A DNA stretch of 64,000 bases from Bolinopsis microptera (Eukaryota > Ctenophora > Tentaculata > Lobata > Bolinopsidae), in assembly GCF_026151205.1 (NCBI RefSeq), contig NC_087076.1, positions 310,001 to 374,000 of the forward strand. Reading direction: 5' to 3'. Below, piece by piece: positions 1 through 64,000 of the stretch. The notes under the pieces are model-generated. The model was given only the letters and a program-made list of their open reading frames with translations. It was not told the origin of the DNA and did no database searches. A program made the translations under genes and the position numbers. Position 1 is the stretch's first letter. Each line of letters opens with the position of its first letter.

Positions 1-658
1 ACTTGTCCCGAGCTGCATCCTGCACCAGCCTAGACTCCAGACCTGACTCAGCACAGTCCGTGTCCAGGTCTCTGGTCAGTCAGGCGAGTATAAGGAGATC
101 TACCACCAACCTCGGGGACCTCACACCCGGCCCGGGAATTGAGCCTCCGGAATACGTCATCTCCAACATTGCCTCTCATGTTGTGAGGAACTGGAAACAA
201 CTCAGAAAGGAATTTAAGGTCTGTCTAAGATGTGATTATGGCTGAGTAGAAGTTTAATGTTCAGTTTGCTAGCACTGTCATTGTTTTTTCTTCTTATTTT
301 TTCACAAAACTGTTCCTAAATGAACTTGAAAACTTTAACAATAATCTATTGGCGCGCGCTTTATCTCCACAGAAAGCACAATCAATTTGATACGTATGAA
401 ATAATTCTATAACTTGCTCGATTAAGTTAAACACTACAGGCTTTGTTCGATAATTTTGATTCTTTTCAGAGTTACGATACCAGATCTAAAGGTTGGATTT
501 CAACTCAAGATTTTAGAAGCGCAATGCGAAGTAACCACGTAGACATATCAGAATCAGATTTTAGCGATCTCATTCACTTTTACGATTCGCAATCAGCCGG
601 AAAAGTTTATTACAACGACTTTTTGAGAGCGTTCTTATCGATGACGACTGTGGACTAG
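1..658 (+). CDS. EF-hand protein, EFCAB6-like, last two exons (5' partial)
   Basis: Two exons join in phase: 1-218 (open from the window edge, donor GT at 219) and 440-658 (acceptor AG at 438-439, stop TAG 656-658). Both sides of the junction are phase 0, giving ..RKEFK|ALFDNFDSF... The second exon is a helix-loop-helix pair: a fairly degenerate EF-hand loop around YDTRSKGWIS, a second around YDSQSAGKVYYNDF, then a short tail. The pattern of a kinked helix, ALF.NFD, G-I-S, DFR and a final Y-x-x-FLRAF is typical of EFCAB6/CAPSL-type proteins with serial EF-hand pairs. Several calcium-ligand positions in the loops are not acidic, so calcium binding may be weak. The first exon starts with a Ser/Arg-rich linker. 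The N-terminal part lies outside the window, so the family assignment rests on one domain. Confidence 0.72.
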
Positions 659-1178
659 AATCAGAATTTAGCGAATTTGCTGTGCAGATGAGATGTATCA
701 AGGTTCATGTCGAGTGGAACAGCCCACAAGTTCCTGTACGACAGTAATCACCTAAATATATTCCTTTTAGTCTCAATTAAATCAATCACGATGCGGAAAT
801 AACAACAAAGATTAAGCTTCTTATGATTGAATAATATAATTATATTTCAAGATTGATAATTACAAAATGTAATGTGATGGCTGACTTTTGGTAGGTCAGA
901 TTAAGAGAATTCGCGGTTGGAAATACTTATAGAGAGACTTATTGATCTCTGATTTGAATTACAGCATGCTTCTGTGATCAGCTTTGTGTGTAAAAAAACT
1001 TTATAAAAAACAATAAGTTAAATAGAATAAGGACCGTTCATATATTACGTCTGCAAAATGTTGCTAATTGTGAAGAAAAAGGTACATTAGCGTCAGCATT
1101 TCGGCCAATTTCCAATCTCTTCATGGACGCTGATGTATTATTTTGTCCTCTTCGTGAAGGGGTTTGGGGTTATTTTAG
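659..1178. other. 3' flank of the EF-hand gene
   Basis: AT-rich sequence with no supportable coding exon. It probably contains the 3' untranslated region. No canonical AATAAA was found close to the stop codon. The first clear one is at 1701-1706, beyond an inverted-repeat element. Confidence 0.4.
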
Positions 1179-1570
1179 GGTCCGGACTCTACGGCGTGAG
1201 ACTCTACGGCGTAAAATACACTCGCTATCAGTATTGTTTACATTTGAAAGTTTATATGATATTAACGACCCGGTAATATCTATAGTACAGTATCGTTTTG
1301 AAATCGGCTGTGTCCCGTCAGTGTTACATTCCATCGGCTGTATCTTAGGTCAAGATAAATATTTCTTGATGTGATAAAAACTGACTTTCAAAGAACACTC
1401 GCTGTGACCACGGGCATCCTTATTTAATTTGGAATTAGATCTATTTTGATCGAAAATAGGAAAATAATATTTGCCGCTGTAGAATTCTGTTTTTTCACGC
1501 CGTAGAGTCCTAGTTTGTACGGCGCCGCCGTATAGTCTTAGTCTTACGCCGTAGAAGTAGAGTCCCGGTT
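1179..1570. mobile_element. MITE-like element with ACTCTACGGCGT terminal repeats
   Basis: The left end carries two direct copies of ACTCTACGGCGT (about 1186-1214). The right end carries inverted copies (ACGCCGTAGAGT near 1499-1509 and a degenerate one near 1547-1566), closing with AGTCCCGG opposite TCCGGACT. The roughly 390-bp interior has no transposase. The layout is that of a non-autonomous DNA transposon with internally repeated TIRs. I could not fix a target-site duplication, so the superfamily is open. Confidence 0.55.
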
Positions 1571-2032
1571 ATGTTACGATGTATGCCACTTAGTACCTTG
1601 TACATTAAGTGAGCAGTTTTATAATGATTTAAAAGTCTTTTAGAGTTTTAATTTTTAATGCTTTATAGTTTTTTGTTCAGTTTGTAATAGATTAGTAAAT
1701 AATAAATATGAGTGTTTTCAAGGGGTGGTTTTGTAAAATATTTTCATTTTAAAGAGTGTGATTTCCGATGTTCTGTTAGAGTACTCAGATATTATCTGAA
1801 TTTATATCACTAGCATAATTGAAAACCAAAATACAGTATCTGTCAAACCTTATTGTAAGGGGCAATCGGGTGAACACTACATAAGTACTGCATGCTTCTA
1901 ATATAATCGTGTAATCCGGCAAAATATAATGTTAATGTTAATTCTGCTAAAATTTCCGGATTTTCAGAGACCACCCCCTCCCCTTGTCCGGGGGATTCGT
2001 AAGCCGTTAACTACCCTGTTATATTATATTAC

Positions 2033-2960
2033 GTGACCAAAACAGTTTTTGCCCATAACTCTCCAGGGAAGCATTTTTACCCTACGTCACGTCACGTCAT
2101 GGGGGGTGATTCGAAAATTCATAGCGATTTAGTGGGAGCGAAATCGCTCGCCTTAAATAACAAGAATTTCGCCGCGGTTAAACCACGCACGATTAATTTT
2201 CCCTACGATGTACTTGTAGTTGTACCATCAATTCTTTTGAGTGAAAAGTGTGACTGGAAAAAAGTGCAACATATTTACATACTATGCAATGTTTTTTTAT
2301 AAATGAGTAGGATTTGTGCATGGTAAAAATTGACGATTTATTTCACCAATGCAGCGCCGCGCATCAACATTTAATAAATCCAGAAAATTGCGGAAATAAC
2401 TTTGCGAAGGAGGAATTTCACTGTAATAAATTAACACATGGCTAGCACATGTGTTGGCGCCCCCCGCCGAAAAGGCGCCCCCCTGTTGGCGCCGGCCCCT
2501 CCCCTTTTGGTGCCCCTCCCTAAAATTGAACAAATTAGGTGATTTTAGAGGATACGCCGGTAAAATCTCTAAAAAAGTGTGTATCTAGAGTAAAACGCGC
2601 AGTTTTGCTAGTACTTTAGTTAAGTTTTCGAAATTGTCCCACATTCAAACGACGATTTGGCGCCCCCTGCACAGCGGGGCCCTTCGTTACGCCACTGCCG
2701 GGTATGACAATGACAGCCGGCCCTGCGGGTTGCTCAAACCAGAGCCCTCTCGCTTGCAGTGGCGCGCGACCGCCGAAGGCGGCACAGGATTCTACTTGTG
2801 AAACAAGCGCGTCACGCAGTACGCGTAGACAAATGGCTATGTGAACCCTGAGGGTATGACAGTGATCCGAAACGGTGTATTTTTGGACGCTGATTCCGAA
2901 TCACCCCCCATGACGTGACGCGGTAACAATCTCGAAGATCGACTGTAAAGTGATTTAGCA
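2033..2960. mobile_element. Rearranged family-A pieces plus hAT-like end
   Basis: The stretch ACGTGACCAAAACAGTTTTT...GTCATGGGGGGTGATTCG (2031-2113) is one half of the 376-bp family-A element seen intact at 21021-21396. The same half recurs inverted near 2885-2915, so the block is palindromic at large scale. Between them are GC-rich repeats (2452-2530) and an end reading CAGTGGCGTAACGAAGGGC on the minus strand (about 2680-2698). That end resembles a common terminal sequence of animal DNA transposons. A B-family element (2730-2845) is inserted here. No intact gene was found. Confidence 0.4.
2730..2845 (-). mobile_element. Hairpin element family B, copy 1
   Basis: A 116-bp element from TTGCTC to TATGTGAA, flanked by CCCTGCGGG (2721-2729) and CCCTGAGGG (2846-2854), a 9-bp duplication with one mismatch. 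This is the longest family-B copy. It includes hairpins CCGCC-GAA-GGCGG, CTTGT-TTC-ACAAG and CGCGT/ACGCG. Other copies lie at 15667, 17084, 17603 and 18459. Confidence 0.75.
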
Positions 2961-3026
2961 CGCTCAAACTTGAATCGATGTATTTTCGGACGCTGATGCC
3001 GAATCACACCATGACATAGGGTTAAA

Positions 3027-3209
3027 TTACTGGGCGGCGCTCAGCCTGTCATTTCTTGTATCACGTGGTGACCCCCACTGTCGCTTCACTGTAGAGATTC
3101 GACGATACAGGGGGAGCCACGCACTCGTGCGCGGCGGGTCATACAACGTATGACAAGTCATTTCGCCTAATAGTAATACAATAGCTTGGTGTCCCCAGTG
3201 CCCAGGTAA
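3027..3209. mobile_element. Hairpin element family G, copy 1, interrupted by family C
   Basis: Flanked by AGGGTTAAA (3018-3026) and AGGGTAAAA (3210-3218), a 9-bp duplication of the family-A sequence. It reads TTACTGGGCGGCGCTCAGCC ... CCCCAGTGCCCAGGTAA, as in the other copy (4014-4089, opposite strand), but is split by the C element at 3056-3156. Confidence 0.65.
3056..3156 (+). mobile_element. Hairpin element family C, copy 1
   Basis: A 101-bp element from TTGTATCACG to TATGACAA, flanked on both sides by GTCATTTC (3048-3055 and 3157-3164), an exact 8-bp duplication. Its right end folds as GTCATAC-AAC-GTATGAC with a 7-bp stem. Inside are CCACGCAC-TC-GTGCGCGG and a CCCCC/GGGGG pair. Confidence 0.78.
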
Positions 3210-3341
3210 AGGGTAAAAATGCTCTCCTGGCGAGATATTGGCGAAAAACTGTCTCGATCACGTGATATGACCATATAAGGAAGTTGGTCTAAAGCATATG
3301 CGTTAGAGAGAGATTGGGATCAAATTAGAGGGCTAGAATTT

Positions 3342-3438
3342 TAACAGGTGATACTCGTAATATATCTGTTCCGAGTTGGACCGTCGACGAGTCCAACTCT
3401 GAACTCGGCGCGCGTCCTGGTAGGTTGTAAACCTACAA
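3342..3438 (+). mobile_element. Hairpin element family F, copy 1
   Basis: A 97-bp element from TAACAGGTG to CCTACAA between exact CTAGAATTT duplications (3333-3341 and 3439-3447). Its right end folds as GTAGGTT-GTA-AACCTAC. Internal hairpin: GAGTTGGAC and GTCCAACTC around a 9-nt loop. It is inserted in the family-A copy. Confidence 0.75.
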
Positions 3439-3549
3439 CTAGAATTTCGAATATGGAATAGTCATTCAGGCCTCAAGGCCACCAATAGCGTGTTTAAAAA
3501 GTCACGTGACCAGTGACAGTCGAGTGTAGAGTGATTAATCATCATCCAT

Positions 3550-4004
3550 TGCTTAGGGTTAGGGTTATAGATAGCGTCGGGTGCGGGGTCATGCATCATG
3601 GCTATAAAGTTACTGGCTCGGCTTGTTACTATGCTAGAGGTGATCGCGACGCGACATCGCGTCTTCACAGCGAGCTCATGATCGCGCGCGCTTAACTTTA
3701 TTGTGCACGTGACACAATTCAGTCAATCAGACCCAGCAAACCTTACCTGGGGACCCCAGGCTGTCATATTTATGTTCATAACTGTCACCAAGATTTAACT
3801 AGGTCGAACGGAAAAATTAGGTCTCACGCAGGAATTAGGTCTCACGCAGGCGCGGCCAGAAAAGCTTACCGGCTGGCCGTGTTACTAGAGGTGGTTGTTT
3901 TTCGATAGCGCGTGTGTCAGCGCGCGTGACGTCATGTTCACTGCATGCGCATGATCGCTCGCGTGAATTACAATCTGGAGTCATGACAACGACATTACTT
4001 TGCA
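3550..4004. repeat. Additional hairpin-rich repeat sequence
   Basis: Contains a telomere-like TTAGGGTTAGGG run at about 3554-3566 (normal part of family A) and two related blocks starting TTACTA..CTAGAGGTG (about 3627 and 3882) and ending ATGATCGC(G/T)CGCG. The first folds as GACGCGA-CA-TCGCGTC. A direct repeat AATTAGGTCTCACGCAGG occurs twice (about 3815 and 3832). Probably more members of the small hairpin group, but boundaries could not be fixed. Confidence 0.4.
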
Positions 4005-4013
4005 AAGTAATTC

Positions 4014-4089
4014 ATTACCTGAGGACCCCAGGCTATTATGTTCATTAACATAAAGATTTGGCGGAATGACAGGCTGAGCGCGGCCCAGT
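4014..4089. mobile_element. Hairpin element family G, copy 2
   Basis: A 76-bp element (ATTACCTGAGG ... GCGGCCCAGT) between AAAGTAATTC duplications (4004-4013 and 4090-4099). It folds as CCTG..CAGG at one end and TTATGTT-CATT-AACATAA in the middle. It matches the family-G copy at 3027 in reverse orientation. Confidence 0.65.
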
Positions 4090-4433
4090 AAAGTAATTCA
4101 AAGTAATTCAAAATCTAGGTTGTCCCAAATTTGGCTCCTGGGGAGCTAACTTTAGTTTTACGAGACGGACATTTTGTTGAAAACCTGAACTTTCTATCCC
4201 TTTTACTTCCGAAGTTAGGTCCCTAACGGTAAGGTTTCCTGGGCGGCTTTTAATGTATTTATATTAATATATATCACGCGCCTGCATTAAGTGATTGCAT
4301 CTTCACAGCTTTTATTTGAACTCCGCGCGCGCAAGTTCATTGTATTTGCACAATTCAAACATTCCAATAATGTAATTGCACCACGTAATATACAATTTAG
4401 CCAATTAGAGGACAAAAATCCGCAAAGTTAAAG

Positions 4434-4541
4434 TTGGAGGACTTCGCCGCTTCGACGCGAACTAGCATTCTTGCTTCGCATCGTCGATCGTTGCTCTGCT
4501 TCGCAGAGCAACGATCTCGATGGGTTGACATCGTCAACCAA
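4434..4541 (+). mobile_element. Hairpin element family D, copy 1
   Basis: Starts TTGGAGGACTTCG and ends CATCGTCAACC(AA), between AAAGTTAAAG (4424-4433) and the same sequence at 4540-4549. The long hairpin GATCGTTGCTCTGC-TTC-GCAGAGCAACGATC has a perfect 14-bp stem. The end hairpin is GGTTGAC-ATC-GTCAACC. Confidence 0.72.
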
Positions 4542-4585
4542 AGTTAAAGCTGTGTACTTTTATTAGGCCCAAAATAAAACTTTTC

Positions 4586-4689
4586 TTGTATCACGTCGTG
4601 ATCCCCACGGTCGTTTCACTACTGTAGAGTTTCTACGATACAGGGGGAGCCGCGCACTCGTGCGCGGCGGGTCATACAACGTATGACAA
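4586..4689 (+). mobile_element. Hairpin element family C, copy 2
   Basis: Same termini as the copy at 3056 (TTGTATCACG ... TATGACAA). Left end folds as ATCACG-T-CGTGAT, internal CCGCGCAC-TC-GTGCGCGG is perfect, right end GTCATAC-AAC-GTATGAC is perfect. The flanks AACTTTTC and GTTTTTCA give only a decayed duplication. It interrupts the 3' part of the reverse-transcriptase relic that follows. Confidence 0.7.
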
Positions 4690-4930
4690 GTTTTTCATAC
4701 ATAACATGGCTGTACGAGACTTTTACACTGTATGTTCCGGTTCAAGATCTTGTGTAGTGGATTGTCACGAGGGAACATATTGGTCTCCACAGTGACAGAG
4801 AACGGAGGATTGAACCAAAGGACCCTGCGTTTCCTCCTTCTATTACGTAGTGGTTTTGCCTCGCCTGCCTGGGTGTTGTAGGTCATGCACGAGTCCATAT
4901 AGCCGCTTGACTTCAATGCATCCTCGTAGT

Positions 4931-5710
4931 ATTAGTTTATGTAATCAGTAATAAGCGCCATGAGTTGGCATAGAATTTTTCCCTCCGATTTCGATAAATT
5001 TGGTACCAAAAGTTGTCTAAAAATGTGAATAAAATAATTCCACCGTGTATCAATTTTCGCTAAAAATACTGCACGGCGCTTGTTCGCCGCGCGTGCTTTT
5101 TTCCGTGCAAATTTTTAGTTTTTGGCCTATAACTTTCACAGTTTTGGTTATTATGGAATAATTGTTATGGCATCGTAATTTAATCAGCTCATCTAGACGA
5201 AACTTTTGGTATTAACATCATAAGATTTAAAGGAACAATATTTTCAAATTTTTAAAACCTGGTGAAATTTTGAAAATTTTGTCCTTCAAATATTATAATT
5301 TTAGTACCAAAAGTTGCGTCTGACTAATATACATTTATTACGATACTGTAAAATTATTTCAAAATATTCGATATTTTAGGAGTTATATGGATTTTAAGCA
5401 ATAAATCACCTGTTTTCGTCCTTTTTACACTCTTGCAATGCACAGGAGGCCCACATACTATACAGCACATACTATACAGCTCGACGTTATCGTGCTACAC
5501 GGTGAATTTTCATTATTCACAGTTATAGGCAACTTTTGGTACCAAATTTATCAAAATCAGAGTTGTAGGTTTATAACCTACCAGGACGCGCGCCGAGTTG
5601 GACTCGTCGACGATCCTGATATTTGGAACAAATATTTTACGAGTATCACCCGTTAAAATCAGAGACAAAAAATTCTGTGCCAACTCATGGCGCTTGTTAC
5701 ATAGACTAAA
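4931..5710. mobile_element. TIR DNA element inserted in the reverse-transcriptase relic
   Basis: Inverted ends: AAGCGCCATGAGTTGGCA(T)AGAATTTTT at 4953-4980 and its complement at 5667-5695. Weaker extension TTAGT(T/C)TATGTAA continues outward on both sides. The AT-rich interior carries three related copies of GTACCAAAAGTTG, two direct and one inverted, and no transposase. It splits the RT relic between AKP and ALKSSGY. A family-F element is nested at 5563-5655. Superfamily unknown because the target duplication is unclear. Confidence 0.65.
5563..5655 (-). mobile_element. Hairpin element family F, copy 2
   Basis: A 93-bp element from TTGTAGG to CCCGTTA between exact AAATCAGAG duplications (5554-5562 and 5656-5664), in reverse orientation to copy 1. 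End hairpin GTAGGTT-TAT-AACCTAC keeps the stem of copy 1 while the loop differs. Confidence 0.75.
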
Positions 5711-6243
5711 TTTAAGGCTTGGCGTCGTCGAACACCTCATTACAGGAGGATAAGCTGTTGATTCGGTCAGCGATCATCTCCGGGATGTTACGGATGATGG
5801 ACGGTGGGTGATTTGACTGGCGGTGTACATATTTCGTTACCTTCTCTGCTTTGCGGAATGAGCCATCCGATTGGAAAGTAACGTCGATGAAGTCGACAGA
5901 TGTGGATGGTGGGGACACAAGCTCTCTCTCCGGAATGTAGCAAACAAATCCTTCCGAATCCGCTCCATTGACCATTCTGGGGCTGTCTATCAGCATCACG
6001 AGTCCATCGTCCCTATAAAGGCCGTGGAATTGTGGTGGGAGGATATCTCCTAATGGAAGGATAGAACGACTCAATGTCGAACTGGAGAAACTGGGCATGC
6101 CCGGGTGTAACAGCATATATAGTAAGATATACAACAGACCTACAATGTACAAATGACAAAGCGAATTTTGTGACGTCGTGTAATGCGCGCATAGCGCGCG
6201 CAACCAGTTTTAGGAAGCGAATTTTGCGAGACATCTTCATCAA

Positions 6244-6648
6244 GAATTCTATTGCGTGCTCCTGTTTAGTACGACCCGCAAAATATTACCACTGTCACAA
6301 AGCCATTAAGTGGTTTTAAGTTACTCTTTCATCACCCATAACCCAGGGACGGGATACAGATATCAGATAAGGAACTGGAAGGTTAACTATCGACTCTACG
6401 AGTGATCTAACCATTGAATTACCCTTTTAACTTAAGGAGATGCAGGTGAAGAATATGGAAAATGTAGATGGTGACAACAAACACCCATTTCAATTTAAAA
6501 AGTATTTTAATTTTACAAAAATATTATACACAAAGGAACAATAACACATTATGATGTATACGCTAGTAAGCAGAACTTTCAGTGTACTCAAAATAATGAA
6601 AACATGATGTAACATAACAATACGAAATTCAACATAAGACTGTTTCTA
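6244..6648. other. Spacer between RT relic and ARPC2 3' end
   Basis: No supportable gene. The sequence is AT-rich. The palindrome GCGCGC-ATA-GCGCGC lies just inside the relic at about 6186-6200. Confidence 0.4.
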
Positions 6649-6654
6649 TTTATT
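6649..6654 (-). terminator. Poly(A) signal of ARPC2
   Basis: AATAAA on the minus strand, about 55 nt downstream of the ARPC2 stop codon, a normal position for a polyadenylation signal. Confidence 0.6.
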
Positions 6655-6708
6655 CTGCCAGTCCGAGTCAGAAACTAAAAATAGCAAGAACAATTCACCC
6701 ATTATTAA

Positions 6709-9700
6709 TTAAAACTTTTTCCCAACACCAAATTTTTTCTCAGTCATGGCCTCAGGCTTTGCGCGGTTCAGAACCTGAAATAATAATTATGACAAATCAA
6801 TAACATATCGTTTAAAAATAACGTATACGGAGGTGGCCAGGGGGGAGGGGGGTTCCACGTATACTAGGCAAAGTCAGAATCTTTATGGATTGATCAAAAA
6901 GAAGTTAAATAAATTACCTTCAAGAACTCGGAAGTTTTGCTCCTCATACGAGAGTGGAGGAAAGCCTTGCTGCACTTGATGTGGTAATGTAGATAAGTTC
7001 TGAACTGGTGGATCAGATTAATGGTGTTATCCCGATTTGTTGGGCTTGTGTGTCGAGGGAACAACACAAATGTCACGTACCTGAAAGCAAACAAATCAGC
7101 AAACTTTTATTTAGATTATAGGAAAGCTTTTAAGAAAAACAATGTTTACAGGTTATTTAATTATTGACATTACCAACTGTAATTATTCCCCAATTATAGA
7201 CTGAAGGCTATTAAACTATGACTATATTTCACATTATATACACTCAGTTTGTTTTTTAAAGACGGCAAGGCTTCAAAATTGAAAAATTAAAGACAGGTCT
7301 CAAAATAGATCGGATGTAATAAAGCACATTTCACACACTGACCTTACACTTCTACCAGAAAATTTAAAGACGGGTTGCGATGAATTAAAAACGGTGAAGC
7401 CTTCAAAACGCCTTCGTCAAAATTAACTGTCTTTATTCTTCTCTTCGGAATTATATCCCCGAAAAGTCGTGAACACTGAGCACTGATAATTTCCCGCAAG
7501 AGTTGCGGGACCGCCAGTCGCCTTGATGAGCAGTGCGGGAAGTTTCTAATGGCGAAAAATTGTGACTAATTTTTATGGTGAATTGAGTTTCCAAATTGTA
7601 ACATTTCACCATTTTTCACCATTTTACACAATTTTTTGATAAGTTTATTAGCCTTCTAATTTTAGTTTTGACGTGGTGTTATAATTATAAAACAATATTT
7701 GATTATTAACTCAGATTTTGAGGATGTAAAGAAACAATTAAACATGTGTTTCATTATATTTAAAGTAATACAGGTTTTACAATTTAGAAACTCGATTCAC
7801 CAAAACAATCATTTACCATTTTTCATCCAAACTAGTAATTTTTGGTGAACAATGAACATGGCGAGTAAGGTACATCAAAACTGGTAACTGGTAACTTTTG
7901 GTCATTATTTTATTACTAGGTGGTGGTGAAGTTATTGAGACAAAAACTCCTGTTCTGAAAGTTGTCCTTTGTACTTGTTTCACTGACCCACGCTTTTAAG
8001 CATTTATACATTTCGGCCCATTTTATATGTTTGTTCGATTTGCTGTACATTTGTATACTTGCTATTTTGTAAAAGTTTCAAATCAAATCAAATCATGGCG
8101 TCGCAAGTAAGGTACATAACTGGTAACTTTTGGTGAACATGGCGAGTAAGGTACATCGAAACTGAGCTCTTAGTATTGTCGTACAGTACCAGAATACACA
8201 TTTAATATTTCAAATTTTTAATCCCGGCCGGGACCAGCTTAATCCCGGCCGGGACCGGGATTTTCATGATATTTCTATGTTGAAATGTAACATTTTAAGC
8301 AACCTTCGTATAAAGGTTCCATTGACGACATTGATATCAACATCGTTATATCTTCGGATGAAGATGAGCCTGAAATCTAATCAATCCTTCGAGTTTCGAT
8401 TTTCATTTCGATTAGTTCGATTCTTAACAGTCATTTCATTTGTCAAGTAATAAAATATGAATTTGAAGCTAAATTGGATTAAAAAGATAGAAATTCTGTT
8501 TTAAAAATCCCGGCCAAAACGGTAATCCCGGCTCAGACCGGGACAAAAACTCCAAATCCCGGCCGGTATCCCGGTCGAGCTCTGTTGGAAACATTACACA
8601 TACTTTCATTCAGAAACCGGAGAAAATTATAACAAATAACACCTTGGCTTAGTTTCTTGCCGACTGCCGCGTAGCCAAGGTATCATTTTATTTTAAAACA
8701 AACTGTATGTAACTTTGTTCCGAGAATCTTTGCCAAATTGAATAAATTAAACGACTTTAAGTTAAGTACCCGATGTTGTCTCCTCTCAGTAGACCAGGTT
8801 GTCCATTTAGCTCCGCGGGAGGCTCCCCATATGAAAACAGCACTTGTGGAGCCTGTTGGTGCGCTTTTCTTGCATCCTTGAACTCTTGCAAGAATACCTG
8901 ATCACAAATACGTTTCCGAATTAAATCTGCCAGTTAATCAAAATATTAAAGTATAATTCCGATTTACCACACCCGATTTACCACACCCGATTTACCACAC
9001 CCGATTTGCCGCAGCCATTTCTTTTCCCTCCTTCCGCTAAGGGTCGTTCAAATATTAATACGTTATCAATTTTTTGGCAATTCTCACCCCCTCTCCCCTC
9101 CGTAATTAACTGTAATTAAATTTAATCAAGACCCACCCCCCTCCTGACAGCAAATTTGTCGAATTGGCATTCCGAAATCTGCCATTTACAAATGATCTGC
9201 TCAGTTACAGCCTTACAAGAGGAGAAGTAATTGAGCCAGCAGAAACTGTCAGGGACTTGGGGGGTCATTCTATCACACGAATGCTCTTGGACACCCGTAC
9301 CCCACGTCCCCACATCCAGAAAATGATCCAATGCATCATGGGTTCAAAGCTACTGTAAAAGCTACTGTACCGGCACTGAACAACAAATCACAGCACTCTA
9401 TGGCAACACAAAGCTGTGGAATCTTCCCAAAGAAATAAATTCCATCTCTACTTTGGGCTTGTTAAAATCGTTACTGGCTAAATTCCCGACACGCCCCCTA
9501 CTAATGATACACTGCTACTAACAACAACTCACTCTTGGAATGGTACTTACAAAAAGACCCCAGCGGAGGACGTCCTACTGCTGAAGCGATCCCAGCCAAA
9601 CCTACTCAAAGCGTTCAAAGCGTTATTCTAGGTTAAAAATGAAAATTTTGATCACGGAATCAACAGCCAAAACCCCCTCCCCTCCCCCCTCGGCTGATTA

Positions 9701-12700
9701 TGTAATATATGTGAACGACCCCTCAAAATAAATAATAAAATGATGTAAATGAAAAACCTGATTTACCGTAGTTGTATCCTTTCCTGGTAAATCAGGGTTT
9801 ACTGTACTAGTCGATTCAAGTTAGACTAAAAATAAGTGAGTACCTTGCCGATGACAACATCATCAGGATCTTTAAAGAGGGTAGAGAATATGACAGTTAC
9901 TCTGTCGGGGTGTGCACTGATGTAAACCGCCTCTTCTTCATGATAATGGACCACTGCTGTCCTGTCTGACGCTGTCTCTGCTTCTTGCATCTGGACATGG
10001 AGTTAAATTTGATAAATCGTCATCAAACCACGTTAAAGATTTTAAGGCCTATCTCAAAATATTTTCTGGGTAATCTTATATCTTATCTCTTCTAAATGAT
10101 CCTCAGAACATATCTTGAAAGTTTAAGGGTGATTGCTTATGCACTATGTAGAAGAATATAGATTTTTAGACTTGATTTTCAGTGTACACGAATCACGATT
10201 GAAGATCGTTCGCGCAATACAAATTACTAAAATTACTCATAATGTTCGGTTAGAGAACTGTATAGTTGAAAGCACTTGACTACGTATAGAGGCGATATAC
10301 TGCCTCTATACGTATATATAATAGACAAAATATTGAACGCTGAGATTACAAACTTTAAGTTTCACGAAATAAAAAATAAATCAATCATCAGCGTGTATGA
10401 TACTGAATAAAATATTACTGATATGTCAGCCCTGAGCTGAGTGCCCATATTGTTAGTATTATGTAATACAATAATAGAAATGGAGGCATATGAAAATAGT
10501 GATTGCCATAGTGAATAGTGATTGGTTACCTTGAAAGTGATTGGTTACCTTGAAATATTTCTCAAAGACAGAAGCAAAGCAGTTACGCTTAAGAAGGGAT
10601 GCTTTCAGAGCCAAAGCTTCTCTATCCGCAGGAAGGGACGCTAAATCAAACTTTAGAGTCACATCGTAGCTCTCCTAAATAATAGGAACATTGTCGATAA
10701 TTTAACAAATACATATCTGATGAGTCTTACTTGTTCGGTATTTTTACACTACTGTATTCAATTTCAACATACCTACTCGGGAGCTGTGATAAAAAGAGAG
10801 AACTGAAAGGTAAGGAGTAAAACTCATCAGCAACACATTATGTCTGCACATTATGTCTGCACATTAAGTCTGCACATTATGTCTGCACATTATGTCTGCA
10901 CATTATGTCTGCACATTATGTCTGCACATTAAGTCTGCACATTATGTCTGCACATTATGTCTGCACCTTATGTCTGCACATTATGTCTGCACATTATGTC
11001 TGCACATTATGTCTGTACCTTATGTCTGCACATTATGTCTGCACATTATGTCTGCACCTTATGTCTGCACATTATGTCTGCACATTATGTCTGTACCTTA
11101 TGTCTGCACATTATGTCTGCACATTATGTCTGCACCTTATGTCTGCACATTATGTCTGCACCTTATGTATGCACCTTATGTATGCACCTTATGTCTGCAC
11201 ATTAAGTCTGCACATTATGTCTGCACATTATGTCTGCACATTATGTCTGCACCTTATGTATGCACCTTATGTATGCACCTTATGTCTGCACCTTATGTCT
11301 GCACCTTATGTCTGCACCTTATGTCTGCACCTTATGTCTGCACCTTATGTCTGCACCTTATGTATGCACATTATGTCTGCACCTTATGTATGCACCTTAT
11401 GTCTGCACCTTATGTCTGCACATTATGTCTGCACATTATGTCTGCACATTATGTCTGCACATTATGTCTGCACATTATGTCTGCACATTATGTCTGCACA
11501 TTATGTCTGCACCTTATGTCTGCACATTATGTCTGCACCTTATGTCTGCACATTATGTCTGCACCTTATGTATGCACCTTATGTATGCACCTTATGTCTG
11601 CACATTATGTCTGCACCATATGTCTGCACCTTATGTCTGCACATTATGTCTGCACCTTATGTCTGCACATTATGTCTGCACCTTATGTCTGCACATTATG
11701 TCTGCACCTTATGTCTGCACATTATGTCTGCACCTTATGTCTGCACATTATGTCTGCACCTTATGTCTGCACATTATGTCTGCACCTTATGTCTGCACAT
11801 TATGTCTGCACCTTATGTCTGCACATTATGTCTGCACCTTATGTCTGCACATTATGTCTGCACCTTATGTATGCACCTTATGTCTGCACCTTATGTCTGC
11901 ACCTTATGTCTGCACCTTATGTCTGCACCTTATGTCTGCACATTATGTCTGCACATTATGTCTGCACATTATCTCTGCACATTATGTCTGCACATTATGT
12001 CTGCACATTATGTCTGCACATTATGTCTGCACATTATGTCTGCACATTATGTCTGCACATTATGTCTGCACCTTATGTCTGCACCTTATGTCTGCACCTT
12101 ATGTCTGCACATTATGTCTGCACATTATGTCTGCACATTATGTCTGCACATTATGTCTGCACATTATGTCTGCACATTATGTCTGCACATTATGTCTGCA
12201 CATTATGTCTGCACATTATGTCTGCACCTTATGTCTGCACATTATGTCTGCACATTATGTCTGCACATTATGTCTGCACATTATGTCTGCACATTATGTC
12301 TGCACATTATGTCTGCACATTATGTCTGCACATTATGTCTGCACATTATGTCTGCACATTATGTCTGCACATTATGTCTGCACATTATGTCTGCACATTA
12401 TGTCTGCACATTATGTCTGCACATTATGTCTGTCAGCACATTATGGCAGGTGATTCAATAAAGCAAAAATGCTTTTAGTTTTATACTGAAAAGTTTACCT
12501 CAGGTGTGGCTTGAAGCGCATCACCATATTCTCTTTGCAGTAAATCTTGGACTCCGTGTGCCACCAGATCTTCAAACATTCCCATTCTCGCACTCAGAAG
12601 TATAATTCCTTTATCGTTGGGAGGATTACTGAATACAATAACAATTAATACGAGTGGTAACCGTATGTTCCTTAAACTTATACATACAAGGCCAAGGGAT

Positions 12701-13003
12701 TATTCACATATTATGGATACATAATTCAAAATTTGGACCCCTATGTAAGCCATTTTACACAAAGCCATCGTGTAGAAATTACACTAGCACAAGCTACCCC
12801 TACCAATAATATATGAATGATCGAGTCTTATGATAACAAACTTTTGTAAAAACGAAGAAATTAAAATTCATATTTCACCTTATTTGATATTGTACTCCAT
12901 CAAAATCAACTGCAGCTATATTTACACTTTCAGGCTTGGCAGCAGCAAACTTTGCTTTTAGAGTTTCGCAAATAACTCTGTTGTTTTCTTCTAACAGTAT
13001 CAT
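6709..13003 (-). CDS. ARPC2: Arp2/3 complex subunit 2 (p34-Arc), complete, 7 coding exons
   Basis: ARPC2 forms, with ARPC4, the core of the seven-subunit Arp2/3 complex that nucleates branched actin filaments. Coding exons: 13003-12879, 12628-12499, 10674-10549, 9990-9844, 8897-8770, 7080-6918 and 6774-6709 (stop 6711-6709). All phases join and all introns are GT-AG; total 885 nt, 294 residues, against 300 in vertebrates. Diagnostic pieces: start [19 protein letters not shown], then [66 protein letters not shown] and [12 protein letters not shown]. The C-terminal tail is shorter than in vertebrates. Intron 2 holds a 1.6-kb minisatellite, and later introns hold transposon pieces. The exon-3 donor is tandemly duplicated. 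Confidence 0.97.
7241..7440. mobile_element. MITE with CACTCAGTTTG end, ARPC2 intron 6
   Basis: Begins TACACTCAGTTTG followed by AAAGACGGCAAGGCTTC. Inside are inverted motifs (GAAGCCTTC, TGTCTTTA). It shares its left end with the complete palindromic copy at 58494-58617. The right terminus is decayed. Confidence 0.5.
7441..8218. other. AT-rich intron sequence of ARPC2
   Basis: Intron 6 sequence with no coding signal. A short phrase (GGTACATCAAAACTGGTAACT / GGTACATAACTGGTAACTTTTGG) is repeated around 7868-7900 and 8108-8165. Confidence 0.35.
8219..8585. mobile_element. hAT-like remnant with AATCCCGGCCGGGA repeats
   Basis: Clusters of AATCCCGGCCGGGACC at 8220-8262 and diverged copies at 8506-8573 face each other. 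The right end read inward is CAGAGCTCGACCGGGA, like hAT termini. The middle can be read as a short acidic tail (ISSDEDE, about 8352-8372), typical of the C-terminus of a hAT transposase. The left terminus is not clear. Confidence 0.45.
8964..9010. repeat. Short tandem repeat CCACACCCGATTTA
   Basis: About three direct copies of a 15-bp unit (CGATTTACCACACC) in ARPC2 intron 4, just outside a TIR element. Confidence 0.6.
9041..9722. mobile_element. TIR element GGGTCGTTCA...TGAACGACCC in ARPC2 intron 4
   Basis: Left end GGGTCGTTCAAATATTAATA and right end TGAACGACCCC form imperfect inverted repeats about 680 bp apart, the look of a non-autonomous DNA transposon. The interior includes a fragment that reads VRDLG (9250-9264) on the plus strand, resembling the region downstream of the YADD motif in non-LTR reverse transcriptases. 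The fragment is short and followed by stops. Superfamily not assigned. Confidence 0.45.
10521..10562 (-). repeat. Tandemly duplicated splice donor of ARPC2 exon 3
   Basis: On the minus strand the end of exon 3, TTTCAAG|GTAACCAATCAC, is followed 19 nt later by a second TTTCAAG|GTAACCAATCAC. Only the upstream donor keeps frame with exon 4. Use of the second would add 19 nt and shift the frame. Confidence 0.7.
10833..12445. repeat. 13-bp minisatellite in ARPC2 intron 2
   Basis: About 120 copies of TGCACATTATGTC with recurrent variants (ACATT to ACCTT, GTCTG to GTATG). On the plus strand all three frames stay open for about 1.5 kb, because the 39-nt translation period contains no stop. The apparent proteins (repeats of [13 protein letters not shown]) are an artefact of this. 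Variant patterns such as alternating ACATT/ACCTT (about 11510-11860) suggest higher-order amplification. Confidence 0.95.
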
Positions 13004-13860
13004 GATCCTAAGTCATGTTTATGATTAATTGAGAGCTGATAAGTAAATCAAATAAATCTCTAAAATGAAATAGAAGGTTTCGTTTGGGTAAGGAGTGTTG
13101 GGAGGTGTCATCTCACTTAAAGCACACATACTCATTACTCAATACTGCGCAATCTATGCACTTCAAAGTAAGTTTTCTACTGAGTACTGTCTTATTTCCA
13201 TTTTAAAGAGTTGAAAGGGACTTTCGACAGTTAGCTCTAAAATTTCAGAGAAATTGAGTTCCATAGTGCAAAGCTAGCTACCTAGTGTATAACAACGCAT
13301 GTATAATGTATATAAATGTAAAATAAATAATGTTTTGTGAATATGGCAGTTTAGTATAGTACCCAGAAGTAACTACCCACATGCAACCCTTAAATAACTC
13401 ACGTAATTCGTATCAGAATTGCTCAAAAACCCAGAGAATATAGATATGGGTCAAATTTAGATTTCCTGAAAATTTCATAAAATGTCATCGATAACATAGG
13501 GTGTGGCACGCCATTCCTCTTTTTCACTATTATCACCATAAAGTGAGAACATTTTGAGCTAGGAACTCCAAAGTTTCCATGGACACATTTGGTTTGATAA
13601 TTGAATTGCTTTCCCAAAATTAGAAGTTGGTTGTTTACAATTTAACCAAGTTATGACCCTTTTAAGATCTTGCGGATACGTGATCTCGGCACATAATCAG
13701 TGATTTCGTCACCCACATTTTTATTGCGATAATAAATTTTAAAAAATTATCGCGATAATATCGGTGAAGCATCTATCGAACTGGCCCTGTCTCAAAGAAG
13801 TTCTTTGTGGAACTTGATGACTTATTGGGTTCTGAAAGTCTGAAAAGTGACTATATAATA
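13004..13860. other. Upstream region of ARPC2
   Basis: Probably holds the ARPC2 5' untranslated region and promoter, but no clear core element could be fixed. A motif ATTATCGCGATAATATCGG near 13747-13763 also occurs diverged near 61376-61400, so part of this is dispersed repeat DNA. Confidence 0.35.
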
Positions 13861-14560
13861 ATTTTGATTGAAATAAATTTTCGTGCACATACAGAATGAA
13901 TGGTTAATAATTTAATATATATGTAGACCAAGCTCTGTGCACGGGATGCTTCCTGGAAGAATCCAGTTCTTTTAGCGGGGCACCCTACCTAAAGCCAAAT
14001 TGAGATATAATAATCATATTCCTAGGGAAATAATCAGAAATCGAATACCAATCAAATAATATGATATATAGGAGTAGTAACCATATTTACTATGCAAAAT
14101 GCCCCAACCTCATAGTGTAAATTTATATAAAATTCAAATTCCATACCACCACTAAACCCCAACAGTCAACACAACAGCCCAAGCAAAATTAAATAACTTC
14201 TTATATACTGTCATACTACAAATTAATTAAACATTTGAAATCTGTTAACCAGAGAATAAATTTCTAAACCTAATGCAAGTGAAATAATTTAGATGCAATA
14301 ATGAATGCCTAATATGAGTATCATCTGTCAATGTCCTTGTAGAACAGTCTGTACAAGAGATATGAGTAACTAATATAGAAGGAAAAAAAACAGGAAGTTG
14401 TCGTCTGTTGGAAAATAAATAAAATGTCTAGTATATAAATTAGAATATAAAATAACATTCGGTCAATGTGTCGTCAATAAACTGTACAATTATCAAATGT
14501 TAAAACTGTACTGGGTGATACAGTCACCAAAAATAAATACTAAGTATAATAAGTTAATAA

Positions 14561-15140
14561 ATTGGAGGAGACTTCAATATTCACACAGAGTCAATTACTG
14601 TTAACTCAACTGAACTACTGCAGACTACCTCATCTTATGGTTTCAAGCAACTTATTGAAAATCCGACCCACATGAGTGGAGGAACTATTGACCTGCTCTT
14701 TGACCAGAGTAACTTGATTGAAACGTCTACAATTGAAATCCTGAAAAACTGCACCCTAAGTGATCACTTCCCCATCATATTTGCCACCAAGAAGTTTCAA
14801 ACTAACCTCACAGCTCCTAAAACAATCAACACTATAAAGCTTAAAACTGTGGATTGTGATTACTTGGCAATTGATTAATTGATTTGTTCCTCTGACTATG
14901 AATTGGCTTTGTTGAATCTTGTGAACAATTTTCCAATGTATTGGTAGCGTCCTCGATGAACATGCGCCTTTGGTTCAAAAGACTATAAGCTTTGTTCCCC
15001 ATGCTCCCTGGTTTGATTCTGAGTAAAAGATCAAAGGAAACTTAGAAGGAAAGCCGAGAGAAATAAGCATAAAAGTGAAGAGAACAGGATACTCTTTGAA
15101 GAGATCCGAAATGAAACAAAAAACATGGCTAATCTTCCTG
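14561..15140 (+). pseudogene. Non-LTR retrotransposon endonuclease relic (APE type)
   Basis: Reads IGGDFNIHTESITVN from 14561, then GFKQLIENPTHMSGGTIDLL and CTLSDHFPIIF (to about 14800). The GDFN and SDH(F) motifs are the catalytic signature of the AP-endonuclease domain of CR1/Jockey-type elements. After a stop at 14876-14878, another frame continues with HAPWFDSE (about 14998-15024), the linker preceding the reverse transcriptase, again with a stop. It is truncated on both sides and not functional. Confidence 0.75.
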
Positions 15141-15143
15141 GAA

Positions 15144-15285
15144 CAGCCAGGCATTTGGTGAGTTGGTACTGATATGGTTGGTATGAAGCCGTTGTTGAAT
15201 ATTATTTCTTGGAATTTGTCCTCTGATGGAGATGGGTCGTTCAAAATGTTAACATTGAAATTGGTTAACAGATTTCAAATGTTCA
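15144..15285 (-). pseudogene. Second endonuclease fragment of a non-LTR element
   Basis: Minus strand: NFNVNILNDPSPSEDKFQEI then NNGFIPTISVPTHQMPG, matching the GDFNIDLL...F...GF.P.I..PTR segment of another non-LTR endonuclease family. Only this segment remains. It faces the plus-strand fragment within the same inverted repeat. Confidence 0.55.
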
Positions 15286-15666
15286 ATTAATTTGTAGTAT
15301 GACAGTAAGGTATATAAGAAGTTATTTAATTTTGCTTGGGCTATTATATTGACTATTGAGGTTTAATGATGATATGGAATTTGAATTTTATATAAATTTA
15401 CACTGTGGTTGGGGCATTTTGCATAATAAATATGGTTACTACTCCTATATATCATATTATTTGATTGGTATTCGATTTCTGATTATTTCCCTAGGAATAT
15501 GATTATTATATCTCAATTTGGCTTTAGGTAGGGTGCCCCGCTAAAAGAACTGGATTCTTCCAGGAAGCATCCCGTGCACAGAGCTTGGTCTACATATATA
15601 TTAAATTATTAACCATTCATTCTGTATGTGCACGAAAATTTATTTCAATCAAAATCACCAAGAATA

Positions 15667-15758
15667 TTCACATAGCCATGTGCCTACGCGTACTGCGTGA
15701 CGCGCTTGTTTCCGGCGGTCGCGCGCTACTGCAAGCGAGAGGGCTCTGGTTAGAGCAA
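15667..15758 (+). mobile_element. Hairpin element family B, copy 2
   Basis: A 92-bp element TTCACATAGCC ... GGTTAGAGCAA between exact CCAAGAATA duplications (15658-15666 and 15759-15767). Compared with copy 1 it lacks the ACAAGTAGA block. Both terminal hairpins are intact: CACAT-AGCC-ATGTG and GCTCT-GGTT-AGAGC. Confidence 0.8.
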
Positions 15759-15767
15759 CCAAGAATA

Positions 15768-16035
15768 TATAATTTTTTGCCATTCAGTTTTGAGAGAATA
15801 CGTTCATACGCTTTGTTGAACATTTTGAACAGTGATGCGTTGGGGACGGTATATAACCCATACGACAGTTGGATATTGCAAGCTAGTGATAGATACAAAC
15901 AGTGATTCTATGTGTTCATTACAGAGAGATAAGCCAGTGATTCTGTTTAAGTTAAGGGAATCGTGTAGTTAAAGACACACTCTTGACCTTTTACCCTTCA
16001 ACTGGTTTTTCTCTTGGCAAAAGTAGCGTGATTAG
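15768..16035. other. Spacer between small elements
   Basis: No recognisable gene. A plus-strand open frame passing through the B element here is not conserved-looking and is driven by the insertion. Confidence 0.3.
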
Positions 16036-16044
16036 TAACAGGAG

Positions 16045-16175
16045 TTGACGGATGTTACTCGTCTAAGTTTCTTCGAAGTAGCGCGCGCCGCTTTCTTCTT
16101 GAAACGTTGGCAAGAGCTACGATGGCAAGAGCTACGAAGTAGCGCGCGCCGGGCCAGATCATTAACAATGGTCAA
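16045..16175 (+). mobile_element. Hairpin element family E, copy 1
   Basis: A 131-bp element TTGACGGATGTTACTCGTC ... AACAATGGTCAA between exact TAACAGGAG duplications (16036-16044 and 16176-16184). End hairpin GATCATT-AAC-AATGGTC (one G-T pair). Internal direct repeats TGGCAAGAGCTACGA and GTAGCGCGCGCCG. Confidence 0.78.
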
Positions 16176-16465
16176 TAACAGGAGGAGTATCCGTTAAGCT
16201 GATATAGAGTTCCATCTTAGGGATTAATGTTTGTTTCTGCAAGGCCAATAACAGAGAATTTGTGGTCGATACAAGACAATTCAACTGCAAAGTTGTCAAA
16301 GTTACCTGGCTCGCCAATCCCTGTGCGCGGCGCTTCCTATCGTATTCAAGCTTCCTGTTCATGAAACTTGAATACGAGAAGATTGCGCAATAAACTAGCA
16401 AGTTAGGTAAGTTGAAATAAAATGAAATAAATATTTATATCCCGCTTATAGTTATACATTATATC

Positions 16466-16666
16466 TTGATGGATGTTACTTTTATTTGGAGGACTTCGCC
16501 GCGCCGCGCAAACTAGCATTCTTGCTTCACATCGTTGCTCTGCTTCGATCGTTACTCTGCTTCGCAGAGCAACGATCTCGACGGATTGACATCGTCAATC
16601 AAGATGTTACTCGTCTAAATTTCTTCGAAGTAGCGCGCGCTGGGCCAGACCATTAACAATGGTCAA
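16466..16666 (+). mobile_element. Hairpin element family E, copy 2, split by family D
   Basis: TTGATGGATGTTACT [D insertion] CGTCTAAATTTCTTCGAAG ... AACAATGGTCAA between exact CATTATATC duplications (16457-16465 and 16667-16675). It lacks the middle block of copy 1. End hairpin GACCATT-AAC-AATGGTC is perfect. Confidence 0.78.
16481..16602 (+). mobile_element. Hairpin element family D, copy 2 (nested in E)
   Basis: TTTATTTGGAGGACTTCG ... CATCGTCAATCAA between exact GATGTTACT duplications (16472-16480 and 16603-16611). Its end hairpin is GATTGAC-ATC-GTCAATC where copy 1 has GGTTGAC-ATC-GTCAACC: a paired change that keeps the stem. Confidence 0.78.
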
Positions 16667-17083
16667 CATTATATCAACAACCAATATTATTAAAAAGAAA
16701 AATTGCCAACTTAAAAGTGGCTGGCGTGATGTTGTAGCGCGATGCGTTACTGGGCCGGCCCCGCGCATCCAATAATGCTTCTCGCAATAATGAATAATGC
16801 TTCGTTAGATCGGTGAGATGCGCTACTGGGCCTCATCGAGCTGCGAAGAATTGACAATTAAACGTGGCGCATTTGGATGATGATTAATCACTCTACACTC
16901 GACTGTCACGTGACTTTTTCAACCTGTTCTCTAGCTGGTGCTGAATGACTATTTTAAACCCTAACCCTCTAATTTGATCCCAAACCGAACCCTAACCAAA
17001 TCTGTACCAAAAGCATATGCTGAAACTCTAACCCTAACGAGAAATTAGACTAACTTCCTTAAGCTATATATATACGGTCATTT

Positions 17084-17186
17084 CACATAGCCATGTGTAT
17101 ACGCGTACTGCGTGACGCGCTTGTTTCACAAGTAGACCTTCGGCGGTCGCGCGCTACTGCAAGCGAGAGGGCTCTGGTTAGAGCAA
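17084..17186 (+). mobile_element. Hairpin element family B, copy 3 (nested in A)
   Basis: A 103-bp element TTCACATAGCC ... TTAGAGCAA between exact TACGGTCAT duplications (17075-17083 and 17187-17195), located where the intact A copy reads an uninterrupted ATACGGTCAT. Confidence 0.82.
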
Positions 17187-17260
17187 TACGGTCATGTTAC
17201 GTGATCAAGACAGTTTTTCACCAATATCTCGTCAGGGGAGCATTTTAACCCTATGTCATG

Positions 17261-17361
17261 TTGTCATACGTTGTATGACCCGCCGCGCACGAAGTGCGCG
17301 GCTCCCCCTGTAGCGTCGAAGCGTATAGTGAAGCGACCGTGGGGGTCACCACGTGATACAA
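17261..17361 (-). mobile_element. Hairpin element family C, copy 3 (nested in A)
   Basis: A 101-bp element TTGTCATACG ... GTGATACAA between exact ATGTCATG duplications (17253-17260 and 17362-17369). Hairpins GTCATAC-GTT-GTATGAC and CCGCGCAC-GAA-GTGCGCGG are perfect. Its target is the CCTATGTCATGGGGGG stretch of family A. Confidence 0.82.
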
Positions 17362-17602
17362 ATGTCATGGGGGTGATTCGGAATCAGCGTCCGAAAATAC
17401 ATCGATTGCAATATATATCAACTGTCGAGGGCCCTTTTACAACAATCTCGAAGATCGACTGTAGAGTGATTTAGCACGCTCGGGCGCATTTGCCGCGGTG
17501 ACAAAAACAATTAAATGTGATAATCTAAACTCCAGAATGCATGTATATTCCCAATAAATGTAAAGTGTAAGAGTTCATATAATATATATATGGCTTGACC
17601 AC

Positions 17603-17667
17603 TTGCTCTAACCAGAGCCCTCTCGCTTGCAGTAGCGCGCGACCGCGTAGACTCATGGCTATGTGAA
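17603..17667 (-). mobile_element. Hairpin element family B, copy 4 (nested in E)
   Basis: A 65-bp element TTGCTCTAACC ... GGCTATGTGAA between exact CTTGACCAC duplications (17594-17602 and 17668-17676). It has lost the middle hairpin blocks of copy 1. Confidence 0.82.
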
Positions 17668-17777
17668 CTTGACCACTGTTAATGGTCTGGCCCGGCGCGC
17701 GCTACTTCGTAGCACTTGCCATTTCGAGAAGAAAGCGGCGCACGCTACTTCGAAGAAATTTAGACGAGTGACATCCG

Positions 17778-18153
17778 TGGATGATGATTAATCACTCTAC
17801 ACTCGACTGTCACGTGACTTTTTCAACCCGTTCTCTAGCTGGCCCTGAAAGACTATTCGAAACCCTAACCCTCTAGTCTGATTCCAACCCTAACCCTAAC
17901 CCAATCCATAACAAAAGCATATGCTGAAACCCTAACCCTAACGAGAAATTAGACTAACTTCCTTATATGGTCATATCACGTGATCGAGACAGTTTTTCGC
18001 CAATATCTCGTCAGGGGAGCATTTTAACCCTATGTCATGGGGGGTGATTCGGAATCAGCGTCCGAAAATTGATCGATTGAAGTTGATTTCAACTGTCGGG
18101 AGCCCTTTTAGAACAATCTCGAAGATCGACTGTAGAGTGATTTAGCACGCTCG
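17778..18153 (-). mobile_element. Family-A TIR element (nested in E)
   Basis: 376 bp between exact GACATCCG duplications (17770-17777 and 18154-18161). Subterminal inverted repeats AATCACTCTACACTCGA / TCGACTGTAGAGTGATT. It contains CCCTAACCCTAACCC stretches and GTGATCGAGACAGTTTTTCG. 8-bp duplications and no coding capacity suggest a hAT-mobilised MITE (inference). Confidence 0.82.
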
Positions 18154-18458
18154 GACATCCGTCAAATATATGGCCAAAACAAATTATAAAATGGCCAAAA
18201 CAAATGTGTATTATTATGTAATATCTATTTTATTAAATAAAATGTAAACTATTATATTTCACTCATACATTTTCATGGACTAGACCGGCGCGCGCGCTAC
18301 TTTGTATCCGTTAGAATAATCTTTATTAGGATTTTTCGTGACCTTTCTCTTCAAATATAGAACCAAATGTTTATTTACCGATCGGCGATTCGGTGAAATA
18401 AAGACATTTTTGAAACACTGAAACAGTTTGAGTTCTTTAGCTTTGATCAGTATCTGAT

Positions 18459-18514
18459 TTCACATAGCCATGAGTCTACGCGTACTGCAAGCGAGAGGGC
18501 TCTGGTTAGAGCAA
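18459..18514 (+). mobile_element. Hairpin element family B, copy 5 (minimal)
   Basis: A 56-bp element TTCACATAGCC ... TTAGAGCAA between GTATCTGAT (18450-18458) and GTATCCGAT (18515-18523). The interior is reduced to TCTACGCGTACTGCAAGCGAG. The deletion junction lies in TACTGC, present at both deletion ends in longer copies. Confidence 0.78.
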
Positions 18515-18599
18515 GTATCCGATGAACGGTGCTAGAGCTTCCATATGATGCTTCATCAGCTGTATTCCCAATACAATTCGAAGCGTGGCTTTTTTGCCA

Positions 18600-18760
18600 T
18601 TTGTTCAAACACATCGCAAATTATATCCACCAGCGGGCTATATTTGCGCCCGCAGGCCCGCTAGTTAAAATGCCTGATATATCGCAGCCCGCTGTTACAG
18701 CCTGCTGATATAGCCCGCATGAAATTTGACCAGTAGCGATATAGTCTGGAGACAGGATAA
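18600..18760. repeat. GC-rich inverted-repeat patch (AGCGGGC family)
   Basis: Repeats of GCGGGC/GCCCGC with TATAT spacers (AGCGGGCTATAT, GGCCCGCTAGTTAAAAT, ATATAGCCCGCAT) alternate in orientation. A further TTTAACTAGCGGGCC lies near 18870. It may be another hairpin-type element of unknown limits. Confidence 0.4.
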
Positions 18761-19700
18761 GAGTTACACTTTATTTTCATGATCAATACTGTCGAATTGA
18801 ACGTAGAGTATTTCTGAAAACAGTGAAAACGCAAAAGTTAGTAGGATACACTTTTTAACAGAGCAGAATATTTTAACTAGCGGGCCTATATACACCATAT
18901 TCGTACAAATCTTTAAGTTTATCGAAATGCAGAACCTATAAGATAGGGAACAATTGAGTACATAAAACAGTGGCGTAAGAGAGGGCAAAACGTGATAAAG
19001 CTTAATAATCCTGGCAATGTCAGGAGTGCCCAAAATAAAAACATTCTAGTGAAAGTAAAAGAACAATTTTTCATTTAGTACACAATGAGGGAGTACTTAG
19101 GGACCTCACAATGCAAATAACACAATCTCTCTGTGTGACAGACTAGTGGGGTTGTATTGAGCTATTTTCCATCTGGTGGGGGGGGGGGGGGGGGGGGGGC
19201 ATCTTGTTATACGACCTCTATATTGAAGCAGTTTGCTTATCTCACATTTTAATCTATAAACTTGAAACTATAACTATAACGTCAATTTTCGTTTTCGACT
19301 TAATATTTTAACTAAATAGTTTAAATTTACAATTAAAGTATAAATCACCGTAAAATAGATGTTAATTAACATGCTTATGAGAGTTTACAAAATAATATAA
19401 ACAAATAAAACGTTAATTGTAGGCCTATCTTGAACTTAATATCAACAAATAAATATTATTTTAAGGTTGGCAGTTTTATACGATCAGATCAAGCATCCCT
19501 GCCATCTGGACTTTTTTGCAGATTTTTTGCTCGTTGTTTCAAATAAGCTATCGTAGTAATTTAATTTCATTTTGAGAATGTCGGGATAGACGCAACATTA
19601 AACCTAGCCTGTTTCAATTGAAACTTTAGTTGGCACCTTTTCCTAGAAACACATTACATATAAGAAACGGTTTGTCCCAAATATAACAGTGTTACACAGT
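18761..19700. other. AT-rich spacer with poly-G tract
   Basis: No supportable gene. A run of about 21 G lies at 19178-19199. The region downstream to 19707 would include the 3' untranslated region of the minus-strand gene that ends at 19708. Confidence 0.4.
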
Positions 19701-19707
19701 ACACAGC

Positions 19708-22700
19708 TCACAGGAAGTGTTTAATCATCTCAACTTTGCGGCTCACTTTGTCCGGGCAATCAGCCAGGTTCAGCTCCACTGGAATGTGGGTTTCCTGTTC
19801 ACACCGCTGCTTGATGGACTCCATAAACTCGCAGAACGGGTGGTCACTGTTCGTATGTCCACAGGAGTCCCTGAATAGACCATATTCTAAAATACTAGAG
19901 TAGCAGGGTGTAGTTAGAGATTAGACAAAATATTCTAAAATACAAACAATATTCTCTCTAATGAAAAAGTAACTTTATTTCTGAAATATTATACAAGAAA
20001 TGTGCACGAGTAGACCATACCTGATACAAGCTCGAGTGTAAAACTCTATTTGTTCATCAGAATGCATGCAGTGAGAGAAAACGTCTCCCTCTAGGATACT
20101 GCGACACTCCTCTTCAAAGATCCTCTCGGTTGTTTCATCTGCACAGGTGTTGGTGAACGGAGCTCCCACCTCGGCTGTTGTTTGAGGGCACTGCAAATCA
20201 GGCACAATCATTAGTATTTCTTTGTAAATATTGTAATTTATCTGGATTTGAAACTTTTAGGCTTCTAAAATATCCTTTAGAAGATTGTGGACAGACTCGT
20301 CTTGCTCAAATTTCAAGGTGAAAACGATTCATTTTAAGATTGATCCGAATGTTGGATCTTGTTAGGACAACCTTCCTTATTATAAGTGTTAACAATTACA
20401 AATATTGTGTTAGTTCGCTGAAATTATCCCGTTGTCTTTTTCCCGCTTCATAAATAACCCCGGCAAAGTTTCTATAATCCCACCCCGCTTTGGTTCAACT
20501 AGATTTGGTTCGTTTCAATATTCCCATGAGAATCTCATTTGCGCACTGTCACGTGTTTTGATGACGCGTGACTAAATACTATGACGCACATTGGTCAAAA
20601 TTGTCACTTGGCCTATGACTTAACGTAAGAACCATAGATCTGCTTGATCTACGTATTAGTCGAATTGCAGGCGCTGGCAAAGTTCCAGCACACCGCTTAC
20701 TATTAGTATTACATTACTTGACCAGTTCCAGAACTTGTCTTGACGACTTGACGGTTATATTATATGAAATATTTGTCCGGTAAATTTTGTTGTAGCGATT
20801 GCACTGTTTGATATAATAGTCGTCTACTTTGATGAACTTCATGACACGATATATCGACTCCACCGTTTTTCGCTTGCCAGGCTTAACTCGACGCCCCTTA
20901 TTGATATTCATTCAACGTTCGGATTGAGGAACTATTTAAAAATAGAACGCCAATTTCAACCGTCAGTACCTTAGTTTTATTTATCTAGTACTAATAGTAG
21001 TATAATATACGATCAAATTGCGAGCGTGCCAAATCACTCTACAGTCGATCTTCGAGATTGTTCTAAAAGGACCCCCGACAGTTGAAACCGACTTCAATAG
21101 ATGTATTTTCTGACGCTGATTCCGAATCACCCACCATGACATAGGGTTAAAATGCTCCCCTGACGAGATATTGGCGAAAAACTGTCTCGATCACGTGATA
21201 TGACCGTATAAGGAAGTGAGTCTAATTTATCGTTAGGGTTAGAGTTTCAGCAAATGCTTTTGTTAAGGATTGGATCAGGGTTAGGTTTGGGATCAGATTA
21301 GAGGGTTAGGGTTTCGAATAGTCGTTCAGGACCAGCTAGAGAACGGGTTGAAAAAGTCACGTGACAGTCGAGTGTAGAGTGATTGATCATCATCCATCAA
21401 ATTGCCCTAGCACTTAGCAGCATCCTGGAGGAGTTTATAACACAAAACGCAGGCACGCTTAAGGTTATATTAAAATAAACCCCCGTGCTAAAGCACGTCA
21501 GCGTTATTTTCATAATAATCTTTCGTGCTTCGCACTCGAAATTATTATCAACTTTTCCCGCGCGTCGCGGGAAAATTTGAAATATAATCTCTGCGCGTGC
21601 CGGCGTTATGGCAGTGTGTTATTATATTTATAGTGTAGAGCGCTGAGTAAAGCAACGAAACGTCCAAAATTAATTTGAGTTAAAGTCATTATCAATTTAA
21701 AAGCAAGTTGGATAAGCTAATGTTAGGAGTAATCCAGTTTTGTGGGATCATGACGGCTACTTCCAGGACAAACATGTTTTAAATAATTCCAAACTTGTCT
21801 CTGCAAGTTGTAGAGCAGGAAGGTGTGCAGTGTATAGTGTATAGTGTATAGTGTATAGTGTATAGTGTATAGTGTGTTGTTGTAAACTCTCACCTGTTGA
21901 GCGAAATAGTCCATCTTCCAACTTCCTATCAGCTCACTAGGACTGTCATTCTCCATCAGTACATTATTATAGTAGCCACTAAACCAGCTCCTCTCTACAT
22001 CATTATCTCCCTTACCACTGTGACCACCACAAAGGCCACAGCTGTCCATGTGGTGTTCTGCAATGATAGTAGCACTACTGTACCCGTCCCACGTCACTGA
22101 GATGCCATGCTGACCCATTGTAATCCTGGCAAGAGTTTTAAATGTTGTAGTATTAACATTCTCAAGTTCAGCTCAATGACTTGCTAAGTTATTAGGGGTG
22201 CTCTGAATAATACTGAATGTAAGATAATAACAGTTAAAACATACGTGTAAATGAGGCCATCTCTGTCGTAATCAATAGTGAGGCTGCCCAACGTGACTTG
22301 CCCGCCAGGAGCGATAATCTCCTCCGTGCCATTATTATTTACTAACCAACCTTGCAGGAACTGAAACATTATCTTCGTCTTAAAATTAAGGCTCGATACT
22401 GTAAATTGAAAATGTGTAATTTAGAGCTCTTATCAGTATTTTGCACTTCAAGCAGTCCGGAAATCAGGTAAAACCGTTACAGGATATCATAAAGAAAATC
22501 TAATAAAGAATAGGTTAGGTAGGTAATAAAGAATACACGTGATCTGAAAATACCTGGACAGCAGTACCGTCGGAAATAACAGTGATGGACTCAAGGCAGC
22601 TGGAGTCGGCTCCACAAGGTTTTATCCTACCGTACACGAACCATTTGGGGTGCTTTCCACAGTCCATAGTAAGAACATACTCACAGGCTCCCACAAAGCT

Positions 22701-25700
22701 GTACATGGAACCGTCAAAGGTAGTGACGTGAGGGTCCCCGAACACGTGACACACTTTCCGCTCGGTTTCCTGCATCTGTAGCACGTCCACACTCACAATC
22801 TGCGATTACGAGTTACTACTTCAACAATAACCAAATTTATTACAATCTACACGTCCACATCACAATCTGCGAGAGGGAGTTATATACCTGCATCTTAGCC
22901 AAAAACCCACACTCACAATCTGCAACAATAACCTATTTATTACAATCTGTAGGCACGTTCCCTCCCCCCCCCCCCCCCACTCACAATCTGCAACAATAAC
23001 CATATTTATTACAATCTGTAGCACGTCCACACTCACAATCTGCAACAATAACCATATTTATTACAATCTGTAGCACGTCCACACTCACAATCTGCAACAA
23101 TAACCATATTTATTAGCATCTGTAGCACGTCCACACTCACAATCTGCAACAATAACCATATTTATTAGCATCTGTAGCACGTCCACACTCACAATCTGCA
23201 ACAATAACCATATTTATTAGCATCTGTAGCACGTCCACACTCACAATCTGCAACAATAACCATATTTATTAGCATCTGTAGCACGTCCACACTCACAATC
23301 TGCAACAATAACCATATTTATTAGCATCTGTAGCACGTCCACACTCACAATCTGCAACAATAACCATATTTATTAGCATCTGTAGCACGTCCACACTCAC
23401 AATCTGCGACAATAACCATATTTATTACAATCTGTAGTACGTCCACACTCACAATCTGCGACAATAACCATATTTATTACAATCTGTAGTACGTCCACAC
23501 TCACAATCTGCGACAATAACCATATTTATTACAATCTGTAGCACGTCCACACTCACAATCTGCAACAATAACCATATTTATTACAATCTGTAGCACGTCC
23601 ACACTCACAATCTGCGATACGGAGTTACTAACTTCAACAATAACCATATTTATTACAATGGATTGACAGTGCATTTAAATGAAACGTTGAAAGAACTGCT
23701 GAATTGTAAACTTATGATATTATGTTGCTACTAGTGGGGCTATGTTGCTATGTTTTGTTCAGAGCTTAACCTTTCTGAATATCAATCCTTAGGCGAGGCT
23801 GTGAACCTTGTGAAAAATGTCAAATTGCTGTCCGAGAGAGGAGAAGAGCAAACGAAAAGCAAAAAAGCATCCAGAGAATGATGAGTTTTGAAAAGTGTGT
23901 TGACGCAGAAATCACCATCAATCGAGCTAGGGATAGCTACTATCTTGCAAAAGAGACTCGAAAGGGATCTATAAAGTCATGAATAAACTTTTAGATCTGC
24001 CCTAAAAGAAGCATCTATTACTGTATTAGGCCTGGACTCAAGAAACCCACCTTAGATGTTGAAGAGCTCAAAAAACTATCGACCGATTAGCAATCTAACA
24101 TATTTGTCCAAAATACTGGAAAAAGTAGTTCATTACCAATTAAATGAATATGCTGATGTCAACAACCTATTTTCCTCATATAAATCAGGCTATAGAAAGT
24201 TATATACTCTATAGCTGTGAAACTGCAGTTACCAAGATACATAATGATATTCTAATGATGATTGATAGCAAATCGCAAAATGTTGTGTTTCTAATCAGCT
24301 GCTTTCCATAAACCATAATCCTCCTTACGAAACTCAAGAATGGTATTACAGAACTCAGATGAGTAAAGTGTAACCTAAATAATCGCACATTCAAGATAAA
24401 AGTAAAAAAGCCACATCTTCTGAATGCTATCTGGATATTGGTGTACCTCGAGGATCCATTTTAGGACCACTACTGTTCATATTGTATACTAGAGAAGAAA
24501 TTGTCACAAAATATGGTTCTCGATTCATCTGTATGCAACAGGTGTACTTTGCTTTTGATGTTCACAGTTCTAATCCTGATTTAACAGCTGTGAAAAATTG
24601 CTTTCTTGAGATAAAGCAATGGATGACAGTTAACTTCCTAAAACTGAATGATGAAAGAACAGAGTTCATTGATTTTTTCGGCACCAATGTAATTATGGTT
24701 TTACCACCGTGTTTTGGTTCAGCCGAAATAAATTTTACTATGATGTTTACATAATGTTTATCACTCCAGCTGCAGTCTGGTAGTGTTGAGTCTCAGGAAT
24801 ATTTTTCTAGCTCTCTTTTTCCATGTTTTTGCCTCACAGGAAATATTGTGGTCTTTTCTAAATATAACTGTAATACATTGATGTAAAGTTTATTTGAATT
24901 TTGAAATAAAATATAGGACCATATGTCTATAGTCAGCCCAATCCAGACAATGGATTTAGGAGACCTCTCAATCAGTCCTGTTAGCAAGGCCAAGAACCTG
25001 GGATTCCTTTTTGATCACCAAATGATCCTGGACTCTCAAATAAATGCCGTATCCAAAGTATGCTACCTGAATCAAAGGTACTCAGTAAGAATCGGTTCGA
25101 AGATCTCCCATGACCTAAAAGTTCAGTTAGTTCACTCCAATATTCTCTGTTTTATAGACTACTGCAACTCAGTCTATTATGGTCTAACAGAAAATAATCT
25201 TTATAAGTTACAAAAGATACAGAACAATGCTGCTCGATTTATCTTTGGTCTTTACGGAAAAAATATACGTGAACCTATCATGCCATACCTCAAAAAGCTC
25301 CACTTTCTACCAGTTCGGTTCAGAATCAAGTTCAAAATATTCTGGTGTCTTAATAACATAGCCCCTTAGTACTTACAACGACACATCAATCTCAGAGAAG
25401 TACGAAGACAAAGTTCTAGACTAGATGATGACTTTTATTTGTTGAAAGTTCCTCCTGCTCCTCATTTCAGACGAACAGATGCTGCATTTATGTTTTGTGG
25501 ACCAAAAATTTGGAATGAACTACCCTACTCACTACTCAGTAAGATCATTATCATCTGTAGAATGTTTTAAAAATGCCCTAATGACATTTTATTTCCACCT
25601 AGCTTTTGTTAATATTCCCAATATTTGTCTATAATGTCTGAACTGATAAAAAATTCCATAATCTTGGTATTTCAACACTAAGTCTCGCTTGAATGACTTA

Positions 25701-28700
25701 AATGTACATCTTTGTTGGGTATATTTTAATGTCGAAGCGTGTAATAAATGTTAGTATTTATTTATTATTATTTATAATTTTGTGCATGTCGTTGAAGAGT
25801 TATGTTGATAATGGTGGCACATCGGAGTAATCGCAAACTTGACACAATTCCCATGGAACCAAAGCGCCTGATTATCATTCGATTACTTATCAGTATCTAA
25901 TTATCGTGTTCAATAATAAAATTCCGTCTAGAACAGATTAGCTAATTGAAACTCAAGGCCAGAATGTTGTGGACGTAGAGCCGCATCAATTATGTAATTA
26001 TGTAATTATGCTGATATTGAACGTTTATGAAATGTAAACTTATAATATTATGAAATGTAAACTTATGATTATGTGGCTATGTAATAATTCACATTTTTTA
26101 GGGGAGATAATTTAAACTTCAGAGCTTATTTTCTATATGAAAAGCACATTTGAAAATCACAGTGACATACTAGAGTTACTGGGGTTTCCTGTAAGATCAC
26201 AGTGACATACTAGAGTTACTGGGGTTTCCTGTAAGATCACAGTGACATACTAGAGTTACTGGGGTTTCCTGTAAGATCACAGTGACATACTATAGTTACT
26301 GGGGTTTCCTGTAAGATCACAGTGACATGCTAGAGTTACTGGGGTTTCCTGTAAGATCACAGTGACATACTAGAGTTACTGGGGTTTCCTGTAAGATCAC
26401 AGTGACATGCTAGAGTTACTGGGGTTTCTTGTAAGATCACAGTGACATACTAGAGTTACTGGGGTTTCCTTTAAGATCACAGTGACATACTAGAGTTACT
26501 GGGGTTTCCTGTAAGATCACAGGGACATACTAGAGTTACTGGGGTTTCCTGTAAGATCACAGTGACATACTAGAGTTACTGGGGTTTCCTGTAAGATCAC
26601 AGTGACATACTAGAGTTACTGGGGTTTCCTGTAAGATCACAGTGACATACTAGAGTTACTGGGGTTTCCTGTAAGATCACAGTGACATACTAGAGTTACT
26701 GGGGTTTCCTGTAAGATCACAGTGACATACTAGAGTTACTGGGGTTTCCTGTAAGATCACAGTGACATACTAGAGTTACTGGGGTTTCCTGTAAGATCAC
26801 AGTGACATGCTAGAGTTACTGGGGTTTCCTGTAAGATCACAGTGACATACTAGAGTTACTGGGGTTTCTTGTAAGATCACAGTGACATACTAGAGTTACT
26901 GGGGTTTCCTGTAAGATCACAGTGACATACTAGAGTTACTGGGGTTTCCTGTAAGATCACAGGGACATACTAGAGTTACTGGGGTTTCCTGTAAGATCAC
27001 AGTGACATACTAGAGTTACTGGGGTTTCCTGTAAGATCACAGTGACATACTAGAGTTACTGGGGTTTCCTGTAAGATCACAGTGACATACTAGAGTTACT
27101 GGGGTTTCCTGTAAGATCACAGTGACATGCTAAGGTTACTGGGGTTTCCTGTAAGATCACAGTGACATACTAGAGTTACTGGGGTTTCCTGTAAGATCAC
27201 AGTGACATACTAGAGTTACTGGGGTTTCCTGTAAGATCACAGTGACATGCTAGAGTTACTGGGGTTTCCTGTAAGATCACAGTGACATACTAGAGTTAAT
27301 TGATAGAAAGTATTTGTTGCCAAAGAATTGTCATAACAAATTTTAAAACATAGTTAAGCTAAACATGGTTAAAGTTACGATTCTATAAAAATGTACTTAA
27401 ACTGCCTCTAAACAAACGTCTAATACTGTACAATGATTTAGTCGTATCAGTTCTTATGTATAACTCATCCTGTTGGGCCGTCCCCGAAATATTCCTTGAA
27501 AAAACTAGATGTTGTTCACCGCAGACGTCTTCGCACTATTTTGAATATAAAACAAAAACTTGTATAAACGCTGCAGTGCTGAACCGTTGTCAGAAAAAGT
27601 GGCCCATAGTCGGTGGAGAATGTTAGGATATGTTTTGCGGAGTCCTATTGATGAACCAGCGTTCTCTTCTCTCATTTTTGCCATCAATACACTGGACTTA
27701 CCAGGGAGCAACCTAAAGCAATTTATTCTCACTGATTGTGCATGATGATTTATGTAAAAGAAATCTTTCTATGAATAATATTTTTGATCTGTATTATCTC
27801 CGTAATTTAGCTTATGATAAGAGATATTGGCAATGTCCTTAAACACTGACGATGGCATTCGTCCCCCCCCCCCCCCCCCATTACGTCATATCTACTTATA
27901 AAGAGTATTTAATTGTCATCATAGCAGTATCAAAACTCATCAGTCTTACCTGCTACACTAGTTACCATGACAACTACACTAGTCATCATGCTTACCTCAT
28001 ATTCTGCAGTTTTTTCAAGTCATTGAGAACATTTGACAAATAAATAGGGTTTATATTAGTAAAGATTACCAGCAACGTAACATTACTCTTGATTTATGGT
28101 TTACTCTAGTAGCAGTTATACTCACATTAGATCTAATAGATCTGTCGATACAGTTAGTTGCCATACACACGTACTTGCCGGACACGTCGCTTGACACGTC
28201 CTTCACTTCCAACAGGTCTTTGTTGGACATCAGGGCCAGGCCTGAACAAATTGAGAAAAGTTATAAAATGTACAATGTTCTCAATTGAGATATTTGACTG
28301 ATAAATAATGTGACTTACTACGGTAAGGTTTGCTAATTTACAGCTTACCTTTACGTTCGACTCGGTACCAAGCCACATCTGGGCTAGGGGTACCGTGACT
28401 CCCACACTTCAGTCGCAGACTGGCTCCTTGTTGCACCAACATCTGAAGCAGAGTTATTTAAACATTCCAGTGGAGGGGGGGGGGGGGGGGGGTGGCAACA
28501 TTCCACTCAATTATTTGAGGGGAGGTTATGGTATTGTCTACAATGTACGTGAAATTACACGTTGGTATTTTCATAAAAGTGGAGGAATTATATATTCCAG
28601 AACAGGAGATTGTATAATTAGCCTAATTTATCAGTAATACTGATAACAGTGAGGCATATGTCACTAAATGCTCAAATGGTGACCCCAAAACTATATTTCC

Positions 28701-31700
28701 ATAATTATGAATTAAAAGAACTCCTCCAAGAAGAGATGCAGATTAATTTTTCCTTGTTATATAATCAACTCATTTGACTCAATACCAGTGTGCATTTTCC
28801 AATATCAATGTGCACTTTCCAATATCACTGTGCTCTTTTCAATATCAAACTTAAGAAATTTCTAGCAATATTGCACAGAATGTAAATAGATATTTCGTGT
28901 TTTGGCAAATGAAATTTCTCCTTCCAGTTTTATAAAAACCAACAATGAAACCATAGAAAAGCTTATTCCAGAAATACTGACCTTATTTTTGAGCTGGCTA
29001 ACTTCCGGGTCCTTGATGACAGGACAGAGATTGTCCTGCCAAACAGTAAGGTTCTTACCGGACTGGCAGGCTTCTACCTGAGGGGGGGGGGGAGGATCAT
29101 GTTGTTATCTAAATATTATTCTACCTGAGGGGGGGGGGGGGATCATGTTGTTATCTAAATATTATTCTACCTGAGGGGGGGGGGATCATGTTGTTATCTA
29201 AATATTATTCTACCTGAGGGGGGGGGATCATGTTGTTATCTAAATATTATTCTACCTGAGGGGGGGGGGGATCATGTTGTTATCTAAATATTATTCTACC
29301 TGAGGGGGGGGGGGGATCATGTTGTTATCTAAATATTATTCTACCTGAGGGGGGGGGGGGATCATGTTGTTATCTAAATATTATTCTACCTGAGGGGGGG
29401 GGGATCATGTTGTTATCTAAATATTATTCTACCTGAGGGGGGGGGGGATCATGTTGTTATCTAAATATTATTCTACCTGAGGGGGGGGGGATCATGTTGT
29501 TATCTAAATATTATTCTACCTGAGGGGGGGGGGGGATCATGTTGTTATCTAAATATTATTCTACCTGAGGGGGGGGGGGATCATGTTGTTATCTAAATAT
29601 TATTCTACCTGAGGGGGGGGGGATCATGTTGTTATCTAAATATTATTCTACCTGAGGGGGGGGGGATCATGTTGTTATCTAAATATTATTCTACCTGAGG
29701 GGGGGGGGGATCATGTTGTTATCTAAATATTATTCTACCTGAGGGGGGGGGGGATCATGTTGTTATCTAAATATTATTCTACCTGAGGGGGGGGGGATCA
29801 TGTTGTTATCTAAATATTATTCTACCTGAGGGGGGGGGGATCATGTTGTTATCTAAATATTATTCTACCTGAGGGGGGGGGGGATCATGTTGTTATCTAA
29901 ATATTATTCTACCTGAGGGGGGGGGGGATCATGTTGTTATCTAAATATTATTCTACCTGAGGGGGGGGGGATCATGTTGTTATCTAAATATTATTCTACC
30001 TGAGGGGGGGGGGGATCATGTTGTTATCTAAATATTATTCTACCTGAGGGGGGGGGATCATGTTGTTATCTAAATATTATTCTACCTGAGGGGGGAGGGG
30101 ATCATGTTGTTATCTAAATATTATTCTACCTGAGGGGGGGGGGGATCATGTTGTTATCTAAATATTATTCTACCTGAGGGGGGGGGGATCATGTTGTTAT
30201 CTAAATATTATTCTACCTGAGGGGGGGGGGATCATGTTGTTATCTAAATATTATTCTACCTGAGGGGGGGGGGGATCATGTTGTTATCTAAATATTATTC
30301 TACCTGAGGGGGGGGGATCATGTTGTTATCTAAATATTATTCTACCTGAGGGGGGGGGGATCATGTTGTTATCTAAATATTATTCTACCTGAGGGGGGGG
30401 GATCATGTTGTTATCTAAATATTATTCTACCTGAGGGGGGGGGGGATCATGTTGTTATCTAAATATTATTCTACCTGAGGGGGGGGGGATCATGTTGTTA
30501 TCTAAATATTATTCTACCTGAGGGGGGGGGATCATGTTGTTATCTAAATATTATTCTACCTGAGGGGGGGGGGGATCATGTTGTTATCTAAATATTATTC
30601 TACCTGAGGGGGGGGGGGGATCATGTTGTTATCTAAATATTATTCTACCTGAGGGGGGGGGGGGATCATGTTGTTATCTAAATATTATTCTACCTGAGGG
30701 GGGGGGGGATCATGTTGTTATCTAAATATTATTCTACCTGAGGGGGGGGGGATCATGTTGTTATCTAAATATTATTCTACCTGAGGGGGGGGGGGGGGAT
30801 CATGTTGTTATCTAAATATTATTCTACCTGAGGGGGGGGGGATCATGTTGTTATCTAAATATTATTCTACCTGAGGGGGTGATCATGTTGTTATCTAAAT
30901 ATTATTCTGACAGTATTTACTGAACTTACATTTTACAGCCCAAAACATAAGTTGTAAAAATGGCAGCTTTAAATGCGGTAATGTCAGCCTCAGCAGATTT
31001 GAGGACTCCACTCCAGCTATAATACCTATACTACAGACTACGACTATACCTAAATACTATGTAGGTACCTTCAAAGTGCAGCGGTTGAAATAGCTGACAC
31101 AGTTGTTTCCACAGATGGGTTCAATAGGTTCCTGGCTGCAAGAGTCCAGGGTGGGACAGGAACATGTCCCAACACCATTCTGGTTCTTACACACTTCCAA
31201 CTGCCCACACCTTACATCCTTACAGGGATCAGACTGCACCGTCACATACGCGTCAGATATAAGGTAGTCGTGAGTGTTAACTGCGGCACACCTGGTAGTA
31301 ATGAGTAATATCAACATACCAAACAAACACTACACATACCAAACAAACACTACACATACCAAACAAACACTACACATACCAAACAAACACTACACATACC
31401 AAACAAACACTACACATACCAAACAAACACTACACATACCAAACAAACACTACACATACCAAACAAAACACTACACATACCAACAAACACTACACATACC
31501 AAACAAACACTACACATACCAAACAAACACTACACATACCCAAACAAACACTACACATACCAAACAAACACTACACATACCAAACAAACACTACACATAC
31601 CAAACAAACACTACACATACCAAACAAACACTACACATACCAAACAAAACACTACACATACCAAACAAACACTACACATACCACACATACCAACAAACAC

Positions 31701-34700
31701 TACACATACCAAACCAACACTACACATACCAAACAACACTACACATACCAAACAAACACTACTACAAACCAAACAAACACATACACAACAAACATACACT
31801 ACCAAACAAACACTACACATACCAACAAACACTACACTACCAAACAAAACACTACACATACCAAACAAACACTACACATACCAAACAAACACTACACATA
31901 CCCAACAAACCTACACATACCAAACAAACATACACATACCAAACAAACACTACACATACCAAACAAAACACTACACATACCAAACAAACACTACACATAC
32001 CAAACAAACACTACACATACCAAACAAACACTTCACATACCAAACAAACACTACACATACCAAACAAACACTACACATACCAAACAGTGTGCGATAGATG
32101 TAGTGGGCCCCCTGCCCCTACCCCACTGGTTAGATGTAGTGGCCCCCCTGCCCCTACCCCACTGGTTAGATGTAGTGGCCCCCCTGCCCCTACCCCACTG
32201 GTTAGATGTAGTGGCCCCCCTGCCCCTACCCCACTGGTTAGATGTAGTGGCCCCCCTGCCCCTACCCCACTGGTTAGATGTAGTGGCCCCCTGCCCCTAC
32301 CCCACTGGTTAGATGTAGTGGCCCCCCTGCCCCACTGGTTAGATGTAGTGGCCCCCCTGCCCCTACCCCACTGGTTAGATGTAGTGGCCCCCCTGCCCCT
32401 ACCCCACTGGTTAGATGTAGTGGCCCCCCTGTCCCCTACCCCACTGGTAAGATGTAGTGGCCCCCCTGCCCCTACCCCACTGGTTAGATGTAGTGGCCCC
32501 CCTGCCCCTACCCCACTGGTTAGATGTAGTGGCCCCCTGCCCCTACCCCACTGGTTAGATGTAGTGGCCCCCCTGCCCCTACCCCACTGGTTAGATGTAG
32601 TGGCCCCCCCTGCCCCTACCCCACTGGTTAGATGTAGTGGCCCCCCTGCCCCTACCCCACTGGTTAGATGTAGTGGCCCCCCTGCCCCTACCCCACTGGT
32701 TAGATGTAGTGGCCCCCCTGCCCCTACCCCACTGGTTAGATGTAGTGGCCCCCCTGCCCCTACCCCACTGGTTAGATGTAGTGGCCCCCCTGCCCCTACC
32801 CCACTGGTTAGATGTAGTGGCCCCCCTGCCCCTACCCCACTGGTTAGATGTAGTGGCCCCCCTGCCCCTACCCCACTGGTTAGATGTAGTGGCCCCCCTG
32901 CCCCTACCCCACTGGTTAGATGTAGTGGCCCCCCTGCCCCTACCCCACTGGTTAGATGTAGTGGCCCCCCTGCCCCTACCCCACTGGTTAGATGTAGTGG
33001 CCCCCCTGCCCCTACCCCACTGGTTAGATGTAGTGGCCCCCCTGCCCCTACCCCACTGGTTAGATGTAGTGGCCCCCCTACCCCTACCCCACTGGTTAGA
33101 TGTAGTGGCCCCCCCTGCCCCTACCCCACTGGTTAGATGTAGTGGCCCCCCTGCCCCTACCCCACTGGTTAGATGTAGTGGCCCCCCTGCCCCTACCCCA
33201 CTGGTTAGATGTAGTGGCCCCCCTGCCCCTACCCCACTGGTTAGATGTAGTGGCCCCCCTGCCCCTACCCCACTGGTTAGATGTAGTGGCCCCCCTGCCC
33301 CTACCCCACTGGTTAGATGTAGTGGCCCCCCTGCCCCTACCCCACTGGTTAGATGTAGTGGCCCCCCTGCCCCTACCCCACTGGTTAGATGTAGTGGCCC
33401 CCCTGCCCCTACCCCACTGGTTAGATGTAGTGGCCCCCCTGCCCCTACCCCACTGGTTAGATGTAGTGGCCCCCCTGCCCCTACCCCACTGGTTAGATGT
33501 AGTGGCCCCCCTGCCCCTACCCCACTGGTTAGATGTAGTGGCCCCCCTGCCCCTACCCCACTGGTTAGATGTAGTGGCCCCCCTGCCCCTACCCCACTGG
33601 TTAGATGTAGTGGCCCCCCTGCCCCTACCCCACTGGTTAGATGTAGTGGCCCCCCTGCCCCTACCCCACTGGTTAGATGTAGTGGCCCCCCTGCCCCTAC
33701 CCCACTGGTTAGATGTAGTGGCCCCCCTGCCCCTACCCCACTGGTTAGATGTAGTGGCCCCCCTGCCCCTACCCCACTGGTTAGATGTAGTGGCCCCCCT
33801 GCCCCTACCCCACTGGTTAGATGTAGTGGCCCCCCTGCCCCTACCCCACTGGTTAGATGTAGTGGCCCCCCTGCCCCTACCCCACTGGTTAGATGTAGTG
33901 GCCCCCCTGCCCCTACCCCACTGGTTAGATGTAGTGGCCCCCCTGCCCCTACCCCACTGGTTAGATGTAGTGGCCCCCCTGCCCCTACCCCACTGGTTAG
34001 ATGTAGTGGCCCCCCTGCCCCACTGGTTAGATGTAGTGGCCCCCCTGCCCCTACCCCACTGGTTAGATGTAGTGGCCCCCTGCCCCTACCCCACTGGTTA
34101 GATGTAGTGGCCCCCCTGCCCCTACCCCACTGGTTAGATGTAGTGGCCCCCCTGCCCCTACCCCACTGGTTAGATGTAGTGGCCCCCCTGCCCCTACCCC
34201 ACTGGTTAGATGTAGTGGCCCCCCTGCCCCTACCCCACTGGTTAGATGTAGTGGCCCCCCTACCCCACTGGTTAAATGTAGTGGCCCCCCTACCCCACTG
34301 GTTAGATGTAGTGGCCCCCCTGCCCCTACCCCACTGGTTAAATGTAGTGGCCCCCCTGCCCCTACCCCACTGGTTAGATGTAGTGGCCCCCCTGCCCCTA
34401 CCCCACTGGTTAGATGTAGTGGCCCCCCTGCCCCTACCCCACTGGTTAGATGTAGTGGCCCCCCTGCCCCTACCCCACTGGTTAGATGTAGTGGCCCCCC
34501 TGCCCCTACCCCACTGGTTAGATGTAGTGGCCCCCTGCCCCTACCCCACTGGTTAGATGTAGTGGCCCCTGCCCCTACCCCACTGGTTAGATGTAGTGGC
34601 CCCCCTGCCCCTACCCCACTGGTTAGATGTAGTGGCCCCCCTGCCCCTACCCCACTGGTTAGATGTAGTGGCCCCCTGCCCCTACCCCACTGGTTAGATG

Positions 34701-37700
34701 TAGTGGCCCCCCTGCCCCTACCCCACTGGTTAGATGTAGTGGCCCCCCTGCCCCTACCCCACTGGTTAAATGTAGTGGCCCCCTGCCCCTACCCCACTGG
34801 TTAGATGTAGTGGCCCCCCTGCCCCTACCCCACTGGTTAGATGTAGTGGTTAGATATACTGTTAAAAAAGAAGCACTATCACAGTTCTTTTAGCTGCTGT
34901 ATATATTTCCAGGGTTTGTCCTAAAATAACTGAATAAGAACCTAATATCTATAATAATTATTGTCAGGATGCAATCAATTAGTCGAATATTAATTAGTTC
35001 GCTATTTGGCAGTATATTCCGGCTGCAGACAATAATCATATCCGGGTATATCGGTGAGCGGTGTAGTAGTAGTAGTAGTAGTGTGCAGGGCATACCTTGT
35101 TTACAGGTAGTTACCGTCACTAAAACCAATATTTAACTTTTAAATATTTCTATTGTTGCCACAGGAAAAAGGATTTTTAAATCTCATTAGACTGAAGCCG
35201 CAATATTATAGCGCTGTTCCTGTGTAATATTCAGGGGGTCAATTTACAAATCATATAAATACAGATTACTTAGAAAGCATGTTGTGTTTGAATAGCTGGT
35301 AGTGAGGAGTATACTCACTTATACTGATTGCCATTTTCTCTCTGAAGCCATTGTGCGTACACGGTATGTTACAAGTTCTATCATTGATATGTTTACATCT
35401 CTCTTTGTGCTGTTTAGTAAGATTACTTCATCTCATTATAATGAATGTTTTGATAAGCAACTTCTTGGCAAACTTATCCCAAATTTCTTATCGATTACTA
35501 GATCTAGTATGTAGTCACAATTACATTTCTTATTTAAAACGACTTGAAGTATGAACACTAGAGTAGCAGAGTGTAGTTAAATTAATAAATCTTCTAAATT
35601 CTGTTCTAAGTTAAAACGTTTATTGAGTACTGATATGTTTTTAAGCTGTGCAGAAACTGAATTCATTTCTTCGTATGCAATCGTGACCTAATCCACGCAA
35701 TGTGTTTAGGTTTAGGTAACATGACCAGAATACAGCTCTCTGATTGGTTAGTTTGTATCACGTGACCAGAATACAGCTCTCTGATTGGTTAGTTTGTATC
35801 ACGTGACTAGAATAAAGCCTCCTGATTGGTTAATCGTGACCTTATCCACGCAACTTCTTCTTCATAGTGCAACATCAAGTTAAACACAGGTATTCGATTA
35901 AATATGCTCCTGTTTGCATGGAATGCGCCTGGTACAATATGCCCCCCCCCCGTCTACACTCTACATGCTGCGTGTCTATGGTAGTATTAGTTTCTCTGTG
36001 TACGTACCATAAATTATAAGATATGTTTGTAATAAATTCCGGTGCAACATTTCTACATTTTTGCGATCGCTATTACTGCCCTCTTTTTACTTAGTGTTAT
36101 TGAATGTTTATTAAATGTTGGTCCTGTTCTCCGGTGAATCTATCTTTTGTCTTCGCAATATAATTACTTATTTTTTAGATTTGTATTAATCTTTAAATTA
36201 TACTTCAAGGCTAACGTTTTCCTTTGTAAAAATATATCAAGTTGTTCTGTTCTGTGTATTGACTTGCCACTTTTATATTCGCCGACTGACTACAGTATAT
36301 ATTTAACAACTTTAAATAACGAACGACCCCACAAAAGTAATGATCAAATGATGTTAATCTGTACAATCAATTATAACAATTTAGCATCATGTATATTGTA
36401 TATCATGTAGTTTCATATTTTCTATTATAATGTAGTAATCACAGTTGCAGTTATGATGTTTACCTTAGATACTATTACTCGTAATGATAATAGTACAATT
36501 ATCTTGATAGCAAGGAAGTACTGCTACTGTTATATTGTGTAGGCCATGTACAATTATTGTGTACATATATAAATATATCTTGCCCTAATTCAAATCCTTA
36601 GTAGTAGAAGTAGTCTAATCCTTGATAACCTCAACCGAAATCCCTGATGGCTGCCGGAGCAGAATATGACAGAACGAACATAACAACCATCAGCTCCCTT
36701 GATGATTACTTTCCGTACTCAGACGGAGTGTTTATCTCCCTGGCCGGACTAAACATACTCATTGTTCTTATAGCGGTGCTGGGTAACTGTATCGTGATCT
36801 ATGGAAGTAAAATATATAATGCCATCAAGATAGACAAAGTTTCCCTCATATTTCTGGAAGCTCTGGCTGTAGCAGACATCCTAATAGCGATAGTGTTCTA
36901 CGTGCCCATAACAGTGACTCTAGTCAGAGGAAGCTGGGTGCTAGGCAACAGTCTGTGTTTTGTAAACGCCTTCTTCACCTCTACCCCCAGCATAGCAGAG
37001 ATCCTCATACTGACGGCTATCTCCCTTCACCGCACCTGGGCGGTGAGGAACCCCTTCAACGCAGATGTTAACCCCACTCTTGTAATGGTCCTGATCCTGG
37101 TGTTGTGGCTGGTAGCTCTGGTGCCCCCCCTAGTGTGGATAATACTAGACATGTTCTCTTACTACGACCCTCACAACCTGTCCTGCGTGTCCTCTGTGTA
37201 TACTGACCCTGCTATGAGGGGGGTCGCAGCTGCTGGCAGTGTCCTGCTCGTAGGGTTACCTCTGTTGGTGGTGGTCATTTGTAATATCTACCTTCTCTAC
37301 GTCTCTATTGCTCACAACAAACGTATGGGACAGTCGCCTTCCAGGTGGGTTCATTATTAGGTAACTTCCGGCACTTTCACTTTTATTATTATAAATAAGA
37401 CGATCTTTTAGAGTATTCTTTTTGAGTATTATTTTAGATTATTATTTTAGAGTATTCTTTTAGAGTATTATTTTAGAGTATTCTTTTAGAGTATTCTTTA
37501 AGATTATTCTTTACGAGTATTCTTTTAGAGTATTCTTTTAGATTATTCTTTATGAGTATTCTTTTTGAGTATTCTTTAATAGTATTCTTTTAGATTATTA
37601 TTTTAGAGTATTATTTTAGAGTATTATTTTAGAGTATTCTTTAAGAGTATTCTTTAAGAGTATTCTTTTAGATTATTCTTTATGAGTATTCTTTTTGAGT

Positions 37701-40700
37701 ATTCTTTAATAGTATTCTTTTAGATTATTATTTTAGAGTATTATTTTAGAGTATTATTTTAGAGTATTCTTTAAGAGTATTCTTTAAGAGTATTCTTTAA
37801 GAGTATTCTTTTTGGGTATTCTTTAGTTTGACAATTTCTATTTTGCAGGGTAGCAGTGGTGACTATAACCATTATCTGCTGGACCTTCGTCATATCTTGG
37901 TTGCCCTTTGTGATAAAAGTAATTCTGACGGCGGTGATGGACGAGGTCCCCGCATGGATATACGTGGTACAGATTGAGATGCTGGGTCTCAATGTAATGC
38001 TCAACCCTGTCATTTACACCGTCACAAATAGGAGGTTCCGCGACTTTTTGGTGAGGAAACTTTTCAGGCGACGAAAGAAGCCGACTCATTACTTAAACCG
38101 GAGTTTTAGTCCGAATAGGGATCTGAATGTAGTGCAGAGGATATCGGCATTTTCTGATTCATCTCCCAACTTGCACAGAAATACTGCACCCAATTATAGT
38201 ACAGGGAAATCCGTCTGAAAAAATCGATTTGCCGACACACAAAGCTTACAAAGGATTTTTGACGTTTTTGAGTCCTAATAGGTGTCCTTTATGGCTGACC
38301 AACTTTTCCAAACTTTTCCACGTGTCTTAAGGCCACTTTTTGCCACTTTACCACTTTTTACCACCTTTTTTGTTTGTCAAATATCTTTAGTTGTGAACAT
38401 CGTAGAAAGTTGCAGATTAAACGAGGGTGTTTATATTATCAAGAAGAAAAACTTTTGTTCAGACAATTTTTTCCTCAGATAATCAATTAATTGGATAATT
38501 ATCAATTAACTAATTAGCAAAAATTTAAAATTTTTTTATTGGCTCAAAATGATTGGAATAGCTTAAAACACGGAGAAAAGTAGTTTTTAGAAAAACTTCG
38601 AAAATTTTTCACTTACATTTTTTTTTCAAGACTTATAAAAAAATTTCGAATTTTCGAAATTTTTTTCGCCAAAAGTTATCAAATTGCATGAAACGTGGAG
38701 AAAAATGCTTTTTAAAAAACTTCGCGAATTTTTGTTTTCAAGAATACTAAAATCACTTATAGTTGTAGTTGGAGTTCAGTAAATCTCGGCAGATTTTAGT
38801 AATCAGGAATTATTAAATCGAAATAGATAAAAGGACTGAAACTGAAAAACGTTAACCACAGGATATTAGAGTTTATAATTAATTACAGTATATCCTTATC
38901 GATTTTTACAGAAACTGCACCAAAGGCACATTTAAGATCGAGCCGATAGCCTGCTGTACTACGATAATATGTAATAAATAAAACATCTCTGAGTCTGTAC
39001 CGTCAATCGTGCTAATCTGAACCAGCCTACCTGGATTACCATCTACCTCTTCTTTTCATCAATAATTAGACCGAGTTGTGCAAGAAATGTGATTAATCAT
39101 AGCTCATATTGCATTTAGTGGGTGATGTAAGTACTTGTCGAGCTGTATTCAATCACAATAGTAATATACGACACAATACCTTTGTATTAGATGGCCCTTA
39201 ATGCGGTATATGAAACGCTTTATACCTCGATAGACCCGGTATAGTTTATCACGAAAACGTCTACTTGGCCTCATGGCTCATTTACAGCTCGAAGAAGGCA
39301 ATAAGAGACCATGGATACCAAGGAAGAGCTAGGAAGTAGGAAACAAGTGTAAATACACCTTCCAACATCTATTGTGACTTGTTTTCTATTGTTCTGCGTA
39401 CCACTTCATTCGCTATGCGAGATACCTCATACCTCAAATCACCCCCATATGTCAGGGTTGGCTAAATTCAAAAAGAGTAATATACGGGCAGAGGTAAAAT
39501 CTAGAATCTAGATACAAGCGTCCGACATGGGCAAGAGCAGTGGGGTAGTAAAGAAACGGTAATGATTATGTTGGTTTGCAATCCGGATGTTGTGAAGTAA
39601 AAAGACAGGTTCTTGCCGCAGGATATTTGGGGGCCATGATGATCAGCTCGGGATCAATATGGGACGGATCGAAGAGGATTAAAATGTGCGAGTTGACATT
39701 TTAGGCTTTCTGATGTTTTCTTGCCTTCTTCGAGCTGTCAATGAGCCATGAGGACAAGTAGAAGTTTTCGTGATACAGTAAAACCTCTCTATGCCGGCCT
39801 TTCGCGGGAGAAACGAGAAGTGCACGGTATAGTCTATAGATTTATAGAAACACCCCGATAAAGAGCATTTCATATACCGCATTAAGGGGCATATGATGTA
39901 CACATACTGTGTTTTATTGTGATAGTGTGATTGAAAACAGCTCGATATTATTTACAGACCCATCAAATGCGATATGACTCATATTGCATTTGGTGGGTGA
40001 TGTAATTATTATGAGCTATAATAATAATAAATCATATTTCTTGCACAACTCGGTCTAATTATTGATGAAAAGAAGAGGTAGATGGTAATCCAGGTAGGCT
40101 GGTTCAGATTAGCACGATTGACGGTACAGACTCAGAGATGTTTTATTTATTACATATTATCGTAGTACAGCAGGCTATCGGCTCGATCTTAAATGTGCCT
40201 TTGGTGCAGTTTCTGTAAAAATCGATAAGGATATACTGTAATTAATTATAAACTCTAATATCCTGTGGTTAACGTTTTTCAGTTTCAGTCCTTTTATCTA
40301 TTTCGATTTAATAATTCCTGATTACTAAAATCTGCCGAGATTTACTGAACTCCAACTACAACTATAAGTGATTTTAGTATTCTTGAAAACAAAAATTCAC
40401 GAAGTTTTTTAAAAAGCATTTTTCTCCACGTTTCATGCAATTTGATAACTTTTGGCGAAAAAAATTTCGAAAATTCGAAATTTTTTTATAAGTCTTGAAA
40501 AAAAAATGTAAGTGAAAAATTTTCGAAGTTTTTCTAAAAACTACTTTTCTCCGTGTTTTAAGCTATTCCAATCATTTTGAGCCAATAAAAAAATTTTAAA
40601 TTTTTGCTAATTAGTTAATTGATAATTATCCAATTAATTGATTATCTGAGGAAAAAATTGTCTGAACAAAAGTTTTTCTTCTTGATAATATAAACACCCT

Positions 40701-43700
40701 CGTTTAATCTGCAACTTTCTACGATGTTCACAACTAAAGATATTTGACAAACAAAAAAGGTGGTAAAAAGTGGTAAAGTGGCAAAAAGTGGCCTTAAGAC
40801 ACGTGGAAAAGTTTGGAAAAGTTGGTCAGCCATAAAGGACACCTATTAGGACTCAAAAACGTCAAAAATCCTTTGTAAGCTTTGTGTGTCGGCAAATCGA
40901 TTTTTTCAGACGGATTTCCCTGTACTATTACGGGGATGCGCGGATTTAAATGGCAAAATCTTATCAGAATATTTGAACCGAGAAGATATAGATTTTAATT
41001 CAATTTTTACTCGATGAAGTAGCGGTCTTTAAAATATTGAAGTCACGGGAGTTTTTTATTTGAGCGTAATTGATGTGTTCTGTAAATCATTATACATAAG
41101 TGCACGTCTTGTCGTCTGCAATGTCTTACATTTCAATTTTCATCATAACAATAAGTTTGTTTTTCTGGGCAAATCGATTTAAAACATTAAAATCAAATCA
41201 CTGAAAATACTCTGAAGTTGGTAATTGGGTGGAGAAGATATTTGATACGCGACCTACACTCAATACTCTGAACGTAATATGATTGATTACAAATTGCAGG
41301 TCTGCAATTTGCACACAAACTCTCAATTCTCATTAGTATCCAAAAGTCAGGATACAACTTAACAAGGAGCCTGCCATCTAAGACACAGCCTTTATAAGGA
41401 GCCTGCCATCTGGGACACAGTCTTTATAAAGAGCCTGCCATCTGTGACACAGTCTTTATAAGGATCCTGCCATCTGGGACACAGTCTTTATAAGGATCCT
41501 GCCATCTGTGACACAGTCTTTATAAGGATCCTGCCATCTGTGACACAGTCTTTATAAGGAGCCTGCCATCTTGAACACAGTCTTTATAAGGAGCCTGCCA
41601 TCTGGGACACAGTCTTTTTAAGGAGCCTGCCATCTGGGACACAGTCTTTATAAGGAGCCTGCCATCTGGGACACAGTCTTTATAAGGATCCTGCCATCTG
41701 TGACACAGTCTTTATAAGGATCCTGCCATCTGGGACACAGTCTTTATAAGGAGCCTGCCATCTGGGACACAGTCTTTATAAAGATCCTGCCATCTGGGAC
41801 ACAGTCTTTATAAAGAGCCTGCCATCTGTGACACAGTCTTTATAAGGATCCTGCCATCTGTGACACAGTCTTTATAAAGAGCCTGCCATCTGTGACACAG
41901 TCTTTATAAGGATCCTGCCATCTGGGACACAGTCTTTATAAAGAGCCTGCCATCTGTGACACAGTCTTTATAAGGATCCTGCCATCTGTGACACAGTCTT
42001 TAAAAGGAGCCTGCCATCTGTGACACAGTCTTTATAAGGAGCCTGCCATCTAAGACACAGCCTTTATAAGGAGCCTGCCATCTGGGACACAGTCTTTATA
42101 AGGATCCTGCCATCTGTGACACAGTCTTTATAAGGATCCTGCCATCTGTGACACAGTCTTTATAAAGAGCCTGCCATCTGTGACACAGTCTTTATAAGGA
42201 TCCTGCCATCTGGGACACAGTCTTTATAAAGAGCCTGCCATCTGTGACACAGTCTTTATAAGGATCCTGCCATCTGTGACACAGTCTTTAAAAGGAGCCT
42301 GCCATCTGGGACACAGTCTTTATAAGGAGCCTGCCATCTGGGACACAGTCTTTATAAGGAGCCTGCCATCTGGGACATCCAGCAAACTAAGTTGACGTAG
42401 CTTTAAGAAAACGTATCATGGAGAGTTTGCACACATTTAGTCTATTATTAGCATTCTGATATAGTGTCAGTGGATGAGGCAGAAGGAATTATATATATAT
42501 ATATATAACTATATGATTAGTATATATATATAATAACTATCAAACTTCTTTCTGATCTGTATCAGTGTAACAGTGTTTTTAATTTGAAAGTATTTTATCC
42601 GCTGATCTGATACAAGCTGTCAGTTAGCAAGTCATCTTACATAACACGTGACATACCACGTGACATACCACGTGACATCACGTACAAAGCAAGAATATCA
42701 TCAAGTAATGTCAGAATTTCTATTCCAGTAGTAACCGTGACATGCGCAAGATCGATTTGGGCTAGGCCTAATTAATATCTTTTAACAAAATTGAAAGTTT
42801 GCCTATATTTTGCAGTTATTTTGTAGCAGGCTTGGAATGGCCATTATTGGCGAGAATTTTTGTCATACCACTATTTTAGCGCTTCACAGATCGCAAAGGT
42901 TTACAGTGCACGACCAAATATTATTCGCACATTCTAATAACGTTTAAAATATTAGAAATATCTAATGATCTAATCCACATGCAGGCATGCTAATTAAATT
43001 ATTACGTGATTAAGAAGAAGTTTACCTGTACCAGCCCTCGTTCTCCAGGGTTATATCGAATATAGTGAACTCGGAGTGGACGTCCCTGTACCCGGTATCT
43101 ACATTTCGGTATCTAAAATAAATATTATTAGTCTCACAGTTCGTAAGGGACATCACACACAAAATAGAGTTTTATTAGTTTCATTTACAGATTAGCTGCA
43201 GATTGGTGTGGGCATTGTGAACATTTTCTGGAAAATGATTTGTCACAAACATTTGTGTGCAGGAATGTTCATAGTCCCAGCAATTAGTTGTAAAAAAAGA
43301 TCTGATGAGCACAACTAGCTAGCGCATATTATGTTCTCCATGCGCTCTAAGAACACTCTTTAAAAATGTGTTTCTGCCATTAAAAGGCACTGAGGGACTC
43401 AATAGGGGTGACAAATTATTGCAATATTTTGCATAATGACTGCAATAATCAATATTCACATTATGGCAAATAGATTGTTTGAAAATTCTCAGACCATCGC
43501 GTATAAAAGATGTTTTAATTTTCGCCTCAACTTTTTGGACCACAAATCGGAATATAATCATTTGAGGACATATTGTTTCAAACCTTGCATATTGCGGCCA
43601 TTGCGGAAAATTTTGTCACCTATTTGAAAGTCTTTGAGACCTTTTTAGCTCAGTTTATAACAAACCCATATTTTTGCAAATAGCCAAGCCAAAAATTAGT

Positions 43701-46700
43701 TTTTCGCCAATAATTCGAAAAGTAAGTCATTTACTTTTAGGGCATATGCCATATGCTGCTTTATAAGTTCTACACGAATATGTTGGTTTCAGCTATTTTA
43801 CACTTATCCAGAAGTCTGTATTATCTTCCAAACAAAAGTTAGGAAACTTTACCAAAAATATCAGAGATTTTTAATTTTTTCCAAAAATTTAAAAAATCTC
43901 AAGTCTCTGGTCTGAGCACTTTACACCACGTGGTGTGACGTCACACCACGTGGTATGACGTCACACCACGTCAGCCTTAATGTGAATATCGCAGTAATTT
44001 AGCACCTCATATTGAGCTCCTGGGTGCCTTCCTAATGGCAGGAACACATTTTAAAAGTTTGTTCTTAGAGCGCATATCTAGTTGTAGTTATCAGATATAC
44101 TTTTACAACTCATTTGGGGTGAGACTATTTACAAGAGGGTTTCAGTACCTGTTAGAATATCTCAATTTCCGGTACATTTGTTTGGTTGATATAGCCACTC
44201 TGGGAATTGGGTTACCTGGGACAAAGGTTAAAGTTAGTGTGTGCATCATGTGAATTTCTAATCCACTACTTCAATATAATAATAATATACATAATATATC
44301 TCAAAAACTCTCCCGCCCAAAAAAGACTTTCTTAGATTTTGTATAATTAACGTCAGAAGTGATAAAAAATAAACGTTAGAATAATGGCGTTATTTTATTT
44401 AAAGTTAACTACGTCGTCGCTTAGCAACCGCAAGATATTGCACGTGCGCGAGCAAGCACTGGTTAGCAACGCGCGTTGCCATGGTTTATGATACGTCATA
44501 CCTAGCTTACATTTACGCTCACGCTATGACTATTCATAACTTTGGTTGTGATTGATATTTGTTGGTGCAGAAAATTGAGGGTATAGAATATAGATGTGGA
44601 TTCTGGGAGGTGGGGCATATTTGTTGACACGTGACAGCGATTAACCAATCAGCGGTTCAGCATCCACTATCGACCAATCAAATCACTGTCACGTGCACAA
44701 CCTCTCCAACAGAATCCACATCTATATATTGTAGGATTATTTCTGCAACCTGCAGATATTGTAATTTATTCTAAAAAATATCTATTTCAAATATGTTAAA
44801 ATCTAGTTTATTTCGGATTTAAATTATCTGTAGAAGTTTCCTAATATTCTGAGATCCACGCTTCTTATTATTTTGGATGGCTACAGTTTCAAAAAATTGT
44901 TCTAGTCACTTTTTTGTTTCAAGAAATGTGAGGCGATATGGTGATGGCAGCTGACTGAAAGGCGACGACATTTATCTCCCGCAACTTATTTAGCAGCCAA
45001 TACACCCCAATACTCCAAAACAATGTCCTGACCAAGAACTTATATCCAGTTGACAACTTATTACAAATTTCAAAGTTATTCATCATACCGGTAATCAAAT
45101 TTGAAAGTAGACCGTACAAAACTGAGTTGGCCGGACAACAGCCTCCTAGTCTAGAACTGTCTCTCTGTGTTCTCCGTGAACTGGAGAGTAGGTATCAAAT
45201 GTCGTGTGATTTGTAACCACCATTATATAGTCGCCAGATGGGGGAATTTGCCAAACTTAGAGCTAACATTTCAACAGGCACCCACCTCACCAACCTAAAG
45301 ACGAATAACACAGAGTTCAACCCAATTAGGATGTGCAAACTGAACATTCATTTCAACCGCACCTGTGTTGACATCAACTTTCTATAAAGCTGATATCCCG
45401 CACAATGTGTTGACAGCAACTTCCTACAAAGCTGATATCCCGCACAATATGTTGACAACAACTTCCTATAAAGCTGATATCCCGCACAATGTGTTGACAG
45501 CAATTTCCTACAAAGCTGATATCCCGCACAATATGTTGACAGCAACTTCCTATGAAGCTGATATCCCGCACAATATGTTGACAACAACTTCCTACAATTT
45601 CCTATAATTTCCGAGTGGCTTAATCAAGAAACCGGTAAGTTATGCGGAGTGGTACTAAAGTGTCTCACTTTTTTGGATACGCTCAGAATTAAATTGACAG
45701 TAATGCGGCCGTTTTCGTTCATGCTTCACTGCGATAGTGAAGTCCCGGCCGAAGGCACGGGTTACACTAGTAAGATATAATAGAATAAAGATAGCATACT
45801 GTAAAGATATCTTACCTGAAGCGACGCAGCGTAAAGTGATTGTGTCACCTTCTTGCACTGTAATATTCCTTAACTCCGTGACGAAGTAAGGGTTGCTAGT
45901 AGCAACCACTTGACTACGGTAATCGTCGAACTGGGCTGCTTCTGCTGCTACCTGCAATATTCATTGTTAGGAAAATGAAAGTTTGGTTGAACGTATTTAA
46001 TATTTATGTTCAAACAGGAAAAGGGAATTTTCGAAACTGCACCATATTGATAACAGAGCCTGTTGCAAAGGAATTATTTCTCTTGTCTCAGGTGCAGCTG
46101 TATAAGTTAGTCGAGTGACCATGTTTGATTTTGAGCAATTTACGACTCATCTTTTGTTCATATTTCCTATTGTGTCTGTTTATATCTTGATTTATATGAT
46201 GAGATTGCGTCATCATGGGTTAAACATTCTATCCTTTGAGAGTGATCTAAACCCAACCTAATATCATGACCTAAGGTTAATAGCAGGCAGCACTGTCGTC
46301 ACAGCCTCCCCTTATATTATTTACAGAGCGTTTCCAAATATTCATCTTAAAGAATGTCGACAATGTGTGCAATCATCACTTATATACCAATATATACTAT
46401 GACATTTCAAATTGAATGGTTAACAAACCATGAAATTATAATCAGATTCTTCCCAAATTCTAATTCGTGTCCGACAAAAGATTCTTTTAACAAGACTTGT
46501 TAAAAGTTAGGCTATGTGACAGTAATTAATTAATAATAACTCTTTATATTAGATCAGATCCTTATTTAAACGCTGCTACACATTTAAACCCTCTTAAATT
46601 AATTAATATCAGCCTCCAGGAACCAGGCTGGCTTGAAAGGAGTAAAGTTTACAAAGGAGTAAAGTTTACAAACCACCAAATCATGAGATCCTATTAAAAC

Positions 46701-49700
46701 TCACGTTGTTCTCCGAGAGTGAGGACACTAAACTATTATACTAATATAAACCGTTCTCAACACTATAACGTATACCAGAAATATACTAGAATGGGTTCCA
46801 GTTCCACAAGTTACAACTGTCAGTCTGTAACTTCAAAACTTACCCTAACAGTAACGTGGAGTTACTAAAGATTTCTGTGCAACATCCCATGCCAGGGAAA
46901 GAAATATTTCTTAATTTTCAAAGTTTCAGAAAATGCAATTCGATCAAAAATTGTTATCCAATTAACAGATTATCTTTTAGCAATAATTTTTTCTCATTGA
47001 TGAGATAAACACCCTCGATGAATCCGCAGTCTTCAACGACTAGGAGGAGACCTCTTCATGTATGTATGTATATTAATAAGCCAAGTCATTAAGACTTCAT
47101 ATAGCGCTAGATGTAGTCCACTTATCCGTGGAGTCTCATAACATGGCCATGTTTTATAGTTGAGACCTGTAACTTTGCAAGTGGAGTCTCATAACATGGC
47201 CATGTTTTATAGTTGAGACCTGTAACTTTGCAAGTGGTATACTCTAATTACTTATTCGAGGATTCCGTCCCCGAAGGGCCACACCCAATCAACATTGAAT
47301 TGTTTATACTCTGTTATATATAGTGCACTAATAGTATAACATGCTAGAAACATATCACAGTCGTCTGCTCAACACCTGTGTAAACACAAAACATAGAACA
47401 TGGAGTTATTGATCACCTGTCATGGTGCCATATACTAATATAAGAGAATATACGGTCTGTGGATTGCTGTATTTATAAATTCCAATACTAATAAATGCCA
47501 ATACTAATAAATGCCAATACTAATATTATAACAGAAGAATCGACCATATAGAGATTCCATAAATATTTATTTATGTTACTGTTAGTGAATATTCTATATG
47601 TTACTGGGGACGATATGTAGTTTGTAAGCTTGCTAGTCACTCTACTACCAATCTGCAGCCTTATAACCGTGTGTGCCTAATATCTATGGTTGTGAAATGC
47701 CCCCCCCCCCATATCTATGGTTGTGAAATGCCCCCCCCCATATCTATGGTTGTGAAATGCCCCCCCCCCATATCTATGGTTGTGAAATGCCCCCCCCATA
47801 TCTATGGTTGTGAAATGCCCCCCCCCCATATCTATGGTTGTGAAATGCCCCCCCCCCCCATATCTATGGTTGTGAATGCCCCCCTTATATCTATGGTTGT
47901 GAAATGCCCCCCCATATCTATGGTTGTGAAATGCCCCCCCCATATCTATGGTTGTGAAATGCCCCCCCCCTTATATCTATGGTTGTGCAATGCCCCCCCA
48001 TATCTATGGTTGTGAAATGCCCCCCCCATATCTATGGTTGTGAAATGCCCCCCCCCCTATATCTATGGTTGTGAAATGCCCCCCCCCTTATCTTTGGTTG
48101 TGAAATGCCCCCCATATCTATGGTTGTGAAATGCCCCCCCCCCCATATATATGGTTGTGAAATGCCCCCCATATCTATGGTTGTGAAATGCCCCCCCCAT
48201 ATCTATGGTTGTGAAATGCCAAACCCCCCCCATATCTATGCATATGGTTGTGAAATGCCCCTCATATCTATGGTTGTGAAATGCCAAACCCCCCCATATC
48301 TATGGTTGTGAAATGCCCCCCATATCTATGGTTGTGAAATGCCCCCCCCCCATATCTATGGTTGTGAAATGCCCCCCCCATATCTATGGTTGTGAAATGC
48401 CCCCCCTCCACATATCTATGGTTGTGAAATGCCCCCCCCCCATATCTATGGTTGTGAAATGCCCCCCCCATATCTATGGTTGTGAAATGCCCCCCCATAT
48501 CTATGGTTGTGAAATGCCCCCCCCATATCTATGGTTGTGAAATGCCCCCCCCCCCCATATCTATGGTTGTGAAATGCCCCCCCCCCCATATCTATGGTTG
48601 TGAAATGCCCCCCTTATATCTATGGTTGTGAAATGCCCCCCTTATATCTATGGTTGTGAAATGCCCCCCCCCCATATCTATGGTTGTGAAATGCCCCCCT
48701 TATATCTATGATTGTGAAATGCCCCCCCCCATATCTATGATTGTGAAATGCCCCCCCCATATCTATGGTTGTGAAATGCCCCCCCCCCATATCTATGGTT
48801 GTGAAATGCCCCCCCCCCATATCTATGGTTGTGAAATGCCCCCCCTTATATCTATAGTTGTGAAATGCCCCCCCCCCTTATATCTATAGTTGTGAAATGC
48901 CCCCCCCCCCATATCTATGGTTGTGAAATGCCCCCCCCCCCATGTAACGAGGCCAGTAGTTGTGGAGAAGTCTGAGAACTACTGAAATACGGAGAAGAGA
49001 CGTTGCGTCTAATTGTAGCACTACTACTACTACTTGCTGTAGCACTGTTATATCTAATTGTCTAGGATATAGCAGTGCTATTAGCACACCTTATACACAC
49101 AAGATAAGATCCTATAATGAGCATATTTGTGGAGTGATCTAACATATTGCCCTCCAGACTGCAGCACTTACAGATAAAGTCTATATAAAACTCTACATAG
49201 GCTTCCTTCACACTTCAACAGCACTTGTACTTGTAAGATATCCGCAATAACAATGCAGGTGGGGAGAACTGCCAGATTACTTTAAGAATTTCGAGTGCAA
49301 ACATTTAAAAGCAGGAATTTTAATCGCTGTAATTATATAAAAAGTATGTGGTTTGCAACGTGGCGGGTGTTTTCGTCTGGTCGAGAATTTTGAGAGCCAG
49401 CCGAAGCGCAGCACGGTAACACACGAGATAGTATCTACTTGTCGCGAGATAGTATCTACTATAGTAAATACTATCTTTAGATCCCACGCAAACTTCAAGA
49501 CTGCCACGTATTACTAACAACTCTTAGCATGTCTAAGAATTACTTCTTAATTTTACAAATACTCCAAAACTACCCTACTACCCTACTACTCCCCTCCTCC
49601 TCCTACTCCCCCCTCCTCCTACTCCCCTACTCCCCCCTCCTCCTCCTACTCCGCCCTCCTCCTCCTACTCCCCTACTCCCCTACTCCCCAACTCCCCCTC

Positions 49701-52700
49701 CTACCCCTCCTACTCCCCAAATCCCCCCTCCTCCCCAATTCCTCCCCCCTACTCCCCAACTCCCCCCTCCTCCTACTCCCCAACTCCCCTCCCCCCTCCT
49801 CCCCCTCCTCACCCCCTCCTCCTCCTACTCCCCCTCCTCCTCCTACTCCCCTACCTCCTCCTACCCCACTCCTCCCCCCTCCTCCTCCAACTCCCCCTCC
49901 TCCCCCCTCCTCCTCCTCCCCCCTCCTCCTCCTACTCCCCAACTCCCCTACCTACCTCGGAAATCAAACACAAGCCCCAGCCGGAGACGTGTAAAATAGG
50001 ACGAGCTGTGGACTACCTACCCCCCCCCCCTGTATTATCATAGAAGAGGCCTGTAAACCAGTCTTTTATCCGTGACTATACCGCCAAAAACAGATGCGGC
50101 ACTGGGAATGTGCTGATAAACATCTTTTGTATTAGATTAAAAAAGGAAATGTTAGAGGCCTTACGAAGTTATGACGATTATGCACTGATTTCAGCGTTCT
50201 GCGTACTAGTTAGTTATGACTAATTATATGGAACCCACATTGAGATCACGGATGATAAATACATTAGGTGTGACTTGTAACCCCCCCCCCCTTGTTATAT
50301 GTTGTTGTTGATGCGAAACAGTGGAGCCTACAATCAGGGACACGTGTGAGTTAGGAGCTGGCTGGTGTATATTAGGAGGAGGGAGGGGTGGAGGGGGAGT
50401 AGGAGGAGGGAGGGTGGAGGGGGAGTAGGAGGAGGGAGGGGTGGAGGGGGAGTAGGAGGAGGGAGGGGTGGAGGGGGAGTAGGAGGAGGGAGGGGTGGAG
50501 GGGGAGTAGGAGGAGGGAGGGTGGAGGGGGAGTAGGAGGAGGGAGGGGTGGAGGGGGAGTAGGAGGGAGGGGTGGAGGGGGAGTAGGAGGAGGGAGGGTG
50601 GAGGGGGAGTAGGAGGAGGGAGGGGTGGAGGGGGAGTAGGAGGGAGGGTGGAGGGGGAGTAGGAGGAGGGAGGGGTGGAGGGGGAGTAGGAGGAGGGAGG
50701 GTGGAGGGGGAGTAGGAGGAGGGAGGGGTGGAGGGGGAGTAGAAGGAGGGAGGGTGGAGGGGGAGTAGGAGGAGGGAGGGTGGAGGGGGAGTAGGAGGAG
50801 GGAGGGTGGAGGGGGAGTAGGAGGAGGGAGGGGTGGTTGTGAGGATTAAAATAAATGCTATTTTATAAGGCTGTCTGTCGAATTGAAAGGGCTGACTATA
50901 TAATTTACTGGGACAATTGACCATCGTGTATAACATTTGTGGAGGTTATCACTGTCCTGAATTAAGCGTGCTCTGTAATGTTTATTAGATAGTGCTCTGT
51001 AATGTTTATTAGATAGTGCTCTGTAATGTTTATTAGATAGTGCTCTGTAATGTTTATTAGATAGTGCTCTGTAATGTTTATTAGATAGTGCTCTGTAATG
51101 TTTATTAGATAGTGCTCTGTAATGTTTATTAGATAGTGCTCTGTAATGTTTATTAGATAGTGCTCTGTAATGTTTATTAGATAGTGCTCTGTAATGTTTA
51201 TTAGATAGTGCTCTGTAATGTTTATTAGATAGTGCTCTGTAATGTTTATTAGATAGTGCTCTGTAATGTTTATTAGATAGTGCTCTGTAATGTTTATTAG
51301 ATAGTGCTCTGTAATGTTTATTAGATAGACATTGTTAGCAATCTCAATTAGAGAGCACAGGTGATATGTGCAGCAGGGGTGTAGGAATGGATACCTTAGT
51401 AAAGTCTACACGGATAGTAAAGCAGAGATGCTATCTGAGCAAATGACGAGGCAACAATAAAGTAGTCCATCAACTTGGGAAGGATGTATTGTCTGCAGGG
51501 AGCACATTAGTTCTAGATTGTATAGAAATATTGAGAAATATTGAGAAATATTGAGAAATATTGAGAAATATTGAGAAATATTGAGAAATATTGAGAAATA
51601 TTAAGAAATATTGAGAAATATTGAGAAATATTGAGAAATATTGAGAAATATTGAGAAATATTAAGAAATATTGAGAAATATTGAGAAATATTGAGAAATA
51701 TTAAGAAATATTGAGAAATATTGAGAAATATTGAGAAATATTGAGAAATATTGAGAAATATTAAGAAATATTGAGAAATATTGAGAAATATTGAGAAATA
51801 TTGAGAAATATTGAGAAATATTAAGAAATATTGAGAAATATTGAGAAATATTGAGAAATATTGAGAAATATTGAGAAATATTGAGAAATAAGTTAGGTTC
51901 AGAGTGTACATGAACATCCTTGATAATGACGTATTATAAAAATTACTGTTCAAAGGTAGACACAAACTAAATTGAATCATGACCTAAGGTATGCACACGA
52001 CTCTAACTTCTTGATCATACATTTTCAGAAAAGGAGGACTGAATTGTGAAATTTCTTAAGTACTAGCCAGACAGGCTATAATTTGTAATATTACTCTGTA
52101 AATGCTGCTGTCTGCAATCTAGCGAGGTCCACAGTTTTTATTTACTGGACTGTACAACAGATTGAGCACTAGGTATTTGACTATGAGAGGTCATTTAGTC
52201 CTACACATTACATAACCAGTATTTTAGGGCGTGATTTAATCCACATTTACAACAACCCCGGGCAGCTACAAATAGCCCCTGTACGGATGAGTTTTCAAAT
52301 GGTAAATATTATAAAGGAGCAAATGAAACCGCGCTTTTGGGTCGGGTTACGGGAACACTAAAAAATAAAGGTACATTTGAATCTCTAAGTGGCATGAACC
52401 TAATCACACTGAGCGTGCTGACCATATAACACTTTATTCCCTGCTAATTGATAAATTTCACATTTTCAAATCATTATGTGAATTGTAAGGCGTGCTCACA
52501 ATGTACTAAACTGGATCGAAGTTTTTCCCTACGAACGATTACAATTCACGATTTCAGGCCACTGTGCTAGTAGACAGATTGATATGGGCCTTTTGAATAG
52601 AAAATGTGAGGTATGTGCGATACTAAGATAAGATTAAGTTGTTATATATAGGGATGTTGTAGTTGGGTGTCTTACACGATCAGTACAAGTAATTACTTAA

Positions 52701-54500
52701 TTAGATAAAGTAATTACTTAATTAGATTCACACTGCCACCACCTTAACCAATTTCACCCTTACAGATCATGGTTAGAACCTGGGTAACCTGGTTACTTTG
52801 TCGCCTGCAAAACAGCAATTCTATTTTATGTTGCCTGCAAATTAAGTGTTATCATCAAGTGTTATTAAACACAGTAAACTACACTGTGTGTATACTCAAT
52901 AGCTCACCTTAAGGGCCACTTTCCGTTCATTCTTTCGGTTACAAATCCTCGCTAAACTTTGAAGATATAATCCACAAGCCTGAAAGTTATATATATATTG
53001 TAAAGATTAACAAACTATTACAAAATATAAATAGGATCATAATTCACACGCAATTACTATAAGTCGCACTTTAGCAAAATGTAGGGTAAGTTTGAACACA
53101 CAAGTCACCGTTGCTCAGCATGCACAAAATACAACAAATCATCGGCTCTCGTCTTCGACAAAGTGTGAAACATTTCCACACCAGATGTCATAATAACAGA
53201 ATTGCTGTGAAAGATAAACTCAACCCCAAAATACCTGTCTCGATTTAGCTAGTATAGCTAGTGTAGAAGGTATAATATTGTTAATATGCAGTGGTGCCGG
53301 GTGGAGTGTTCTCGGTAAAATTTACACCTCAATAACAACCAGAGACTACATTAATTAGAACACTCTGCAACCCCACACACAGCTTATGCTGTTAGTGTTA
53401 ATCCAGTCTGGAACTTACCTCAACATATTTACTCCGGAAGTCAATGTTTCTACTAGCTACCACAGTTACACTACTAGTTACCATAGTTACACTAATAGTT
53501 GCCATAGTTACACTACCATAGTTACCATAGTAACAGGAAAGTCTGGAACTTACCTCGACATATTTACACCGGAAGTCAATGTTTCCCTTGTAGCAATCCA
53601 TAGCAGTGATATCATCAGTCGTGATAGAGCCTACATTGTTGTAGAACCGCAGTCCTTCAGCCAGACCGCCGAGGCTGAAGCGGAGAAAACATTAAAACTC
53701 ACAAGTTAGTGCATGTGCAGTAGTAATGGGCCGGGGGGGGGGGGGGGGGGGCAGTAATAATGGGGTAGGGGTGTAAACTTCAGATATCACACAATCAAGT
53801 AGGTGTTACTAGCAGTACTACTTACTACTAGAGTAATATTAAATTAGAATTTTCTCATTACTATTTTAAGTTCATTTGCTAAATATTAACTTTCATTCGA
53901 TAAATACTGCTGGATCGGGTACCGATACAGCAGTTTTCCTTTATTTAACCAGCCCAAAAATGATTATCACTGATAATGTCATTCTCTTAAATAACTAGTT
54001 GTCAGTATGTATCTTGTCATTCTCTTAAATAACTAGTTGTTAGTGTGTATCTTGTTACACATGTCCTCTATTAAAGGAGATTATGAAGAGGTAACAATAA
54101 TTAGAAATAGTTCAAGCCATCAACACAGCTCTTCCCACGCTCAACTACTTTCTGTCACCACTTACTTTATCAGCAATACATTATGTTTTATAAACACAAA
54201 ATTTCGCAAATATTTTATTCTATAATAAACAAAACCTGTGATTTGGAATTATTATGCTATACTTTGTTTGATAAATAAATCCTGATATGTCTAATATCCA
54301 ATATCTATGATAATGTAATCCCAAGACTGCCTAACTATTGGAACACCCCTCACCCCCCTCTCATTTGAACTGGGATAGAGAAAATTCAATTAAAAATTAA
54401 TTGTCAAGTTTATTCAAAAATTAATTAAGTCGGATAAGTTCTTTGTTAATTTTGAGAAATAAACAATAGCTCACCTTATCAATAACAACACAAACAACAT
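19708..54500 (-). CDS. Secreted Ig / follistatin-Kazal / Ig / vWD / C8 protein, about 14 exons
   Basis: Exons in order: 54500-54475, 53674-53554, 52979-52908, 45951-45816, 43098-43026, 31291-31069, 29077-28982, 28442-28349, 28241-28126, 22799-22554, 22360-22245, 22125-21894, 20190-20021, 19870-19708. All phases agree, giving about 627 residues. Residues 1-16 are a signal peptide ([16 protein letters not shown]). A Cys-bearing N-terminal region I cannot name follows to about 90. Next come Ig domain 1 ([14 protein letters not shown] ... ENEGWYRC), a follistatin-like/Kazal module ([26 protein letters not shown]), Ig domain 2 (GASLRLKC ... GKYVCMATN), a vWD domain ([14 protein letters not shown] ... 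CGLCGG) and a C8-type Cys-rich end. Probably extracellular matrix or secreted. Ig domain 1 lacks its central Trp region, so a short exon between 45816 and 43112 may be missing from this model. Confidence 0.82.
20212..21012. other. Intron of the Ig/Kazal/vWD gene
   Basis: Mostly AT-rich sequence. A minus-strand open frame of 65 basic residues (20911-20714) is not recognised and has no supporting context. Confidence 0.3.
21021..21396 (+). mobile_element. Family-A TIR element, intact reference copy
   Basis: 376 bp between exact TCAAATTG duplications (21013-21020 and 21397-21404). Starts CGAGCGTGCC, ends GATCATCATCCA. Subterminal inverted repeats AAATCACTCTACAGTCGA and TCGAGTGTAGAGTGATT. It has no insertions and serves to define the interrupted copies elsewhere. 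It lies in an intron of the Ig/Kazal/vWD gene. Confidence 0.85.
21478..21600. repeat. Hairpin-rich block, possible further small-element family
   Basis: Three consecutive hairpins: CGTGCT-AA-AGCACG, GTGC-TTC-GCAC within TCGTGCTTCGCACTCGA, and TTTTCCCGCG-CGT-CGCGGGAAAA with a 10-bp stem. The architecture equals families B-F. No target duplication was found, so boundaries are approximate. Confidence 0.55.
21832..21876. repeat. TATAGTG microsatellite
   Basis: About six direct copies of GTATAGT beside the 3' end of exon 12 of the Ig/Kazal/vWD gene. Confidence 0.7.
22776..23660. repeat. 52-bp minisatellite copying a splice acceptor and exon start
   Basis: About 14 to 15 copies of a 52-bp unit. 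On the minus strand each has GCAG|ATTGTGAGTGTGG and GACGTGCTACAG, which are the acceptor and first 24 nt of the vWD exon that starts at 22799. The exon is the proximal unit of the array. The ATT|GTGAGTG stretch also looks like a splice donor. Confidence 0.9.
23760..25620 (+). pseudogene. Non-LTR retrotransposon ORF2 relic (CR1/Jockey-like RT)
   Basis: Plus-strand pieces in order: linker (about 23850-24000), [19 protein letters not shown] (from about 24075), [34 protein letters not shown] (about 24440-24480), [13 protein letters not shown], then [43 protein letters not shown] and [14 protein letters not shown] (to about 25540). The order is that of a non-LTR RT with its C-terminal domain. The catalytic YADD motif is destroyed (HLYATG), stops and frameshifts are frequent, and about 150 nt of foreign sequence follows 24690. 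It lies antisense in an intron of the Ig/Kazal/vWD gene. Confidence 0.85.
26145..27300. repeat. 40-bp minisatellite
   Basis: About 29 copies of the 40-bp unit AGTGACATACTAGAGTTACT + GGGGTTTCCTGTAAGATCAC, with few substitutions (TGC for TAC, CTTG for CCTG). It lies in the intron between 28126 and 22799. On the minus strand each unit has TCTTACAG|GAAACCCC, a weak acceptor look-alike. Confidence 0.95.
27365..27745 (+). pseudogene. Second non-LTR reverse-transcriptase C-terminal relic
   Basis: [19 protein letters not shown] (from about 27425), [14 protein letters not shown] (shifted frame), then [20 protein letters not shown] and GYVLR. This SVLLYG.W...LSE.I...RWR.LGHVLR pattern is the C-terminal part of a non-LTR RT family different from the one at 23760. 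Frameshifted and truncated. Confidence 0.75.
29078..30900. repeat. G-rich minisatellite copying a splice acceptor
   Basis: About 40 copies of a 43-50 bp unit made of a variable run of 7-14 G and ATCATGTTGTTATCTAAATA + TTATTCTACCTGA. On the minus strand each unit is a polypyrimidine tract followed by CTCAG|GTAGAA, identical to the acceptor and first six bases of the exon starting at 29077, which the array abuts. Confidence 0.95.
31310..32090. repeat. 20-bp minisatellite AAACAAACACTACACATACC
   Basis: About 39 copies, with more indels in 31680-31920. It begins about 20 nt from the acceptor of the Kazal exon (31291), so the minus-strand T-rich complement lies where a polypyrimidine tract is expected. 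Open reading frames across it are artefacts. Confidence 0.93.
32091..34855. repeat. 36-bp GC-rich minisatellite, 2.8 kb
   Basis: About 75 copies of TTAGATGTAGTGGCCCCCCT + GCCCCTACCCCACTGG. Because 36 is a multiple of 3, long open frames exist ([12 protein letters not shown] or [12 protein letters not shown] repeats), broken only where the C run changes length. No gene context supports translation. The C-rich strand could form i-motifs and its complement G-quadruplexes. Confidence 0.95.
34856..35690. other. Intron sequence upstream of the GPCR
   Basis: AT-rich. Contains a short GTA microsatellite (35063-35081). No gene seen. Confidence 0.35.
35720..35850 (+). promoter_or_regulatory. Triple repeat of inverted CCAAT box and CACGTGA motif
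   Basis: About 2.7 direct copies of a 48-bp unit containing CTGATTGGTTA (inverted CCAAT box) and TATCACGTGAC (E-box). It lies about 0.8-0.9 kb upstream of the GPCR start codon, so it may act as an enhancer or promoter part. This is inference; the array could also be a minor repeat. Confidence 0.4.
36647..38218 (+). CDS. Rhodopsin-class (class A) GPCR, two exons, complete
   Basis: Exons 36647-37344 and 37849-38218 (stop 38216-38218) join in phase (AG|G), giving 355 residues. Class A marks: GN at residues 46-47 in TM1, LAVAD (73-77) in TM2, C104 before TM3, W154 and P160 in TM4, C180 in loop 2, P205 in TM5, CW at 243-244 with P252 in TM6, and NPVIY (285-289) in TM7. The extracellular N-terminus has an NIT glycosylation site (11-13). 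The usual DRY is HRT (128-130) and there is no TM7 lysine, so it is not a light-binding opsin. Ligand unknown; melatonin-like or another small-molecule receptor is possible. It lies antisense within a large intron of the Ig/Kazal/vWD gene. Confidence 0.92.
37390..37830. repeat. AGAGTATTCTTTT repeat filling the GPCR intron
   Basis: About 33 degenerate copies of a 12-14 bp unit (AGAGTATTCTTTT / AGATTATTATTTT) occupy nearly the whole intron up to the branch and acceptor region. Many units end in TTTTAG, resembling a 3' splice site on the coding strand. Confidence 0.85.
38195..40929. repeat. Large inverted repeat overlapping the GPCR 3' end
   Basis: The segment 38195-39090 is repeated inverted at 40035-40929 with very few differences. 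More diverged pairing continues inward to about 39300 / 39710. The outer end includes the last codons and stop of the GPCR (ATAGTACAGGGAAATCCGTC). The two arms share an identical 66-codon open frame, unlikely to be a gene. The spacer includes CAGTAAAACCTCTCTATGCC (about 39777), similar to pogo/Tigger-type ends. Confidence 0.85.
40930..41365. other. Intron sequence between inverted repeat and minisatellite
   Basis: AT-rich sequence. No gene or defined repeat recognised. Confidence 0.3.
41366..42377. repeat. 32-bp minisatellite
   Basis: About 31 copies of GGAGCCTGCCATCTGGGACA + CAGTCTTTATAA with variants at fixed positions (GGAG/GATC/AGAG, GGG/GTG). A block of variants starting TCTAAGACACAGCC near 41377 recurs near 42050, which indicates higher-order duplication of several units. 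Confidence 0.93.
42645..42690. repeat. Triple CACGTGACATAC repeat
   Basis: Three direct copies of a 13-bp unit with the palindromic CACGTG core, then a partial one. Possible bHLH binding cluster, unproven. Confidence 0.5.
43920..43977. promoter_or_regulatory. Alternating CACGTG and TGACGTCA palindromes
   Basis: CCACGTGGTG TGACGTCA CACCACGTGG TATGACGTCA CACCACGTCA: two full CCACGTGG E-boxes and two full CRE sites in strict alternation, together one long palindrome. It is intronic and could be a regulatory cluster or the core of a palindromic element. Confidence 0.45.
44589..44726. mobile_element. Palindromic MITE-like element
   Basis: Arms TATAGATGTGGATTCTG...CACGTGACAG (44589-44640) and their complement ATCACTGTCACGTG...CAGAATCCACATCTATA (44682-44726) flank a short centre with two CCAATCA motifs. 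About 138 bp, no coding capacity. Confidence 0.6.
45362..45605. repeat. 42-bp tandem repeat
   Basis: Nearly six copies of GTTGACAGCAACTTCCTACA + AAGCTGATATCCCGCACAATAT in the intron downstream of Ig exon 45951-45816. Confidence 0.9.
45958..47680. other. Intron with a 51-bp direct duplication
   Basis: No exon recognised. At about 47130-47235 a block beginning GTGGAGTCTCATAACATGGC and ending ACTTTGCAA occurs twice in tandem. The segment 47490-47525 repeats CCAATACTAATAAATG. Confidence 0.45.
47681..48945. repeat. 28-bp minisatellite with variable C runs
   Basis: About 43 copies of CATATCTATGGTTGTGAAATG plus 5-13 C. The period varies from 25 to 32 bp with the C tract. Short open frames on both strands are artefacts. 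Confidence 0.94.
49560..49945. repeat. Pyrimidine-rich CTCCTCCTACTCCC tract
   Basis: Nearly 390 bp of C/T with rare A on the plus strand, made of CTCCTCCTACTCCC-type units. It can form triplex or H-DNA. Confidence 0.85.
50372..50838. repeat. GGAGGGGTGGAGGGGGAGTA minisatellite
   Basis: About 17 copies of a 26-28 bp purine-rich unit (GGAGGAGGGAGGGGTGGAGG + GGGAGTA). It is nearly complementary in composition to the pyrimidine tract 0.4 kb away, so the two could pair as an imperfect inverted repeat. Confidence 0.9.
50967..51330. repeat. 24-bp minisatellite ATAGTGCTCTGTAATGTTTATTAG
   Basis: About 15 copies with virtually no divergence, which suggests recent expansion. Confidence 0.95.
51522..51892. 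repeat. 10-bp repeat GAGAAATATT
   Basis: About 37 copies. A TTAAG variant recurs every five to seven units, showing a higher-order period. The minus-strand open frame ([10 protein letters not shown] repeats) is an artefact. Confidence 0.95.
51900..52900. other. Intron sequence of the Ig/Kazal/vWD gene
   Basis: No gene recognised. A direct repeat AGTAATTACTTAATTAGAT occurs twice near 52689-52725. Confidence 0.35.
53402..53560 (-). repeat. Duplicated exon end and splice donor
   Basis: The 3' end of exon 2 with its donor (TTGACTTCCGGTGTAAATAT, GTCGAG|GTAAGTTCC, at 53554) occurs again at about 53410-53445 as TTGACTTCCGGAGTAAATAT, GTTGAG|GTAAGTTCC. The spacer between copies is a short GTTACCATAGTTACACTA repeat. 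In the second copy the Cys codon TGT is AGT (Ser). Confidence 0.75.
53732..53750. repeat. Poly-G tract
   Basis: About 20 consecutive G, a G-quadruplex and slippage hotspot. Similar runs occur at 19178, 28477 and (as C) 27865. Confidence 0.8.
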
Positions 54501-54659
54501 TTGCTCAGTATGCAGGAGGAAGCAAGAAAACTATACACGATCGGCAGCGAAACAACAGATACTTGGATAATAACTTGGATAATCAAGTAGTTCACTTGCA
54601 CGAGAATATCTTCTAGACTAATGTGGTTGAAACAACTGATTGCAAACAATTGTTTAAAA

Positions 54660-54860
54660 TCGGTTACTGAATCACATTGGTGCAGTATATATATATGTCT
54701 GGAGAGGAGTAAACTATGCGAAAAGTGCAGCTGAAGATGTAGACAAGTGGATTTAGAGGCTCACAACGCAACGCCCGAGGTCACGTGACACTGGACTGGC
54801 TATTACGTCACGTGGCGGCACTCTTAGAGTGCGCGCGCCATCTCCTCTCTACTGTGAGCT
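54660..54860 (-). promoter_or_regulatory. Probable promoter of the Ig/Kazal/vWD gene
   Basis: On the minus strand a TATATATATACTGCACC stretch (about 54679-54695) lies about 190 nt before the ATG at 54500. Further upstream are CACGTGACG and TCACGTGACC motifs (about 54790-54815) and a GC-rich stretch (GCGCGCGCC). The position fits a core promoter, but no transcript data support it. Confidence 0.4.
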
Positions 54861-55079
54861 AGGTTACGTCGCTTTACGTAGGGACTTCTAATTTACTTAT
54901 TATTTACAGGGGCGTGCTATCATCATTGTTCAAACTCCAGGCGGATGGGTAATTGAGAAGTTACGCCTATTAACGGATATAGAGATATAAAATAAAAGTG
55001 ATTGTAGAGATACTTAGATATTTCATTGCTAGCTTCACGGAAAACACAATCAGGACAACTACTGAACCAATTCAACCTC

Positions 55080-55290
55080 GGACACCACTCTAATAAACTA
55101 CTGAACTAATTAACTACTGAACTATTAAACTACTGAACTAATAAACTACTGAACTAATAAACTACTGAACTAATAAACTACTGAACTAATAAACTACTGA
55201 ACTAATAAACTAGTAAACTACTGAACTAATAAACTACTGAACTAATAAACTACTGAACTAATAAACTACTGAACTAATAAACTACAAATC
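55080..55290. repeat. 16-bp repeat ACTACTGAACTAATAA
   Basis: About 12 copies of a 16-bp unit, with one irregular junction near 55205-55215. Confidence 0.9.
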
Positions 55291-55849
55291 AGATTAGATT
55301 TAAACCTTAAAAGATAATTGCTCGTGAAATACTAAGTGTTGAGTGACAGTACTTTATAAAGTAGCTAAATACCTGGTATCATATAACTTATACTATTGGG
55401 GCAGAAATAGGAACGCAACATCCCAGTCTCTACTATAAGCAATCGCATCCAGGCTGTATCATTTCTATAACACAATCCAAAGAGTTCAACACACATATTA
55501 AATTAAGTTATTAGACGCGATCCACGCAGCCACCCTGTAAAATCTTGAATGGAACTGAGTACTGACCCTGCACTAATGTTAACAGTTTAAAGTTTGGATC
55601 AATTAATATTAATATTAGAGTCGATTGTTAGATACGATAAATTCACACAAAAACAAACCAAACTTCGGTGATGCTCATTTTTGGCGCACTGATGACAAAC
55701 AATAAGTCGTTTTTACTACATTATGTCGCCGCGCGCTGCGTAGAAATAACTTGTCATGACTAAAATTCAGAAGGACTTTCGACAAATCTGTTCCAAATAA
55801 AAAGTTCGAAAATCGAGTGTTTTAGTGAATAACTTAGAATATATTTTTG

Positions 55850-56083
55850 ATTTTCTCAAGATCTGACAAATAGATTTTCTTTAAACTTTCCAGATAGTTA
55901 CATGGCTATATGACGGATAATGTGTGAGAGTTTGGGAGAATTTTTATATGTTAAACTTGAGATATGACTTCAAACACAAGAAAATATCTCCAAATTGGCG
56001 GTTTCTAGAGGAACGCAGGCACATATTTCGAGATCCTACTGATAAATTTTCTTTAAACTTTCCAGATAGTTACATGGCTATAG
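55850..56083 (-). repeat. Satellite monomers in reverse orientation
   Basis: A monomer and a part of a second, read TTTCCAGATAGTTACATGGC ... GACTTCAAACACAAGAAAAT, are the reverse complement of the array at 57140-58260. Together they flank the GGA-rich DNA as inverted arms. Confidence 0.7.
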
Positions 56084-56761
56084 GAGGAGGAGGAGGACTG
56101 AGGAGGGGGAGGAGGACTGAGGAAGACTGAGGAGGAGGAGGAGGTGTAGGAGGAGGTGGACTCAGAAGAAGAAGGAGGACTGAGGAGGAGGAAGAAGTGG
56201 AGGATGTGGAGGAGATGTACTCGGGAGGACTCAGGAGGAGGAGGACTGAGGAGGAAGAGGAGGAGGAGGATGAGGAAGACTGAGGAGGAGGACTGAGGAG
56301 GAGGAGGAGGAGGACTGAGGAAGACTGAGGAGGAAGAGGAAGTGTAGGAGAAGGTAGACTCAGAAGGAGGACGAGGACTGAAGAGGACGGTGGAGGAGGA
56401 AGAGGACTCAGGAGAGTGTGGACTCAGGAGGAGGAGGAATCAGGAGGACTCAGATGGAGGAGGACTCAGGAGGAGGACTCAGAAGGAGGGGGAGGATGAG
56501 GACACAGGAGGAGGAGAAAGAGGATGAGGAAGAAGAGGAGGAGAAGGAGGACTGAGGAGGACTGAGGAGGAGGAGGAAGAGAAGGAGGAGGAGGAGGAAG
56601 AGGACTGATGAGGAGGAGAAAGACTGACGAGGAGGAAGAGGACCGAGGAGGAGGAGGAGGATGATGACTGAGGAGGAGGAAGACTGAGGAGGAGGACTGA
56701 GAAGGAGAAGGAAGAGGAGGAGGAGGGACATGAGGGAGAGGAGGAGGAGGAGGAGGAGGAG

Positions 56762-56790
<29 letters not shown>
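56084..56790. repeat. GGA-rich purine tract, first block
   Basis: About 700 bp of GAGGAGGAGGACTGAGGA-type sequence, ending in a pure GGA run (56739-56786). Poly-Leu and poly-Pro frames on the minus strand are artefacts. Confidence 0.9.
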
Positions 56791-56792
<2 letters not shown>

Positions 56793-56964
56793 ATAAATGT
56801 TATTTCCATTTTTCCCTTTTTCCATAACATCTTTGTTCCGTTTTTGTCCGTTTTATTCTGTTTTTGTTCGCCCTACTTTTTGTCCGTTTTGAAAATAAAG
56901 GGTACCGAACGGACAGAAACGGACACAAAACATGATCCCCCTTTCCAGATAATTGTAGGGCTAT

Positions 56965-57132
56965 GAGACAGATAATCAAGAGGAAGAGGAGGATGAGGAG
57001 GACTGAAGAGGAGAATGAGGAGGAAGAGGACTGAGGAGGAGGAGGAGTAGGACTGAGGAGGAGAAGGAGGAGGAAGACTGAGGAGGAGAAGGAGGAGGAG
57101 GACTGAGGAGGAGAAGGAGGAAGAGGAATGGG
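56965..57132. repeat. GGA-rich purine tract, second block
   Basis: GAGGAGGACTGAGGAGGAGAAGGA-type sequence, separated from the first block by a short unique segment with TTTTTGTCCGTTTT repeats. Confidence 0.85.
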
Positions 57133-57139
57133 GGACTGT

Positions 57140-58260
57140 TATAGCCATACAAATATCTGGAAAGTTTAAAGAAAATGTATCAGTATAAGATCTCGAAATA
57201 TGTGTCTGCGTTCCACTAAAACGCGCTAATTTGAGATATTTTCTTGTGTTTGAAGTCATTTCTCAGATTTGGCACATAGAAATTCGCCCAAAATCACACA
57301 GAATATTTGTCTCATAGCTATACAACTATCTGGAAAGTTTAAAGAAAATCTATCAGTAGGATCTCAAAATAATCGACTTTCGTCAAATATCGTTCCGAAA
57401 CCGCCAATTTGAGATATTTTCTTGTGTTTGAAGTCATATCTCAAGTTTGGCACATAGAAATTCGCCCAAACTTGCTCAGATTATCTGTCTCATAGCCATA
57501 CAACTATCTGGAAAATTTAAAGAAAATTTATCAGTAGGATCTTGAAATATGTGCCTGCATTCCGCTAAAACACGCCAATTTGAGATATTTTCTTGTGTTT
57601 GAAGTCATATCTCAGGTTTGGCACATAGAAATTCGCCCAAAATCGCACAGAATATCTGTCTCACAGCCATACAACTATCTGGAAAGTTTAAAGAAAATTT
57701 ATCAGTAGGATCTCGAAATTTGTGCCTGCGTTCCGCTAGAAACCGCCAATTTAAGATATTTTCTTGTGTTTGAAGTCATATCTCAAGTTTGGCAGATAGA
57801 AATTCGCCCAAACTTGCTCAGATTATCTGTCTCATAGCCATACAACTATCTGGAAAATTTAAAGAAAATTTATCAGTAGGATCTCGAAATATGTGCCTGC
57901 GTCCGCTAAAACGCGTCAATTTGAGATATTTACTTGTGTTTGAAGTCATATCTCAGGTTTGGGCTTTGGCACATAGAAATTCGCCCAAAATCGCACAGAA
58001 TATCTGTCTCACAGCCATACAACTATCTGGAAAGTTTAAAGAAAATTTATCAGTAGGATCTCGAAATATGTGCCTGCGTTCCGCTAGAAACCGCCATTTT
58101 GAGATATTTTCTTGTGTTTGAAGTCATATCTCAGGTTTGGCACATAGAAATTCGCCCAAAATTGCACAGAATATCCGTCTTATAGCCATACAACTATCTG
58201 GAAAGTTTAAAGAAAATTTATCAGTAGGATCTCAAGATAATCGACTTTCGTCAAATATTG
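57140..58260 (+). repeat. Satellite array, about 174-bp monomer
   Basis: Seven diverged monomers with the landmark ATCTGGAAA at about 57154, 57328, 57506, 57677, 57848, 58025 and 58196 (spacing 171-178 bp). Two alternating monomer types (ending CGTCAAATATCGTTCCG or CTGCGTTCCGCTAAAACG) suggest a higher-order unit. Degenerate related sequence continues to about 59130. Confidence 0.88.
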
Positions 58261-58493
58261 TTCCGCGGAACAAATGGAACAGAAAGTCCAACTCCTAAAA
58301 TTGCAAGCCCGAAAATCTATCGTTTTGAACAATTACTTAGAAAAAATTCTCCCAGATCCTACAATACGATTTCCTTCAAATTTTACAGATAGTAACATAA
58401 GTATGAGAATGACATAATATGCAAGTTTGAGTAAATTTTGAGTAAATCTTCGGAACGCAGGCATATATCTGGAGATCCTACTGCACTCAGTTT

Positions 58494-58617
58494 GTTTTAT
58501 AAAGACGGTTAATTTTGGCGAAGGCTTCAGCGTCTTTAATTTTGACCATTTTGAAGCCTTGCCGTCTTTAATTTTTTTTTCATTTGAAGGCTCCGTCTTT
58601 ATAAAACAAACTGAGTG
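58494..58617. mobile_element. Palindromic MITE CACTCAGTTTG...CAAACTGAGTG
   Basis: TIR CACTCAGTTTGTTTTATAAA + GACGG and its complement at 58592-58617, 124 bp in total. The centre has inverted GGCTTCA motifs. It shares its termini with the element at 7241. It sits inside degenerate satellite sequence. Confidence 0.72.
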
Positions 58618-58619
58618 TA

Positions 58620-59350
58620 TCTCAAATTTGGTACATAGAAATTCTTGCACTGACTATCAATCTTATACAGTAATAGCTAGCTGTCTAAGAAATGTGAAGA
58701 AAATTTTGAAGAAAATCGTATAGAAAGATCTGGATTAATAATCACCTGCATTAGTGTACCATGGATTTAAAAATATTTTCAACACATCTCAAATTTGGCA
58801 CACGGAAATTAACCAAAACTCGCATATTATATTGTCTTACTATCTGGGAAGTATTAAAGTAGAATCACCAGATGTATACAGTATATACATTTACGGATTT
58901 TTTTTAAATTTTACGGAACGTAGGCAATCATCTGATATATCAGATGATTGCCTACGTTCCATAAAATTGGCTATTTTGAAGATATCTTATAGTGTTTAAA
59001 AAGATATTTTAAATTTGGCATAAACTAATAATAATAAAATTCGCCCAAACTTGCAAAGATAATCAGACTTTTAGCCATCTTACTATCTGGAAAGTTTCAA
59101 GAAAATCGTATTATAGTAGGATCATATTGTATATATATCACCAGATAATCTATCATGATGGAGGCAGGCTGGGTATAATTACAAAATCGTAACAAATTTA
59201 GCAACAAAATCGCCGATATACAGCAAAACCCCGATTTAAATCTGCGTACAGGGTGGACAGCCACGAACAGGGTGGACAGCCACGGATGATTTTGTCTCTG
59301 AGTTTTTCATCACTTCCTGACACGAGCCAGACCTCAGCTGGATCCTTCCA
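58620..59350. other. Degenerate satellite-related DNA
   Basis: Fragments of the satellite monomer (TTTGGCACACGGAAATTAAC, ATCTGGAAAGTTTCAAGAAA) and a 21-bp perfect hairpin arm pair around GATATATCAGATGATTGCCT (58905-58965). No gene. Confidence 0.45.
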
Positions 59351-59359
59351 TCCCTTTTT

Positions 59360-59530
59360 CTCAGCTTCCCATGCAGCCTCCCTCTTCATTATCGGTTAGA
59401 GCTGCCGTGCTCTCGAACTTTGCTTCCCATTCAGCCTCCCTCTTCATTATCGGTTAGAGCTGCCGTGCTCTCGAACTTTGCTTCCCATTCAGCCTCCCTC
59501 TTCATTATCGGTTAGAGCTGCCGTGCTCTC
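59360..59530. repeat. 58-bp tandem repeat
   Basis: About 2.7 copies of a unit starting TCTTCATTATCGGTTAGAGC and containing GCCGTGCTCTCGAACTTTGC. Flanking short open frames are not recognised. Confidence 0.8.
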
Positions 59531-60185
59531 GGCAGTCCACCACGGCACCCCTCAGCCACCCAATAACTTCCTCACCGAAGCCCTATCTACAATTAGTTCA
59601 TGCCCATCAGAAATCAACGTGGAGCTACCGAAACTAGAGTCCCTCGCCAGAGTTGTCTACCTCAACAGACTTAGTCCCACTTGTCACTGAGTTCACTGAG
59701 AGAGGAGGTCAGCAGCTGAGCGGCATTTGGAAACCTGTTTAACTGTTAAGTTATTTCTATTGACGATCGGGTTTAGTTGTCGTTTCAAAGTTAATTTAAA
59801 TTAGGTAGACTGGTTGGGTTTATAATTATTTTCCCAAGCTACCCTGTTTAGGAAAAGTCCAAATTGGGTTCAGTTTTCCGGTAGCCTTTTCATGATCAAT
59901 ATGGAATATTATATGAGACGCCATCATGGATTGGAAAATTGAGCGGTCATCCACATAAGAAATGCGGCCACATTTCGTGTTACTTTTTCTGTGGAAGAGT
60001 GTTTTGTAAACAACAATGAAACTCAGTACTAAAAAACTGAAATAAATTATCTTCTGAGCTCTATACATATATATTTACAAAGTTACATTATAATCCTATA
60101 CCTGGCAACAATACCGCTCACTTAGTCGCGTCGGCTCCTCCAGATTTATCAATGTATGTAACTCGACTTGTTAGACCCTAAATAA

Positions 60186-60350
60186 AAACCACGCCCTTTT
60201 GACCACGCCCTTTTGACCACGCCCTTTTGACCACGCCCTTTTGACCACGCCCACTTATCTCACTTTCTCACCACTAATATATTTTCTCGAAACCACGCCC
60301 TTTTGACCACGCCCTTTTAACCACGCCCTTTCGACCCCGCCCACTTATCT
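60186..60350. repeat. 14-bp repeat ACCACGCCCTTTTG
   Basis: Two blocks (five and about three copies), each closed by a variant CCACGCCCACTTATCT, separated by an AT-rich segment. CACGCCC is a KLF/Sp1-like core, so a regulatory effect is possible but unproven. Confidence 0.8.
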
Positions 60351-60425
60351 AACGCAACTATGCGAGCAGGATTGTTGCCACGTATAAGATAATATAGTTA
60401 TAATTTAAAACTTAGAGTTCCTTAA

Positions 60426-62504
60426 CCCATTAGGGACGATAGGGTCGTTTACGACTCATCTATTCTAGAGGCTATAGATGACAAACCAAAATATCTGATT
60501 ACACAAATTTTATGCACGGATGTTCAAAATCTATTGGGCTACATTATTTAGTTCGGAATATGGGCCTAATGAGTAACTAACAATTAGATAATTAAGTTAA
60601 TTAGTCGTGATAATTGGAAATTATTCCAATTAACTTCTGGCCTTTATTGGTTCATTAAAACTTCATGAAGGCCACGGTTGCTATGTAATGCGACAAAAGT
60701 TGCGGGCAACGATTTTCTGAATGCTAGCGAAAAGCCCGTGATAATCAGATGTTCACAAACAGAGCTAGACGCTGTGTCCTAACTGCGGTTGCATACGACC
60801 CACTCGTCCGGGTCGCAAACAACCCATCAAGTTTAACAACGTCATTAATAGATTAATTATCAGTACCAATATCATGCGGTTCCATCATCATTCGTATCGC
60901 TGGTGACGTTCTACTCGGACCCCGGTATTCTAGATGCAGATGTATATCAAGAATGCAGAATGATCACGAAGTAAACTTTGATACGTAATTATAATTCTCT
61001 GTAGAGAAACAATAGGCCTTAGAGGACATTTGTCTATGAAATATGGGCTTGTTAAAGGGCAATGCCAATATTGCAATTGATTCTATAACAAAGCATTAAG
61101 CAATAAAGCACACGATAATGCTATCAAAGTTTCTATTTTTATCTTCGAAGTTCGAATTTTACCGATATTAATTTTATTAAGGATTTTTCATGACTCAAGA
61201 CTTAATATTTCTGCATTTTTGGAAATTAAATTCAATTAATGATATTATAATTATATAACTATATAGTTACTAGAACTATATAATAATGATGTAACAAGGT
61301 TATATAGCATAGGAGCATAGTTCAAGTATGCAGAAAAATATAACTTCTATTATCTTGCCAAATTTATCGCCGATAACCGATATTATCGCGATTATTTTGA
61401 AAAAGTTATCGATTATTGCGATTTAAAAAAATTATACCGATAATGGCAACTCTATGTCGTACGTCACCTCAAGATCAGGTAACAGGGAGCTGACCAGGCA
61501 AGAAACCAATTGATTGGGTCTGTAATTACGTGATTATGAGCCTGAGGTCACGTGACTATGACATCATCAGAGCTTGATGAATGTGGAATGTGAGTGTATG
61601 TGTACTTAAAAAGTCTAGAAAACAAAATAGTTTACTGCTTGAAAGCTTAATAATAAACTGTGAAAGAGTGGTTAACGTAAATAAAACGTGGTCAACGTAA
61701 ATAAAGCAACGTAAATAAAACAAAGTAAATAAAACAACGTAAATATAGGAGGCCGAGCTGCAGAAAATCCTGTCTACGTCGCATAAGATCATATTTTCAA
61801 GCCAAATGATGTAATGATCTAAGGTGGAATTTGCGTAGACGATTTTATGCTTAATGTCAGTCTGTGACCCAAGACTTTTACTGGATCATTATTTCAATAA
61901 AGCACCGCTATCATCTAATTCGATTGGAGAAGCAACTGCAAGAAATAGACAGACAAACTCGGTCTTATCCTCAATGATTAGTTTGTGCAAGGGTAAAAAT
62001 GATAATTATAATAAACTTGCAATAGAGTGGAAAATTAACATATTATATATGCAACAATAAAAATGCAAATTCAATAAATCTTGGAATTTTTATCTCGTCG
62101 TTATTGACCCAGTTGATCGATTTTAAAATGTAAATCAGCGTACAGTCGTAATTGTAGTAATAAATTATAAGCAAGTGAGCCGAGTGGGTCGTTTATTTGT
62201 TTATTACCCAATTTCTGTATTTAAAAAAGTTTAGAGTCACACAGTATCGGCGATATGTTTTTATTTTTAACTGCTACAGTTTGTATTTTATCCTAACGTC
62301 TTTGTTTCAGAAATAATAGCCGGAAAAACGTGATGGGTCGTTTGCGACCCAGACGAGTGGGTCGTATGCGACCATAGCTGTATCTTCTAAATTAAACGAG
62401 ATACAGATTAGATTTTTTGGATATCTTATTTTAGCTGTGCAGTGACCTAGTGTGTAAAATTGCATCAAAATCGACAAACTTTAAAACTTGTCGTCCCTAA
62501 TGGG
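60426..62504. mobile_element. piggyBac-like element with TTAA target sites
   Basis: Ends CCCATTAGGGACGA and TCGTCCCTAATGGG form a perfect 14-bp inverted repeat, flanked on both sides by TTAA (60422-60425, 62505-62508), the piggyBac target. Subterminal inverted motifs match too: ACGACCCACTCGTCCGGGTC near 60797 pairs with GACCCAGACGAGTGGGTCGT near 62346. The 2.08 kb between has no transposase-length open frame, so it is non-autonomous or decayed. Confidence 0.82.
61672..61748. repeat. AACGTAAATAAA short tandem repeat
   Basis: About five copies of AACGTAAATAAA inside the piggyBac-like element. Confidence 0.7.
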
Positions 62505-62668
62505 TTAAAGTTTCTTAAAAATTAATTATCAAAGATTACTCTGAACGTCTAAAATATAATGTCTGGAATCTTGATAATATAACAGCTGTTTTAAAATATC
62601 GTTAAGCATCAGCCAGTCAAATAAATACACATGTATAATTAATAATCTACATTAATTGTTGGCAATCC

Positions 62669-64000
62669 TCACATTACAAATTCAACTTCAGTGACCGTTT
62701 CAGAATCGCAGGCACTCTTCGGTCCCCTAAGAGAACCTTGTCTCTCTCTATTTTTCTTGTGTTGGATGTTTGCCATGATTACCTCGTCTCTAGAAACCAC
62801 GGTTTCCTTCCCTGGACCATTCTTCCAAGGGGAAATATGCTGGGGAGTGTTTATTTTCGATTGAGGTCTTTCTTTTTGATCGTTCCATTCTTGGACTGCC
62901 CGTGCGGTTGCTTCTTCTTTTTCGCGTTTCTTTCGTATTTCCAGTTTTTGTCGTTCTTGCTTGACTCGGTTAGCCTCAGCTTTAATTTCACGCGTTTCAT
63001 CGTCTTTAGCTTCTCTCCTGTAAATGTTTCAGCTGATGGGTATAAATACTTATCGTTATGAAACAAAGTTTGCCTAGAGGATAAGACACTGGGTTTGCTT
63101 ACTTTAATAGTTTGACATAGTTAGCTACACCATGTCATCCAATAAGGTACAAAATATTGTGCATACCAATATCCTCAAATACAAATGAATGTTTTACTGA
63201 GGGATCAATTTAATATTGTTCCTCACCATGCTTTAAAAGATTTCTGAGATTCAATTTCCTTCATTTCTTTTTCATCTCTCTCCTGTTCTCTCTTTTGCTT
63301 TTCTTCTAACTTTTTCTTCCTTGCTTCTTCTATCAACTTAGGGTCCTTGTTAGTCTTCCAATTATTAAACGTCTTGTCCGCTGCCTTTCTTTTCTCCTCT
63401 AATTTGCTTTCTTCTTCGCTTTTCTTCTTTTCTTCTTCCGACCGCTTTTCTCGAATTTTTCGTTTTCGTTCTTTATCTTTCTCTTCCCAAAGACGTCTAG
63501 CGATTGCTTCGTTTTTCAATTTCTGTTCTTTCAGTACTTCTGTCTCGCTCTTTTTCACTGCTTTAGCTTGGTTCTGTTCTTTAGTTTTCTTGTCAGCTTC
63601 CACCGCCCGGCACCTGTACCACTCTTCAAACCGGTCCTGGAATTAGCATCAGTTACTAGGGCCGGGGTAATCAAATAACCTAAAATATTCAGACAACTTG
63701 TTATGTTAGCATTGTTTATTGTAAATAAACAACACAATGTTTAAATCGACGCGACGTATAAAGTTGGTTTCAGCCACCACTTAATTAGTGGCTTGGAATT
63801 CTTGCAATGTTGACAATAGGTAAGAATGTAGCATCTAAATGCGAACTAAAAATACCTGTCTAATGTGCTGGGCAGACGGTCTGTCCTCTTCATCCTGAAT
63901 AACGGTAACCAGATCAGCTGTCTTCAAAGTCTTGTTCTCCTTTTTCTTAGCTATCCACTTCTTGAAGGCCGCCTCTCGTAGACTGGTGCTGTCCAGTTCA
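62669..64000 (-). CDS. Coiled-coil protein, CCDC34/CCDC181-like, last three exons
   Basis: Exons 64000-63856 (cut by the window edge), 63636-63227 and 63017-62669 (stop 62671-62669) join in phase. The product is highly charged and Lys/Glu-rich, with long coiled coil and regularly placed Trp in F..W.(3)K contexts: AAFKKWIAKKKENK, DRFEEWYRCRAVE, TFNNWKTNK, KSFKAWREAK and AVQEWNDQ. This spaced-Trp coiled coil is typical of the CCDC34/CCDC181 group, linked to cilia and sperm flagella in other animals. The tail contains a PQHISPWKNGPGKE segment. The N-terminus is outside the window, so the exact orthologue is uncertain. Confidence 0.75.

Follow-up and report, generated by a model that had tools for sequence, protein, structure and literature searches.

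Introduction

IS200/IS605 and REP-type ends are recognised as folded hairpins by single-strand HUH systems that leave no target duplication, whereas the tiny elements described here do make target duplications. They differ in the same respect from Helitrons but resemble the short elements associated with Helitrons and Helentrons, for example DINE-1, whose copies do not code for protein and combine hairpins at the ends with subterminal repeats. Among systems that duplicate their target, Tm1, a Foldback-like Mutator (MULE) MITE of root-knot nematodes, has 8-10 bp duplications (mostly 9 bp) and asymmetric terminal motifs, along with terminal inverted repeats (TIRs) of ~14 bp tandem repeats, and one of its members shares these ends and is coding (PMC3169594). 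Like Tm1 as characterised there, the tiny elements are non-coding and have 8-10 bp duplications, mostly of 9 bp, asymmetric ends and repeated or palindromic subterminal parts; unlike it, they are 56-140 bp long, their ends are weakly alike, a hairpin lies 2 nt from most ends, and a coding member was not found. Merlin elements are described in the cited part of PMC8101967 as having GG terminal bases, TIRs of at least 24 bp and 8-9 bp target duplications; the tiny elements have duplications of the same length as Merlin MITEs but TT...AA ends without the features that define Merlin in that source. Replitrons, reported from green algae and from certain land plants (PMC10741241), have no TIR, a long one being absent from the tiny elements too, and they likewise leave duplications (2-8 bp), but they have direct terminal repeats, a length of 0.9-4 kb and an HUH enzyme. 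We found no description of a DDE-type system with folded-end recognition in the literature searched. Mobile pieces of this kind, about 100 letters long, are scattered through the whole genome; what their ends have in common is a fold-back shape rather than a sequence, so that their mover may read DNA shape.

Results

Nested families in the window

In the window, the whole 64,000-nucleotide stretch of Bolinopsis microptera DNA analysed, the interval 2721-18523 holds 17 two-ended copies of six families (five of F1, three each of F2 and F4, two each of F3, F5 and F6), in agreement with the at least six tiny families proposed by the sequence-only reading. The size of 56-131 bp given there also held for all of these copies except three that carry inserts.

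The F1 copies lie at 2730-2845 (-, 116 bp, TTCACATAGCCATG...GGTTAGAGCAA), at 15667-15758 (+, 92 bp), at 17082-17186 inside an F7 copy (+, 105 bp), at 17603-17667 as a short form lodged in an F4 terminus (-, 65 bp) and at 18459-18514 as the shortest form (+, 56 bp). All five have 9 bp duplications, which contain one mismatch in the first and the last of these copies and are exact in the other three. One F2 copy (TTGTATCACG...CGTATGACAA) sits inside an F6 copy at 3056-3156 (+, 8 bp duplication gtcatttc) and another inside an F7 copy at 17261-17361 (-, 8 bp duplication atgtcatg), while the copy at 4586-4689 (+) is without a clean duplication. F3 is found at 4434-4541 (+, TTGGAGGACTTCG...GTCAACCAA, 8 bp duplication) and, inside an F4 copy, at 16486-16602 (+). 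The F4 copies are at 16045-16175 (+, TTGACGGATGTTACTC...ACAATGGTCAA, 131 bp, 9 bp duplication taacaggag), at 16466-16666 carrying the F3 insert (+, 9 bp duplication cattatatc) and at 17595-18165 carrying F1 and F7 inserts (-, atatatggc on both sides, read by eye). F5 occurs at 5563-5655 (+, TTGTAGGTTTATAACC...TATCACCCGTTA, 9 bp duplication) and 3342-3438 (-, 9 bp duplication ctagaattt), and F6 at 4015-4091 (+, TTACCTGAGGACC...GGCCCAGTAA, 77 bp, 9 bp duplication) and, carrying the F2 insert, at 3027-3209 (-, agggttaaa/agggtaaaa). In total 16 of the 17 copies have a duplication, 15 of them exact or with one mismatch; the sixteenth is that of the nested F3 copy, a 9 bp repeat (gatgttact on both sides, by eye) offset by 5 filler bases on the left.

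Nesting is two elements deep and involves F7, a larger repeat of 375 bp without inserts, all three copies of which have exact 9 bp duplications: 17779-18153 inside F4 (+, gacatccgt, with subterminal inverted repeats by eye), 16875-17482 carrying F1 and F2 inserts (+, ggcgcattt) and 21021-21395, beyond the interval (-, atcaaattg). An F8-like copy at 16732-16862 (+, TTGTAGCGCGATGC...) has a decayed 3' end and no visible duplication. The absence of a long TIR, of coding room and of poly(A), noted earlier from the letters, was supported.

Target duplications and insertion sites across the genome

Four families each gave 1,196-2,267 copies in the 265 Mb genome, these numbers being first-look candidates of which 40 per family were scored. 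The 155 genome copies read with their flanks were chosen by score and intact end motifs, so the sample leans to young copies; L081, L083 and L088, being without a full element, were left out of the duplication count. Exact target duplications of 8 or 9 bp flank 118 of the 155, against a rate of ~0.0001 in mismatched flank pairs, and 138 have duplications of 8-10 bp with at most one mismatch. Two of the 155, L085 and L086, have a common right flank and are therefore probably one insertion in duplicated DNA. The 8-10 bp duplications, often of 9 bp, that had been proposed are thus real and consistent across genome copies at 8-9 bp, with the amendment that their length depends on the family: 9 bp in F1, 8 bp in F2 and both in F3 and F4. 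F3 has identical recent copies; live movement or a footprint was not seen.

Restored empty sites were seen for 23 of 136 copies: once the insert and one duplication are removed, the joined flanks match another family through the insertion point, in 20 cases with at least 77% identity and in three as weak matches to F7 (64-68%); 19 of the 155 had been excluded for short flanks or lack of a clear duplication. A preference for inserting into other elements was rejected as the reason, since across 97 copies element cover is lower within 10 bp of the junction (0.229) than at 90-130 bp (0.320); the nested copies reflect regional clustering. No palindrome excess was seen at the target sites.

The elements are, like MITEs, short, non-coding and of high copy number, with defined ends and a fixed target duplication. 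Their duplications are those of MULEs (8-10 bp, mostly 9 bp, with F2 at 8 bp), and they do not show the lack of duplication expected of Helitrons and IS200/IS605. The earlier view that they fit no known class was therefore not supported, because fixed duplications and two defined ends are in keeping with DNA transposons. Given the 8-9 bp duplications, HUH single-strand transposition of the Helitron or IS200/IS605 kind is highly improbable: the elements have terminal hairpins and Helitron genes with long open frames are abundant here, but Helitrons leave no target duplication (PMC10741241) and a search for the Y1 transposase gave no match.

A terminal palindrome conserved in pairing

Of 16 consensus ends, 12 have a palindrome with a 7 bp stem and a 3 nt loop, scored as at least 5 of 7 pairs, that begins 2 nt in from the terminus; at 11 other offsets it is present at 0-1 of 16. 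Both ends of F1 have instead a 5 bp stem and 4 nt loop at offset 2, perfect at each end in 40 of 44 F1 copies. When 18 ends were tested, with a T added to the F5 3' end as padding and the F9 ends placed by eye, own arms paired at 4.72 of 7 positions and crossed arms at 2.26, a difference reached in 0 of 100000 permutations; the geometry was discovered and tested on the same ends, which are partly related by descent. The arms differ and are yet complementary, with a covariation in 16 ends (F1 left out) of 0.768 against 0.201 (sd 0.041) when shuffled and at most 0.170 when slid, although two further measures were not clearly above shuffles (both-side pair changes, 342/500; pair types, 49/500). 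In F3 the terminal pair varies among G-C, G.T and A-T at one position.

The fit is not universal. The F3 5' end pairs at 2 of 7 positions at offset 2 and the F9 3' end at 3 of 7, the F5 3' end fits only once padded, and an F9-like copy (L186) has an exact 8 bp duplication yet end pairing of 2 and 2 of 7. A search for further TT...AA families by their exact duplications gave, outside the known families, mostly tandem-repeat noise and the F9-like misfit, so the palindrome was not confirmed on new families. Of the earlier suggestion that an enzyme reads DNA structure, the terminal palindrome and its compensatory changes lend substance to the structural part; the enzyme remains conjectural.

Covariation and serial hairpins are also typical of structured RNAs, and the elements might be RNA-copied, SINE-like short retroelements, two of the four family matches in random DNA being partial. 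This is very unlikely because the duplication length is fixed, at 8 or 9 bp; in addition, there is no A tail in the copies printed, and across the region neither a tRNA nor any Rfam family above its cut-off was detected, whereas SINEs have a Pol III promoter from tRNA, 5S or 7SL, an A-rich or repeat tail and duplications of variable length. Wobble pairs point weakly the same way, favouring the outward 3' strand at both ends: among non-Watson-Crick pairs, G.T falls 16 times on the AA-3' strand and 5 times on the other, with 6 of other kinds.

In sequence, a family's 5' and 3' ends have 9-14 of 19 positions in common (mean 10.7) against 8.0 between families, and the ends may thus also be a degenerate sequence TIR. 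Most ends have in common TTG, a GTT- or GAT-like centre and the fixed palindrome, and the 3' ends of F3 and F8 are alike; given this loose end consensus, the families are not unrelated in sequence, contrary to the earlier reading. The elements could accordingly be ordinary MULE (Mutator/Phantom) MITEs with degenerate or subterminal inverted repeats, each family having its own enzyme and the palindromes serving as transposase half-sites. The end agreement within families fits this reading, and so does F7, which has 9 bp duplications and, by eye, inverted repeats in subterminal position. The asymmetric ends, Foldback-like repeats and 8-10 bp duplications, mostly of 9 bp, ascribed to nematode Tm1 (PMC3169594) fit it too. 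We nevertheless consider it rather unlikely: the arms at a family's two ends agree at 3-8 of 12 positions yet mostly self-pair, which is hard to reconcile with one sequence-specific enzyme.

Internal hairpins and composition

The cover of serial perfect hairpins is above that of dinucleotide shuffles in five families: 0-2 of 1000 shuffles reach the observed cover in F1, F2, F3 and F5, and 13 of 1000 do so in F10. In F4, where 349 of 1000 reach it, there is no such excess, and no perfect stem of at least 5 was found in the F6 and F8 consensus; those of F8 and F10 derive from 2 copies each. The proposed serial-hairpin design is therefore significant by strict count in five of eight families, F4, F6 and F8 being the exceptions. 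As single-stranded DNA, F1-F5 fold more stably than shuffles (z -2.0 to -5.8). A GC-rich CpG box is present in 8 of 8 small families and absent from F7; among 576 random windows of 104 bp, 23 contain one. Because 79-412 of 500 shuffled consensus sequences, depending on the family, also have one, composition accounts for much of it. In what is probably the host's animal group, a GC-rich motif and DNA transposons have been linked to chromatin loops (PMC12221973, in the passages cited).

Search for a longer parent and a transposase

Pairing of ends at any distance revealed no long parent in 36 loci of more than 3 kb (266 kb in total, some overlapping). Five pairs beyond the known short elements were rejected: a 1,036 bp pair in L172 is a tandem gene duplication, one at L163 lies in tandem repeats, and three in the window are 35-39 kb apart. 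As between 1 and 6 pairs were also obtained at each of six other hairpin offsets, such pairs are at chance level. A genome pattern search found the F4 end with other inner bases at 119 sites (100 listed) and the F2 end at 61. Of 20 sites examined 2.1 kb inward (14 F2, 6 F4), 14 proved to be copies of F2 or F4 altered by indels, deletions or inserts, and at four (L180, L184, L187, L195) the end adjoins another family. The remaining two, L176 and L177, are lone hairpins with no family match directly inward and no matching duplication within 2.1 kb; these apart, neither the pattern sites nor end pairing yielded a longer parent with the same ends.

MULE and Merlin genes are present in the genome, and the duplications read there are 8-9 bp (by eye for MULE B and C copies), which is compatible with the MULE MITE reading. 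Against it, the MULE ends read, from three groups, start GG, CC or GA: groups B and C have GG at one end, group B has GA at its opposite end, and the ends of group A were unclear. Derivation from Merlin, suggested by the Merlin genes and by one copy with an 8 bp duplication, is most improbable because the ends differ: Merlin ends are conserved as GG (PMC8101967), and GG also opens each of the three Merlin families examined, one of them read at both ends and two at one end, whereas the tiny elements start TT. No transposase element with TT...AA hairpin ends was found among the MULE and Merlin ends read. The P-type transposase profile PF21787 gave no match in the genome, and neither did its control.

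Discussion

Taken with the fixed duplications and two defined ends, the paired termini lead us to regard these elements as probably non-autonomous DNA transposons of ~56-140 bp, moved in trans by a DDE-type transposase that senses the end hairpins at least partly. Cutting with an 8-9 bp stagger, such a transposase would rely at least in part on the hairpin that the strand of each end can form, whether extruded as a cruciform or folded from single-stranded DNA once a deep staggered cut has been made. The hairpin would leave AA-3'OH free for strand transfer, and the inner hairpins may aid folding or spacing. The likeliest source of the transposase is a MULE-type element.

Should the arms be free to vary in sequence provided that they pair, many families could use one enzyme. 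We tentatively raise the possibility of a guild with structure-encoded ends, in which the 7-3-7 hairpin 2 nt from each 3'-OH would be the signal, the arms would be nearly free and a single shape-reading transposase would serve many families.

Transposon ends are usually detected by inverted-repeat sequence identity, and elements of this kind would be hard to detect that way because their pairing is better conserved than their sequence. Should a transposase read the hairpin, the copies of 56 and 65 bp with good duplications would be very short candidate substrates, raising the question of how cut-and-paste enzymes recognise folded DNA.

Families and target duplications

Based on our search of the genome (264.65 Mb in 232 contigs, of which contigs 1-13 are each 15-26 Mb), the tiny hairpin-rich elements are clustered; of the four family matches in six random 10 kb stretches, two are partial. 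The 2.7-18.5 kb part of the window carries six small families (F1-F6); alongside them lie F7, a repeat of greater length, and a decayed copy of F8. First-look candidates across the genome numbered 1,786 for F1, 2,267 for F2, 1,346 for F3 and 1,196 for F4; because 40 of these were scored per family, the copies read lean to young, full-length ones.

A target duplication flanks 16 of 17 small copies in the window, in one case separated by filler bases. Among 155 genome copies, the flanks agree exactly over 8 bp in 50 and over 9 bp in 68, and at any other length from 5 to 13 bp in two, while mismatched flank pairs agree at 8-9 bp at a frequency of about 0.0001 or less. Allowing at most one mismatch, 8-10 bp duplications flank 138 of the 155 (F1, 38/44; F2, 38/47; F3, 30/32; F4, 32/32). 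Short F1 forms (63-76 bp) occupy 40 genomic places, the window's own among them, with duplications read in window copies only; the 56 bp and 65 bp F1 copies of the window both have one.

The families also insert into one another. When the insert and one duplication were removed and the remainder aligned, 23 of 136 insertions sat within another family, with identity of at least 77% in 20 of these. At 16.9-18.2 kb of the window, F1 and F2 lie inside one F7 copy, and F1 and F7 inside one F4 copy. As 7 of 32 F3 copies are identical across 115 bp, F3 moved recently.

The window also holds many long minisatellite arrays with periods of 13 to 171 bp within one 64 kb stretch (10834-12432, 22978-23615, 26156-27298, 29072-30908, 31314-34849, 41364-42377, 47680-48940, 50373-50836 and 57141-58233). 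An open frame at 36647-37360 appears by eye to encode a seven-helix receptor-like protein. At another locus of the genome, L172, a small gene is tandemly duplicated from 7768 with a period of about 1,036 bp.

A palindrome at the element ends

In F1, F2, F3, F5 and F10, perfect hairpins in series are more extensive than in shuffled sequence, with no such excess in F4, F6 and F8. The strongest structural regularity is at the element ends. Positions 3-9 and 13-19, counted inward from the terminus, form the two arms of a stem whose 3 nt centre is most commonly GTT (6/16 ends) or GAT (4/16). At least five of the seven pairs form at 12 of 16 consensus ends from eight families, the ends on which the geometry was spotted also serving for its test; 11 other offsets gave 0 or 1 ends. 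No alternative stem and loop sizes fit except 6/5, whose centre is identical to that of 7/3. F1 has a 5 bp stem and 4 nt loop at the same 2 nt offset at both ends. Pairing is poor at the F3 5' end (2/7), the F9 3' end (3/7) and both ends of an F9-like copy (2/7 each).

Own arms pair at 4.72/7 versus 2.26/7 for arms crossed between ends (0 of 100,000 permutations; 18 ends). Over 16 ends, paired cells reach 80.4% versus 48.3% in shuffled order and at most 43.8% with the frame slid, and covariation 0.768 versus 0.201 and at most 0.170; some tested ends are kin by descent, a kinship that the slid controls retain. Neither pairs altered on both sides (342/500) nor the number of pair types (49/500) clearly exceeded shuffles at these ends. 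One terminal pair in F3 copies varies among G-C, G.T and A-T. The two ends of a family are identical at 9-14 of 19 positions, with a mean of 10.7 versus 8.0 between families. Since pairing is conserved better than sequence, these comparisons point to a folded strand as the form that would be recognized. G.T pairs number 16 on the AA-3' strand versus 5 on the other, a weak lean that hints that the fold might lie on the transferred strand.

Candidate enzymes

By established knowledge, a fixed target duplication of 8-9 bp, as in the tiny elements, suggests a DDE transposase, which would move them. Transposase genes in the genome include 88 MULE and 58 Merlin matches. The termini read begin with GG in Merlin, MULE C and one end of MULE B, and with GA at the other end of MULE B; MULE A gave no clear end bases. 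In MULE group B (L161-L163), 17 bp units (CGACATCTGTCCGAAAG) with inverted pieces are repeated in tandem near the ends, a Foldback-like design.

Helitrons have abundant genes in the genome, yet they leave no target duplication. The Helitron genes (PF14214, 41 matches) have open frames of up to 3,388 aa. Several of the matches score identically; Helitrons in this genome may therefore be recent. Lone F2 terminal hairpins occur at the loci L176:2090-2110 and L177:2092-2110 (minus strand), with no family match directly inward; that in L176 is flanked by its own TT and AA.

Published relatives and chromatin loops

Such elements were not found described in the open-access titles and abstract openings searched. 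From the text available, Tm1 (PMC3169594) is the closest published system found, and no such family is mentioned in the accessible portions of PMC11797021 and PMC11184263, both on ctenophore genomes.

All eight small-family consensus sequences (F1-F6, F8, F10) contain CGCG or GCGC within a GC box, and base composition alone accounts for much of this occurrence. In Mnemiopsis, according to the available part of one study (PMC12221973), a GC-rich motif lies at more than 75% of chromatin-loop anchors and is bound by CTEP1/2, and DNA-transposon insertions are present in more than 90% of promoters in distal loops. By analogy in GC-richness, a tie between the Mnemiopsis loop motif and transposons and these tiny elements might be taken as a tentative lead.
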